45,078 nucleotides of DNA from assembly GCF_001418005.1 (NCBI RefSeq), contig NZ_LIOL01000007.1:157735-202812 (forward strand). Reading direction: 5' to 3'. This document shows, in pieces, positions 1 through 45,078 of this stretch. Below the pieces are notes generated by a model, which searched no databases, had not been told where the DNA came from, and worked only from the letters and a program-made list of their open reading frames with translations. Each line of letters opens with the position of its first letter. The stretch's first letter is position 1. The position numbers and the translations under genes were made by a program. Source of the stretch: Chelatococcus sambhunathii. Its GTDB lineage: Bacteria > Pseudomonadota > Alphaproteobacteria > Rhizobiales > Beijerinckiaceae.

Positions 1-565
1 GTTTCAATCCGCGCCCCCGCACGGGGAGCGACGATAGAGGCCCGCCTGACGGATAGCCTCGATCATGGTTTCAATCCGCGCCCCCGCACGGGGAGCGACC
101 CTGCGCGACGCGCTTGCCAGCCTCCCGGAGCATGTTTCAATCCGCGCCCCCGCACGGGGAGCGACCGCGATGAAGGCAGAGCTGGTGACCTTCGTCGAGT
201 TTCAATCCGCGCCCCCGCACGGGGAGCGACTTTGCGCCCGGCAGTACGTTGTTGATGTTGCGCGTGTTTCAATCCGCGCCCCCGCACGGGGAGCGACAGG
301 CGGCGCCAAAGCCTGATGCCGGAGCAGAGCAGGTTTCAATCCGCGCCCCCGCACGGGGAGCGACTCCAGATGGCGATGTCGGTTTTCATGACACCCTCAG
401 TTTCAATCCGCGCCCCCGCACGGGGAGCGACATGCATCGAAAGCCCGTTCGGTTCGCCAAGCTTCTCGTTTCAATCCGCGCCCCCGCACGGGGAGCGACC
501 GGTCCGCCAGATCCACTCACCGTCCTTGCCGATGTTTCAATCCGCGCCCCCGCACGGGGAGCGAC
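1..565 (-). CRISPR. Type I-C-like CRISPR array, left part outside window
   Basis: Nine identical 32-bp repeats start at 1, 68, 134, 199, 266, 333, 400, 468 and 534, separated by eight unrelated spacers of 33-36 bp. On the plus strand each repeat begins GTTTCAATCC and ends GGGGAGCGAC. Read on the minus strand it begins GTCGCTCCCCG and ends ATTGAAAC, which is the type I-C form whose 3' end gives the crRNA 5' handle, so the array should be transcribed right to left. The repeat can fold through CGCTCCCC and GGGGGCG. The first repeat starts exactly at base 1, so the array probably continues to the left. The repeat at 534-565 is not degenerate, which fits it being the leader-proximal end. No cas gene is visible in the window. 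Confidence 0.97.
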
Positions 566-948
566 CGCCTCTTCTTAGCCGATTGCAGGAACAAGCAAAA
601 TAGAGCCGGAAGCGCGAACCGCGTCGTGCCGCTGCCCAGGAGAGCGAAGCGTTTTCTGCGTGACGATGATGTTTCAACGATGTCAAGGAGCCAGGGAGTG
701 CGCGAACAGGGCCGGTTTTTTCGGCATGCTTGGGGTTCGCGCTTCCGACGCGCAGTTGGTCGTGCTGCGGTTGCGGGTGGCGTCTCGGCCGGGCCAACGC
801 GGCACTGTCGGCCGGTCATCGGCCCTGCCCCCGCCTGCACCCGACGCAGACGCACGCCATGTTATGATCGCGCAAGCCGCCGGCCGGGGTTGAGATCGGG
901 CGGCCGCCATTCGCGCCGTGGGTTCTATCCGTCCGATCGCGCTGCGGG
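566..948 (-). other. Gene-free stretch holding the probable CRISPR leader
   Basis: Given the repeat orientation, the leader and promoter of the array should lie just right of base 565. The first ~40 bases here are locally richer in A/T than the surroundings, which fits a leader but proves nothing. No cas1, cas2 or other cas gene is found here, although type I-C loci usually place cas2 just upstream of the leader. The open frames across this stretch have Arg/Pro-rich, low-complexity translations and look like GC artefacts. I see nothing else. Confidence 0.4.
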
Positions 949-1278
949 CTATCGCCGCGTGCCGCCACCGTCAAACAGGTGGGGCAGGGCTGCGATCTGG
1001 TGTTCCTGCGCCGGGTCCGAACCCGCCCGCGTTTCCGGCCGCGCCCCCCGCCTCGCCCTCGCATGCCTCACGAGAGCAAGGCCAAGAGCGCTTGTCAGGC
1101 CACCGCAGAAGGCGAGGTACATGGCCACGGCTTCGGCGCCCGAGACAGTCGAGGTGAGCCATGCCGCGCAGGCCGCAAGGCCGGCGAGGCCGCTCGTGAC
1201 GATCCAGGCGGGAGCACAGGTGAAGATACCGGTCAAGAAGCCGCCACAAGCGGCCAGTGCGGCAAGAAGAATGAACAT
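949..1278 (-). CDS. Small hypothetical membrane protein (109 aa)
   Basis: The 109-residue product starts MFILLAALAACGGF and carries about three hydrophobic segments (roughly residues 2-20, 24-45 and 50-70), followed by a polar, Arg-rich tail. This suggests a small inner-membrane protein with a cytoplasmic C-terminus. AGGATA lies about 7 nt before the ATG, which supports the start. I do not recognise a family. It sits alone between the CRISPR leader region and the binding-protein gene, with about 93 bp between them, and no operon is evident. The hydrophobic segments and ribosome binding site make it more credible than the overlapping plus-strand frames. Confidence 0.55.
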   Translation of the reverse strand: MFILLAALAACGGFLTGIFTCAPAWIVTSGLAGLAACAAWLTSTVSGAEAVAMYLAFCGGLTSALGLALVRHARARRGARPETRAGSDPAQEHQIAALPHLFDGGGTRR

Positions 1279-1324
1279 CGGCTATCCTGGCAAGGCAATG
1301 AGCAATTAGAAACGATTGATCTCA

Positions 1325-1350
1325 AAATCCGTCCCCCAACGGGGATGGTC
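1325..1350 (-). terminator. Possible terminator after the amino-acid binding-protein gene
   Basis: On the minus strand CCATCCCC and GGGGACGG can pair around a GTTG loop with one A-C mismatch, followed by ATTTTG. It lies about 20-45 bp after the stop of the 1372-2394 gene. The T-run is short, so it may be weak. Confidence 0.35.
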
Positions 1351-1371
1351 CGGGTGAACATGCCTCCTCGT

Positions 1372-2394
1372 TTACCTGAGCGGTGGCGCGTACTGGATTC
1401 CCCCCAGGCTCCAGAGCTGGTTGATGCCGCGCGGGATGCCGAGCTTCGAGCCGACGCCGACGTTGCGCTCGTAGACCTCACCGTAGTTGCCCACAGCGCG
1501 GACGATGCGGACCACCCAGTCGTTGGTGAGGCCGAGCTTCTCACCGAAGCCGCCTTCCGTGCCGACGAGACGCCGCACGTCGGGTTTGCTCGAACGGAGC
1601 GCTTCGTCGATGCGCGTCGACGACACGCCAAGCTCCTCGGCGTTGAGCATGGCGAAGCTCACCCATTTCACAATGGTGAACCAGACCATGTCGTCACTGC
1701 GGACGGCGGGCGCGAGCGGCTCCTTCGAGATGATGTCCGGCAGGACGGAGTGGTCGGACGGGTTCTCGAGCGCCAGTCGCTCGGCGTGCAGCTGCGACAC
1801 ATCGCTCGAGATGGCCGTGCAGCCCCCCTCGCTGTAGGTCCTCACGGCCTCCTCGGGCGAGGAGACGACCACGGTCTCGAGCGTCATGCCGTTGGCATCG
1901 GAAAAGTCGCGCAGGTTGACCTCGCTCGTCGTGCCCGCCTGCACGCAGACCTTCATCCCGTTCATTTCCAGCGCCGAGCCGATGGCGCGCGCCTTGGGCA
2001 CGAGGAAACCCTGGCCGTCGTAATAATTCACGGCGGTGAAGACGATGCCGTGGTCCACCTCGCGTCCCAGCGTCCAGGTGGAATTGCGCGAGAGAACGTC
2101 CACCTTGCCGCTCTTCAGCGCCTCGAAGCGCTCCGCCGCCGAGAGGGGGACGAACTCCACCTTGGCAGGGTCGTCGAAGATCGCCGCCGCGATGGCGCGG
2201 CAGAAGTCGACGTCGAAGCCGCTCCATTGCTCCTTGCCGTCCCGGGCGGAGAAACCCATGAGGCCCTGGCTGACGCCGCAGACAAGCTTGCCGCGCTGCT
2301 TGACCGTGTCGAGCGTACCGGCTGCCGCCGGTGCCGCGAGCGCTGCTGCCGCCACAAAACCGGCGGCCGCGGCCGCATTTGCGATGACGCGCAT
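1372..2394 (-). CDS. Amino acid ABC transporter substrate-binding protein (AapJ/BztA-like)
   Basis: This is a 340-aa periplasmic binding protein of the polar amino acid family (SBP_bac_3). It starts MRVIANAAAAAGF with a signal peptide that probably ends near residue 25 (AAPAAA-GT). The mature part shows the AapJ/BztA layout: LDTVKQRGKLVCGVSQ, GFDVDFCRAIAAAIF, the KSGKVDVLSRNSTWTLGRE ligand-pocket region, and a C-terminal segment ending in GINQLWSLGG. Family members deliver glutamate, aspartate and related amino acids to AapQMP permeases. The GGGGAAGG just before the ATG at 2394 favours this start over an in-frame GTG at 2421. No permease or ATPase gene is adjacent, so it is an orphan binding protein whose partner lies elsewhere. 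Confidence 0.9.
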   Translation of the reverse strand: MRVIANAAAAAGFVAAAALAAPAAAGTLDTVKQRGKLVCGVSQGLMGFSARDGKEQWSGFDVDFCRAIAAAIFDDPAKVEFVPLSAAERFEALKSGKVDVLSRNSTWTLGREVDHGIVFTAVNYYDGQGFLVPKARAIGSALEMNGMKVCVQAGTTSEVNLRDFSDANGMTLETVVVSSPEEAVRTYSEGGCTAISSDVSQLHAERLALENPSDHSVLPDIISKEPLAPAVRSDDMVWFTIVKWVSFAMLNAEELGVSSTRIDEALRSSKPDVRRLVGTEGGFGEKLGLTNDWVVRIVRAVGNYGEVYERNVGVGSKLGIPRGINQLWSLGGIQYAPPLR

Positions 2395-2417
2395 TCCCTT
2401 CCCCCTGCCCTGCCCCG

Positions 2418-3038
2418 TCACAGCTTCGCGGCGTGGCGGACGATGACCTTGGTGCCCACCGGCACCCGTTCATAAAGATCGACGATGTCGTTGTTGACGA
2501 GACGGAAGCAGCCGGATGACACGGCATGGCCGATCGTCTGCGGCTGGTTGGTGCCGTGGATGCGATAGACGGTGGCGCCGAGATAGAGTGCCCGGGCACC
2601 CATGGGATTGCCGGGGCCGCCGGCCATGAAGCGCGGCAGATAGGGCTGGCGCTGGATCATCTCCGGCGGCGGGCGCCAGTCCGGCCATTCCTGCTTGCGC
2701 GAGATCTGCAGCAGGCCCGACCACTGGAAGCCCTCGCGGCCGACCCCAATGCCGTAACGCATGGCGCGGTTGTTACCCTCTACGAGATAGAGGAAGCGTT
2801 CCGACGTGTGGATGATGATGGTGCCGGGCGCCTCCGTCGTGCGGAAGAAGACGAGCTGGCGCTCGAAGGGCCCGGAGAGGATCTCGTCGGCCTCGTCGGG
2901 CACGAAGCCCGGTTGATCCTCAATCTCCATGACGCCCCGTTGCACCTGCGCCACCGCCGGCATCGCGACCATCACCGCCAGGACAAGTCCCGCGAGCACC
3001 CCAAACAGCCGCTGGAGGAGAACGTCCGTTTCCGGCAT
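2418..3038 (-). CDS. L,D-transpeptidase (YkuD domain)
   Basis: The 206-aa product has a signal peptide or signal anchor (MPETDVLLQRLFGVLAGLVL, then AMPAVAQ). Its catalytic domain contains the YkuD signature: IHGTNQPQTIGHAVSSGCFR, with His and the nucleophilic Cys in S-S-G-C-F-R. Family members form 3-3 peptidoglycan cross-links or attach outer-membrane proteins to peptidoglycan in the periplasm. FRTTEAPGTIIIHTSERFLY and the NPMGARALYLG segment are typical of alphaproteobacterial ErfK/YbiS/YcfS/YnhG-type enzymes. GAGGTG about 7 nt before the ATG at 3038 decides the start; a second ATG at 3044 is possible. It lies 23 bp upstream of the amino-acid binding-protein gene. Confidence 0.9.
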   Translation of the reverse strand: MPETDVLLQRLFGVLAGLVLAVMVAMPAVAQVQRGVMEIEDQPGFVPDEADEILSGPFERQLVFFRTTEAPGTIIIHTSERFLYLVEGNNRAMRYGIGVGREGFQWSGLLQISRKQEWPDWRPPPEMIQRQPYLPRFMAGGPGNPMGARALYLGATVYRIHGTNQPQTIGHAVSSGCFRLVNNDIVDLYERVPVGTKVIVRHAAKL

Positions 3039-3088
3039 CGCCATCACCTCGCTTGTTCGTGGCGCGCGCAGCCGCGCCGCTGTTGCTC

Positions 3089-3595
3089 TCACCCCGCCGT
3101 CGTTCTTGCGCTCCGCGGCGCGCAATTGACATAGACCATCGTGCCGTAGCGGGACGAGACGTCCGGATCGACCCACTGCACGGTGAAGCTCGTATCGTCG
3201 ACGGCGATGAGCTCCATGTCCGTCAGGTCACCGGCCGGCCGCTCGCCCGGGCCGATGAAGGTGCGGCCCTCGCGCGTCGTCTTGACGAGGAGTTCGCGCG
3301 GCTCCTTCTCGTCGGCGAGGTTCATGATCACGCCGCCGTCGGCCCCCGCCTTGATGACATAGGGATTGCGGCACTGGGCGCGCGCTTCCTTGACCGTGCG
3401 GTCGCGGTCGGTGTCGCGGTGATAGGAACCGAGGCCCCAGCGGCCCACCAATTGCTCCGCCGTCACCGGTGGCAGGGCCGGCGTGGTCACGGCGGGCGAG
3501 ACGACGTCATCGCCCGCGCAGCCGGCAAGCAGCGCCGCGCCGGTAATCCAGAAAGCCGTTGACAGATACGCCCGACGCTCGATCGCAAAACCCAT
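3089..3595 (-). CDS. Hypothetical lipoprotein
   Basis: The 168-aa product begins MGFAIERRAYLSTAFWITGA and has a lipobox, LLAGC, with the lipidated Cys at residue 26. A Pro/Val-rich linker follows, then a compact beta-rich domain starting near GRWGLGSYHRDTD. That domain contains a Cys at RAQCRNPYVI and ends YGTMVYVNCAPRS. It is probably an outer-membrane or periplasmic lipoprotein of a conserved rhizobial type without known function. GGGGGGA upstream of the ATG at 3595 supports the start. It may be co-transcribed with the L,D-transpeptidase 50 bp downstream, which would suggest a cell-envelope role, but that is inference. Confidence 0.75.
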   Translation of the reverse strand: MGFAIERRAYLSTAFWITGAALLAGCAGDDVVSPAVTTPALPPVTAEQLVGRWGLGSYHRDTDRDRTVKEARAQCRNPYVIKAGADGGVIMNLADEKEPRELLVKTTREGRTFIGPGERPAGDLTDMELIAVDDTSFTVQWVDPDVSSRYGTMVYVNCAPRSARTTAG

Positions 3596-3703
3596 GGCAT
3601 TCCCCCCTTTGCCAGGTTGCGCAGCCGCGGGCCGAGCCGGCGGCGGCAAGAGCATCACGACGAAAGGACGGTGGGTCAAGCCGCTTTGCGTGCAAGGGGT
3701 GGA

Positions 3704-4357
3704 TCAGAACGGCCAGAGATGCGTGAAGAAGGCGACGGCGGCAGCAACGAGCGCCGTCGAGATGGCGGCCAGCACGGCAAGGCTCGCGAGCTTGCCCAGC
3801 CAGCCGACGGCGACCGCGATGCCGTCGCGCTCCATGAGCCCGATAGCGAAGGCCGAGATGGCGAAGGCCGGCAGCATGTTGCCGAAGGGGATCGGCAGGA
3901 AGAGGATGATCGCGAGGATGAGGCAGGCGCCGCCGATGATGCGGTCGTGCATCGGGTTGAAGAGGCCGGTCAGGCGCGGCTGCAGCATGCGCTCGAACCG
4001 CGTCAGATGCGGCAGCAGCTTGTCGGCCATGGCGGCGAAATCGTTGCGCGCCAGCGAGCGCTCCGTGATGAACTGCGGCAGCCACAGCACCGGCCGGCCG
4101 AGCATGAGCTGCGCCGCGATGAACAGAAGCGGAGCGCCGAGCACGGACGAGGTGCCGGGCGGCAGCGGCAGCACATTCGGCACCGCGAAGATGAGCATCA
4201 ATGCGCCAAAGGCCCGGTCGCCGAAGGCATCGAGAATGTCGGCGACGCGGACCCGCTCGGATGGGAAGGCCGCGAGATCCCGCAGCACCTCCGAGAAACG
4301 GCGGCGCGGGCGCGCCACCCCAAACACGACCGGCATACGATTCGTATCGTCCAGCAT
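3704..4357 (-). CDS. exoD: ExoD-family exopolysaccharide synthesis protein
   Basis: The 217-aa membrane protein matches the ExoD family. It has a cytoplasmic N-terminus (RRFSEVLRDLAAF), a conserved GDRAFGALMLIFAVPNVLPL segment with PPGTSSVLGAPLL, a polar middle (HLTRFERMLQPRL), and further transmembrane segments including FLPIPFGNMLPAFAISAFAI. ExoD affects exopolysaccharide production and alkali tolerance in rhizobia, but its biochemical role is not settled. I chose the ATG at 4357, which gives the usual family length; the in-frame extension upstream lacks family-like sequence. The ribosome binding site is weak. The gene is divergent from the osmoprotectant operon. Confidence 0.85.
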   Translation of the reverse strand: MLDDTNRMPVVFGVARPRRRFSEVLRDLAAFPSERVRVADILDAFGDRAFGALMLIFAVPNVLPLPPGTSSVLGAPLLFIAAQLMLGRPVLWLPQFITERSLARNDFAAMADKLLPHLTRFERMLQPRLTGLFNPMHDRIIGGACLILAIILFLPIPFGNMLPAFAISAFAIGLMERDGIAVAVGWLGKLASLAVLAAISTALVAAAVAFFTHLWPF

Positions 4358-4608
4358 GCGAATTCCGGCAACGAGGCCCGGCATGCGGGCGCTACGAAGG
4401 ACAGATGGGGTCCACGTCGTCAACGACAACGGCACGCCACATCTGGACGAACATCAAGGACGAATCATGACAGCGTGCGTATCGTGCGGCCTGCGGCTGC
4501 GCGCTGCGCCATGCACGCGCCGGGACATTGATGCATCGGCACGGCTCGCCCTATGCTGTCGACCATGAGGCGCGTCACGGCTCGCGCATTCGGAAGGGGG
4601 ACGCTTCC

Positions 4609-5514
4609 ATGAAGAAGACGGTCCTGGCCGCCGTCGCGGTCATTGCCATGGCAACGGGCACAGCGCGCGCCGACGTCGTCGTCGCATCGAAGATCGACAC
4701 GGAGGGCAGCTTGCTCGGCGCGATGATCCGCCTCGTGCTGCAGGAGAACGGCATCCCTGTCGTCGACCGGGTCTCGCTCGGGGCGACGCCCGTGGTGCGC
4801 GCCGCGATCAGGGCAGGCGAGATCGACATCTACCCGGAGTACACCGGTAATGCCGGCTTCTTCTACAACATGGCCGACAGCGACGTCTGGAAGGACGCAG
4901 CCAAGGGCTATGCCGAGGCGAAGAAGCGCGACTATGACGCCGAAAAGATCGTCTGGCTGACGCCGGCCCCGGCCAACAACACCTGGGCGATCGCCGTGCG
5001 TGGCGACCTCGCGGCGGCAGAGAAGCTCGCGACGATGTCGGACTTCGGTGCCTATGTGGCGAAGGGCGGCACGGTGAAGCTCGCCGCCTCGGCCGAGTTC
5101 GTCAACTCGGCCGCGGCCCTGCCCGCCTTCCAGAAGGCCTATGGCTTTACCCTGAAATCCGACCAGTTGCTGACGCTCGCCGGCGGCGACACGGCCGCCA
5201 CGATCAAGGCGGCGGCCGAGGGGACGGACGGCACCAATGCCGCCATGGTCTATGGCACGGACGGCGCCATCGCCGAGGTCGGCCTCGTCGTCATGACGGA
5301 CGACAAGGGCGTGCAGCCGGTCTATCAACCGGCGCCGATCATCCGCGAGGCGGTGCTGAAGCAATATCCGCAGATCGAGGAGTTGCTTGAACCGGTGTTC
5401 GCCTCGCTCGACCTCGAGACGCTGCAGAAGCTCAACGGGCGCATCGCCGTCGGCGGCGAGAACGCCGGTGCTGTGGCGAAGGACTACCTGACGAGCAAGG
5501 GCCTCCTGAAGTAG
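4609..5514 (+). CDS. yehZ: Osmoprotectant ABC transporter substrate-binding protein (YehZ/OsmF-like)
   Basis: The 301-aa product starts MKKTVLAAVAVIAMATGTARA, a signal peptide, and continues as an OpuAC/QAT-type binding protein. ASKIDTEGSLLGAMIRLVLQ, IRAGEIDIYPEYTGNAGFF and TWAIAVRGDL are hallmarks of the YehZ/OsmF branch, which binds glycine betaine, choline or related quaternary amines. GGAAGGGGG lies about 7 nt before the ATG at 4609; the upstream in-frame extension lacks signal-peptide character. It heads a four-gene operon with permeases at 5529 and 7702 and an ATPase at 6716. In E. coli the homologous system has low affinity and is stress-induced; the substrate here is not known. Confidence 0.92.
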   Translation: MKKTVLAAVAVIAMATGTARADVVVASKIDTEGSLLGAMIRLVLQENGIPVVDRVSLGATPVVRAAIRAGEIDIYPEYTGNAGFFYNMADSDVWKDAAKGYAEAKKRDYDAEKIVWLTPAPANNTWAIAVRGDLAAAEKLATMSDFGAYVAKGGTVKLAASAEFVNSAAALPAFQKAYGFTLKSDQLLTLAGGDTAATIKAAAEGTDGTNAAMVYGTDGAIAEVGLVVMTDDKGVQPVYQPAPIIREAVLKQYPQIEELLEPVFASLDLETLQKLNGRIAVGGENAGAVAKDYLTSKGLLK

Positions 5515-5528
5515 CGGGCCGCCCTCGC

Positions 5529-6719
5529 GTGACGGAAGAGCCGACAGCGCGCCCGGTGCCGACGGGAGCCGCCGCGGAGGGACGCGGCCTTGCGCGGCTG
5601 TGCGCCGTCGCGGCGCTCCTCGCCGTCGCGTTTGCGCCCTTCCTCGCGCTGCAGCCCAACCGGATCGTCTCGGGCGAGGGCTTCTCCCTGCCCGCACTGC
5701 CAGCCGCATGGCTCGGACTGCCGCTTGCCGCCGTCCTCACGGCCTGCGCCCTCGTCGCGGCGCTCGCGCATCATGCCGCCGTGCAGGCCTTGGCCGGAGC
5801 GGCCGGCGCGCTCGCCGCCCTCCTCGGCGCCGGCCTTGCGGCGACGGCCCTGCTGCCGGCGGGCGCGACGCTGGCGCGCGTCTCCCTCGGCTCCGGCTTC
5901 TGGCTCACCACCGGCGCCTTCGGACTGATCCTCGCCGATGCGCTCGTCAAGCTGCGCGGCGGGCCGCTGGCGCGCATCACGCTCGCCTTCGCCGCCGTCG
6001 GGGCGGTGCTCGCCGTGCTGGCGGCGGGGCTGTGGAACGACCTGTCGATCATGCGCGAATACGCGGCCAACCGCGACAGCTTCTGGCAGCAAGGGGCGCG
6101 CCATCTCGTGCTCGTTGGCGGCAGCCTCGCGCCGGCGCTGCTGCTCGGCATCCCGCTCGGCTATCTATGCCATCGCCTTGCCGCGGCGCGGGGAGCCGTG
6201 CTCGCGGTGCTGTCGGTCATCCAGACCGTGCCGAGCATCGCCATGTTCGGCCTGATGATGGCCCCGCTCGCCGCGCTCGCCGCCGCCTATCCCGCGCTCG
6301 GCGCTGCCGGCATCCGCGGCATCGGCCTGACGCCCGCCCTCCTTGCGCTGTTCCTCTATTCGCTGCTGCCTGTCGTCGCCAATACGGTGGCGGGCTTCGC
6401 GGCCGTTCCGCCGGCGGTGGTGGAAGCGGCGCGCGGCATGGGCATGGGGCCCTTGCGGCGCCTCGCCGGCGTCGAATGGCCGCTCGCCTTCCCCGTCATC
6501 GTCACGGGCGTGCGCATCGTGCTGGTGCAGAACATCGGCCTTGCGGCGGTCGCGGCGCTGATCGGCGCCGGCGGCTTCGGCACCTTCGTCTTCCGCGGCA
6601 TGGGGCAGACCGCCATGGACCTCGTGCTGCTCGGCGCTGTGCCCATCGTCATTCTCGCCTTCCTTGCCGCCGTCGTGCTCGATGCGGTCGCGGGCCGTGC
6701 GCGAGGGAGGGCGGCATGA
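5529..6719 (+). CDS. yehY: Osmoprotectant ABC transporter permease with N-terminal membrane extension (YehY-like)
   Basis: This 396-aa inner-membrane protein has two parts. The N-terminal ~170 residues form several hydrophobic segments with no transport motif. A binding-protein-dependent permease domain follows from about residue 195, with the EAA-type loop PPAVVEAARGMGMGPLRRLA contacting the ATPase. The extended N-terminus is typical of YehY and distinguishes it from the shorter YehW partner. The start is a GTG at 5529, 14 bp after yehZ. The stop overlaps the ATG of the ATPase gene (ATGA), showing translational coupling. It should pair with YehW to form the channel. Confidence 0.9.
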   Translation: MTEEPTARPVPTGAAAEGRGLARLCAVAALLAVAFAPFLALQPNRIVSGEGFSLPALPAAWLGLPLAAVLTACALVAALAHHAAVQALAGAAGALAALLGAGLAATALLPAGATLARVSLGSGFWLTTGAFGLILADALVKLRGGPLARITLAFAAVGAVLAVLAAGLWNDLSIMREYAANRDSFWQQGARHLVLVGGSLAPALLLGIPLGYLCHRLAAARGAVLAVLSVIQTVPSIAMFGLMMAPLAALAAAYPALGAAGIRGIGLTPALLALFLYSLLPVVANTVAGFAAVPPAVVEAARGMGMGPLRRLAGVEWPLAFPVIVTGVRIVLVQNIGLAAVAALIGAGGFGTFVFRGMGQTAMDLVLLGAVPIVILAFLAAVVLDAVAGRARGRAA

Positions 6720-7702
6720 TCACGGTCGAGGGACTGACGAAGAGCTTCGGGCCGGTCCGAGCGGTTGACGGCATCTCCTTCGAGCTCGCCGAGGGCGAGG
6801 CGCTGGCGCTCATCGGCCCGTCCGGCTGCGGCAAGTCGACGACGCTGCGCATGATCAATCGCCTCATCGAGCCGAGCGCCGGGCGTGTCCTGATCGATGG
6901 CGTCGACACGACGGGCATTCCACCGGCGACGCTCAGGCTGCGCATGGGCTACGCCATCCAGGGCATCGGCCTCTTCCCCCACCGTACCGTCGCCCAGAAC
7001 ATTGCCACCGTGCCGCGTCTGCTCGGCTGGCCGCGCCCACGCATCGCGGCCCGCGTCGCGGAACTGCTCGAGCTCTTCGGCCTACCGCCTGCCATCTTCG
7101 CACGCAAATATCCGCACGAACTGTCGGGCGGCCAGCAGCAGCGCGTCGGCGTGGCACGGGCCATGGCGGGCAAGCCCGCCGTGCTGCTGATGGATGAGCC
7201 CTTCGGCGCGCTCGATCCCATCACCCGCACGCGCCTGCAGGACGAGTTCCTCGCCATCCGCCGGCGCATGGGCACGACCGTGCTGCTCGTCACACACGAC
7301 ATGGATGAGGCCTTCAAACTCGCCGACCGGCTGGCGGTGATGGAGAGGGGGCGCATCGTGCAGCTCGACGCGCCGGAGAGCCTTCTGCGCCGGCCGGCGA
7401 GCGCCTTCGTCGAGTCGCTGATCGGTAGCGAGGATCGTGGGCTGAAGCTGCTCTCCCTCGCCGGCGTCACCGCTTTGATGGGGCCTGCGATGGACTGGAT
7501 GCCGATAGGCGACGGCACCTTCCGCAAGGCGGGCGCAAACGTATCCCTCGCCCCCCTCTCCGCCTCGGCGAGCCTGCGCGAGGCGGCGTCGCGCCTCGTC
7601 TTCGCCGGCGTCGACGAGTTGCCCGTCATCGACGAGGGCGGAGCGATCGTCGGCGTGATCGACATGGAGCGGATCATCGCCTTCGGCGGAGGCAGCCGGT
7701 GA
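6716..7702 (+). CDS. yehX: Osmoprotectant ABC transporter ATP-binding protein (YehX-like)
   Basis: The 328-aa ATPase carries Walker A GPSGCGKST (about residues 36-44), a Q-loop at YAIQGIGLFPH, the signature LSGGQQQRVGVARA, Walker B VLLMDEPFGALD and the switch THDMDEA. After the nucleotide-binding domain comes a C-terminal CBS-type module (LSASASLREAASRLVFAGVD, then ELPVIDEGGAIVGVI). CBS modules in this subfamily sense ionic strength or nucleotides in homologues such as OpuA. It overlaps yehY upstream and yehW downstream (TGATG), so the three are translated together. It energises the importer from the cytoplasm. Confidence 0.93.
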   Translation: MITVEGLTKSFGPVRAVDGISFELAEGEALALIGPSGCGKSTTLRMINRLIEPSAGRVLIDGVDTTGIPPATLRLRMGYAIQGIGLFPHRTVAQNIATVPRLLGWPRPRIAARVAELLELFGLPPAIFARKYPHELSGGQQQRVGVARAMAGKPAVLLMDEPFGALDPITRTRLQDEFLAIRRRMGTTVLLVTHDMDEAFKLADRLAVMERGRIVQLDAPESLLRRPASAFVESLIGSEDRGLKLLSLAGVTALMGPAMDWMPIGDGTFRKAGANVSLAPLSASASLREAASRLVFAGVDELPVIDEGGAIVGVIDMERIIAFGGGSR

Positions 7703-8451
7703 TGGCGCAGCGGCGGGGCCTCCTGCGGATCGTGGCGGCCGGGATCGCCGTCGCGCTCTTTTCCATCATGGTACTCGTCCCGCGGGCCTTCGAGCGGCCG
7801 CTCGCGGCGCTGGCGAAATTCGGCCAGCCGGCGATCTACGACCGCGACAGCATCCTGGCGCTGACCCTCTCGCATATCGGCCTCGTCATCGCGGCGAGCC
7901 TTGCGGCGCTCGTCATCGCGCTCGCCATCGGCATCTTCGTGACCCGCCCGGCCGGCGCGCAATATCTGCCGCTCGCCCGCGCCGTCGCCAATCTCGGGCA
8001 GACCTTTCCGCCCATCGCCATGCTCGCGGTCGCCGTGCCGCTTACCGGCTTCGGCGCGCGGCCGACGCTCGTCGCGCTCTTCGCCTACGGGCTCCTGCCG
8101 ATCTTCGAGAATACCATCGCCGGGCTGAAGGGCGTCTCGCCGCAGGTGGTCGAGGCGGCGCGCGGCATGGGCATGACGGGCCGGCGCATCCTCAGGGAGA
8201 TCGAGCTGCCGCTGGCGCTGCCGGTGATCATCGCGGGCTTCCGCGTCTCGATCATCGTCAGCATCGGCACGGCGACGATCGGCTCCACGGTCGGCGCACG
8301 GGGCCTCGGCGAGATCATCATCGCCGGGCTGCAGGCGGACAACCTCGCCTATGTGCTGCAGGGCGGCGTGCTCGTCGCCATGCTCGCCATCCTCGTCGAC
8401 CTCGGCCTCGGCTTCCTCGAGCGGCGGGCGCGTCAGCCGAGGAGCGCGTAG
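7702..8451 (+). CDS. yehW: Osmoprotectant ABC transporter permease (YehW-like)
   Basis: The 249-aa permease has about six transmembrane segments. The ATPase-contact loop GVSPQVVEAARGMGMTGRRI closely parallels the loop in the YehY-like protein. TIGSTVGARGLGEIIIAGLQADN is the typical C-terminal motif of QAT-family permeases. The ATG at 7702 overlaps the ATPase stop codon (TGATG), and GGAGG lies 9 nt upstream; a GTG at 7699 is the alternative. Its last 19 bp overlap the 3' end of the convergent moeA gene, so the two transcripts are antisense to each other at their ends. Confidence 0.92.
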   Translation: MAQRRGLLRIVAAGIAVALFSIMVLVPRAFERPLAALAKFGQPAIYDRDSILALTLSHIGLVIAASLAALVIALAIGIFVTRPAGAQYLPLARAVANLGQTFPPIAMLAVAVPLTGFGARPTLVALFAYGLLPIFENTIAGLKGVSPQVVEAARGMGMTGRRILREIELPLALPVIIAGFRVSIIVSIGTATIGSTVGARGLGEIIIAGLQADNLAYVLQGGVLVAMLAILVDLGLGFLERRARQPRSA

Positions 8452-9683
8452 GGATAGACGTCGACCCTGTCGCCTTCGGCAAGGTCTGTCATGTCCTCGG
8501 GCAGTGCCGCGAGGCCGTCCGTCTTGGTGAGCGAGGTCAGGACGCCGGCACCGTCGCGCGGGTATTTCACCGCCTCGTATGTGCCGTCTCCTCCCCGCCG
8601 CAGGCTGACGCGCACGAACTCGCGCCGCCCGGCCTTCTTGCGATAGGCGAAGGCGGCCCGTGCCGGGATGGCGAGCGGGCGCGGTAGCTCCGCGCCCATC
8701 AGCCGGGCGAGAAGCGGGCACACCACGAAGGTGAAGGTGACATAGACGGCAACGGGATTGCCCGGCAGGCCGACGAAGGGCGTGCCGGCGATGACGCCCA
8801 TGGCGACCGGCCGGCCCGGCTTGATGGCGAGGCGCCAGAAGACGAGCCGGCCCGCCGCCTCCACCGCCGCCCGGACATGGTCCTCCTCCCCCGTCGAGAC
8901 ACCGCCCGAGGTGAGGATCAGGTCATGCTCCCCGCTCGCAGCCGCGAGCGCCTCGCGCAGGCGCTCCGGCTCGTCGCGCAGCACGCCGAGGTCCGACACC
9001 GCGACGCCCAGCCGGCCGAGCAAGGCGATGAGGGCGAAGCGGTTCGAATCGTAGATGCCGGCCGTGGGCAGCGGCTCGCCCGGTTCCACCAACTCGTTGC
9101 CCGTGGAGAAGACGGCAACCCGCAGCGGCCGACGTACCGGCAGGCTCGCATGGCCGACGGCCGCCGCGAGCGCGAGGTCCTGCGGCCTGAGGAGCCGGCC
9201 CGCCGCCAGCGCCACCGCGCCGCGCGCAATGTCCTCGCCCGCCTTCCGGCAATTGGCGCCGCGCTTCAGCCCCGACGGCAGGACGACCGTCCCGCCATCG
9301 AGCGTCACGTCCTCCTGCATGAAGACGGTGTCTGCCCCGGCGGGCATCGGCGCGCCCGTGAAGATGCGCACGGCATGGCCGGGGGGTATGGCGGCCGCGG
9401 CACTGCCGGCGATCACCCGCCCGGCGGCCGGCAGGCGCGTCTCGCCCTCGCGCGCAAGGTCGTCATAGCGCACGGCCCAGCCGTCGACGGCGGAATTGTC
9501 GAAAGGTGGTAGATCGACGAGCGCCGGCACATCGCGCGCCAGCACGCGGCCCTCGGCGCTGCGCACCAGCACATCCTCGATGCCGTCGACGGGCGCGATG
9601 CGCTCGCCGATCAGCGCCAGCGCCTCCTCGACGGACATCAGCGGCCCGCCGAAGGCGAAGCAGTCGTCACTCAGCTGGGCCAT
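8433..9683 (-). CDS. moeA: Molybdopterin molybdenumtransferase MoeA
   Basis: The 416-aa cytoplasmic enzyme inserts molybdate into adenylated molybdopterin. It begins MAQLSDDCFAFGGPLMSVEE, standard for alphaproteobacterial MoeA. It shows the MoeA N-terminal domain with LPPFDNSAVDGWAVR, GRVIAGSAA and IFTGAPMPAGADTV. The MoCF-binding domain has VAVFSTGNELVEPG, GIYDSNRFAL, ILTSGGVSTGEEDHV and PGRPVAMG-PFVGLPGNPVAV. A C-terminal domain IV follows. It overlaps the end of mobB by 17 bp, so mobB and moeA are co-transcribed. It supplies cofactor to the FDH and nitrate reductase encoded in this window. Confidence 0.96.
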   Translation of the reverse strand: MAQLSDDCFAFGGPLMSVEEALALIGERIAPVDGIEDVLVRSAEGRVLARDVPALVDLPPFDNSAVDGWAVRYDDLAREGETRLPAAGRVIAGSAAAAIPPGHAVRIFTGAPMPAGADTVFMQEDVTLDGGTVVLPSGLKRGANCRKAGEDIARGAVALAAGRLLRPQDLALAAAVGHASLPVRRPLRVAVFSTGNELVEPGEPLPTAGIYDSNRFALIALLGRLGVAVSDLGVLRDEPERLREALAAASGEHDLILTSGGVSTGEEDHVRAAVEAAGRLVFWRLAIKPGRPVAMGVIAGTPFVGLPGNPVAVYVTFTFVVCPLLARLMGAELPRPLAIPARAAFAYRKKAGRREFVRVSLRRGGDGTYEAVKYPRDGAGVLTSLTKTDGLAALPEDMTDLAEGDRVDVYPYALLG

Positions 9684-10206
9684 GCGCGGAAAGCCTCTCC
9701 ATCAGCCGCTCCACGGGCTCGGCATGGGCCAAGACGACATCGGCGATCGTTTCGATGTCGTCGATGTCGATGACCGGGCGCCCTGCATCGGGCAGGGCAA
9801 CGTCGCTCGCCACGGCGACGATGCGGCCGTCGTCGGGATGGAGCGGCGGCTTGCCGTTGGCCTTGCGGTAGACCTCCACCTTGACGTGCTCCTCGCGCTT
9901 GAAGCCCTCGACGAGGAGGATATCGCAATCGTCGATCAGCGCCACGAGCTCGGCGAGCCGCGGCTCGCGCTCGTCCCTCAATTCGCGCATCAGTGCCCAG
10001 CGCCGGCGCGAGGCCACCAGCACCTCGCGCGCGCCGGCCTGCCGGTGCAGGAAGGAATCCTTGCCCGGCCTGTCGACATCGAAGGCGTGATGCGCATGTT
10101 TGATGGTCGAGACGCTGAGCCCGCGGGCGACGAGAACCGGGATGAGGCGGGTGAGAAGGGTCGTCTTGCCGGAGCCGCTCCAGCCGGCGAGGCCAATGAC
10201 ACGCAT
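9667..10206 (-). CDS. mobB: Molybdopterin-guanine dinucleotide biosynthesis adapter MobB
   Basis: The 179-aa GTP-binding protein begins MRVIGLAGWSGSGKTTLLTR, with Walker A GWSGSGKTT at residues 8-16. HAHHAFDVDRPGKDSFLHRQAGA is the conserved MobB block, and ILLVEGFKREEHVKVEVYR contains the second family motif. MobB assists MobA in converting Mo-molybdopterin to the guanine dinucleotide form used by FDH and assimilatory nitrate reductase. The ATG at 10206 is placed exactly before the Walker A strand; the longer frame upstream runs through a terminator-like hairpin and is not credible. It overlaps moeA by 17 bp. Confidence 0.95.
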   Translation of the reverse strand: MRVIGLAGWSGSGKTTLLTRLIPVLVARGLSVSTIKHAHHAFDVDRPGKDSFLHRQAGAREVLVASRRRWALMRELRDEREPRLAELVALIDDCDILLVEGFKREEHVKVEVYRKANGKPPLHPDDGRIVAVASDVALPDAGRPVIDIDDIETIADVVLAHAEPVERLMERLSAHGPAE

Positions 10207-10225
10207 TGAGAAATCGATCCGGACA

Positions 10226-10260
10226 CGAGAAAGCCGGATGCCCCTTGCGAAGCATCCGGC
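10226..10260 (-). terminator. Terminator or attenuator between fdhC and mobB
   Basis: On the minus strand GCCGGATGC and GCATCCGGC form a perfect 9-bp stem around a 10-nt loop, followed directly by TTTCTCG. It lies about 90 bp after the fdhC stop and only about 20 bp before the mobB ATG, so it separates fdh from mobB-moeA or attenuates readthrough into them. Confidence 0.7.
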
Positions 10261-10300
10261 CCGACTGTGCACAAGGCGACGGGGTGCGTCGAGCCCTTCT

Positions 10301-10334
10301 TCCCCCTCCCCGCCACCCCGTGGGGGAGGGAGAG
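10301..10334. repeat. Dispersed C-rich/G-rich palindrome, copy 1
   Basis: CCCTCCCC and GGGGGAGGG arms flank GCCACCCCGT in the gap between fdhC and mobB. Related sequences occur at 29553-29596 and 38269-38304, always outside genes, which suggests a family of short intergenic palindromic elements. Confidence 0.55.
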
Positions 10335-10352
10335 AGGCCTCGGTCGTTAGCC

Positions 10353-11384
10353 CTATTCCGCCGGCACGGCCGTCGGCGGCACGCCGTGCTTGCCGTCGGC
10401 CGTGGCCTTGCGCTCCTCCTCGGCGACCCAGAGGCTGTGATGCTGACGCGCCCAGTTGAGGTCGACCTCGCCGTTGCCCATGGCGTCAAAGGCGCCCTCC
10501 ATGCCGAGCGTGCCGATATAGATGTGGCCAAGAATTACGGCCGTAAGGAGCACGCCAAGGAGGCCGTGCACCACCTGCGCCGTCTGCATGCCGGCGATCG
10601 TCGTGCCGTAGAACGGGAACAGCAGGATATAGCCGCTGACCGCGATGGCGGCGCCGACGAGGATGACGAGCCAGAACAGCATCTTCTGGCCGGCGTTGAA
10701 CTTGCCGGCCGGCGGATGCGCCTTGCCGACGATGCCGCCGCCCTGCGCGAACCACGTCACGTCGACGCGGCTCGGGATATTGCGCAGCGCCCAGATGAAG
10801 AACATCAGCACCAGCCCCAGCGTGAAGGGGAAGCTGAGATAGTTGTGGGCGTATTTCGCGGCCATCGAGAAGGTGGAGAAGGCCTCCGGCCCGATGAGCG
10901 GCAGCAGCAGCGACTTGCCGAAGGCGACGTTGAGGCCGGACAGCGCGAGGATGACGAAGCAGCTCGCCGTCAGCCAGTGCACGAAGCGCTCGAACCACCT
11001 GAAGCGCACGATGGTGCGGCCTGACGGCCCGGCCTCCGTGCGGATGCGCCCGCGCACCAGAAAGAAGACCGCGAGCACCGCGAGCATGCCGAGGATGGCG
11101 ATGCCGCCGATCCAGGCCAGCGTGCGCTCGTGATAGGCCCGCCATTCCTGCCCCTCGACCTGGATCAGCGTCGCCGCCTTCCGGTCGGGGATCGACACGC
11201 GGCCGGTGACCCGGTCGAGTGCCTGCATGAGCTGCTCTTCCCTCACCGCCTCGGTCGTCGGATTGACCTGGGCGAAAGCGGAGCCCGTCGCCGCGGGCAG
11301 CGCGAGGAGCAGCGCCAGCAGCATCGTCAGTGCGGCGGCGATGCCGCGGGCCGACCAGCGCCGATCGTGTCCTGTGCGGGTCAT
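10353..11384 (-). CDS. fdhC: Formate dehydrogenase gamma subunit (cytochrome b)
   Basis: The 343-aa membrane subunit passes electrons from the iron-sulfur subunit through b hemes to quinone. It starts MTRTGHDRRWSARGIAAALT with a cleavable signal (ending near SAFAQ) and has a short periplasmic stretch. A first transmembrane segment lies near GIAILGMLAVLAVFFLVRG. The four-helix cytochrome b domain follows: RFRWFERFVHWLTASCFVIL, YAHNYLSFPFTLGLVLMFF, FWLVILVGAAIAVSGYILL, and VVHGLLGVLLTAVILGHIYI, which supply candidate His ligands. GGGAGGAA about 7 nt upstream fixes the ATG at 11384. It is the last fdh structural gene, 37 bp after fdhB, with a strong hairpin downstream. Confidence 0.94.
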   Translation of the reverse strand: MTRTGHDRRWSARGIAAALTMLLALLLALPAATGSAFAQVNPTTEAVREEQLMQALDRVTGRVSIPDRKAATLIQVEGQEWRAYHERTLAWIGGIAILGMLAVLAVFFLVRGRIRTEAGPSGRTIVRFRWFERFVHWLTASCFVILALSGLNVAFGKSLLLPLIGPEAFSTFSMAAKYAHNYLSFPFTLGLVLMFFIWALRNIPSRVDVTWFAQGGGIVGKAHPPAGKFNAGQKMLFWLVILVGAAIAVSGYILLFPFYGTTIAGMQTAQVVHGLLGVLLTAVILGHIYIGTLGMEGAFDAMGNGEVDLNWARQHHSLWVAEEERKATADGKHGVPPTAVPAE

Positions 11385-11421
11385 GGCTCGTTCCTCCCCT
11401 CCCGTCGGCCGCTCGGCCCGA

Positions 11422-12018
11422 TCAAACGTCGATCGTCTCGCGATAGGCCGTCTTCCAGCCCCACGCACCGGAGCCGTAGCCGCGCTTGAGCACGCGTTCC
11501 TTGTAGATGGCGGCGATGATCTCGCCGTCGCCGGCGAGCAGCGACTTCGTCGAGCACATCTCGGCGCAGAGCGGCAGCTTGCCTTCGGCGATGCGGTTCG
11601 CGCCATATTTCTGGTACTCGGCGGCGGTCAGGTCCGGCTCGGGCCCGCCGGCGCAGTAGGTGCACTTGTCCATCTTGCCGCGCGAGCCGAAATTGCCGAC
11701 GCGCGGATATTGCGGCGCGCCGAACGGGCAGGCGTAGAAGCAATAACCGCAGCCGATGCACAGATCCTTCGAATGCAGCACGATGCCGTCGGCCGTGTTG
11801 TAGAAGCAGTCGACCGGACAGACGGCCTTGCAGGGCGCGTCCGTGCAATGCATGCAGGCCATGGAGATCGACCTCTCGCCCGGCTTGCCATCGTTGATGG
11901 TGACGACGCGCCGGCGGTTGATGCCCCAGGGCACCTCGTTCTCGTTCTTGCAGGCGGTCACGCAGGCGTTGCACTCGATGCAACGGTCGGCGTCGCAGAG
12001 GAATTTCAAACGGGCCAT
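11422..12018 (-). CDS. fdhB: Formate dehydrogenase beta subunit (four [4Fe-4S] clusters)
   Basis: The 198-aa ferredoxin-like subunit has four Cys-rich motifs: CIECNACVTACKNE, CMHCTDAPCKAVCPVD, CIGCGYCFYACPFG, and a split CTYC...LCAEMCSTKSL. This is the arrangement of FdnH/FdoH-type subunits, which wire FdhA to the cytochrome b subunit. Unlike E. coli FdnH (about 290 aa) it has no C-terminal transmembrane helix, which is the shorter FDH3-type form. The start MARLKFLCDADRC at 12018 has GGGAGG upstream; an upstream in-frame start would overlap the fdhA stop. There is no signal peptide, so it is probably exported with FdhA by hitch-hiking on its Tat signal. Confidence 0.95.
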   Translation of the reverse strand: MARLKFLCDADRCIECNACVTACKNENEVPWGINRRRVVTINDGKPGERSISMACMHCTDAPCKAVCPVDCFYNTADGIVLHSKDLCIGCGYCFYACPFGAPQYPRVGNFGSRGKMDKCTYCAGGPEPDLTAAEYQKYGANRIAEGKLPLCAEMCSTKSLLAGDGEIIAAIYKERVLKRGYGSGAWGWKTAYRETIDV

Positions 12019-12029
12019 TTCATCCTCCC

Positions 12030-14936
12030 TCAGGCCGCCCTGATCTGGCACAGCGTCACCTTGCCCTCGTGCATGCCCGTCACCGGGTCATAGCCATAGG
12101 TGGTGATGGTATTGGCGCTTTCGCCGAGGACGATGGGATCCGCGCCCGGCGGGTAGTTCTTGCGCTGGTCCTCGCCCATGAACCAGCCGGAGAAGTGGAA
12201 GGGCATGAAGGCGACGCCCTTGCCGACACGCTCCGTGACGAGCGCCTTGACACGGGCCTTGGACTGGTTCTCCGGCCCCGTCACCCACACCCAGCCGCCG
12301 TCGCTGATGCCGCGCTCGGCCGCGTCCGCCGGATTGATCTCGACGAACATGTCCTGCTGCAGCTCGGCGAGCCACTTGTTGGAGCGCGTCTCCTCGCCGC
12401 CGCCCTCGTATTCGACGAGGCGTCCGGAGGTCAGGATGATGGGGAAGTCCTTCGCGATGCCCTTGTCCACCGCCGCCTTCTGGACGGTGAAGCCGATGTT
12501 GGGCACGCGGAAGCTCTTGAAATCCTCCCGCGTCGGATATTTCGCCACAAGGTCGGCGCGCGGCGAATAGATCGGCTCGCGGTGCACCGGCACCGGATCG
12601 GGCAGGTTCCACGCCACCGCGCGGGCCTTGCCGTTGCCGTAGGGGATGCAGCCGTGCTCCAGCGCCACGCGCTGGATGCCGCCGGACAGGTCTGTCGACC
12701 AGGAGACGGCGTCGGGATTGTTGCCGCCGATGCCCTCGATGGTGGCGCGCTCCGCCTCCGTGAGGTCGGCATCCCAGCCGAGCTTCTTGAGGACGCCATA
12801 AGTGAATTCGGGATAGCCGTCCGTGATCTCGGAACCCTGCGAGTAGGAGCCCTCCGACAGAAGCGTCACGCCCTCGCGCTCCACGCCGAAACGGGCGCGG
12901 AAGGTGCCGCCGCCGTCCTTCACGTGGATGTTGGTGTTGTAGAGCGTATGCGTGCCCGGATGCCGGTATTCGGGCGTGCCCCAGCACGGCCAGGGCAGGC
13001 CGTAGTAGTCGCCGCCGACCTCCGGCACGTCCTTCGCCGCGCGCAACGTGACGATGTCGAACTTGTCCTGGTTCGCCATATGCGCCTTGAGGCGCTCGGG
13101 CGACTGGCCGCAATAGCCGGTGGACCAGCCGCCGCGGTTGATCTCGCGCAGGATGTCCTCAGGCTCGGGCCTGCCGTTCTCGACCTTGATGTTCTTGAAC
13201 ATCTCGTCGGCGAAGCCGAGCTTCGTCGCCAAGCGATACATGACCTCGTAATCGTCTTTCGATTCGAAGATCGGCTTGACGATCTGCTCGCCCCACTGGA
13301 GCGAGCGGTTGGAGGCCGTGCGCGAGCCCGACGTCTCGAGCTGTGTACAGATGGGCAGGAGATAGGTGCCGTCCTTGCGCTGCGAGATTGCGGCGTAGGT
13401 CGTCGGATGCGGATCGCCGACGACGAGGAGGTCGAGCTTCTCGAGGCCCTTCACCATTTCCGGCATGCGGGGAATGGTGTTGCCGCCGTGGCCGAAGACC
13501 ATCATGGCGCGGACATTGTCCGGTTGATCCACTTGGTCCTTGGGCAGGAGCACGGCATCAAACCACCGCGTCGAGGGGATGCCGGGCGCCTCCATCATCT
13601 TCTTGTCGACGAAGCGCGAGAGCATCCAGTCGTAATCGACCTCCCACACCCGGCACCAGTGCTTCCACGCGCCTTCGGTGAGGCCGTAGTAGAGCGGCAG
13701 CGACGTGATATCGAGGCCGAGGTCGGTCGCTCCCTGCACGTTGCAATGGCCGCGGAAGATGTTGGCGCCGTTGCCGAAGCCGCCGACGTTGCCGGTGGCG
13801 AGCAGCAGGTTGCAATAGGCGCGCACGTTGGCCGTGCCGACCGAGTGCTGCGTACCGCCCATGCACCAGATAAAGGTGGACGGCCGCTCCTTGGCGAAGG
13901 TTTCGGCGACGCGCTTCAACTGCTCTCCGGGCACGCCCGTCACGTCTTCGACGGTGGCGGGATCCCACTTCTTCACCTCGGCGCGCACCTGATCCATGCC
14001 GTAGACGCGCTGGGCGATGAACTGCTTGTCCTCCCAGCCGTTCTCGAAGATGTGCCAGAGCATGCCCCAGATCACGGCAATGTCGGTGCCGGAACGGATG
14101 CGCACATATTCCGTCGAATGCGCCGCCGTGCGGGTGAAGCGCGGATCGATGACGAAGACGTTGGCGCGGTTGATCTCCTTGCCTGTCAGGATGTGCTGCA
14201 GCGACACCGGGTGGGCCTCGGCCGCATTGGAACCCATGAAGACAATCGTCTTCGAGTTGCGGATGTCGTTGTAGCTATTCGTCATGGCGCCATAGCCCCA
14301 CGTGTTCGCGACGCCCGCGACCGTGGTGGAATGGCAAATGCGTGCCTGGTGGTCGACCGAGTTGGTGCCCCAGAAGGCGGCGAACTTGCGCAGGAGATAG
14401 GCGCCTTCGTTGGAATATTTGGCCGAACCAAGCCAGTAGACGGACTCCGGGCCCGACGTGTTGCGGATCTCCATGAGCTTGTCGCCGATCTCGTTGATGG
14501 CGTCGTCCCAGGAGATGCGCTGCCAGGCGCCGTTCACCAGCTTCATCGGATATTTCAGGCGCCGGTCGCCATGCACCAGCTCGCGGATGGCCGCGCCCTT
14601 GGCGCAATGGGAGCCCCGGTTGATCGGGCTGTCCCATGACGGTTCCTGGCCCACCCACACGCCGTTCTGCACCTCGGCGGTCACCGTGCAGCCGACGGAG
14701 CAGTGGGTGCAGATGTTCTTCTTGCGCTCGACGGGCTGCTGGAAATCGGTGGGGCCGGCTTGCGCGCGGCGCACGGCGCCCACCTCGATCGTGCCGACCG
14801 CGGCGAGGGCACCGGCCGCGAAGCCGGCCCGCTTCAGGAAGGCGCGCCGGTCGACAAGGGATGCGCCCCCGAAGCCGGCGGCGACGGCCTGCAGCCGTCC
14901 CTGCGCGGCCGCAGCGAACTTGCGCTTGATGAGCAT
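12030..14936 (-). CDS. fdhA: Formate dehydrogenase catalytic subunit (Mo-bis-MGD, Cys type, Tat-exported)
   Basis: The 968-aa enzyme oxidises formate to CO2. A long Tat signal carries DRRAFLKRAG (twin Arg at residues 30-31). The N-terminal [4Fe-4S] ligands are Cys76, 79, 83 and 111 (CTHCSVGC...HCAKG). The Mo ligand is Cys201 in HQARICHSTTVAG, followed by the catalytic His202, so this is a cysteine rather than selenocysteine enzyme and no in-frame TGA interrupts the gene. The bis-MGD domains run through GSNAAEAHP, CMGGTQHSVG and the C-terminal molydop-binding region with DMFVEINPADAAERGI and GEDQRKNYPPGADP. GGGGGAGG upstream fixes the start. It is followed 11 bp later by fdhB and preceded by the small Tat protein. 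Export should place it in the periplasm, coupled to quinone through FdhB and FdhC. Confidence 0.97.
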   Translation of the reverse strand: MLIKRKFAAAAQGRLQAVAAGFGGASLVDRRAFLKRAGFAAGALAAVGTIEVGAVRRAQAGPTDFQQPVERKKNICTHCSVGCTVTAEVQNGVWVGQEPSWDSPINRGSHCAKGAAIRELVHGDRRLKYPMKLVNGAWQRISWDDAINEIGDKLMEIRNTSGPESVYWLGSAKYSNEGAYLLRKFAAFWGTNSVDHQARICHSTTVAGVANTWGYGAMTNSYNDIRNSKTIVFMGSNAAEAHPVSLQHILTGKEINRANVFVIDPRFTRTAAHSTEYVRIRSGTDIAVIWGMLWHIFENGWEDKQFIAQRVYGMDQVRAEVKKWDPATVEDVTGVPGEQLKRVAETFAKERPSTFIWCMGGTQHSVGTANVRAYCNLLLATGNVGGFGNGANIFRGHCNVQGATDLGLDITSLPLYYGLTEGAWKHWCRVWEVDYDWMLSRFVDKKMMEAPGIPSTRWFDAVLLPKDQVDQPDNVRAMMVFGHGGNTIPRMPEMVKGLEKLDLLVVGDPHPTTYAAISQRKDGTYLLPICTQLETSGSRTASNRSLQWGEQIVKPIFESKDDYEVMYRLATKLGFADEMFKNIKVENGRPEPEDILREINRGGWSTGYCGQSPERLKAHMANQDKFDIVTLRAAKDVPEVGGDYYGLPWPCWGTPEYRHPGTHTLYNTNIHVKDGGGTFRARFGVEREGVTLLSEGSYSQGSEITDGYPEFTYGVLKKLGWDADLTEAERATIEGIGGNNPDAVSWSTDLSGGIQRVALEHGCIPYGNGKARAVAWNLPDPVPVHREPIYSPRADLVAKYPTREDFKSFRVPNIGFTVQKAAVDKGIAKDFPIILTSGRLVEYEGGGEETRSNKWLAELQQDMFVEINPADAAERGISDGGWVWVTGPENQSKARVKALVTERVGKGVAFMPFHFSGWFMGEDQRKNYPPGADPIVLGESANTITTYGYDPVTGMHEGKVTLCQIRAA

Positions 14937-14949
14937 GTCGGCCTCCCCC

Positions 14950-15147
14950 TCAGTACCGGTTGACCCGGTAGAAGTCCTGGACGTGTTCGGTTTCGCGATA
15001 GCGCGTCTGGTCGTTGCCGGGAGGCTCGGCCATGGCTTCGGCCTTGTCGGCGACGACCGGTGCGAGCGCTGTCATGGCGGCGCCCGCACCGGCAGCGCCG
15101 AGGAAGCTGCGTCGATCGAGGACCTTTTTCTTCTTGTCGTCCTGCAT
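14950..15147 (-). CDS. Formate dehydrogenase region Tat-target small protein
   Basis: The 65-aa product begins MQDDKKKKVLDRRSFLGAAG, a classic Tat signal (RRSFLG) with an Ala-rich h-region, and has a short mature part ending DFYRVNRY. It matches the small Tat-target family regularly encoded just before fdhA (TIGR02811 type). Its role is unknown; it may be an extra subunit or export partner of FDH. GGGAGGAAGCC immediately before the ATG at 15147 is strong, and the same leader sequence reappears before the 19622 start. The gap to fdhA is 13 bp. Confidence 0.9.
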   Translation of the reverse strand: MQDDKKKKVLDRRSFLGAAGAGAAMTALAPVVADKAEAMAEPPGNDQTRYRETEHVQDFYRVNRY

Positions 15148-15172
15148 GGCTTCCTCCCCTCGTTCCTTCATG

Positions 15173-15955
15173 TCAGGCGGGCAGCGCGAAGGCTTCCGCC
15201 TCGATCTCCATCATGACGCGCCCGAGCGTGCCCACAGCCCGGTAGAACCGGCCGGCGCGCGAGGTCTCGAGATCCGCGAAGAAGCGCCCGGCCCACGGTT
15301 CCACGTGGCGGGCGAAGAACTCCCGTTCGCCGAGGCCGGCGATACCGAAATCGCAGCGGATGAGCCCGGCCATCGTCTCGCAGAGGATGGCGATGTGGTC
15401 CTCCGGCTCGGCCACCCGCTCGGCACGCTCGATGCCAAGCCGCGCGAGGTCGCCGCGTAGCACGGCGAGCGGACGCTCGTGCAGGAAGCCGGTGAGGTAA
15501 TAGGAGGCGTAGGGCAGGATCTCGCCGCGGCCGAGACCGATGAAAAGGTCGAAGAACTCGCGGCTCACGGCTTCGGCGTCCATGCCGGCGGCGGCATCGG
15601 CGAGCGCCAGATGCGCCATGCCGATCTCGCTCGCGTCGCCGCGCAGTTGCGCCAGCCGGTCGATGAGGTCCTGCCCCGGCGCGCGCCAGAGCAGCGCCGC
15701 GAGCAGCGCATATTCCTCGGCACGGGCCAGATCGATGGGATCGACGTCGGCTGCGGCGGCAGCATCCCGCGGCGGATACATGTCCGGGCGGAGCACGGCA
15801 CGGTCAACGCCGGTCAGCGCTTCGACGGCAAGGACCCGGTCGGCGGGCACGCGGCGCCAGCCTGAAATTGTCGGCTGGGACACCCCGAGCTGACGGGCGA
15901 GCGCACGCACACCCCCCGCTGCTTCGATGGCCTGACTGAGCCCCGCCTCGCGCAT
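15173..15955 (-). CDS. TorD-family chaperone fused to an N-terminal YdaS/Cro-type HTH
   Basis: The 260-aa product has two parts. Residues ~1-60 look like a YdaS/Cro helix-turn-helix: LSQAIEAAGGVRALARQLGV then SQPTISGWRRVPADRVLAVE, ending RPDMYPP. Residues ~75-260 are an all-helical TorD/DmsD-type chaperone: LARAEEYALLAALLWRAPG, EFFDLFIGLGRGEILPYASY-YLTGFLHERPLA, and EPEDHIAILCETMAGLI. TorD chaperones hold the molybdoenzyme before Tat export and assist cofactor insertion. The DNA-binding part suggests that the chaperone could also report FDH assembly to its own promoter. It is the first gene of the fdhA transcription unit. The start at 15955 precedes the HTH; the longer frame upstream is not family-like. 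Confidence 0.85.
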   Translation of the reverse strand: MREAGLSQAIEAAGGVRALARQLGVSQPTISGWRRVPADRVLAVEALTGVDRAVLRPDMYPPRDAAAAADVDPIDLARAEEYALLAALLWRAPGQDLIDRLAQLRGDASEIGMAHLALADAAAGMDAEAVSREFFDLFIGLGRGEILPYASYYLTGFLHERPLAVLRGDLARLGIERAERVAEPEDHIAILCETMAGLIRCDFGIAGLGEREFFARHVEPWAGRFFADLETSRAGRFYRAVGTLGRVMMEIEAEAFALPA

Positions 15956-16017
15956 TCCCGACCCGTTGCCTCCGTGTCTGAAACGGCAATAGGGCGAGCC
16001 TATCACCCCGTTTCCAC

Positions 16018-16034
16018 ATTGCAACCATTCCAAT
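16018..16034. promoter_or_regulatory. Candidate LysR-type operator upstream of torD-fdhABC
   Basis: On the minus strand ATTGGAATGGTTGCAAT is a 17-bp inverted repeat with one mismatch and a T-N11-A core, 63 bp before the HTH-TorD start. TTGCAA and TAGGCT lie just downstream with a 16-bp gap and could be -35 and -10 elements. The same half-sites occur at 19646-19662. Confidence 0.45.
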
Positions 16035-16133
16035 GAAATGCTGCAGTGCACCCGCTATGGCTGTAACGGCAGGCGTACGGCGGCGCGTGCCGTCCCCCGC
16101 CGCCGAGTCCGCGAAACCCTTGTGACGCCTCGC

Positions 16134-16814
16134 TCAGACCGGCGTCGCCGAACCCGAACGGCGGCGGGCAGAGGGTGACGGTTTCCCTAAATCTCTATTC
16201 AAATCTGTGTGATCTTTGCCCGTCGGCGCGATGGTGGACGGTGCTGGCGAAGGTCCGGGGGGCAACCGGACGGCAGCCGGCGCCTCATCCGGTTCCGGCG
16301 CCGGGCCGGGCGCCCGCTCGTCGGCCGGAGGTTCGATTGAGGCGCCGTTCTGCTGCACCCTCTCATCGGCGGGCGGCGGGGCCCCCTCGACGGCGGCGAG
16401 GAGGCGCTTGCGCACGGCCTCGCCAATCTCGAGCGGCCCGTAGCCCGGCATGCCGTCGGGAGTGTTCCAGTCCCAGTCGTAGTCCGCGAGACCGACGAAA
16501 TCGCGGATGCCGGGGTCGCTCACCCACAGGCGGCGCAGCGCCGCCTGGCGCCAAGCCGGCGGCACGTTGCGCTTCAGCCATGGCGTCAGATCCGTCTCCG
16601 GGCCGATGCTCTCGATCGGCGGCAGTTCCTCGAGCGGGACAGGCGCATCGTCTACCGGGGAAGCGCTGACCTGCGCCCCTGCCTCGGCCGTCGGTGCGGC
16701 AATCTCGTCCGGCGCCTCGGCGGGCACATTCACGGGCACCGTTGCGTCTTCGCTCCGCCGCGCGGCCTCCTTGCGGCGCGACCAGCGGGTGAGGAAGCCT
16801 TCGTCGCTGCTCAC
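16134..16814 (-). CDS. DUF3306 protein, FDH-associated
   Basis: The 226-aa product starts with GTG (MSSDEGFLTRWSRRKEAARR); a good AGGAGGGAGG lies upstream and the start overlaps the previous stop (GTGA). FLTRWSRRK at the N-terminus and the core TDLTPWLKRNVPPAWRQAAL-RRLWVSDPGIRDFVGLADYD-WDWNTPDGMPGYG are the DUF3306 signature. A long Pro/Ala-rich, probably disordered tail follows, and another low-complexity stretch lies between residues ~25 and 70. DUF3306 genes sit beside DUF3305 and fdh genes in many proteobacteria, so a role in FDH maturation or electron transfer is inferred from context only. No catalytic residues are recognisable. Confidence 0.85.
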   Translation of the reverse strand: MSSDEGFLTRWSRRKEAARRSEDATVPVNVPAEAPDEIAAPTAEAGAQVSASPVDDAPVPLEELPPIESIGPETDLTPWLKRNVPPAWRQAALRRLWVSDPGIRDFVGLADYDWDWNTPDGMPGYGPLEIGEAVRKRLLAAVEGAPPPADERVQQNGASIEPPADERAPGPAPEPDEAPAAVRLPPGPSPAPSTIAPTGKDHTDLNRDLGKPSPSARRRSGSATPV

Positions 16815-17320
16815 GGCTCGCCTCCCTCCTTGTCGCGGCCCGGCCGCAGGGCCAAGGCGTCGGGATCGGCCCGATCGCGGCGGCGCTTGATGAAGGCGCG
16901 CTCCACATGGTGGTCGGCGACGAAGCGGGCGACGACGCCGGCAACCTCGTCCGGCATCGGCACCACTTCGACAATGTTGTCGCCCGCCTCCGTATAGGCG
17001 GCCCCCTCGTTGGGGTCGGCCGTAACGACGAGGATGTCGAGCGGCGGCGTGACGCCTGTGGCATGGGCGGCGATCCACAGCTTCGGCGCCCCGCTTTCGA
17101 GATTGTCGCGGTACCCGGCCGTCTCCGCACGATAGAGATCGACGTCGAAGGCGCCGGCGTAGAAGCGCTGCACGCCGGCTTCCTCGCCGAGCAAGGTCCA
17201 CGGGGCCGCCTCCGGCACGCCGGCGATGACGGCGACCGGCAGCCAGGCATGATCCACCCAGCGGCTCTTCAACGGGCGGCGTTCGACGACGACGCCGACG
17301 CTGAATCTCTCATGCGCCAT
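16811..17320 (-). CDS. DUF3305 protein, FDH-associated
   Basis: The 169-aa product begins MAHERFSVGVVVERRPLKSR-WVDHAWLPVAVIAG, the DUF3305 hallmark. ADPNEGAAYTEAGDNIVEVV follows and the tail is basic (KRRRDRADPDALALRPGR). No signal peptide or cofactor motif is visible, so it should act in the cytoplasm. It overlaps the DUF3306 start by 4 bp, indicating coupled translation and likely a physical partnership. DUF3305 and DUF3306 are a conserved pair in fdh loci, with no established biochemical role that I know. Confidence 0.87.
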   Translation of the reverse strand: MAHERFSVGVVVERRPLKSRWVDHAWLPVAVIAGVPEAAPWTLLGEEAGVQRFYAGAFDVDLYRAETAGYRDNLESGAPKLWIAAHATGVTPPLDILVVTADPNEGAAYTEAGDNIVEVVPMPDEVAGVVARFVADHHVERAFIKRRRDRADPDALALRPGRDKEGGEP

Positions 17321-17332
17321 GATCCGGCCTCC

Positions 17333-18355
17333 TCAATGCACCGGCTGGTCCGCCACGAGCGGCAGGCCGGCAATGAGGTTCTGCGGCTTGAAGCGTAGCA
17401 GATTGCTCCGGTCCATCGCCATGATGAGATAGACGGGATGGCCGCGCACTTCCGGCCGCACCGGCACGGACGGGTCGACCGTCAGGCGGAAGAGGGCGAG
17501 AACGCGCGACGAAGCCTCCCCCTCCACCGCCTCTCCCCGCCACAGGGCGTTGCCGATGGCGGTGGCCTCGGCATCGAGCCCGATGAACCAGCGCCAGTCT
17601 CTGTCCTCGATGCGCTGCACAGGCTCGACCGCTACCGCGTGCCCCAGCGTCTCGCGCAGGAAGGCTTCGATGCAGCGGGCGATGGCCGCGCGGCCCCCGG
17701 CTTCGCCGCCAAGGTCGAGCACCATGTCGAAGGCATCGCTACGCTCCTGGTAGCCCGTCTCGCCCGGCTGCAGCACGTCAAGCTCGGTCACCGCCGGCCC
17801 GCCGAGCATGGCGAGCAGCGGCGAGGCCTGGCGGTTCTCCTCATGCATCGCGATGGTCTCGGCATCGGCGAGGAGGAGGTGGCCCTCGTGCACGGTCACC
17901 TTCTGCGGGCGGAAGAAGATCTCGCCCGCGCGCAGCACCTCGGCATCCTCGCAGCCGTCGAGCGCGGCACGCATCAGCACGTGGACGAGCTGGTTGAGGA
18001 AGAGCGGCGGAATGCCGGCGACGCCCTCCCCGATCATGCGCACATAGGCCGCCTGCAGCGTCGGCGCGGCCAGAAGCCGGTCGCGGAAGGAGAGAAACGC
18101 CCGCCAGTTGTCGCGCGCATCGGCATCGGCAAGCTGCGCCAGCGTCACGGGCGAGATGGCGGCGAAGGGATCGTCCATCAGCAGGGCATGAAGCGCCCGC
18201 TCGGCGGGGCAGGCCTCCTCCGGCGGCATGAGCTCCGGCCGGGCGAGATAGGCCTTCAGGAAGGCATCCGTCACCACGAGGCCGCCGTCCTCGCGCCGGT
18301 CGAGCAGCACGTGGCCGCTCGACAGCCAGAAGTCGCGGGTGGCGGCGTCGGTCAT
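17333..18355 (-). CDS. Uncharacterised FDH-associated protein (DUF6352-like)
   Basis: The 340-aa product begins MTDAATRDFWLSSGHVLLDR and contains GLVVTDAFLKAYLARPELMP, PAERALHALLMDDPFAAI, EIFFRPQKVTVHEGHLLLAD and a C-terminal VYLIMAMDRSNLLRFKPQNL. It has no signal peptide, membrane segment or Cys cluster; a cytoplasmic location is likely. From content and position I place it with DUF6352, found next to fdh genes in Hyphomicrobiales, but the family number is from memory. The ATG at 18355 overlaps the preceding gene by 4 bp. No enzymatic motif is recognisable. Confidence 0.75.
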   Translation of the reverse strand: MTDAATRDFWLSSGHVLLDRREDGGLVVTDAFLKAYLARPELMPPEEACPAERALHALLMDDPFAAISPVTLAQLADADARDNWRAFLSFRDRLLAAPTLQAAYVRMIGEGVAGIPPLFLNQLVHVLMRAALDGCEDAEVLRAGEIFFRPQKVTVHEGHLLLADAETIAMHEENRQASPLLAMLGGPAVTELDVLQPGETGYQERSDAFDMVLDLGGEAGGRAAIARCIEAFLRETLGHAVAVEPVQRIEDRDWRWFIGLDAEATAIGNALWRGEAVEGEASSRVLALFRLTVDPSVPVRPEVRGHPVYLIMAMDRSNLLRFKPQNLIAGLPLVADQPVH

Positions 18356-18885
18356 GGCTTGTCCTTCATCAGGGCGAGGAGGTCGACCTCCTCTGTCGGC
18401 TCGTCGTCGGTCTCGAAGAAGTCGAAGGCGCGGAAGCCCGCGCGCGGCCGGTCGCCACGCGGGGTGAGCGTGCGGTAGCGCTCGCGGATCTCGCCGTTCT
18501 CCATCACGCGCTGCAGGGCAAGGAGCGTGCCGACGGCATGGTCGCAGAGCGAGGCGGCGAAGGCGATCTCCTCCCGCGCTGCCGGCAGGGCGGTGGCGAC
18601 GTCGGGGGCGCCGAGCCGCTCGACGAAGCGTTGTGCCAGAAGTGCCGTGGCCGCCTCGATCTCGTCTTCGCTCGCCTCGCTCACCACCGTGAGGGTGGAA
18701 AAGCCGAAGCTGTCGATGCCGAGAAAGCCGGAGCGGAAGGCGACACGCTCCTTCGTCGGCAGCGAGGCGACATCGCTATCGGTGAAGAGAAAGGTGCCGG
18801 TCACCGCCCATTCGCCCGGTGCAGCGGCACGGGCGAAGACGAAGGTGTCGGAGGCGTCGAGCCGGATGGTACGCGGCAGCTTCAT
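18352..18885 (-). CDS. Uncharacterised FDH-associated protein (DUF6505-like)
   Basis: The 177-aa product begins MKLPRTIRLDASDTFVFARA and has GEWAVTGTFLFTDSD, KERVAFRSGFLGIDSFGFST and a helical C-terminal half ending in an acidic stretch, FFETDDEPTEEVDLLALM. It is soluble and probably cytoplasmic. I place it with the DUF6505 family of alphaproteobacterial fdh loci, from memory and context. GGGGAGG before the ATG at 18885 supports the start. It overlaps both neighbours by 4 bp, so it is tightly coupled to the ligase-like gene upstream and the DUF6352-like gene downstream. Confidence 0.75.
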   Translation of the reverse strand: MKLPRTIRLDASDTFVFARAAAPGEWAVTGTFLFTDSDVASLPTKERVAFRSGFLGIDSFGFSTLTVVSEASEDEIEAATALLAQRFVERLGAPDVATALPAAREEIAFAASLCDHAVGTLLALQRVMENGEIRERYRTLTPRGDRPRAGFRAFDFFETDDEPTEEVDLLALMKDKP

Positions 18886-19622
18886 GACGGACGCCTCCCC
18901 TCGGCATCGCGCTCGCCAAGACGCGCGAGCGCTTCGACGAAGAGACGCCGGCGGCGGCCGCGGCCCGTCGTGACGAGCAGATCGCCGTTCACGTCGATGG
19001 CAAAAGACGAATCGCCGGAATCGCTTGGCGCCAGACGTTCAACATAATGTAAAATCTGAGAAGCGCCGTGGTCGTCCGAGAAGCCATGCAGATTCGCCAT
19101 CAAGTGGCGCGCGAAGCTCTCGACGAGGCTTTCGGCATCCCCCTCGAGCCCGCCGACCATATCGATGCCGAGGCTCCCGCTGGTCGCTTCCGGACCGTCG
19201 AGCGTCGCGATACGCAGTCGCGCGCCGAAGACGAGCCAGTCCGGCACCGCCGCATCGCGCGCGCCCGCCGGCCAGGCAAGTTGCCCGTCGCCGACGAGCA
19301 CGCCGTCGAGGCGGATGCCGCCCGGCCAGTCGAAGGTCAGCGGATGCTCCGGCGCGCAATGGGCCGCGACGGCATCGGCGAGCGCATTTATCGCCGGGTA
19401 GAAGGCGAGGCGTGCGAGAGCGAGCGGCTCGGCCGGCTCCAGCACCACGGCGCAGTCGACGAGATCGAAGCGGCGCGCCCACACGAGTGTGCCCGCCCCT
19501 GCCTCGCTCGCGATCGCCCGGGCGTGGGCGAATGCATCCCTTGCCTCGCGCAGGGTGATGAGCGTGAACGGGGGCGGCAGCACGAGCTCGCGGCGGCCGA
19601 TTGACGTGATCTTGACCGGAAT
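18882..19622 (-). CDS. Biotin/lipoate ligase-like protein with degenerate active site; probable ATT start
   Basis: The ~246-aa product resembles the biotin/lipoate protein ligase fold of the DUF4444 type: LPPPFTLITLREARDAFAHA, then GAGTLVWARRFDLVDCAVVL, and a C-terminal FAIDVNGDLLVTTGRGRRRR domain. The catalytic motifs look damaged: the usual KWPND is DWPGG (FDWPGGIRLDGVLVGDG), and the GRGRRGR loop is GAGTLVWARR. A perfect GGGGAGGAAGCC precedes ATT at 19622 at exactly the distance it precedes ATG in the 15147 gene. No ATG, and only a poorly placed GTG (19583) or TTG (19661), is available. No biotinyl or lipoyl acceptor is encoded nearby. It begins the five-gene block that runs into DUF3306. 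Confidence 0.75.
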   Translation of the reverse strand: MPVKITSIGRRELVLPPPFTLITLREARDAFAHARAIASEAGAGTLVWARRFDLVDCAVVLEPAEPLALARLAFYPAINALADAVAAHCAPEHPLTFDWPGGIRLDGVLVGDGQLAWPAGARDAAVPDWLVFGARLRIATLDGPEATSGSLGIDMVGGLEGDAESLVESFARHLMANLHGFSDDHGASQILHYVERLAPSDSGDSSFAIDVNGDLLVTTGRGRRRRLFVEALARLGERDAEGRRPS

Positions 19623-19645
19623 GGCTTCCTCCCCTTCGCCATTCG

Positions 19646-19662
19646 ATTGGAATTCATCCAAT
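19646..19662. promoter_or_regulatory. Candidate LysR-type operator between the ligase-like gene and the polyferredoxin
   Basis: ATTGGAATTCATCCAAT is an inverted repeat with perfect ATTGG/CCAAT arms. It shares ATTGGAAT-N3-T-S-CAAT with the site at 16018-16034. It lies in the 110-bp divergent region, 23 bp from one start and 70 bp from the other, and could control both directions. Confidence 0.45.
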
Positions 19663-19732
19663 TCGATATAAGCTGACGCGAAATGGTGCGAATGCAAGCG
19701 CTGTCGGTATCGGTATCGCGGAGGTGAACGCA

Positions 19733-21811
19733 ATGGCTGAAGGCCCCGGTCGCGGCAAGCGCCCCATCGCCAACGGCCCGGTGGTCGAGGCAAGGCCCGT
19801 CGCCTTCGTCTGCTCCTGCGAGGGCACGATGCCGCTGGACGAAAAGCTGCTGACGCGGGCCTGCCCGGGCCATGACATGCGCTTCGCCGACCAGCTGTGC
19901 CGGCGCGAGCTGGAGCGGCTCAAGGCCGCGCTCGGCCCGGAGGCGGACATCCTCGTCGGCTGCACCCAGGAGGCGCCGCTTTTCGAGGAGGTAGCGGGCG
20001 AGAACGCCCCGGAAGCTAATCTCACCTTCGTCAATCTGCGCGAGAACGCCGGCTGGTCGGCCGAGGCGGATGCGGCAGGCCCCAAGATGGCGGCGCTGAT
20101 CGCCGCGGCGCGGATCGCGCCGTCGCAGGCGCCGCTGGTGCCCCTGAAGAGCGAGGGCGTCGCCCTCGTCTATGGCCGCGACGAGACGGCGATCGCCCTC
20201 GCCGAGCGGCTCAAGGACGTGCTGGACGTCACCGTGCTGCTGACGCGCCCCGGTGATGTGCCGGCGCCGCGCCGGAGCGACTTTCCCGTGCTCAAGGGCA
20301 CTATCGCCCAGGCGACCGGCTGGCTCGGCGCCTTCGAGCTGACGGTCAACGACTTCGCGCATCCGGCCCCGTCCTCGCGCGCCAGGCTCGCCTTCGGCGC
20401 GCCACGCGACGGCGCCCTGTCGCGCTGCGACATCGTCCTCGATGTCAGCGGTGGCGTGCCGCTCTTCCCGGCGGGGGAACTGCGCGCCGGCTACCTGCGC
20501 GCCGACCCCGGCGACCCGGCGGCCGTGGCGCGCCTTGCCTTCGAGGCGTCGCAGCTCGTCGGCGAGTTCGACAAGCCGCGCTACGTCACCTTCGATGCGG
20601 CGCTGTGCGCCCACTCGCGCTCGAAGAAGACCGGCTGCACGCGCTGCCTCGACCTGTGCCCCACCGGCGCCATCACGCCGGACGGCGACCATGTCGCCAT
20701 CTCGGCCGAGATCTGCGCCGGTTGCGGCGCCTGCGCCGCCGTCTGCCCGACCGGCGCGGCGACCTATGCCCTGCCGGCGAGCGACACCTTGATGGCACGG
20801 CTGCGCGCCCTGCTCCACACCTATGCCGAGGCCGGCGGCGAGCGGGCGGTGGTGCTCTTCCACGACGAGACCCATGGAGCGGAGCTGATCGATGCGCTTG
20901 CCCGTTACGGCGAGGGCCTGCCAGCCCATGTCCTGCCGGTTGCCGTAAACGAGGCGACGCAACTCGGGCTCGATGCCTTCGCTGCGGCCCTCGCCTATGG
21001 CGCGACGGCGATCCGCGTGCTGACGCGCGCCAAGCCCAAGCACGACACGGGCGGCCTCGTGCGCAACCTTGCCTATATGGACGCCATCGCGGCGCCGCTT
21101 GGCTTCGGCGAAGGCTGCGTGGCGACGATCGAGACGGACGACCCCGACCAGCTCGCGGCGGCACTCGCCGGTGTGCCGGTGGCGGGCGTGCCGGAGCGGC
21201 GGGCGGCGAAGTTCCTGCCGCTCGGCCAGGGGCGCGAGCTCACCGTGATGGCGCTCAAGGAACTGCGCAATGTCGCGCCGCTTGCCGTCGACGTCCTGCC
21301 CCTGCCCGAGCGCGCGCCCTTCGGTACCGTGCATGTCGAGACGGAGGGCTGCACGCTGTGTCATGCCTGTGTCGCCGCCTGTCCGACGGGGGCGCTCGGC
21401 GACAATCCCGACAAGCCGATGCTGACCTTCGCCGAGGACCGCTGCGTGCAGTGCGGGCTATGCGCCGCCACCTGCCCGGAGAAGGTCATCACGCTCGAGC
21501 CGCGCATCGACTTCGCCGCCTGGGCCGCCCCGCCGGTGACGAAGAAGGAGGAGGAGCCCTTCCACTGCGTCGCCTGCGGCAAGCCCTTCGGCACCCGCTC
21601 CACCATCGAGCGGATCGTCTCGCGGCTCGAGGGCCGGCACTGGATGTTCTCGGGCGAGCACGCCCGGCGCATCGCCGTCATCAAGATGTGCGAGGACTGC
21701 CGCGTCGAGGCCGTGGTCAACGAGAGCTTCGACCCGCACGATGCTCCCGCCCGGCCGGCGCCGCGCACGAGCGAGGACTACCTGCGCGCGCGGGAGAAGA
21801 AGCACCACTGA
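19733..21811 (+). CDS. FDH-associated multi-cluster 4Fe-4S protein (polyferredoxin)
   Basis: The 692-aa protein starts MAEGPGRGKRPIANGPVVEA. An N-terminal domain with VAFVCSCEGTMPLDEK and VGCTQEAPLFEE precedes two ferredoxin pairs: CTRCLDLCPTGAI and CAGCGACAAVCPTG near residues 300-340, and CTLCHACVAACPTGAL and CVQCGLCAATCPEKVI near 540-580. A Cys-rich tail has CVACGKPFG and MCEDCRVEAVV. It lacks a signal peptide, so it should be a cytoplasmic electron carrier or maturation scaffold. GGAGGTG 8 nt upstream supports the ATG over the GTG at 19724. It is divergent from the ligase/DUF block. Homologues sit in fdh loci of many proteobacteria. Confidence 0.9.
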   Translation: MAEGPGRGKRPIANGPVVEARPVAFVCSCEGTMPLDEKLLTRACPGHDMRFADQLCRRELERLKAALGPEADILVGCTQEAPLFEEVAGENAPEANLTFVNLRENAGWSAEADAAGPKMAALIAAARIAPSQAPLVPLKSEGVALVYGRDETAIALAERLKDVLDVTVLLTRPGDVPAPRRSDFPVLKGTIAQATGWLGAFELTVNDFAHPAPSSRARLAFGAPRDGALSRCDIVLDVSGGVPLFPAGELRAGYLRADPGDPAAVARLAFEASQLVGEFDKPRYVTFDAALCAHSRSKKTGCTRCLDLCPTGAITPDGDHVAISAEICAGCGACAAVCPTGAATYALPASDTLMARLRALLHTYAEAGGERAVVLFHDETHGAELIDALARYGEGLPAHVLPVAVNEATQLGLDAFAAALAYGATAIRVLTRAKPKHDTGGLVRNLAYMDAIAAPLGFGEGCVATIETDDPDQLAAALAGVPVAGVPERRAAKFLPLGQGRELTVMALKELRNVAPLAVDVLPLPERAPFGTVHVETEGCTLCHACVAACPTGALGDNPDKPMLTFAEDRCVQCGLCAATCPEKVITLEPRIDFAAWAAPPVTKKEEEPFHCVACGKPFGTRSTIERIVSRLEGRHWMFSGEHARRIAVIKMCEDCRVEAVVNESFDPHDAPARPAPRTSEDYLRAREKKHH

Positions 21812-21817
21812 CCGGCG

Positions 21818-22807
21818 TCAGCGCGGGTCCTGCGCCGCGGCGGCGATGAGCTCGAAGGACCTGAGCCGCGCCGCATGGTCGTAGACGTCGGAGACGACGA
21901 TCAGTTCGTCGGCGGCGGTCTCGGCGACGAGCGCCGCAATGCCCTCGCGGACGGTCTGCGGCGAGCCGACGATCGAGCGGGCCAGCATGCGCATGGCCTG
22001 CGCCTTCTCCATGGGCGTCCAGTAGGTCTCGATGTCGTCGATCGGCGGGCGACTCAGCCCGCGCGCGCCGCGGAAGATGTTGGCGAAGGACATCTGCTGG
22101 GTGGTGGCGAGGCGGCGGGCCTCCACATCGCTCGGCGCGGCGATGATGTTGACGCCCACCATGGCATGGGGCCGCGCGAGCTGGGCGGAGGGCTTGAAGC
22201 GGGAGCGATAGGCCTCGAGCGCCGGCAGCAGCATCTCGGGCGCGAAATGCGAGGCGAAGGCATAGGGCAGGCCGAGTTCGGCAGCGAGCATCGCGCCGAA
22301 CATGCTGGAGCCGAGGATCCAGATCGGCACGTTCGATCCCGCCCCCGGCACGGCGCGGATCATCTGGTCCGGCGCGGGCGGACCGAGAAGCGCCTGCAGT
22401 TCCACGACATCCTGCGGGAAGGTATCGGCGCTGGCCGGGGAACGGCGCAAGGCGCGCAGGGTGCGCTGGTCAGTGCCCGGCGCCCGGCCGACGCCGAGGT
22501 CGATGCGGCCGGGGAACAGGGCCTCGAGCGTGCCGAACTGCTCGGCGATGACGAGCGGCGAATGGTTGGGCAGCATGATGCCGCCTGCACCGACGCGGAT
22601 GGTGCTGGTGCCGGCGGCGATATGGGCGATGACGACGGAGGTCGCCGCGCTCGCGATGCCCGGCATGTTGTGGTGCTCCGCCACCCAGATGCGGCGGTAG
22701 CCGAAGCCCTCCGCGTGGCGCGCAAGGTCGCGGGCGTTGTCGAGCGCGCCGCGCGCATCCGTCTCCTCCGTGATGCGGACGAGATCGAGAATCGAAAGTG
22801 CAACCAT
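21818..22807 (-). CDS. LLM-class flavin-dependent monooxygenase
   Basis: The 329-aa protein is a luciferase-like monooxygenase of the MsnO8/YhbW-type group. It begins [20 protein letters not shown] and has the conserved [40 protein letters not shown] and [16 protein letters not shown] motifs, which shape the FMN and substrate site. Such enzymes use FMNH2 or F420H2, here presumably FMNH2; the substrate cannot be inferred. It converges on the polyferredoxin gene with only 6 bp between stops. No link to formate or nitrate metabolism is evident, so its presence here may be incidental. Confidence 0.92.
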
Positions 22808-22960
22808 GTCGTCATCCCCGTCGAGCCGTTGTGCGGGCCAGATGGGGAGCCCGCGGACGAGGCGGAACCGCCAGACGCGCCCGGCCCCGGCGCCGAGCCA
22901 TGCGCCCGGCGCACCTTTCGGAAGAATAGCGGCGGCAGGTTGCAGCGATGCAACGGGCGT

Positions 22961-24280
22961 TCAGCGCGGCGCAGTGGCCTTCCTCAGGAAGTCCACCAGC
23001 GCCTGTCGGTCTGCCTCGCTCGTCACCCGCTGCTCCGGCATCTTGGTGCCGGGCAGATAGGCATTGGGGCCGATCTCGAAGAGGCGGGCGATGGTCTGGC
23101 CCGACCAGACGATGCTCAGGGCCCTGAGTGCCGGCGAATAGTCGTAGCCGGGCGCGGAGGCGATGCGCCGGCCGAAGATGCCGTAGAGCGTCGGGCCGGC
23201 CCGGTTGCCGCCGTCCGGGGTCAGCGTGTGGCAGGCGGCGCAGGCGCGGAAGACCTCGGCCCCGCGCTCGCCGGAGAAAGCCGCGAGCGGATCCTCTCCC
23301 GCCTGCGGAATGACGGCACCGATATGCTCGCCCGTGCGCGCGTCCCAGCGGCGGACCATCCGGTCGCCGCCGCCCGAAAAGATCTCGCCGCCGTCGGGCG
23401 AGAAGGCGAGCGACCACACCGGCAGCCCCGGCCCGACGAGCGTCGCGACCACCGCCCGGGTGCTGCGCTCGATGATGGCGACGTCACCGCGGATGCCACC
23501 GGCGGCGACGCGCTTACCGTCCGGCGACAAGGCGAGGGCGATGAGGGGCGTCGGGCCCACCTCGCGCTCGCCGAGCACCTCCCCCGTCGCCGAGACGAAA
23601 TGCAGCTTGCCGTCGGCCCCCGCGACGACGATCTCGCCATCGGGGGCGACGACGACGCCGTTGAGCGGCGTCGGCAAGGTCACGACGACGGGCGGCCGCG
23701 CGGGATCCTGCGGCCACAGGCGCAGCGTCGCGTCATAGCCGGAGGTGACGAGCCCGCCCGCGGGCACGAAGGCGACGCCGTTGACGTTGCCCTGATGGCC
23801 CCGGAGGCGCCGCCGCTCCTCGCCCTGCGGCGACCACAGCGCCGCCGTGCCGTCCCAGGCCGCCGACGCGAAGGTGCCGTCCGGGCCGGCCGTGAGCGCG
23901 ACGATCGGCGCCTCGTGTGCCACGATCACGCGCTCGGGCGTGCGGCCTGCAGCCGGCCAGATCGCGATGCGCCCGTCCTCGCCGCCCGTGGCGAAGCGTC
24001 CCTCTCCAAGCGCCACGGCTGCGTTGACCGAGCCGTCGTGGGCGCGCAGCACCGCTTCCGCCACGCCGGAGGCCAGCCGCCAGCGGATGGCCGAGGTATC
24101 GAAGCTCCCGGTCAGCGCCACCTCTCCTGCGGGATCGACAGCGATCGCCCGCACCGGGCCGCCGTGGCCGCGCAGTTCCTGCGCCTCGGGGGCACCGGTC
24201 AGGGAGAGCGTGAGGAACAGCGCGGCGAGGCCCCGCATTGCCCGGGCGAAGCGGCGCGGTGCATGATCCGGGCGAATCAT
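22961..24280 (-). CDS. WD40 beta-propeller fused to cytochrome c
   Basis: The 439-aa product has an N-terminal signal (MRGLAALFLTLSLTGAPEAQ within a slightly longer start). About seven WD40-like blades follow (ELRGHGGPVRAIAVDPAGEV, LRAHDGSVNAAVA, LRGHQGNVNGVAFVPAG, VWSLAFSPDGGEIFSGGGDR). A C-terminal class I cytochrome c domain has CAACHT for heme attachment, GPTLYGIFGRRI, and TKMPEQRV supplying the Met ligand region. It should be a periplasmic c-type cytochrome with a protein- or ligand-binding propeller. GGGGAGG lies 10 nt before the ATG at 24280; the ATG at 24238 lacks a ribosome binding site. Its partner is unknown, but its position inside the FDH region is suggestive. Confidence 0.9.
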   Translation of the reverse strand: MIRPDHAPRRFARAMRGLAALFLTLSLTGAPEAQELRGHGGPVRAIAVDPAGEVALTGSFDTSAIRWRLASGVAEAVLRAHDGSVNAAVALGEGRFATGGEDGRIAIWPAAGRTPERVIVAHEAPIVALTAGPDGTFASAAWDGTAALWSPQGEERRRLRGHQGNVNGVAFVPAGGLVTSGYDATLRLWPQDPARPPVVVTLPTPLNGVVVAPDGEIVVAGADGKLHFVSATGEVLGEREVGPTPLIALALSPDGKRVAAGGIRGDVAIIERSTRAVVATLVGPGLPVWSLAFSPDGGEIFSGGGDRMVRRWDARTGEHIGAVIPQAGEDPLAAFSGERGAEVFRACAACHTLTPDGGNRAGPTLYGIFGRRIASAPGYDYSPALRALSIVWSGQTIARLFEIGPNAYLPGTKMPEQRVTSEADRQALVDFLRKATAPR

Positions 24281-24297
24281 CGAAGGGACGCCTCCCC

Positions 24298-24549
24298 ATG
24301 AGCGACGAGACCAGCCATGATGCAACCGCCGGACAAACGCTCGACCTGCGCGGCCTCAAATGCCCCCTGCCCGCCCTTCACACCCGCAAGGCCCTGCGCA
24401 GCCTCAAGGCGGGCATGCTCCTCATCGTCGAATGCACGGATCCGATGGCCGCCATCGACATCCCGAACCTGGTGCGCGAGACGGGAGACATGCTCGAGGC
24501 GCAGGAAAGGCGCGGCGACAACCTCCTCTTCTCCATCCGCAAGGCCTAA
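24298..24549 (+). CDS. TusA/SirA-family sulfur carrier protein
   Basis: The 83-aa protein has the TusA core: LDLRGLKCPLPALHTRKALR with the sulfur-accepting Cys in CPLP, then GMLLIVECTDPMAAIDIPNL and a C-terminal NLLFSIRKA strand. TusA-family proteins relay persulfide sulfur; in E. coli TusA influences molybdenum-cofactor and tRNA thiolation, and FdhD needs sulfur from IscS. Located 2.5 kb from fdhD, it may feed sulfur to FDH maturation, but that is inference. GAAGGGA precedes the ATG at 24298. Its start is only 17 bp from the divergent WD40-cytochrome gene. Confidence 0.92.
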   Translation: MSDETSHDATAGQTLDLRGLKCPLPALHTRKALRSLKAGMLLIVECTDPMAAIDIPNLVRETGDMLEAQERRGDNLLFSIRKA

Positions 24550-24563
24550 GAAGCGCGTCCCGC

Positions 24564-24698
24564 TCAGTGAATGTCACCGAGGCGCACGCCGCTCGTCGTG
24601 AAGGCCACGTCCACGGGCTTCTGCAGATCGGACAGGACGAAATCGGCACCCACCGCGACGACGATGGCGACGACCACGGCAACGATGAATGCGCGCAT
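24564..24698 (-). CDS. Small single-pass membrane protein (44 aa)
   Basis: The 44-residue product starts MRAFIVAVVVAIVVAVGADF, one hydrophobic helix, followed by LSDLQKPVDVAFTTSGVRLG. GGGAGGGAGCA lies directly before the ATG at 24698, a strong ribosome binding site. The short polar C-terminus suggests a periplasmic tail or a small subunit. I know of similar unnamed small proteins in rhizobia but cannot assign a function. It lies between the TusA-like gene and mobA, transcribed in the mobA direction with 80 bp separating it. Confidence 0.7.
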   Translation of the reverse strand: MRAFIVAVVVAIVVAVGADFVLSDLQKPVDVAFTTSGVRLGDIH

Positions 24699-24778
24699 TG
24701 CTCCCTCCCCCAATGTCTCCACCCAATCTTCCTGTTCCCTGCATCGCCTGAGGAGGGTGCGTGCGAAAGCGCGCCCCG

Positions 24779-25411
24779 TCAACTCAGGCGTGCGTGAACG
24801 AGGATCGCCTCGGCGGCTTCTAGATCTGCCGGCGCGTTGGCGTTGAAGAAAACGTCGAAGGGCTCCGTCGGCCATTCGGCGACGGCGAGCGGGAAGCGGG
24901 CCGTGAAGCGGTCGATCTTGCGCTCGCCCTCGCCAACGAGCGCCCGGCGCAGATCCTCGCGGATGCCGACCGGCCAAAGCCCGACGACCGGATGGGTGCG
25001 CCCGCCGGAGGCGGCGCAGGCGAGCATCGCCCCCTCTTCCTGGCGCGCGGCATGGAGGCGCGCGACGAGATCCGGCGGCAGGAACGGCGTGTCCGCGGCG
25101 ACGCTGACGATCCATTCCACGTCGCGCCGGCGCACCGCCACGTGGTCGAGCACGGCGAGAATACCGGCGAGCGGGCCGGCGAAGCCGGGCACGTCGTCGG
25201 GAACGACCGGCAGGCCATAGGGCGCAAAGCGCGCCGGATCGCCATTGGCGTTGATGACCAGCCCGGCGCATTGCGGCGCCATGCGCTCGACGACATGGTC
25301 GAGGATCGGACGGCCGCCGACATGGCGCAGCGGCTTGTCGCCCCCGCCCATGCGCCGGGCGAGCCCGCCGGCGAGCAGCGCGCCGATGGTTGGCGGGCAG
25401 GTTTCAATCAT
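24779..25411 (-). CDS. mobA: Molybdenum cofactor guanylyltransferase MobA
   Basis: The 210-aa cytoplasmic enzyme links GMP to Mo-molybdopterin to give MGD. It begins [28 protein letters not shown], containing the nucleotide-binding [16 protein letters not shown] loop. [20 protein letters not shown] supplies the metal-binding Asp region and [17 protein letters not shown] is the typical C-terminal NxNTPED-like motif. The start at 25411 overlaps the end of fdhD by 8 bp, indicating a coupled fdhD-mobA unit. It provides the bis-MGD precursor for FdhA and NasA. Confidence 0.95.
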
Positions 25412-26357
25412 CTGCGCCTTCCTTGTCGCTTGCTCCCTTGCGCCGATGCTTCGCCGATTCCTCCGCCACATAGGCAAGATCCTGATCGAAGACGATACGC
25501 TCGGCACCCGAGAGGACGATGAAACGCTTGCCCCGCGCGCGGCCAACGAGCGTCAGCCCCGCCTTGCGGGCGAGTTCGACGCCCCAGGCGGTGAAGCCGG
25601 AGCGCGAGACGAGGACGGGAATGCCCATGCGCACCGTCTTGATGACCATCTCGGAGGTGAGGCGCCCCGTTGTGTAGAAGATCTTGTCCGCCGGATCGAT
25701 GCCGTGCCGGTGCATGTAGCCGGCAACCTTGTCCACCGCATTGTGGCGGCCGACGTCTTCCATATAGACGAGCGGCCGGTCGCGCTCGCACAGAACGCAG
25801 CCGTGTATGGCGCCCGCCGCAAGATAGAGCGAGGGTGTCCGGTTGATCTTGTGGGTGAGCGCGTAGAGCCAGGACGTGCGCAACTCCGCATGCGGCAGGC
25901 GGGCCTCGTCGATCACGTCCATCAGGTCGCCGAAGGCGGTGCCCTGGGCGCAGCCGGACGTCAGGGTGCGCTTGCGCAGCTTGTCCTCGTAGTTGGTCTT
26001 GCGCTCGGTGCGCACCACGACGACGTCAAGTTCGGCGTCGTAGTCGACATCGGTGACGACGTCGTCCGGCTTCAGCATGTTCTGGTTGAGCAGGTAGCCG
26101 ACGGCGAGATGCTGCGGATGGTCGCCGATCGTCATCATGGTGACGATCTCCTGCGCGTTGAGATAGAGCGTCAGGGCCCGCTCGGTGACGACGCGGGTCT
26201 CGACCGGGACGCCACCCTGGTCGATGCCGGCCACGATGATGCCGAGACGCGGGTCGAGCGGATCGGGCCGCACGAGGTAATCAGCAAGGAAGGCGAGGTC
26301 CTCGCTCTCGTCAGCGCGTGACGGCGACGCCAGGCTGCCCGGATGACCGTTTACCAT
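25404..26357 (-). CDS. fdhD: Formate dehydrogenase accessory sulfurtransferase FdhD
   Basis: The 317-aa protein transfers sulfur from a cysteine desulfurase to the FDH bis-MGD cofactor, a step needed for FDH activity. It shows the FdhD core: [33 protein letters not shown], the Cys-containing [27 protein letters not shown] and [20 protein letters not shown], and a C-terminal [20 protein letters not shown]. The start [14 protein letters not shown] at 26357 overlaps the preceding DUF2478 stop, so the longer frame into that gene is not used. It is encoded about 9 kb from fdhA but clearly serves it. Confidence 0.95.
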
Positions 26358-26908
26358 GTGATCCCCCCGGTGATCCTCTCGGCGGCGCGAGCCTCGTCCG
26401 CGACCTGCGCGAGGCACCACGCTTCGAGCGCCTCGAGCGACGGCTCGAGAACCTGCCAGTCCTCGCCGGCGAAAGATCGCCAGGCCGGCAGCAGCGCCTC
26501 GCCGACCGCCGTGAGCGTCGGCAGGCCGCGACCGACGGCGAGTCCGAATTCGTCGCGCAGACCCCTGCCCTCGGCTTCCGCCTTGCCGAACTTGTTGAGG
26601 ATGACGAGGTCGACGCGGTCCGACCCGATGGCCGCCGCGGCAAGGCCGGCCGAGGTCGCAAGACCCTGCGCGTCGAGCCGGCAGCCGCGTGCGCCCCGTC
26701 CGCGCTGCTCGCTGATGGGGACGAGGCGGCCGGTGGCGAGGTCCTCGAGCGCCATGTGTCCGCAAGCGGTGCAGGCATCGTCCTCGTTGTGCTGCACGAG
26801 ACCGGCGAGGCGCAGGTCGCGTTGCCGGAGGCGCCGGCTCAGCGCGACGAGCAGGCCGTCGACGAGGTGCTGCGATTGATAGACGACGACGCCGATGGCC
26901 GGTTGCAT
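26351..26908 (-). CDS. DUF2478 family protein, Mo-cofactor associated
   Basis: The 185-aa protein begins MQPAIGVVVYQSQHLVDGLL and has LRLAGLVQHNEDDACTACGH with a Cys pair, then MALEDLATGRLVPISEQRGR. VDLVILNKFGKAEAEGRGLR and AWRSFAGEDWQVLEPSLEAL follow. This is the DUF2478 layout, a family near molybdenum transport and cofactor genes and distantly NTPase-like, though I see no classical Walker A. GTGGAG lies 8 nt before the ATG at 26908. Its stop overlaps the fdhD start by 7 bp, forming a DUF2478-fdhD-mobA operon. A role in Mo-cofactor handling is inferred from context. Confidence 0.85.
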   Translation of the reverse strand: MQPAIGVVVYQSQHLVDGLLVALSRRLRQRDLRLAGLVQHNEDDACTACGHMALEDLATGRLVPISEQRGRGARGCRLDAQGLATSAGLAAAAIGSDRVDLVILNKFGKAEAEGRGLRDEFGLAVGRGLPTLTAVGEALLPAWRSFAGEDWQVLEPSLEALEAWCLAQVADEARAAERITGGITW

Positions 26909-27075
26909 TGGCATACTCCACGGCACCATTCTATTGTGCCGCCCGCCCCGACAATCTAGGCAGTCGGGCGAGGGGAGAAAAGGCTGCCCGTGCCAGCCAG
27001 CCGGCCGCGGTCTCATCTCGGTCACAGTTGCATGGTGAAGCAACTGCGCCGATTGATTGCAGGAACCAACGGAAA

Positions 27076-27810
27076 ATGATCGATCTTCGTCGTACCGTCC
27101 TCGTCGCCGCCCTTGTCGCGACCGCCGCCACCTCGGCCCCCGCGGCTGAGACGGCTGCCGAGCGCGCGCCAGGACGCATCACCATCGTCGGCGAAGGAAC
27201 CGTCAATGCGGTCCCCAACATGGCGACGCTCACATCCGGCGTCGTCACTTCGGCGTCGACCGCTCGTGAAGCGCTCGACGCCAATACCGAGGCGATGGCG
27301 GGCGTCATCGAGGCCTTCAAGAAGGCCGGCATCGCCGCCAAGGACATCATGACCGACGGCTTCTCGGTGCAGCCGCGCTACGTCTATCCCGAGCCGAAGG
27401 ACGGTTCGACCCAGCCGCCGCGCATCGATGGCTACGAGGTGCGCAACCAGGTGATCGTGCGTGTGCGCGAGCTCGCCAAGCTCGGCACGGTGCTCGACGC
27501 CGCCGTCACCACCGGCGCCAACCAGATGGGCGGGCTCTCCTTCGACGTCGCCGAGCCGGCGGTCCTTATCGACAAGGCGCGTGCCGCCGCCGTGGAGGAC
27601 GCCAAGCGCAAGGCCGCGCTGTACGTGCAGGCCGCTGGCGCCAAGCTTGGCCGCCTCATCGAGATTGACGAAACCAGCATGCAGATGCCGCCCCGGCCGA
27701 TGATGATGGCAAGATCGATGGATTTTGCCGAAGCCAAGGCCGTGCCCGTGGAAGCAGGCGAGCAGACGCTGCGCGCCCAGGTGCGGCTTACCTGGGAACT
27801 GGCGGATTAA
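27076..27810 (+). CDS. SIMPL-domain (DUF541) periplasmic protein
   Basis: The 244-aa product begins MIDLRRTVLVAALVATAATS with a signal peptide cleaved near APAAE. The SIMPL domain follows: RITIVGEGTVNAVPNMATLT, GIAAKDIMTDGFSVQPRY, YEVRNQVIVRVRELAKLGTV and AAVEDAKRKAALYVQAAGAK-LGR. Homologues such as Brucella BP26 and E. coli YggE form oligomers in the periplasm or outer membrane and affect oxidative-stress tolerance and antigenicity. AGGAACC with GGAAA precedes the ATG. It is divergent from the DUF2478 operon and convergent with the MATE gene. Confidence 0.92.
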   Translation: MIDLRRTVLVAALVATAATSAPAAETAAERAPGRITIVGEGTVNAVPNMATLTSGVVTSASTAREALDANTEAMAGVIEAFKKAGIAAKDIMTDGFSVQPRYVYPEPKDGSTQPPRIDGYEVRNQVIVRVRELAKLGTVLDAAVTTGANQMGGLSFDVAEPAVLIDKARAAAVEDAKRKAALYVQAAGAKLGRLIEIDETSMQMPPRPMMMARSMDFAEAKAVPVEAGEQTLRAQVRLTWELAD

Positions 27811-27859
27811 GGGAAGGACACCGATCTTCCGCCATCGCGCCTGCGGATCATGAATGAGG

Positions 27860-27888
27860 AAGCGGCCGGCCGCCCAGCCGCTTTCTTC
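27860..27888. terminator. Bidirectional terminator between SIMPL and MATE genes
   Basis: AAGCGGC and GCCGCTT arms pair around CGGCCGCCCA, followed on the plus strand by TCTTC. It lies about 50 bp after the SIMPL-protein stop and touches the end of the convergent MATE gene, so it may stop transcripts from both sides. Confidence 0.5.
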
Positions 27889-29332
27889 ATGCGCTGCCGG
27901 GCACGCAATCGGCCGGCGCGGCCGCTGGCCGACCAGCATCGAAGGCGAGGAGCCCGAGTCTTTCGCGCCGCAGCCAGCGGACCAGCATGAGAGCGGCCAC
28001 GACGGCGAGGCCGGCGGCAAGGCCGATCCAGATGCCGACACCGTCGAGGCCGCCGCGGAAGGCGAGCGCGGCGCCGAGCGGCAGGCCTATGCCCCAATAG
28101 CCGAGCGCCGCATAGACCATGGGCACGCGGGTGTCCTGCAGGCCGCGCAGCATGCCCGCGCCCACGGCCTGTGCCCCGTCGAAGATCTGGAAGAGACCGG
28201 CCAAGGCCAGGAACGAGACGGCCAGCGCGACCACCTCTGTATTCTCCGGCGCCCGGACATCGAGGAAGGCGCTGACGAGCAGCTGCGGCGTCACCAGCAT
28301 GAAGAAGGCCATCGTCGCCATGAAGGCGATGGCCATGACGAAGCCCGTCCAGCCGGCGACCCGCACGCCCTGCCTGTCCTCGGCGCCGAAGGCGCGGCCG
28401 ACCCTGACCGTCACCGCCTGCCCGATGCCGAGCGGCACCATGAAGGTGAGCGAGGCAATCTGGATGGCGATGGAATGGGCGGCGAGCGAGGCCGTGCCGA
28501 TGAGCCCCATGAGGAACACGGCGGCGTTGAAGATGGTGACCTCGAAGGCGAAGGTGGCGCCGATGGGCAGGCCGATGCGCCATATCTCCGTGAAGCGCGA
28601 CCAGTCCGGCCGCCAGAAGCGGCCGAAGAGGGCATAGCGCCTCAGCCGGCGGTCGAGCGCGATGGCGATGACGAGCCCGGCAAAGAGGAAGAGGCTCGAC
28701 GCCGTCGTGGCCACGCCGGCGCCCGTCAGCCCCAGAGCGGGGAAGCCGAGATTGCCGAAGATGAGGCACCAGTTGGCGAGGATGTTGAAGAGATTGGCCG
28801 CGATGCTGACCGCGAGCGCCCACATGGGCCGCTGCAGCGCCGACAGGAACGAGCGCAGCACGACATAGCCGCAGAACGGCAGCACTGCCCATTGCAGGGC
28901 GTGCAGATAGGTGCCGGCGGCCGCCGCAAGGTCCGGCTTCTGCCCCATGGCGAGAAGGATGGCCTCCCCCTGCCAGAGCAGAAGCCAGATCGGCAGAGCG
29001 ATGGCGGCCGACACCCACAGCCCCTGCCGCACGGTGCGGCGCACCTGCCGCACCTCGTAGGATCGCCGGCCGATCTCGCGCGCGATCATCGGCGCGGTCG
29101 CCGTGACGATGCCGATGGCGAAGATGAGCATGGCGAAATAGAGGTTGAAGCCGAGCGCCCCGGCTGCGAGCGACTCGGCCCCCAGCCAGCCGAGCATGAT
29201 CACGTCCGTCGTGCCCATCGCGGTCTGGGCGAGATTGGTGAGCACGAGCGGCCAAGCCAGCGCCAAGGTGGCGCGCCACTCCTTCGCCCACGCGCTCGGC
29301 GCGGCGTTCTCCGCGGTGTCGTTCTGCGTCAT
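27887..29332 (-). CDS. MATE family efflux transporter (NorM-like)
   Basis: The 481-aa integral membrane protein has about twelve transmembrane segments in two MATE repeats. [39 protein letters not shown] opens the first and [29 protein letters not shown] the second; [20 protein letters not shown] is also typical. Members export cationic drugs or metabolites in exchange for Na+ or H+. The start [13 protein letters not shown] at 29332 is chosen because the upstream in-frame extension is low-complexity; the ribosome binding site is weak. There is no functional link to its neighbours. Confidence 0.93.
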
Positions 29333-29633
29333 GGCGGGCAATCTATAGGTAAAATGCCCGTTCGCCCATGCTGTTGCCGCAAAAGTAGGCAGCGAAAATG
29401 GGGGATGGCTTTGATCTTGCTGCAAGGACCCGTGCGTGCCGTCCTCTCCCTCCACGACCTGGTGGGCAAGGCTGGAATGGGGGGCAGTGCCGCCGGCCGG
29501 CGGTTCGATCGTGTTTGGCGACTGCGACTGGACGCATCGGGCCAGCGGCATCGCCCCCCACCCTAAACCCCTCCCACCGCAAGCGGGGAAAGGGGAATGG
29601 CGCTCCACCACGCTCTCATGCGTTCGCGTGTTC
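29333..29633. other. Gap between MATE and cysG, with palindrome copy 2
   Basis: About 300 bp upstream of the MATE gene and downstream of cysG. At 29553-29596 it contains a C-rich stretch (CCCCCCACCCTAAACCCCTC) then GCAAGCGGGGAAAGGGG, related to the palindromes at 10301 and 38269. It must hold the MATE promoter, but I could not pick a convincing one. The plus-strand frame at 29398-29847 is not protein-like. Confidence 0.4.
29553..29596. repeat. Dispersed C-rich/G-rich palindrome, copy 2
   Basis: The sequence matches the reverse complement of 38269-38304 in outline: CCCCCCACCC, AACCCCTCCC, then a short GC stem with GCGGGGAAAGGGG. It lies after the cysG stop and could act as its terminator. Confidence 0.5.
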
Positions 29634-31127
29634 TCAACCGGCTGAAGCCACCGCCGGCCGGTCCTCGCCCAAGGCGGCCGTCCTCGCCTCGGCGAAGACC
29701 GCGCCAATCCCGATGACGAGCGGCTGCCTTTCATCCCGCTCGGCCATGCGCGCCGGCAGGTCGGCGAGGCGGCAGCGGCTGAGCACCTCCTCCGGGCGGC
29801 CGAGCGCCTCGGCAATCGCCACGGGCGTATCCGCCGCCATGCGATGATCCATGAGCCGGGCCGCAATCTGCGCGGCCGTGCGGCCGCCCATGTAGAAGAC
29901 GGTGGTGGCGGAAGGATCGGCGATGGCGTGCCAGTCGACGTCCTCCGGCAGGCCGCCGTGGCGCGAATGGCCGGTGACGAAGCGGACGGACTTGGCGTGA
30001 TCGCGGTGCGTCAGCGACACGCCGAGCGCGGCGGCCATGGCGATGCCGGCGGTGATGCCGGGCACGACGTCGAAGGCGATGCCTTCCCGGCGCAAACTGT
30101 CGATCTCCTCCCCCGCCCGGCCGAAGATCATCGGGTCGCCGGACTTGAGGCGCACCACGTGCTTTCCGGCGCGGGCAAGCGTCAGCATCATGGCGTTGAT
30201 CTCGTCCTGCCTGCAGCTCGGCCGGCCGCCGCGCTTGCCGACGAGGATGCGCTTGGCCTCGCGGCGGGCGAGTTCCAGCACGTCCTCGGAGACGAGATCG
30301 TCGAAGAGGATGACGTCGGCCGCCTGCAGGGCGCGCACGGCCTTGATGGTCAGAAGCTCGGCATCGCCGGGGCCCGCACCGACGAAGGTGACGTGACCGC
30401 AGCCATGGCGTTCGCCCCGCGCGATGCGGCCCGCCTCGGCCTCCAGCGCGCCGGCGTCGTCGCCTCCGGGTGCCGCGCGGAAGGCACGGTCGACGAAGGC
30501 CTCCCAGAAGGCGCGGCGCCGGGCGCCGGGGCCGAGGCGCGCCATCACGCGCTCGCGCATGTCCGCGGCAAGGCGCGCCCAGTCGGCGAGCCAGGCGGGC
30601 AGCAGCGCCTCGATGCGCCGGCGCACGGCCTGCCCCAGCACGGGTGCGGCGCCGCTTGTCGAGATACCGACGACAAGCGGGGAGCGGTTGACGATGGTGC
30701 CGAACTGGAAGGTGCAGAAGGCCGGCTTGTCGATGACGTTGCACGGCACGCCGGCCCCGAGCGAGGCAGCCCGGAAGGCGGCCGCCTCCGCGTCCCCCTC
30801 CGCGTCGGCGACGGCGACCGCGGCGCCGGAGAAGGCCGCCGCCTCCCAACGGGCGTCGTGGTGGACAAGCCGTCCAGGCAGGTCCGCCGTGGCGAGAAGG
30901 CGAGAGAACTCCCCGCTCAGCTCTTCGCGCGGAGCATAGACATGCACCTCGGCGCCGGCGGCGACCAGCAGCTCCGTCTTCCAGGCCGCAGCGTCGCCGC
31001 CGCCAGCGACGATCGCGCGCTTGCCGGCGAGGTCGAGGAAGACCGGCAGGACGCTGAGCGGTGCGATCCGCGCGGGAGCGCGCTCGCCCGGTGCCCGCTC
31101 ACTCGGCTGCCTGGAGACGATGCGCAT
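29634..31127 (-). CDS. cysG: Siroheme synthase CysG (trifunctional)
   Basis: The 497-aa enzyme makes siroheme from uroporphyrinogen III. Residues ~20-220 form the precorrin-2 dehydrogenase/ferrochelatase: [44 protein letters not shown]. From about residue 240 comes the SAM-dependent methyltransferase: [52 protein letters not shown] and VTGHSRHG. It starts inside the end of nasA (29-bp overlap) and is the last gene of the narK-nirBD-nasA-cysG unit, where it supplies siroheme to NirB. Length is slightly above E. coli CysG (457 aa) because of an Arg/Pro-rich N-terminus. Confidence 0.96.
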
Positions 31128-33771
31128 GGATGATGCTCCTGATCTCCGCGCGGCAAGAGCCGCAATTGGTGCCCGCTAGCAGGGCATCGCCCACGGCCTC
31201 CACCGTGTGGCAGCCGGCGACGACGGCGCCCGCGATCTGCCTCACGCCGACGCCGAAGCACGAGCAGACGATGGCCCCCTTGTCCTCACCGCCCTTGCCC
31301 GGCCGGCCGGCGAGAACGGCGAGGCGCGCCCGCTGGTCGGCATGGGCCTGCGACAGCTGCTCGACGACCCAGTCGCGCGGCACGGCGACCGGCTCGGCTG
31401 CGAGATAAAGCGCGCCGATGAGGCGCTCGCCGACGAAGCGCGCAAAACGTCGGCGGGCGGCGACCGCATCCTGGAAGGACAGGGTGTCGGCATCAGGTAC
31501 CCCGGGCAGGATGGCGTCCGCCACCGCCGGCCAGTCCGCCACAGCGTTGGCGAAGGCGAGTTCAACGCGCCAGCCCCCTTCGCAGCGGGCGATGGCCCAG
31601 TAATCGGCGGCAATGCGCTTGGGCTTCCCGGTGAGCACGGCGAAGCCGTAGGCCGCGGCGGTGAAGCGTGCGATGCGGACGGCGACGTGCTTCAGCGCCG
31701 GCTGGCCGGAGGTCGAATCGATTATGGGCGGCACGAGGCGATCAACACGGCCGTCGGCGGCGAACTGGTCGGTCCAGTGCATGGGCACGAAGATCGAGCC
31801 CTCGCGCTGGCGGCTCGTCAGCAGCGCCCTGACGACGATGGCGCCGCGGGCAGAGGTGACGCGCACGAGATCGGCATCGGCAATGCCGTATGTCGCCGCA
31901 TCGGTAGGGTGGATCTCGACGAAGGGCTCGGCGAGATGCTGCGAGAGGCGCTGGCTCTTGCCGGTTCGCGTCATCGTGTGCCACTGGTCGCGCACGCGGC
32001 CGGTGTTGAGCACGAGGGGGAAGCCTTCGCTCGTCCGCGCGGGCGCCATCGTGGTGACGGGCACGAGCCGGGCCTTGCGATCCGGCGTGAAGAAGCCGCC
32101 CTCGGCGAAGAAACGGATGTCATCGGCCGGCGTCTCGCCGGCCCGCGCCGGCCACTGGAACGGCGCGAGCGCATCGAACCCGGCGGCATCGATGCCGGCA
32201 TGGGCGCCGATGTCGAAGTCGCGCGCGCCATGGTTCTCGAAGGCGGAGAGCGCCGCGTGCTCGGCGAAGATCTCGGCCGGCGAGGCATAGGGAAAGGCCT
32301 CGGCAAAACCCATGCGGCGTGCCACTTCCGTGACGATCCACCAGTCGGGCTTCGCCTCCCCCGGCAGCGGCAGGAACGGGCGCTGGCGCGACATGCGGCG
32401 CTCGGAATTGGTCACCGTGCCGTCCTTCTCGCCCCAGGCGGCGGCCGGCAGCTTCACATGGGCGTGGCGCAACGTGTCGGTTTCGCCGACCACGTCGGAA
32501 ACGACGACAAAGGGGCAGGCCCGGATCGCGGTTTCGACCATGTCACCGTCCGGCATGGAATCGACCGGGTTGGTGGCCATGATCCACAGCGCCTTGATGC
32601 GCCCGTCAGCGACGGCGCGGAACATGTCGACGGCCTTGAGGCCCGGCGCAGAGGTGATGACCGGCGCCCTCCAGAAGCGCTGCACACGCTCGCGATCGGC
32701 CGCATTGTCGATGTCCATATGGGCCGCCAGCATGTTGGCGAGCCCGCCGACCTCACGCCCGCCCATGGCGTTGGGCTGGCCGGTCACGGAGAAGGGCCCC
32801 ATGCCGGGCCGGCCGATGCGGCCGGTGGCGAGGTGGCAGTTGATGATGGCGCTCACCTTGTCGGTGCCAACCGACGACTGGTTGACGCCCTGGCTGTAGA
32901 CGGTGACGACCTTCTCCGTCGCCGCGAAGAGCCGGTAGAATTCCGCGATGCTCGCCCGGTCGAGGCCCGTCTCGGCGGCGATGCCGTCCATGTCGAGGCG
33001 CCAGGCGGCGGCCAGCGCTTCGGCGAAGCCGGTCGTGTGTTCGGCGATGTAGTTCTCGTCGAGCGCACCCGCCTCGGCGAGATGGGCGAGAAGACCGTTG
33101 AAGAGCGCGACATCGCCGTCGGGCGCAATGGCGAGGTGCTGGTCGGCGATATCGGCCGTCATGGTGCGGCGCGGATCGACGACAATGACCTTCATCTCAG
33201 GCCGCTCGGCCTTGGCGGCGGCGAGGCGCTGGTACAGCACCGGGTGGCACCAGGCGAGGTTGGAGCCGACGAGGACGACGAGGTCGGCAAGCTCGAGGTC
33301 CCGGTAGCTGCCCGGCACCGTGTCGGCGCCGAAGGCGCGGCGGTGGCCCGCGACCGAGGAGGCCATGCACAGGCGCGAGTTGGTGTCGATGTTGGCCGTG
33401 CCGATGAAGCCCTTCATCAGCTTGTTGACGACGTAGTAATCCTCGTTCAGGAGCTGGCCCGAGACGTAGAAGGCGACGGAATCCGGTCCGTGCTCGGCGA
33501 TGGTGCGCGAGAAGGTCTCGGCCACCCGGTCGAGCGCCTCGTCCCACCCGGCCCTGCGGCCGTCGATTTCGGGAAAGAGCAGGCGGCCTTCGAGGTCGAC
33601 GGTCTCGGCAAGCGCCGAACCCTTGGAGCACAGCCGGCCGAAATTGGCGGGGTGGTCGGGATCGCCGCGGACGGCAAGGGTACCGTCCGCACCGACCGTG
33701 GCGAGGATGCCGCAGCCCACCCCGCAATAGGGGCAGGTCGTCTTCGTGATGGTCGGGACGGTTTCCTCCAT
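31099..33771 (-). CDS. nasA: Assimilatory nitrate reductase large subunit NasA
   Basis: The 890-aa cytoplasmic enzyme reduces nitrate to nitrite. It begins MEETVPTITKTTCPYCGVGC, giving the N-terminal [4Fe-4S] ligands CPYCGVGC and a later Cys in FGRLCSKGSALAET. The Mo-ligand Cys is in NSRLCMASSVAGHRRAFG. Bis-MGD motifs include GSNLAWCHPVLYQRL, VYSQGVNQSSVGTDK and TGRIGRPGMGPFSVTGQPNA-MGGREVGG. The C-terminus carries a BFD-type [2Fe-2S] domain, CSCFGVGVRQIAGAV and GTNCGSCRAEI. It has no Tat signal, as expected. It lies 11 bp after nirD; the longer frame through nirD is not used. Confidence 0.96.
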   Translation of the reverse strand: MEETVPTITKTTCPYCGVGCGILATVGADGTLAVRGDPDHPANFGRLCSKGSALAETVDLEGRLLFPEIDGRRAGWDEALDRVAETFSRTIAEHGPDSVAFYVSGQLLNEDYYVVNKLMKGFIGTANIDTNSRLCMASSVAGHRRAFGADTVPGSYRDLELADLVVLVGSNLAWCHPVLYQRLAAAKAERPEMKVIVVDPRRTMTADIADQHLAIAPDGDVALFNGLLAHLAEAGALDENYIAEHTTGFAEALAAAWRLDMDGIAAETGLDRASIAEFYRLFAATEKVVTVYSQGVNQSSVGTDKVSAIINCHLATGRIGRPGMGPFSVTGQPNAMGGREVGGLANMLAAHMDIDNAADRERVQRFWRAPVITSAPGLKAVDMFRAVADGRIKALWIMATNPVDSMPDGDMVETAIRACPFVVVSDVVGETDTLRHAHVKLPAAAWGEKDGTVTNSERRMSRQRPFLPLPGEAKPDWWIVTEVARRMGFAEAFPYASPAEIFAEHAALSAFENHGARDFDIGAHAGIDAAGFDALAPFQWPARAGETPADDIRFFAEGGFFTPDRKARLVPVTTMAPARTSEGFPLVLNTGRVRDQWHTMTRTGKSQRLSQHLAEPFVEIHPTDAATYGIADADLVRVTSARGAIVVRALLTSRQREGSIFVPMHWTDQFAADGRVDRLVPPIIDSTSGQPALKHVAVRIARFTAAAYGFAVLTGKPKRIAADYWAIARCEGGWRVELAFANAVADWPAVADAILPGVPDADTLSFQDAVAARRRFARFVGERLIGALYLAAEPVAVPRDWVVEQLSQAHADQRARLAVLAGRPGKGGEDKGAIVCSCFGVGVRQIAGAVVAGCHTVEAVGDALLAGTNCGSCRAEIRSIIHAHRLQAAE

Positions 33772-33782
33772 CGCCGCCTGCC

Positions 33783-34133
33783 CTATTCGGCCGCGATGCG
33801 GGCGGAGGCCGCCGCCAGGATGGCCGAAGCGTCCATCAGGATGCGCTCGCCGTCGCGCTTCAGCGGGAAGGTCCGCACGGCGCCCTCGTCGGCGCCCTGA
33901 GCGAGGCCGGTCTCGAGCGAAAATACCCAGTTGTGCAGCGGGCAGGTGACCTGCGCCCCGTGGACGATGCCCTGGCTCAGGGGGCCGCCCTTGTGCGGAC
34001 ACCGATCCTCGATGGCATAGACCTCGTCCGCCGCCGTGCGGAAGACCGCGATGCGGCCGATCGGCGTATCGACGCAGCGCGCGCCGCGCCGCGGAATGTC
34101 GGACAGCCGGCCGATTTCAACCCAGTCGCTCAT
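33783..34133 (-). CDS. nirD: Nitrite reductase small subunit NirD (Rieske type)
   Basis: The 116-aa subunit begins MSDWVEIGRLSDIPRRGARC and contains the Rieske [2Fe-2S] ligands in CPHKGGPLSQG and CPLHNWVFSLETG. Some NirD proteins, including that of E. coli, lack these residues; here both pairs (Cys-His) are present, so it should carry a cluster. It partners with NirB in assimilatory NADH-nitrite reductase in the cytoplasm. GGAGTGAAAGG precedes the ATG. It is separated from nirB by 6 bp. Confidence 0.95.
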   Translation of the reverse strand: MSDWVEIGRLSDIPRRGARCVDTPIGRIAVFRTAADEVYAIEDRCPHKGGPLSQGIVHGAQVTCPLHNWVFSLETGLAQGADEGAVRTFPLKRDGERILMDASAILAAASARIAAE

Positions 34134-34139
34134 CGCCTT

Positions 34140-36587
34140 TCACTCCGCGGCTTCTGCAAAGCCGACGCTCGCCATCGGCTTGAACTCGTGCTTGTCCTTG
34201 CCGGAGACGCGCTCCGACCACGGGTCGACCTGGGCGAACTTCTGGGAGAAGACGAAACGGTCGAAATAGGCCTTGCGCCTGTCCTTGTCGTCGAGGATCT
34301 GGCGTCGGACCTCGTCGTAGCCGACGCGCTTGGCCCACTTGTAGATACGCTCGAGATAGCGCGCCTGCTCGCGGTACATCTGGGTGAGGGCCACGATGAC
34401 CTCGAGCGCCTCGTCCTCGGTGGCGACGAGGCCGAGCTTCTCGGTGCCCTTGATGTCGAGCCCTGCGGCGCCGGCGAAGTGGATCTCGAAGCCTGAGTCG
34501 ACGCAGATGACGCCGACGTCCTTGCAGGTTGCCTCGGCGCAATTCCTCGGGCAGCCGGAGACGGCCATCTTGACCTTGGCCGGCGTCCACGAGCCCCACA
34601 TGAACTTCTCGATGCGGATGCCGAGACCGGTCGAATCCTGCGTGCCGAAGCGGCACCAGTCGGAGCCGACGCAGGTCTTCACCGTCCTCAGGCCCTTGGC
34701 ATAGGCGTGGCCGGAGACGAAGCCGGCCTTGCCGAGCTCGGCCCAGACCGCCGGCAGGTCTTCCTTCCGCACTCCCAGCATGTCGATGCGCTGGCCGCCG
34801 GTGACCTTCACCGCCGGGATGTTGAACTTTTCCACCACATCGGCGATGGCCCTGAGCTCCGCGGCATTGGTCACGCCGCCCCACATGCGCGGCACGACCG
34901 AATAGGTGCCGTCCTTCTGGATGTTGGCGTGGACGCGCTCGTTGATGAAGCGCGACTGATAGTCGTCGGCATATTCATCCGGCCAGTCGCAGACGAGATA
35001 GTAGTTGAGCGCCGGCCGGCACTTGGCGCAGCCGCAGGAGGTCTTCCATTCGAGCTCCTGCATCACGGCGGGGATGGTCTTGAGCGCTTTCGCCTTGATG
35101 AGGCGGCGCACGTCGTCATGACCGAGATCGGTGCAGGTGCACATGGGCTGCACGGCGGCCGGATTGTAGCTGTCGCCGAGCGTCAGCTTCATCACCTGCT
35201 CGACGAGGCCGGTGCAGGAGCCGCAGGAGGCGGAGGCCTTGGTGTGGGCGCGGACGTCGTCGAGCGACGTCAGGCCCTTGCTGGTGATCGCCGAGACGAT
35301 CTTGCCCTTGCACACGCCGTTGCAGCCGCAGATCTCCGCATCATCCGGCAAGGCTGCAACGGCCGCCGTAGGGTCCAGCGGAGACCCTCCCTGGTAGGCC
35401 TGGCCGAAGATGAGCGTCTCGCGCATCTCGGCGATGTCCGTCCCCTTGCGCAGCATGTCGAAGAACCACGCCCCGTCGGACGTTTCACCATACATCACTG
35501 CGCCGATGATGCGGTTCTGCTTCAGGACGAGGCGCTTGTAGACGCCGGCCGAGGCGTCGCGCAGCACGATCTCCTCGCGGTCGTCGCCGTCCGCGAAGTC
35601 GCCGGCCGAATAGAGGTTGATGCCGGTGACCTTGAGCTGTGTCGCCGTCTCGACGGGGCGGAACGCGGCATCCTCCTTGACCAGCGTCTTGGCGACGACG
35701 CGGGCCATGTCATACAGCGGTGCGACGAGGCCGTAGCAGACGCCCTCATGCTCGACACATTCGCCGACAGCGAGGATGTCCGGGTCCGAGGTGACCATCT
35801 GGTCGCTGACAACGATGCCCCGCTCCACATGGAGGCCGGCATCGACGGCGATGCGCGTCTCGGGACGTATGCCGACGGCCATGACCACAATGTCGGCGGG
35901 GTAGACGGTTCCGTCCTCCAGAAGCACGGCCTCCACTTTCTCCTCACCAAGGATCGCCTTGGTCTGCGCCTTGACGTGGACCTTGATGCCGCGACCCTCC
36001 AGTTCCTTCTTCAGGAGATAGCCGGCGGCGGGGTCGAGCTGCCGCTCCATGAGATGGCCCATGAGGTGCAGCACCGTGACCTCCATGCCGCGCAGCCTGA
36101 GCGCCGCTGCAGCCTCAAGGCCGAGCAGGCCGCCGCCGATGACGACCGCCCTGGCGCCGGGCTTGCGCGCGGCCTCCACCATGGCGTTGACGTCGTCGAG
36201 GTCGCGGAAGGCCATGACGCCGGGCAGATCCTTGCCGGCCACGGGAATGATGAAGGGCGCCGAGCCGGTGGCGATGAGCAGCTTGTCGTAAGGCGTCTCG
36301 CCGCCCTTGGAGACGACGACCTTGCGCTTGCGGTCGATCTTCGTGACCGTCTCGCCGAAGCGGCAGGTGACGCCGTTCGCGGCATACCAGGCGGCGTCGT
36401 GAGTGACGATGTCGCCGTAGGTCTTCTCTCCCGCCAGAACGGGCGAGAGCATGATGCGGTTGTAGTTGCCGCGCGGCTCGGCGCCGAACAGCGTGACGTC
36501 GAAGGCTTCGGGAGCTGCTTCGAAGAGATGTTCCAGCGCACGGCCCGAGGCCATGCCGGCGCCGACGACGACGAGTTTCTGGGTCAT
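34140..36587 (-). CDS. nirB: Nitrite reductase large subunit NirB
   Basis: The 815-aa enzyme reduces nitrite to ammonium with NAD(P)H. It starts MTQKLVVVGAGMASGRALEH, the FAD-binding Rossmann motif, with a second NAD site at AVVIGGGLLGLEAAAALRLR. BFD-type [2Fe-2S] segments follow near CGCNGVCKGKIVSAI and CGSCTGLVEQVM. The sulfite/nitrite reductase C-terminal half has CVGSDWCRFGTQDSTG and SGCPRNCAEATCKDVG, binding siroheme and [4Fe-4S]. GGATTGACGGAC precedes the ATG at 36587; an in-frame ATG at 36608 overlaps the narK stop and is an alternative start. It is co-transcribed with narK, nirD, nasA and cysG. Confidence 0.96.
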   Translation of the reverse strand: MTQKLVVVGAGMASGRALEHLFEAAPEAFDVTLFGAEPRGNYNRIMLSPVLAGEKTYGDIVTHDAAWYAANGVTCRFGETVTKIDRKRKVVVSKGGETPYDKLLIATGSAPFIIPVAGKDLPGVMAFRDLDDVNAMVEAARKPGARAVVIGGGLLGLEAAAALRLRGMEVTVLHLMGHLMERQLDPAAGYLLKKELEGRGIKVHVKAQTKAILGEEKVEAVLLEDGTVYPADIVVMAVGIRPETRIAVDAGLHVERGIVVSDQMVTSDPDILAVGECVEHEGVCYGLVAPLYDMARVVAKTLVKEDAAFRPVETATQLKVTGINLYSAGDFADGDDREEIVLRDASAGVYKRLVLKQNRIIGAVMYGETSDGAWFFDMLRKGTDIAEMRETLIFGQAYQGGSPLDPTAAVAALPDDAEICGCNGVCKGKIVSAITSKGLTSLDDVRAHTKASASCGSCTGLVEQVMKLTLGDSYNPAAVQPMCTCTDLGHDDVRRLIKAKALKTIPAVMQELEWKTSCGCAKCRPALNYYLVCDWPDEYADDYQSRFINERVHANIQKDGTYSVVPRMWGGVTNAAELRAIADVVEKFNIPAVKVTGGQRIDMLGVRKEDLPAVWAELGKAGFVSGHAYAKGLRTVKTCVGSDWCRFGTQDSTGLGIRIEKFMWGSWTPAKVKMAVSGCPRNCAEATCKDVGVICVDSGFEIHFAGAAGLDIKGTEKLGLVATEDEALEVIVALTQMYREQARYLERIYKWAKRVGYDEVRRQILDDKDRRKAYFDRFVFSQKFAQVDPWSERVSGKDKHEFKPMASVGFAEAAE

Positions 36588-36604
36588 GTCCGTCAATCCG
36601 TTGT

Positions 36605-37897
36605 TCATTGGGCGGCGTAGCCGAGGCCGCCGGCGGCGCGGCGTTCCATGCGGCGGATGGCAACGTGCATCCACACGAAGGAGACGGCGACGATGGCGAA
36701 GAGCAGCATGAAGCAGCTCGACCACAGGCCGGTGAGATCATTGAGCGCGCCGAAGGCGATCGGCAGGACGAAGCCGCCGAGCCCGCCGATCATGCCGACG
36801 AGACCGCCGACCGCGCCGACGTTCTGCGGGTAGTAGACCGGGATGTGCTTGTAGACCGCCGCCTTGCCGAGGCTCATGACGAAGCCGAGGACGAAGGCGA
36901 CGGCGATGAAGAGCACGGGCCCGACCTCGACATGGAGCGCGACCGGCCCGTTGATGCCGCGCAGCACGTAGTCGCCCGTCGGCAGCGACAGGACGAGCGT
37001 GGCGAGCGCCGAGACGGCGAAGGTGCGGTACATGACGGCGCGGGCGCCGATGCGGTCGGACAGGGCGCCGCCATAGGCGCGGAAGATGCTGGCTGGGATC
37101 GAATAAGCGGCGCCGACGATGCCGGCCGTCTTGATGTCGAAGCCGTAGACGCCGATGAGGTAGCGCGGCAGCCACAGGGCGAGCGCGACGAAGGCGCCGA
37201 AGACGAAGAAGTAGTAGAGGGCGAAGCGCCACACCTGCACGTTCTTCAGCGGCGCGAACTCCGACCAGAAGCTCTTCGGGGCAGGGGCGAGGCCGGCGCG
37301 GCGCGCCTTGATGACGGGATCGTCCTCGGTGGTGAACCAGAAGACGAGTGCCATGACGACGAGCACCGCCGCCCAGATGAGCGCCACCGCCTGCCAGCCC
37401 CAGGCGATGAGGATGAGGGGCGCGACGAACTTGGTGACCGCGGCGCCGACATTGCCGACGCCGAAGATGCCGAGCGCCGTGCCCTGCCGCTCCGCCGGGT
37501 AGAAACGCGCCACATAGGCGACACCGACTGCGAAAGCTCCACTCGCGAGGCCGACGCCCAGTGCCGCGGCCAGCATCTGCGGATAGGTCTGGGCGAAGGC
37601 AAGGAGGACGGTGGCGATGGCCGCCGCCAGCATGGTGGCGGTGTAGACGAGGCGGCCGCCGTAGCGGTCCGTCCATACGCCGAGCGCCACGCGCACAAGC
37701 GAGCCGGTGAGGATGGGCGTGCCCACGAGCAGCCCGAACTGGGTTTCGGAGAGGCCGAGCTCGTCCTTGATGCGCACGGCGATGATGGAAAAGATCGTCC
37801 ACACCGCAAAGCAGATGGTGAAGGCGATGGTGGACATGGCGAGAGCCCGCGTCGCTTCGTCCTTGCCGGGCGCAGCTTGGTGGGGTGCGGTCATCAT
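36605..37897 (-). CDS. narK: MFS nitrate/nitrite transporter NarK/NasA family
   Basis: The 430-aa, twelve-helix transporter begins MMTAPHQAAPGKDEATRALA and has the nitrate/nitrite porter features: SETQFGLLVGTPILTGSLVR, RVALGVWTDRYGGR, and the nitrate signature GIFGVGNVGAAVTKFVAPLI with the paired GLVGMIGGLGGFVLPIAFGA in the second half. It should import nitrate or exchange it for nitrite. It is the first gene of the narK-nirB-nirD-nasA-cysG unit, preceded by a leader with a conditional terminator and a sigma-54 promoter. The second ATG at 37894 has better spacing from GGAG and may be the true start. Confidence 0.94.
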   Translation of the reverse strand: MMTAPHQAAPGKDEATRALAMSTIAFTICFAVWTIFSIIAVRIKDELGLSETQFGLLVGTPILTGSLVRVALGVWTDRYGGRLVYTATMLAAAIATVLLAFAQTYPQMLAAALGVGLASGAFAVGVAYVARFYPAERQGTALGIFGVGNVGAAVTKFVAPLILIAWGWQAVALIWAAVLVVMALVFWFTTEDDPVIKARRAGLAPAPKSFWSEFAPLKNVQVWRFALYYFFVFGAFVALALWLPRYLIGVYGFDIKTAGIVGAAYSIPASIFRAYGGALSDRIGARAVMYRTFAVSALATLVLSLPTGDYVLRGINGPVALHVEVGPVLFIAVAFVLGFVMSLGKAAVYKHIPVYYPQNVGAVGGLVGMIGGLGGFVLPIAFGALNDLTGLWSSCFMLLFAIVAVSFVWMHVAIRRMERRAAGGLGYAAQ

Positions 37898-37940
37898 CGG
37901 CTCCGTTGGCGGCTCGCGGCCGCGATGGGAAAAGCAAAAC

Positions 37941-37982
37941 AAAAAAGCCGCCGGCCGGGGCCGCACGCACCTCCTCCGGCGG
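37941..37982 (-). terminator. Conditional terminator in the narK leader
   Basis: On the minus strand CCGCCGG (37982-37976) pairs perfectly with CCGGCGG (37954-37948), followed by CTTTTTTG. It lies between the hexaloop hairpins and the narK start. Confidence 0.85.
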
Positions 37983-38040
37983 AAGCGCGGGTTCACCCGA
38001 TCGGCAGCTTTGCCTGCGGCGCCCGCCCTTGGACGCCCTA
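37941..38040 (-). promoter_or_regulatory. narK leader: NasT-type dual hexaloop antitermination RNA
   Basis: On the minus strand P1 is GGCGTCC-AAGGGC-GGGCGCC (38037 to 38018) and P2 is GGC-AAAGCT-GCC (38014 to 38003). Both loops are six nucleotides with A at position 1 and G at position 4, the known ANTAR-protein recognition pattern, with three bases between hairpins. A terminator follows at 37941-37982. The encoded ANTAR protein NasT (43198-43800) should bind P1-P2 and allow readthrough into narK when nitrate is present. Confidence 0.85.
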
Positions 38041-38070
38041 TGTCGGCCGTTACGGCCTTCGCCCTCTTTC

Positions 38071-38088
38071 TTGCACGAGGCGTGCCAA
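38071..38088 (-). promoter_or_regulatory. Sigma-54 promoter of the narK-nirBD-nasA-cysG unit
   Basis: TTGGCACGCCTCGTGCA on the minus strand fits YTGGCACGN4TTGCW with one change, with exactly 10 nt between GG (-24) and GC (-12). Transcription should begin near 38061, about 24 nt before P1. Confidence 0.8.
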
Positions 38089-38207
38089 CTCAACGGAAGG
38101 AGGCGAATTTTTAGTTGTTACAATGCGTTGGAGCGCCTTGCCGGCGCTTTGGCAGCCTCTGCCCTGCCCTGCCGAATTGCTGAGCGGCGCAGCAATCCGC
38201 CCATTTC

Positions 38208-38222
38208 TTGTGCAGCGCACAA
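38208..38222. promoter_or_regulatory. Conserved 15-bp palindrome upstream of narK promoter
   Basis: TTGTGCAGCGCACAA is an inverted repeat (TTGTGC/GCACAA) lying 122 bp upstream of the -24 GG. The same 15 bases occur at the same distance from the nrtA promoter. It is a candidate activator site for the sigma-54 promoter. Confidence 0.6.
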
Positions 38223-38268
38223 CGCGTCCGGCCCGGCGCGTGCCTTGCTACAAGGAGCGCGATTACTT

Positions 38269-38304
38269 CCCTCCCCCTCGCGGGGAGGGGTTGGGGGTGG
38301 GGGG
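38269..38304. repeat. Dispersed C-rich/G-rich palindrome, copy 3
   Basis: CCCTCCCCCTCGCGGGGAGG followed by GGTTGGGGGTGGGGGG; the CCTCCCC/GGGGAGG arms form a stable stem. It lies about 100 bp after the nrtD stop and may terminate the nrtABD transcript. Related elements are at 10301 and 29553. Confidence 0.55.
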
Positions 38305-38395
38305 CAGGACGCAAGGACACGGCCTCCTGCATGCTGACCACCCAAACCCCTACCCTCCCTTGCAGAAGGCGGAGATTGGAGACGTCCCGCTGCTC

Positions 38396-39193
38396 CTACG
38401 CCGCCGCCTCCACGAAGCGATGGCGCTCGTAGAGGAACTTCAGCACCGCTTCGCGGCAGCGCAGGTAGGTGCGGTCGGAGGCGAGCGCCAGCCGCTCGCG
38501 CGGGCGCGGCAGCGGCACGGTGAGCACCTCGCCGATGGTGGCGGCCGGCCCGTTGGTCATCATCACGATGCGATCGGAGAGCAGCACGGCCTCGTCAACA
38601 TCGTGCGTGATCATGATCATCGTGTTGCCGAGCCGGGCGTGGATCTCCATCATCTGGTCCTGCAGATGGGCGCGGGTCAGCGCGTCGAGCGCGCCGAAGG
38701 GCTCGTCGAGCAGCAGGATCTTCGGCTCCATGGCGAGCGCCCGGGCGATGCCCACGCGCTGCTTCATGCCGCCGGAGATCTCGCCCGGCCGCTTGTCGGC
38801 CGCATGGGCCATCTGCACGAGGTCGAGGTTCTCCATGATCCACGCGTGCCGCTCGGCCTTGCTCTTCCGGCCGCGGAAGACCTTCGTGACGGCGAGCGCC
38901 ACGTTGTCGTAGACGCTGAGCCACGGCAGCAGCGAGTGGTTCTGGAAGACGACGGCGCGGTCCGGCCCCGGCGCGTTGACCTCCCTGTTCTCCAGAAGCA
39001 CGGCGCCGGAGGAGACCGGCGTCAGGCCGGCGACGAGGTTGAGCAGGGTCGACTTGCCGCAGCCGGAATGGCCGATGATGGAGACGAACTCGCCTTCGTC
39101 GATGGTGAGGCGGATGTCGCGCAGGACCTCGCTCACCTTGCCGCCGCGCGAGAAGCTCTTGCCGATGTAGTCGAGCTTGAGATAGCCGCTCAT
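38396..39193 (-). CDS. nrtD: Nitrate ABC transporter ATP-binding protein
   Basis: The 265-aa ATPase has Walker A GHSGCGKST, the Q-loop VVFQNHSLLPWLSVYDNVAL, the signature ISGGMKQRVGIARA, Walker B ILLLDEPFGALD and the switch THDVDEAVLL. It belongs to the NrtCD/SsuB/TauB group and is assigned to nitrate by its neighbours nrtA and nrtB and by the NasT leader of the operon. Unlike cyanobacterial NrtC it has no fused binding-protein domain. GGGAGAAG precedes the ATG at 39193. It ends the nrtABD unit; the narK leader lies downstream. Confidence 0.94.
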   Translation of the reverse strand: MSGYLKLDYIGKSFSRGGKVSEVLRDIRLTIDEGEFVSIIGHSGCGKSTLLNLVAGLTPVSSGAVLLENREVNAPGPDRAVVFQNHSLLPWLSVYDNVALAVTKVFRGRKSKAERHAWIMENLDLVQMAHAADKRPGEISGGMKQRVGIARALAMEPKILLLDEPFGALDALTRAHLQDQMMEIHARLGNTMIMITHDVDEAVLLSDRIVMMTNGPAATIGEVLTVPLPRPRERLALASDRTYLRCREAVLKFLYERHRFVEAAA

Positions 39194-39205
39194 GGGTCTT
39201 CTCCC

Positions 39206-40102
39206 TCAGCTGGCCGCGGGGCCGCGGGTGACGATGACGCCGACGAAACCGACCAGCCGGTCGAGCAGGAAGCCGACGAGGCCGATGTAGACGAGCGCCA
39301 CGATGATGTCGGTGAGGCGCGAGGAATTCCATGCATCCCAGATGAAGAAGCCGATGCCGACGCCGCCGGTCAGCATCTCGGCCGCGACGATGGCGAGCCA
39401 AGAGAGGCCGACGCCGATCCGGAGCCCCGAGAAGATGTAGGGCGCGGCCGCCGGCACCATGATCTTGAAGAAGAACTCCACCTGGTTGAGGCGCAGCACG
39501 CGAGCGACGTTGCGATAGTCCTCGGGGATGTTGCGCACGCCGGCGGCGGTGTTGATGATCACCGGCCAGATGGCCGTGATGAAGATGACGAAGATCGCCG
39601 ATGGCCGCGAATCCATGAAAGCGGCGAGCGAGATCGGCAGCCAAGCAAGCGGCGGCACCGTGCGCAGTACCTGGAAGATCGGATCGAGCCCGCGCATCAT
39701 CCACACCGACTGTCCGACGAGCGCGCCGAGCAGCACGCCCGCCACCGCGGCGAGGCCGAAGCCGATGGCGACCCGCTCCAGCGAGACGATGACGCGCCAG
39801 CCGAGGCCGATGTCCTGCGTGCCGTTGACGAAGAACGGGTCCAGGATCAGGTCGCTGCTCTCGTTCCAGATCTCGCTCGGCGGCGGCAGCGACGACCCGG
39901 GGCCCGAGAAGGCCACCTGCCACACGGCAAGGAGAACGAGGAGGACGACGAGGGGCGGTACGATGGATTGTGCGAGCCGCGTGGCAAGAGCGATGATATC
40001 GAACCTGCGGGGCACGGCGGGCGGAAGCGTCACCACCGTCGCCTTCTGGCGCTCGGCGGGAAATGCGGCGATCGCATCGCCCTTGATGGACGGCAATGTC
40101 AT
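39206..40102 (-). CDS. nrtB: Nitrate ABC transporter permease NrtB
   Basis: The 298-aa permease has a cytoplasmic N-terminus (MTLPSIKGDAIAAFPAERQK), then about six membrane segments. It shows the NrtB/SsuC-type features RVAIGFGLAAVAGVLLGALV, RTVPPLAWLPISLAAFMDSR and the loop NIPEDYRNVARVLRLNQVEF for ATPase contact, then GVGLSWLAIVAAEMLTGGVG. The start at 40102 is preceded by GAGG; the longer frame runs back into nrtA. It lies 53 bp after nrtA and 12 bp before nrtD. Confidence 0.94.
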   Translation of the reverse strand: MTLPSIKGDAIAAFPAERQKATVVTLPPAVPRRFDIIALATRLAQSIVPPLVVLLVLLAVWQVAFSGPGSSLPPPSEIWNESSDLILDPFFVNGTQDIGLGWRVIVSLERVAIGFGLAAVAGVLLGALVGQSVWMMRGLDPIFQVLRTVPPLAWLPISLAAFMDSRPSAIFVIFITAIWPVIINTAAGVRNIPEDYRNVARVLRLNQVEFFFKIMVPAAAPYIFSGLRIGVGLSWLAIVAAEMLTGGVGIGFFIWDAWNSSRLTDIIVALVYIGLVGFLLDRLVGFVGVIVTRGPAAS

Positions 40103-40155
40103 GGGGCTTGCCCTCGTTTTGGCGGAAGGGGCCGGCGCGGGCCGCCGGCCGGCTT

Positions 40156-41466
40156 TCACGAGACGGCCTTGATGGCGAGGCTGTCGAGATAGGCGGAGGG
40201 GTTCTCGGGATCGAAGGTCTTGCCGTCGAAGAACTTTTCCACGCCGCGACTGTCGCCGGCCGGCAGGTCGGCGAGGCCGAGGCCCTTGGCGGCCGCGAGC
40301 CACAGGTCCGAGCGATTGGTGGCGTCGACCATGGCCTTGACGTCGACCGACGCGGGGAACTTGCCCCAGCGGATGTTCTCGATCATGAACCAGGTGTCGA
40401 GGCTCTTCCAGGGATAGGACGTCTCGCCCTTCTCGCCCCAGAACTTCATGCGCAGGTCGGACCCGGCGACGGTGCGGCCGTTGCCGTAGTTGATGTCCCC
40501 CCTGATGCGGCCAACGATGTCCTTGACGGGCACGTTGTACCATTGCCGACGGCCGATGATCTCGGCCATCTCCTGCTTGTTCTCCTGTTTCTCGCACCAC
40601 TGCTGGGCTTCCATCACCGCCATCAGGATGGCAAGGGTCGCCTTGGGATGCTTGTCCACCCAGTCGGCGCGCATGCCGAGCACCTTTTCGGGGTGCCGGA
40701 ACCAGATCTCGCCCGTGGTCGCCGCGGTGAAGCCGATCTTCTGGTTGACGAGCTGCTCGTTCCACGGCTCGCCGACGCAGAAACAGTCCATGTTGCCCAC
40801 CTTCATGTTGGCCACCATCTGCGGCGGCGGCACGACGATGAGGTTGAGGTCCTTGTCCGGGTCGATGCCGCCGGCGGCGAGCCAGTAGCGGATCCACAGG
40901 TCGTGCGTGCCGCCGGGGAAGGTCATGGCGGCCGTCACGTCCTTGCCGGACGCCTTCTTCCTGGCGAAAGCCTCCTTCAAGGCGCCGGAATCGAGCTTCA
41001 CGCCCGTCTCGGCATATTCCTGCGCGACGGAGATGCCCTGACAGTCCTCGTTGAGGTTGAGGAGCGTGTACATCGGCAGCTTCTGGCCGTTCTGCATCAC
41101 GGCGCCGGAGGAATAGAGGTGGACCTTCGGCCTCAGGATGTGGCCGCCGTCGATGCCGCCTGCGCCGCCGCCGAGCGCCATGTTGTCGCGCGTCGCGCCC
41201 CAGGAGGCCTGTTTCTCGATGGCGACGTCCGGCACCTCGTATTTGGCGAAGAGGCCCTTCTCCTTGGCGATGATGAGCGGGGCGGAATCGGTGAGCGCAA
41301 TGTAGCCGAGGCGCGCGCCGGTGACCTCGGGACCCGAGCCGGCGGCATGGGCGCCGGCCGGCAGCAGCGCCTTGGCGGCGAGGAAGGTCGCGGTGGCGCC
41401 AGCCCCCTTCAGGAAGGCGCGGCGCCCGGGAGCCATGGAAAGGGTGGTCGTCTGCGTCCGTTTCAT
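40156..41466 (-). CDS. nrtA: Nitrate ABC transporter substrate-binding protein NrtA
   Basis: The 436-aa periplasmic protein starts MKRTQTTTLSMAPGRRAFLK with a Tat-type signal (GRRAFLKGAG). The mature protein is of the NrtA/CmpA family: VTGARLGYIALTDSAPLIIA, KQASWGATRDNMALGGGAGG-IDGGHIL, CFCVGEPWNEQLVNQKIGFT, and TSYPWKSLDTWFMIENIRWG. These residues form the nitrate/nitrite pocket in the family. GAGGGGG precedes the ATG at 41466. It heads nrtABD behind its own hexaloop leader and sigma-54 promoter. NasS, encoded upstream, is a cytoplasmic relative. Confidence 0.96.
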   Translation of the reverse strand: MKRTQTTTLSMAPGRRAFLKGAGATATFLAAKALLPAGAHAAGSGPEVTGARLGYIALTDSAPLIIAKEKGLFAKYEVPDVAIEKQASWGATRDNMALGGGAGGIDGGHILRPKVHLYSSGAVMQNGQKLPMYTLLNLNEDCQGISVAQEYAETGVKLDSGALKEAFARKKASGKDVTAAMTFPGGTHDLWIRYWLAAGGIDPDKDLNLIVVPPPQMVANMKVGNMDCFCVGEPWNEQLVNQKIGFTAATTGEIWFRHPEKVLGMRADWVDKHPKATLAILMAVMEAQQWCEKQENKQEMAEIIGRRQWYNVPVKDIVGRIRGDINYGNGRTVAGSDLRMKFWGEKGETSYPWKSLDTWFMIENIRWGKFPASVDVKAMVDATNRSDLWLAAAKGLGLADLPAGDSRGVEKFFDGKTFDPENPSAYLDSLAIKAVS

Positions 41467-41516
41467 GTCGTCCCCCTCTGGAGCAGGCGGCATCCGCGAT
41501 CGGTGTGCTGTGCAAC

Positions 41517-41555
41517 AAAAAAGCCGCCGGCCAGGAACAGGCGCCCTCCTCCCGG
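41517..41555 (-). terminator. Conditional terminator in the nrtA leader
   Basis: On the minus strand TCCGG-GAGGAG pairs imperfectly with TTCCTGG-CCGG, followed by CGGCTTTTTTG. The 3' half (GGCCGGCGGCTTTTTTG) is identical to the narK leader terminator, while the 5' arm differs. Confidence 0.7.
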
Positions 41556-41612
41556 ACGCGCGCTTTCCCTGATCGGCAGCCTTGCCAGCAGCGCCCGACG
41601 CTGGACGCCCTA
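41517..41612 (-). promoter_or_regulatory. nrtA leader: NasT-type dual hexaloop antitermination RNA
   Basis: On the minus strand P1 is GGCGTCC-AGCGTC-GGGCGCT (41609 to 41590) and P2 is GGC-AAGGCT-GCC (41586 to 41575). Both hexaloops have A1 and G4, and the stems differ from the narK copy in a way that keeps pairing (final C changed to U opposite G). Three bases separate them, then the terminator follows. It should be the second NasT target. Confidence 0.85.
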
Positions 41613-41642
41613 TGTGGGCCCTATGGCCTCACGGAAAGGCAA

Positions 41643-41660
41643 CGCAGGAAGCGTGCCAAG
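41643..41660 (-). promoter_or_regulatory. Sigma-54 promoter of the nrtABD unit
   Basis: CTTGGCACGCTTCCTGCG on the minus strand fits the -24/-12 consensus with GG and GC separated by 10 nt. Transcription should start near 41632, about 23 nt before P1. Confidence 0.78.
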
Positions 41661-41778
41661 TTCCCAATGCGCCAGAATTACGTTGTTTCACAATAGATTA
41701 TGTCTCGGAAGCGCGAACAGAGACCTGTGGACAAGCGACCAAGGCTTGATCAGATCGCGGCAGCATACCGCACCTTTA

Positions 41779-41793
41779 TTGTGCAGCGCACAA
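41779..41793. promoter_or_regulatory. Conserved 15-bp palindrome upstream of nrtA promoter
   Basis: TTGTGCAGCGCACAA, identical to 38208-38222 and again exactly 122 bp from the -24 GG. It is a candidate enhancer-type activator site. Confidence 0.6.
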
Positions 41794-41836
41794 GGATGCT
41801 GAAAATGCAGTCAGCTTGCCTTCCGACGCATGCAAT

Positions 41837-41928
41837 CCGTCATGGCCGGGCTCGTCCCGGCCATCCACGCCTTTGATCTTGCTCACCGTGCAAGGCGTGG
41901 ATGCCCGAGACAAGCGCGGGCATGACGG
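41837..41928. repeat. Long intergenic palindrome of Hyphomicrobiales type
   Basis: A ~92-bp imperfect inverted repeat with CCGTCATG/CATGACGG outer arms and CATCCACGCC/GGCGTGGATG inner arms. The interior CCGGGCTCGTCCCGGCCATC is the well-known rhizobial intergenic palindrome form. It lies 35 bp after the nasS stop and may terminate nasTS. Confidence 0.8.
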
Positions 41929-41962
41929 TCGCGATCAGGGCAACTGGTATCATAGCCGCCCC

Positions 41963-43201
41963 TCACACCGCCTCGGCCGCCCCCTGCGCTGCGATATAGG
42001 CATCGAGATCGTCAGGATCGAACAGGCTGCCGTCGAAAAAACCGTCGGGGCCGAGGATCAGGCTGGCGCCGGCCGAGCCGACGGCGGTTGGCCGCGTCAG
42101 CGCGCCCTCCACCTTGGCGTTGGCGCCGGGCAGCGCGACGCCGAGCGGCTTCAGCGCGGCGCGGTAGAGATCGGGCCGGTAGGTCTCGCGCGCAAGGGCG
42201 GCATTCGCCGGCGTGTGAAGCACCTGCCCCCAGCGCGCCATCTGGCTGTAGAACCACAGCGCGTGGCTCTTCCACGGGAAGGTGGCACCCCGCGCCTGCG
42301 GCACGAAGAAGTCCTCGACCTCCATTGCCGCATCGGGTCCGATGGCGAGGTGCCCCGTGAGCGCCGGCATCAGCCATTCGGCCGGCCGGCCGACATAGGC
42401 GGGTGCGGACAGAATGGCGGCGAGTTCCTGCCCGTTGGCCGGATCGGCGCACCACTCGGCCGCGCGATAGAGCGCGCGCAGCAGCGCCGCCAGCGCCTCG
42501 GGCGCGGCCTCGGCCCAGCGCGCGTCGGCGGCGAGCACCTTTTCGGGGCTGGAGCGCCAGATCTTCGCCTTCACGGTCGCGATACGACCCGTGCCCAGCA
42601 TCACGGCCGCCGTGTTCCACGGCTCGCCGACGCAATAGCCGTCGACGACGCCAGAGCCGAGCGCATCCGCCATCAAGGGCGGCGGCAGGATGACGATCTC
42701 CACCGACCGGTCGGGATCGATGCCGCAGGCGGCGAGCCAGTAACGCAGGTCGTAGTTGTGGCCGGAGTGCGGGTGGACGACGGCGAAGCGCAGCGGCGGC
42801 AGGCCTTGCCGGCCCCGCGCCACGACCACGGCGCGCAGCGCCTTCCCCGCCGCGCGCGGGCTGAGGTCCAGCACGGCGCCGTGCCCGGCCATCGCCTGCC
42901 ACAGGGCATTGGAGACGGTGACGGCATTGCCGCCGAGGCCGAGCGCCATCGGCACCACGGAGCGCGCCGCGAGCGGCGTCAGGCCGAGGTTGCAGGCGAT
43001 CGGCATCGGCGCGAGCACATGCGCGACCTGGAAATGGCCGACCGCGAGCCTGTCGCGGATATTGGCCCAGGAGGTCTCGCGCACCAGCTTGAGCGCGACG
43101 CCCTCGGCCTCGGCGAAGCCCTTCTCGTGCGCCGCCACGACGAGCGCACTGTCGAGCAGCGGCATGAAACCGGCGGCGATCTCGTGCGGCGCCTCGCTCA
43201 T
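41963..43201 (-). CDS. nasS: Nitrate sensor NasS (NrtA-like, cytoplasmic)
   Basis: The 412-aa protein is related to NrtA but starts directly with the mature fold (MSEAPHEIAAGFMPLLDSAL) and has no signal peptide, as expected for the cytoplasmic sensor. Shared pocket motifs are GYCVGEPWNTAAVMLGTGRI and GATFPWKSHALWFYSQMARW-G. In the studied systems NasS holds NasT inactive and releases it when nitrate or nitrite binds. Its ATG overlaps the nasT stop by 4 bp (ATGA), giving coupled production of the two proteins. It lies upstream of nrtABD but is separated by its own downstream palindrome. Confidence 0.93.
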   Translation of the reverse strand: MSEAPHEIAAGFMPLLDSALVVAAHEKGFAEAEGVALKLVRETSWANIRDRLAVGHFQVAHVLAPMPIACNLGLTPLAARSVVPMALGLGGNAVTVSNALWQAMAGHGAVLDLSPRAAGKALRAVVVARGRQGLPPLRFAVVHPHSGHNYDLRYWLAACGIDPDRSVEIVILPPPLMADALGSGVVDGYCVGEPWNTAAVMLGTGRIATVKAKIWRSSPEKVLAADARWAEAAPEALAALLRALYRAAEWCADPANGQELAAILSAPAYVGRPAEWLMPALTGHLAIGPDAAMEVEDFFVPQARGATFPWKSHALWFYSQMARWGQVLHTPANAALARETYRPDLYRAALKPLGVALPGANAKVEGALTRPTAVGSAGASLILGPDGFFDGSLFDPDDLDAYIAAQGAAEAV

Positions 43202-43800
43202 CCCTCGTCTCCCGGTTCGAGCAGCCCCGCGGCGGTGACGAGGCTCTGGGCGATCTCGGCGATCTTGCGGTTCTGGTTCATCGCCGTCTTGCGCAGGAGC
43301 GCATAGGCCGCCTCCTCCGTCATGCCGCGCGACTTCATGAGGATGCCCTTGGCGCGCTCGACCAGCTTTCGGTCGGCGAGTTCGCTGCGCGCTTCCTCCA
43401 GCTCCCGCGACAGGCGGGCAAAGGCGTTGAAGCGGCTGATGGCCATGTCGAGGATGGGCTTGACCCGCTCCTGCTTCAGCCCGTCGACGACATAGGCCGA
43501 TACGCCGGCCTCGACCGCCGCCTCGATGGAGGCCTGGTCGGAGCGGTCGACGAACATGGCGATGGGGCGCTTCACGGCCCGCGAGAGCTGGAACATGTTC
43601 TCCAGCATGTCGCGGTTGGGGTTCTCGAGGTCGATGACGATGACGTCGGGGTTGATCTCGGCGATGCGGCGGGCAATGCCGGTCACGTCGTGCACCAGGG
43701 TGACGTTGTCATGGCCGGCCTCGCGCAGCCCCGCCTCGATGATGGAGGCGCGAATGCGGTTTTCATCGATCACGAGAATGGCGAGCGACGCACGGGGCAT
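43198..43800 (-). CDS. nasT: ANTAR-domain antiterminator NasT
   Basis: The 200-aa protein begins MPRASLAILVIDENRIRASI, a receiver-like domain with NPDVIVIDLENPNRDMLENM, followed by a coiled linker (RLSRELEEARSELADRKLVE) and the ANTAR domain (RAKGILMKSRGMTEEAAYAL-LRKTAMNQNRKI). ANTAR domains bind paired hexaloop hairpins and prevent terminator formation, and two such RNAs lie in this window at 37941 and 41517. The ATG at 43800 is chosen by homology of the receiver start; the ribosome binding site is weak and an ATG at 43842 is an alternative. It precedes nasS in one operon. Confidence 0.94.
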   Translation of the reverse strand: MPRASLAILVIDENRIRASIIEAGLREAGHDNVTLVHDVTGIARRIAEINPDVIVIDLENPNRDMLENMFQLSRAVKRPIAMFVDRSDQASIEAAVEAGVSAYVVDGLKQERVKPILDMAISRFNAFARLSRELEEARSELADRKLVERAKGILMKSRGMTEEAAYALLRKTAMNQNRKIAEIAQSLVTAAGLLEPGDEG

Positions 43801-43981
43801 GCCCGCATCATGCTCATGCCGCCGTTTTGTGCAACGCGGCATGCTGCAAAAAGATCGGGCACGGGCTGCCACTCGCGTAGCCGTTCGGCGCCCCCGAAAA
43901 CGGCCGTGGCGGTGCAGCGCGAAGGCGCTTAAGAATACGCTCGAGGCACGCGAGCGATCGCGGCATGCCGGGAGAACGTCG

Positions 43982-44620
43982 ATGTACCAGCCGCCCCATT
44001 TCCGCGAGGAGAGGCTCGAGGTCCAGCACGCGCTGATCCGCGCCCATCCCCTCGGCCTGCTGATCTCCTCGGGCGAGGATGGCCCCCTCGCCAATCCGGT
44101 GCCGTTCCTGCTCGATGCGGCAGCGGCCCCGAAGGGCGTGGTCAGGGCGCATCTGGCCCGCGCCAACCGGCAATGGCAGGCGCTCGCGGCCGGTGAGCCC
44201 GCCCTCGCCGTCTTCCAGGGCGTCGATACCTATGTGACGCCCTCCTGGTACGAGACGAAAAAGGAGACAGGCAAGGTCGTGCCGACGTGGAACTATGCGA
44301 TCGTGCAGGTGCGCGGCCCGGTGCGCGTCATCGAAGACCGGGAATGGCTGCGGCGCCAGATCACGGCGCTGACCGCGCAGCACGAGGAGGGCCGCACGCA
44401 ACCCTGGGCCGTGACGGACGCGCCGGAGGATTTCGTGGCGGCGCAGCTCAAGGGCATCGTCGGCATCGAGATGACGATCGAGAGCATCGAGGGCAAGTGG
44501 AAGGTGAGCCAGAACCGCCCCGCCCCCGACCGCATCGGCGTCGCCGAAGGCCTCGCCGCCGAGACCGACCCGCAGGCTGCCCGGATGGAGCGGCTGGTGC
44601 GAGACTATGGTGGGGTGTGA
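43982..44620 (+). CDS. PaiB-family FMN-binding regulator-like protein
   Basis: The 212-aa protein starts MYQPPHFREERLEVQHALIR and has PLGLLISSGEDGPLANPVPF, AHLARANRQWQALAAGEPAL, FQGVDTYVTPSWYETKKETG-KVVPTWNY and LKGIVGIEMTIESIEGKWK, all standard in the PaiB/FMN_bind_2 family. The family is named after B. subtilis PaiB, a negative regulator, but members bind FMN and many are probably enzymes. GGGAG lies 8 nt before the ATG. It is divergent from nasT with 181 bp between them; whether it has a role in nitrogen control is not evident. Confidence 0.93.
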   Translation: MYQPPHFREERLEVQHALIRAHPLGLLISSGEDGPLANPVPFLLDAAAAPKGVVRAHLARANRQWQALAAGEPALAVFQGVDTYVTPSWYETKKETGKVVPTWNYAIVQVRGPVRVIEDREWLRRQITALTAQHEEGRTQPWAVTDAPEDFVAAQLKGIVGIEMTIESIEGKWKVSQNRPAPDRIGVAEGLAAETDPQAARMERLVRDYGGV

Positions 44621-44671
44621 GGTGTGATGGCTGCCAGCGAATGAAGCACCATATGCTCCATTTCCCTCTAG

Positions 44672-44793
44672 ACCGTAAACCCATAAACGGCTCTGGGTTC
44701 CCTGACGGTGGCAATTGTGATTCAAGCTCCTTTTCGGGAGCTTTGCGAGATCGTGTCCATCCGCATCTGGCTACGCGGTTATGAGTCTACGGC
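44672..44793. mobile_element. 122-bp MITE derived from the adjacent IS5-family element
   Basis: The left 77 bp match the left end of the adjacent element (44798-44874) with two differences. The right 45 bp end in a sequence whose complement, GCCGTAGACTCATAACC, matches the left terminus GCCGTAAACCCATAAAC at 14 of 17 positions, giving terminal inverted repeats. CTAG lies on both sides (44668-44671 and 44794-44797), consistent with a YTAR target duplication. It is too short to encode a transposase. Confidence 0.7.
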
Positions 44794-44849
44794 CTAGGCC
44801 GTAAACCCATAAACGGCTCTGGGTTCCCTGACGGTGGCGATTGTGATTC

Positions 44850-44869
44850 AAGCTCCTTTTCGGGAGCTT
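44850..44869 (+). promoter_or_regulatory. Hairpin sequestering the transposase ribosome binding site
   Basis: AAGCTCC (44850-44856) pairs with GGAGCTT (44863-44869). GGGAG, the only ribosome binding site for the ATG at 44874, lies in the 3' arm. Such hairpins in IS elements reduce transposase translation from read-through transcripts. Confidence 0.55.
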
Positions 44870-44873
44870 TGCG

Positions 44874-45078
44874 ATGGGCCGCTACGATCTGACGGATTTC
44901 GAATGGGAGGCGATCCGGCCTCACCTTCCCAACAAGTCGCGGGGCGTGCCTCGCGTGGATGACCGGCGGGTTCTCAATGGCATCTTCTGGTGCCTGCGCT
45001 CGGGCGCGCCGTGGGCGGACATGCCGGCGCGCTACGGGCCGCCGACCACGATCTACAACCGCTTCAACCGATGGCGGA
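44874..45078 (+). CDS. IS5-family transposase, N-terminal part (DUF4096)
   Basis: Sixty-eight codons are visible: MGRYDLTDFEWEAIRPHLPN, then VPRVDDRRVLNGIFWCLRSG and APWADMPARYGPPTTIYNRF. This is the DUF4096 N-terminal domain of IS5/IS427-type transposases. Many relatives are split into two frames joined by programmed frameshifting, which cannot be judged here. The reading frame is open to the window edge. The ribosome binding site lies inside a hairpin. Confidence 0.92.
   Translation, partial: MGRYDLTDFEWEAIRPHLPNKSRGVPRVDDRRVLNGIFWCLRSGAPWADMPARYGPPTTIYNRFNRWR

Follow-up and report, generated by a model that had tools for sequence, protein, structure and literature searches.

Two paralogous leaders in a nitrate-assimilation cluster of Chelatococcus sambhunathii and their probable control by NasS/NasT antitermination

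The stretch of DNA analyzed here, called the window throughout, comprises 45,078 nucleotides of Chelatococcus sambhunathii and carries a nitrate-assimilation cluster. According to the original prediction, the leader of narK holds a complete antitermination switch of the NasT type, which raises the question of how such a switch would be built and which genes it would serve. Our answer is that the narK leader is very probably a NasS/NasT-controlled ANTAR antitermination leader, of which the cluster holds a second, paralogous copy. The best reading is that of an ordinary NasS/NasT leader, of the kind already described for Pseudomonas and Paracoccus. Direct support comes from the anatomy of the leader, from the mutual exclusion of two of its helices on paper, from conservation and covariation, and from co-occurrence with nasT. 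As to completeness, the predicted hairpins and T-run were found in place, while the terminator had to be redrawn, and the second leader, the sigma54-type boxes, the palindromes and a 5' hairpin had been overlooked. Positions refer to the window, and features lie on the minus strand unless stated otherwise.

On this strand the genes follow in the order nasT, nasS, nitrate ABC transporter, narK, nirB, nirD-like, nasA and cysG, several of the start codons in the cluster being inferred. The first gene of the operon, narK (36605-37897, start inferred), encodes an MFS nitrate/nitrite transporter whose best NCBIfam hit, TIGR00886, lies below the cut-off. It is followed by nirB for the large subunit of nitrite reductase (34140-36608, start approximate; TIGR02374 above cut-off), by an ORF for a Rieske small subunit of 116 amino acids (33783-34133; PF00355 and PF13806 above cut-off), named nirD-like from its position, by a molybdopterin nitrate reductase gene of the nasA type (31099-33771, start approximate; best hits Fdh-alpha and NasC/NasA, below their cut-offs), and by cysG for siroheme synthase (29634-31127; NF007922 above cut-off). 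Residues 894-963 of the nitrate reductase ORF resemble a NifU-like C-terminal stretch (TIGR02000, below cut-off). The operon narK-nirB-nirD-nasA-cysG thus lies behind the leader as predicted, but these five genes do not delimit the regulon, since the second leader adds the nitrate ABC transporter (38396-41466; TIGR01183 and TIGR01184 above cut-off, NMT1_2 domain), with its binding protein at 40156-41466, a permease gene ending at 39206 and the ATPase at 38396-39193. Divergent from nasT, the plus strand carries a gene with a putative FMN-binding domain (43982-44620; PF04299), the product of which we take to be PaiB-like. The adjoining region 44668-45078 contains two of the ten genomic matches of an 81-base sequence, spaced by 126 bases, and a plus-strand frame that starts at 44874 and extends beyond the window has a match to PF13340, a putative transposase domain of the IS4/5 family.

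The proteins expected for NasT-type control are encoded upstream in the same cluster. The gene nasS (41963-43201), named from homology and position, encodes the nitrate-binding partner of NasT, with an NMT1_2 domain and kinship to the solved NrtA/CmpA/CmpC chains. NasT itself (43198-43800) combines a receiver-like with an ANTAR domain (PF03861, over cut-off), is 98% identical to NasT of Chelatococcus caeni, and is the single PF03861 match in the genome of 4.37 Mb. We aligned it with the EutV structures 6wsh and 6ww6. Among the 11 RNA-contacting EutV residues named in PMC8934654, eight are identical in NasT, two are conservatively changed and one is different, as read from the alignment by eye. 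The kept contact residues lend support to a binding of the leader RNA by NasT. The presence of nasS-nasT in the window, the single ANTAR protein and the co-occurrence of leaders and ANTAR genes across the order (see below) likewise speak for the NasT-type reading of the original prediction. A leader of the NasR/nasF type was rejected: it would go with a one-component NIT-ANTAR regulator, and the sole ANTAR protein of this genome has a receiver-like domain.

The narK leader contains the two hexaloop hairpins of the original prediction, with loops AAGGGC and AAAGCU and A and G at loop positions 1 and 4 (A1/G4), at coordinates that agree on the minus strand. The first, P1 (38018-38037), is GGCGUCC-AAGGGC-GGGCGCC with a stem of 7 bp; the second, P2 (38003-38014), is GGC-AAAGCU-GCC with a stem of 3 bp, deduced from fold and comparison, and would act as the antiterminator. 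They are separated by the three bases GCA. The T-run predicted ahead of narK is present as U6 at 37941-37946, 43 bases upstream of the narK ATG (37897). We scanned for the full anatomy, i.e., a P1 stem of at least 6 and a P2 stem of at least 3 pairs, A1/G4 loops, a T-run, and a terminator arm with at least 9 of 10 pairs to the P2 loop and 3' arm. Two sites emerged on the minus strand of the window, with loops at 38030 and 41602; there was none on the plus strand, nor any in 200 simulated first-order Markov strands, in which the dual hexaloop by itself occurs 0.445 times per strand. The leader observation is beyond chance.

The decisive point of the architecture is the terminator (37941-38011), supported by minimum free energy folding and covariation. 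In the fold of 37941-38040, the 5' arm AAAGCUGCCG-A-UCGGG (38011-37996) pairs with the 3' arm CCCGG-C-CGGCGGCUUU (37959-37944), which runs into the U-run, giving a helix of about 15 bp. This 5' arm is composed of the P2 loop, the P2 3' arm and AUCGGG, and therefore P2 and terminator exclude each other. It is through an overlap of this kind that an ANTAR leader can work as a switch, as described for eut (PMC3369931, PMC8934654). The terminator fold has an energy of -56.2 kcal/mol, compared with -46.1 kcal/mol for P1 plus P2. P2 loop and 3' arm match the terminator arm in 10 of 10 pairs in both leaders of the window, and in at least nine of ten positions in 76 of 89 leaders, a count that still contains rows in which P2 was picked wrongly by the automatic procedure (e.g., L101, L059, L116). 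For P2 we consequently rely on the covariation in 85 leaders and on the register analyses rather than on the 89-leader picks.

Each of the 15 terminator pairs is kept in 14 to 16 of 16 leaders, the two of the window among them. In the alignment of 85 leaders, again including these two, 96.0% of the cells are paired, compared with 33-54% after sliding and 82.7% after shuffling; with an alignment fitted to the model and leaders that share ancestry, the pairing figures and both controls lean towards the structure. Changes on both sides occur in 15 of 22 pairs (shuffled mean 10.2, and as high in 0 of 500 shuffles) and in 11 of the 15 terminator pairs. The most telling covariation is the joint change of position 3 of the P2 loop and its partner in the terminator arm, with AU in 59 leaders, CG in 12, GC in 8, GU in 2, UA in 1 and other combinations in 3 (n = 85).

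Two computations on the narK leader were less favorable. The fold check proposed by the original prediction, over a stretch of 176 nt, gave a z-score of -0.82 with 40 of 200 shuffles equally good, so the stretch folds no better than shuffled sequence, whereas that of the second leader does (z -3.94). When the RNA is folded only to the end of P2, the best fold of the narK leader shifts P2 to the register GCAG-GCAAAG-CUGC, while the second leader prefers the A1/G4 register. Comparison favors A1/G4: the outer P2 pair (48-59) is GC in 76, AU in 7 and GU in 1 of 84 lettered rows, the remaining one of the 85 leaders having a gap here, and the alternative pair 48-55 is broken in the seven rows with AU. 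At gathering score, Rfam, which may hold no ANTAR model, matched neither the window nor any of 20 loci carrying leaders or the L104 element described below; at E<=10 the region 37850-38420 gave 27 matches, all far under their gathering scores and none ANTAR-like.

The second, paralogous leader (41517-41612), referred to as the nrtA leader, precedes the nitrate ABC transporter genes and was recognized by alignment, RNA model and fold. P1 (41590-41609) has the loop AGCGUC and P2 (41574-41587) the loop AAGGCU, both A1/G4, with a linker of 2 bases; the terminator arms lie at 41568-41583 and 41520-41535, the U-run at 41517-41522. Here, too, the terminator fold is better than P1 plus P2 (-52.1 versus -43.8 kcal/mol). 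The two leaders share 80% identity, and each is the other's only significant relative in the genome: BLAST found the nrtA leader with E 8e-20 (next 0.07) and the RNA model with E 2e-13 (next 1.05), and neither method revealed any further significant NasT target genome-wide. The next forward model match (E 1.14), a sigma54-type unit without P2 and without G4, was rejected as a NasT leader. It corresponds to L104:1451-1567 (contig C15 of the same genome, about 49472-49588, plus strand), has the sigma54-type box TTGGCACGGTTGATGC upstream, and continues with two hairpins, GACCC..GGGTC and GCGCC-ACAACG-GGCGC, and then a strong terminator. Two further genomes of the genus contain similar DNA, although one of the two lacks an ANTAR gene, and the unit looks like a sigma54-dependent small RNA.

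Moving to higher taxonomic levels, we find that leaders keep company with nasT. Among four genomes of the genus, two carry both leaders, one has neither leader nor ANTAR gene, and one has an ANTAR gene with a weak leader match 1.3 kb downstream (E 0.64). At nasT loci, mostly from Mesorhizobium, at least one leader is present in 79 of 80 and two leaders in 23 of 80 (E<1e-3), the sole locus without a leader being situated on a contig of 5.4 kb; in all 102 nhmmer hits at nasT loci, a T-run comes after a dual A1/G4 hexaloop. Order-wide, 64 of 397 genomes contain a leader at E<=0.01 and 215 contain an ANTAR gene. The latter is present in 63 of the 64 leader-bearing genomes, G080 being the exception (hypergeometric 4e-18, not corrected for kinship). 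With a limit of 2.5 kb, in 58 of the 64 a leader follows an ANTAR gene on the same strand, at a distance of 224 to 1679 bases (median 1457.5), which leaves room for an intervening nasS. No leader was matched by model R1 in 152 of the 215 ANTAR-bearing genomes; either the model is too narrow, or the ANTAR proteins there act otherwise. A class-wide draw of 385 genomes gave nine matches besides the window's own, all marked as belonging to the same class.

Upstream of both leaders the promoter regions are alike. A sigma54-type box, TTGGCACG-N5-TGC, precedes them at near-equal distance, reading TTGGCACG-CCTCG-TGC before the narK leader (38073-38088) and TTGGCACG-CTTCC-TGC before the nrtA leader (41644-41659). 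The palindrome TTGTGC-GCT-GCACAA lies 120 bases above either box and forms part of a candidate activator site. At narK (38199-38222) the palindrome (38208-38222) runs into GCAC-N7-GGGC (38199-38213), at nrtA (41770-41793) the palindrome (41779-41793) is accompanied by GCAC-N7-GTGC (41770-41784). The motif GCAC-N7-GTGC, which we take to be the NtrC consensus, makes both sites NtrC-like, as GCACAATAAAGGTGC in the nrtA copy and, one base off, as GCACAAGAAATGGGC in the narK copy. A permissive pattern of the box matches 81 of 91 diverse leaders. In 100 box-bearing leaders (the window's two and 98 from nasT loci), GTGC-N3-GCAC occurs 129-134 bases above the box in 75 (shuffled mean 0.36), and GCAC-N7-GTGC 122-126 bases above it in 45 (shuffled 0.24). 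The layout fits the scheme of Pseudomonas nirBD and its leader NalA, where the start is driven by sigma54/NtrC and NasT acts in addition (PMC12830290).

This strong conservation of palindromes and boxes could also mean that NasT is inactive on the narK copy, that its terminator is a constitutive attenuator, and that control lies with NtrC/sigma54 initiation alone. Data from Bradyrhizobium diazoefficiens point the same way: most genes that go down in a nasT mutant have no clear hairpin, and narK, for which NasT hairpins are predicted, goes up under denitrifying conditions (PMC6759348). The loop of P1 tells otherwise. As the A1/G4 bases of P2 also lie in the terminator arm, P1 alone provides clean evidence of recognition by a protein. 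With hairpins picked blind to loop letters, position 4 of the P1 loop is G in 88 of 89 distinct leaders; 81 of the loops begin with A and 8 with G, and positions 2, 3, 5 and 6 vary; the set is biased towards A1/G4, the RNA model having been trained on 16 leaders that all show these bases. Neither the retained G4 in a hairpin outside the terminator nor the tracking of ANTAR genes in 63 of 64 genomes is expected without an ANTAR reader, and we therefore give constitutive attenuation only a slim chance.

Between sigma54 box and P1, nearly all leaders examined have an additional hairpin, P0, starting mostly 13-15 bases past the TGC (by eye). In the window it is GGCCG-UAA-CGGCC (38045-38057) for narK and GGCC-AUAG-GGCC (41617-41628) for nrtA, and the loops UAA and AUAG rule out a hexaloop with purine at position 1 and G4. 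Of 68 distinct segments that have a box and measure 28-50 bases, 66 show a P0 stem of at least 4 bp; 20 of the 68 fold better than their own shuffles at p<=0.05, where 3.4 are expected, and 48 do not. In 33 segments P0 is readable with a 6-base loop, if 4-base loops are included after one pair has been opened. Of these 33 loops, 14 begin with A, 12 of them with G4; 19 begin with a purine, and G4 is present in 16 of the 19, versus 2 of the 14 others (Fisher one-sided 8.7e-5, kinship uncorrected). Clear third hexaloops were seen in families f16 (L088, L123), f5 (L091), f32 (L120, L172), f118 (L136) and f172 (L137).

Other families show a pyrimidine motif instead. CCTCC is present in 15 of 22 leaders of family f6, 14 times in the P0 region, and at the apical part of the terminator in 5 of 8 leaders of family f42. 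The longer CUCCUCC stands in the P0 loop of L129, L151, L153, L156, L162 and L165 (f6) and in the terminator apical part of L154 and L158 (f42). Taking all 91 leaders together, 18 contain CTCCTCC versus 1.17 expected, while plain CCTCC is barely enriched (25 of 91 versus 18.2). No CCTCC was found in the three family f1 leaders examined (the window's two included), in 11 nasT-locus leaders or in L091. The apical parts of both window terminators (37970-37977 and 41545-41552) bear GGAGGAGG, complementary to the anti-Shine-Dalgarno motif of the other families, and GGAGGAG is found in 6 of 91 leaders. Loops with CCUCCUCCC are described as the anti-Shine-Dalgarno mark of the alpha-r14/NfeR1 small RNAs (PMC3927594, PMC10746234).

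P0 is the less ordinary part of the system, mostly outside the genome of the window, and in other lineages it presents a third purine1/G4 hexaloop or an anti-Shine-Dalgarno loop. Tentatively, and with more doubt than confidence, one may picture the NasT leaders of the order as three-hairpin elements, in which P0 was ancestrally a third purine1/G4 hexaloop that recruited NasT before P1 and P2; in some families P0, or else the terminator's apical loop, would now be an anti-Shine-Dalgarno loop, and the terminated leader would double as a trans-acting small RNA that signals nitrogen shortage in the absence of nitrate. Both Chelatococcus copies retain the P0 stem and have neither kind of loop. No third hairpin of NasT leaders was found in the titles and abstracts searched.

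A further reading would make the terminated leader the main product at this locus, a sigma54-dependent small RNA to which read-through is secondary. The sigma54-type box immediately before a compact terminated RNA, the anti-Shine-Dalgarno motif in loops of other families and the separate name of the Pseudomonas leader RNA, NalA (PMC12830290), would suit it. Yet both window leaders precede nitrate-assimilation genes, leaders elsewhere adjoin nasT, and CCTCC is lacking in the three f1 leaders mentioned above, so that we judge this reading very improbable. The terminator as originally drawn, a 7-bp stem CCGCCGG/CCGGCGG (37976-37982 with 37948-37954) independent of P2 and blocked by NasT in some other way, can safely be dismissed: it is pairable, likewise in the narK copy of Chelatococcus caeni, but at -45.9 kcal/mol together with P1 and P2 it is about 10 kcal/mol worse than the terminator overlapping P2, a 7-bp partner of the 3' arm exists in only 5 of 89 distinct leaders and is missing from 84, the overlapping helix is conserved with covariation, and three hairpins able to coexist make no switch.

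We return to the NasS/NasT-controlled leader, for which the following course of events is proposed. RNA polymerase would start at the sigma54-type promoter, presumably activated by NtrC under nitrogen shortage. Without nitrate, NasT would be held by NasS; the nascent RNA would make P1, and P2 loop and 3' arm would engage the GC-rich arm that precedes the U-run, leading to termination. With nitrate, NasS would free NasT, which would capture the A1/G4 hexaloops and stabilize P2, so that the 5' arm of the terminator becomes unavailable and polymerase may continue into narK-nirB-nirD-nasA-cysG; at the second copy, the same read-through would lead into the nitrate ABC transporter. NasT binding, the release of NasT by nitrate, activation by NtrC and read-through are taken over by analogy. 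For Paracoccus, PMC3795266 describes that nitrate dissociates NasS-NasT and that NasT binds the leader, and PMC5424462 that mutation of the second leader hairpin (HII, which may not correspond to P2) left activity relatively unaffected. This result and the Bradyrhizobium narK result call for caution against over-reading. That read-through occurs only upon release of NasT by NasS on nitrate, as originally proposed, is what we infer and no more, because the narK of B. diazoefficiens, with its predicted hairpins, rises in a nasT mutant. The short P2 stem of the narK leader (3 bp), with another register predicted to be preferred when the downstream arm is left out, also counts against the NasS/NasT reading.

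In Azotobacter vinelandii, NasS/NasT reportedly control the nas leader. The Chelatococcus locus resembles the Pseudomonas system, nasA of Paracoccus denitrificans and nos of B. diazoefficiens in having nasS-nasT and a leader with hairpins and terminator, here next to nitrate-assimilation genes. It differs from them by two paralogous leaders per cluster, one for the ABC transporter and one for narK-nirBD-nasA-cysG, and, as far as leaders are described in the literature sampled, by the conserved 5' hairpin P0. With eut of Enterococcus faecalis (PMC3369931, PMC8934654) it shares two A1/G4 hexaloops, a short linker (an extension by 20 nt abolishes antitermination by EutV; PMC8934654), P2 inside the terminator and a receiver-ANTAR protein; unlike EutV/EutW, which respond to ethanolamine via a kinase, the signal here would be nitrate through NasS, and the stems are GC-rich. 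In NasR/nasF of Klebsiella oxytoca (PMC5424462, PMC3369931), an ANTAR protein likewise antiterminates nas genes in response to nitrate; NasR senses nitrate by its own NIT domain, whereas sensing (NasS) and RNA binding (NasT) are split here.

An RNA family model could be started from the alignment of 85 leaders, Rfam being without a match for the leaders tried, and the redrawn terminator supplies exact positions for mutation. P0, which elsewhere is a third hexaloop or an anti-Shine-Dalgarno loop, extends the ANTAR model in a way that can be tested, and its anti-Shine-Dalgarno loops raise the possibility that an attenuated leader works as a small RNA. For the organism itself, a new leader pair is placed in a known circuit, and the layout of the locus reads as a two-step gate, with sigma54/NtrC for the start of transcription and NasS/NasT for its continuation.
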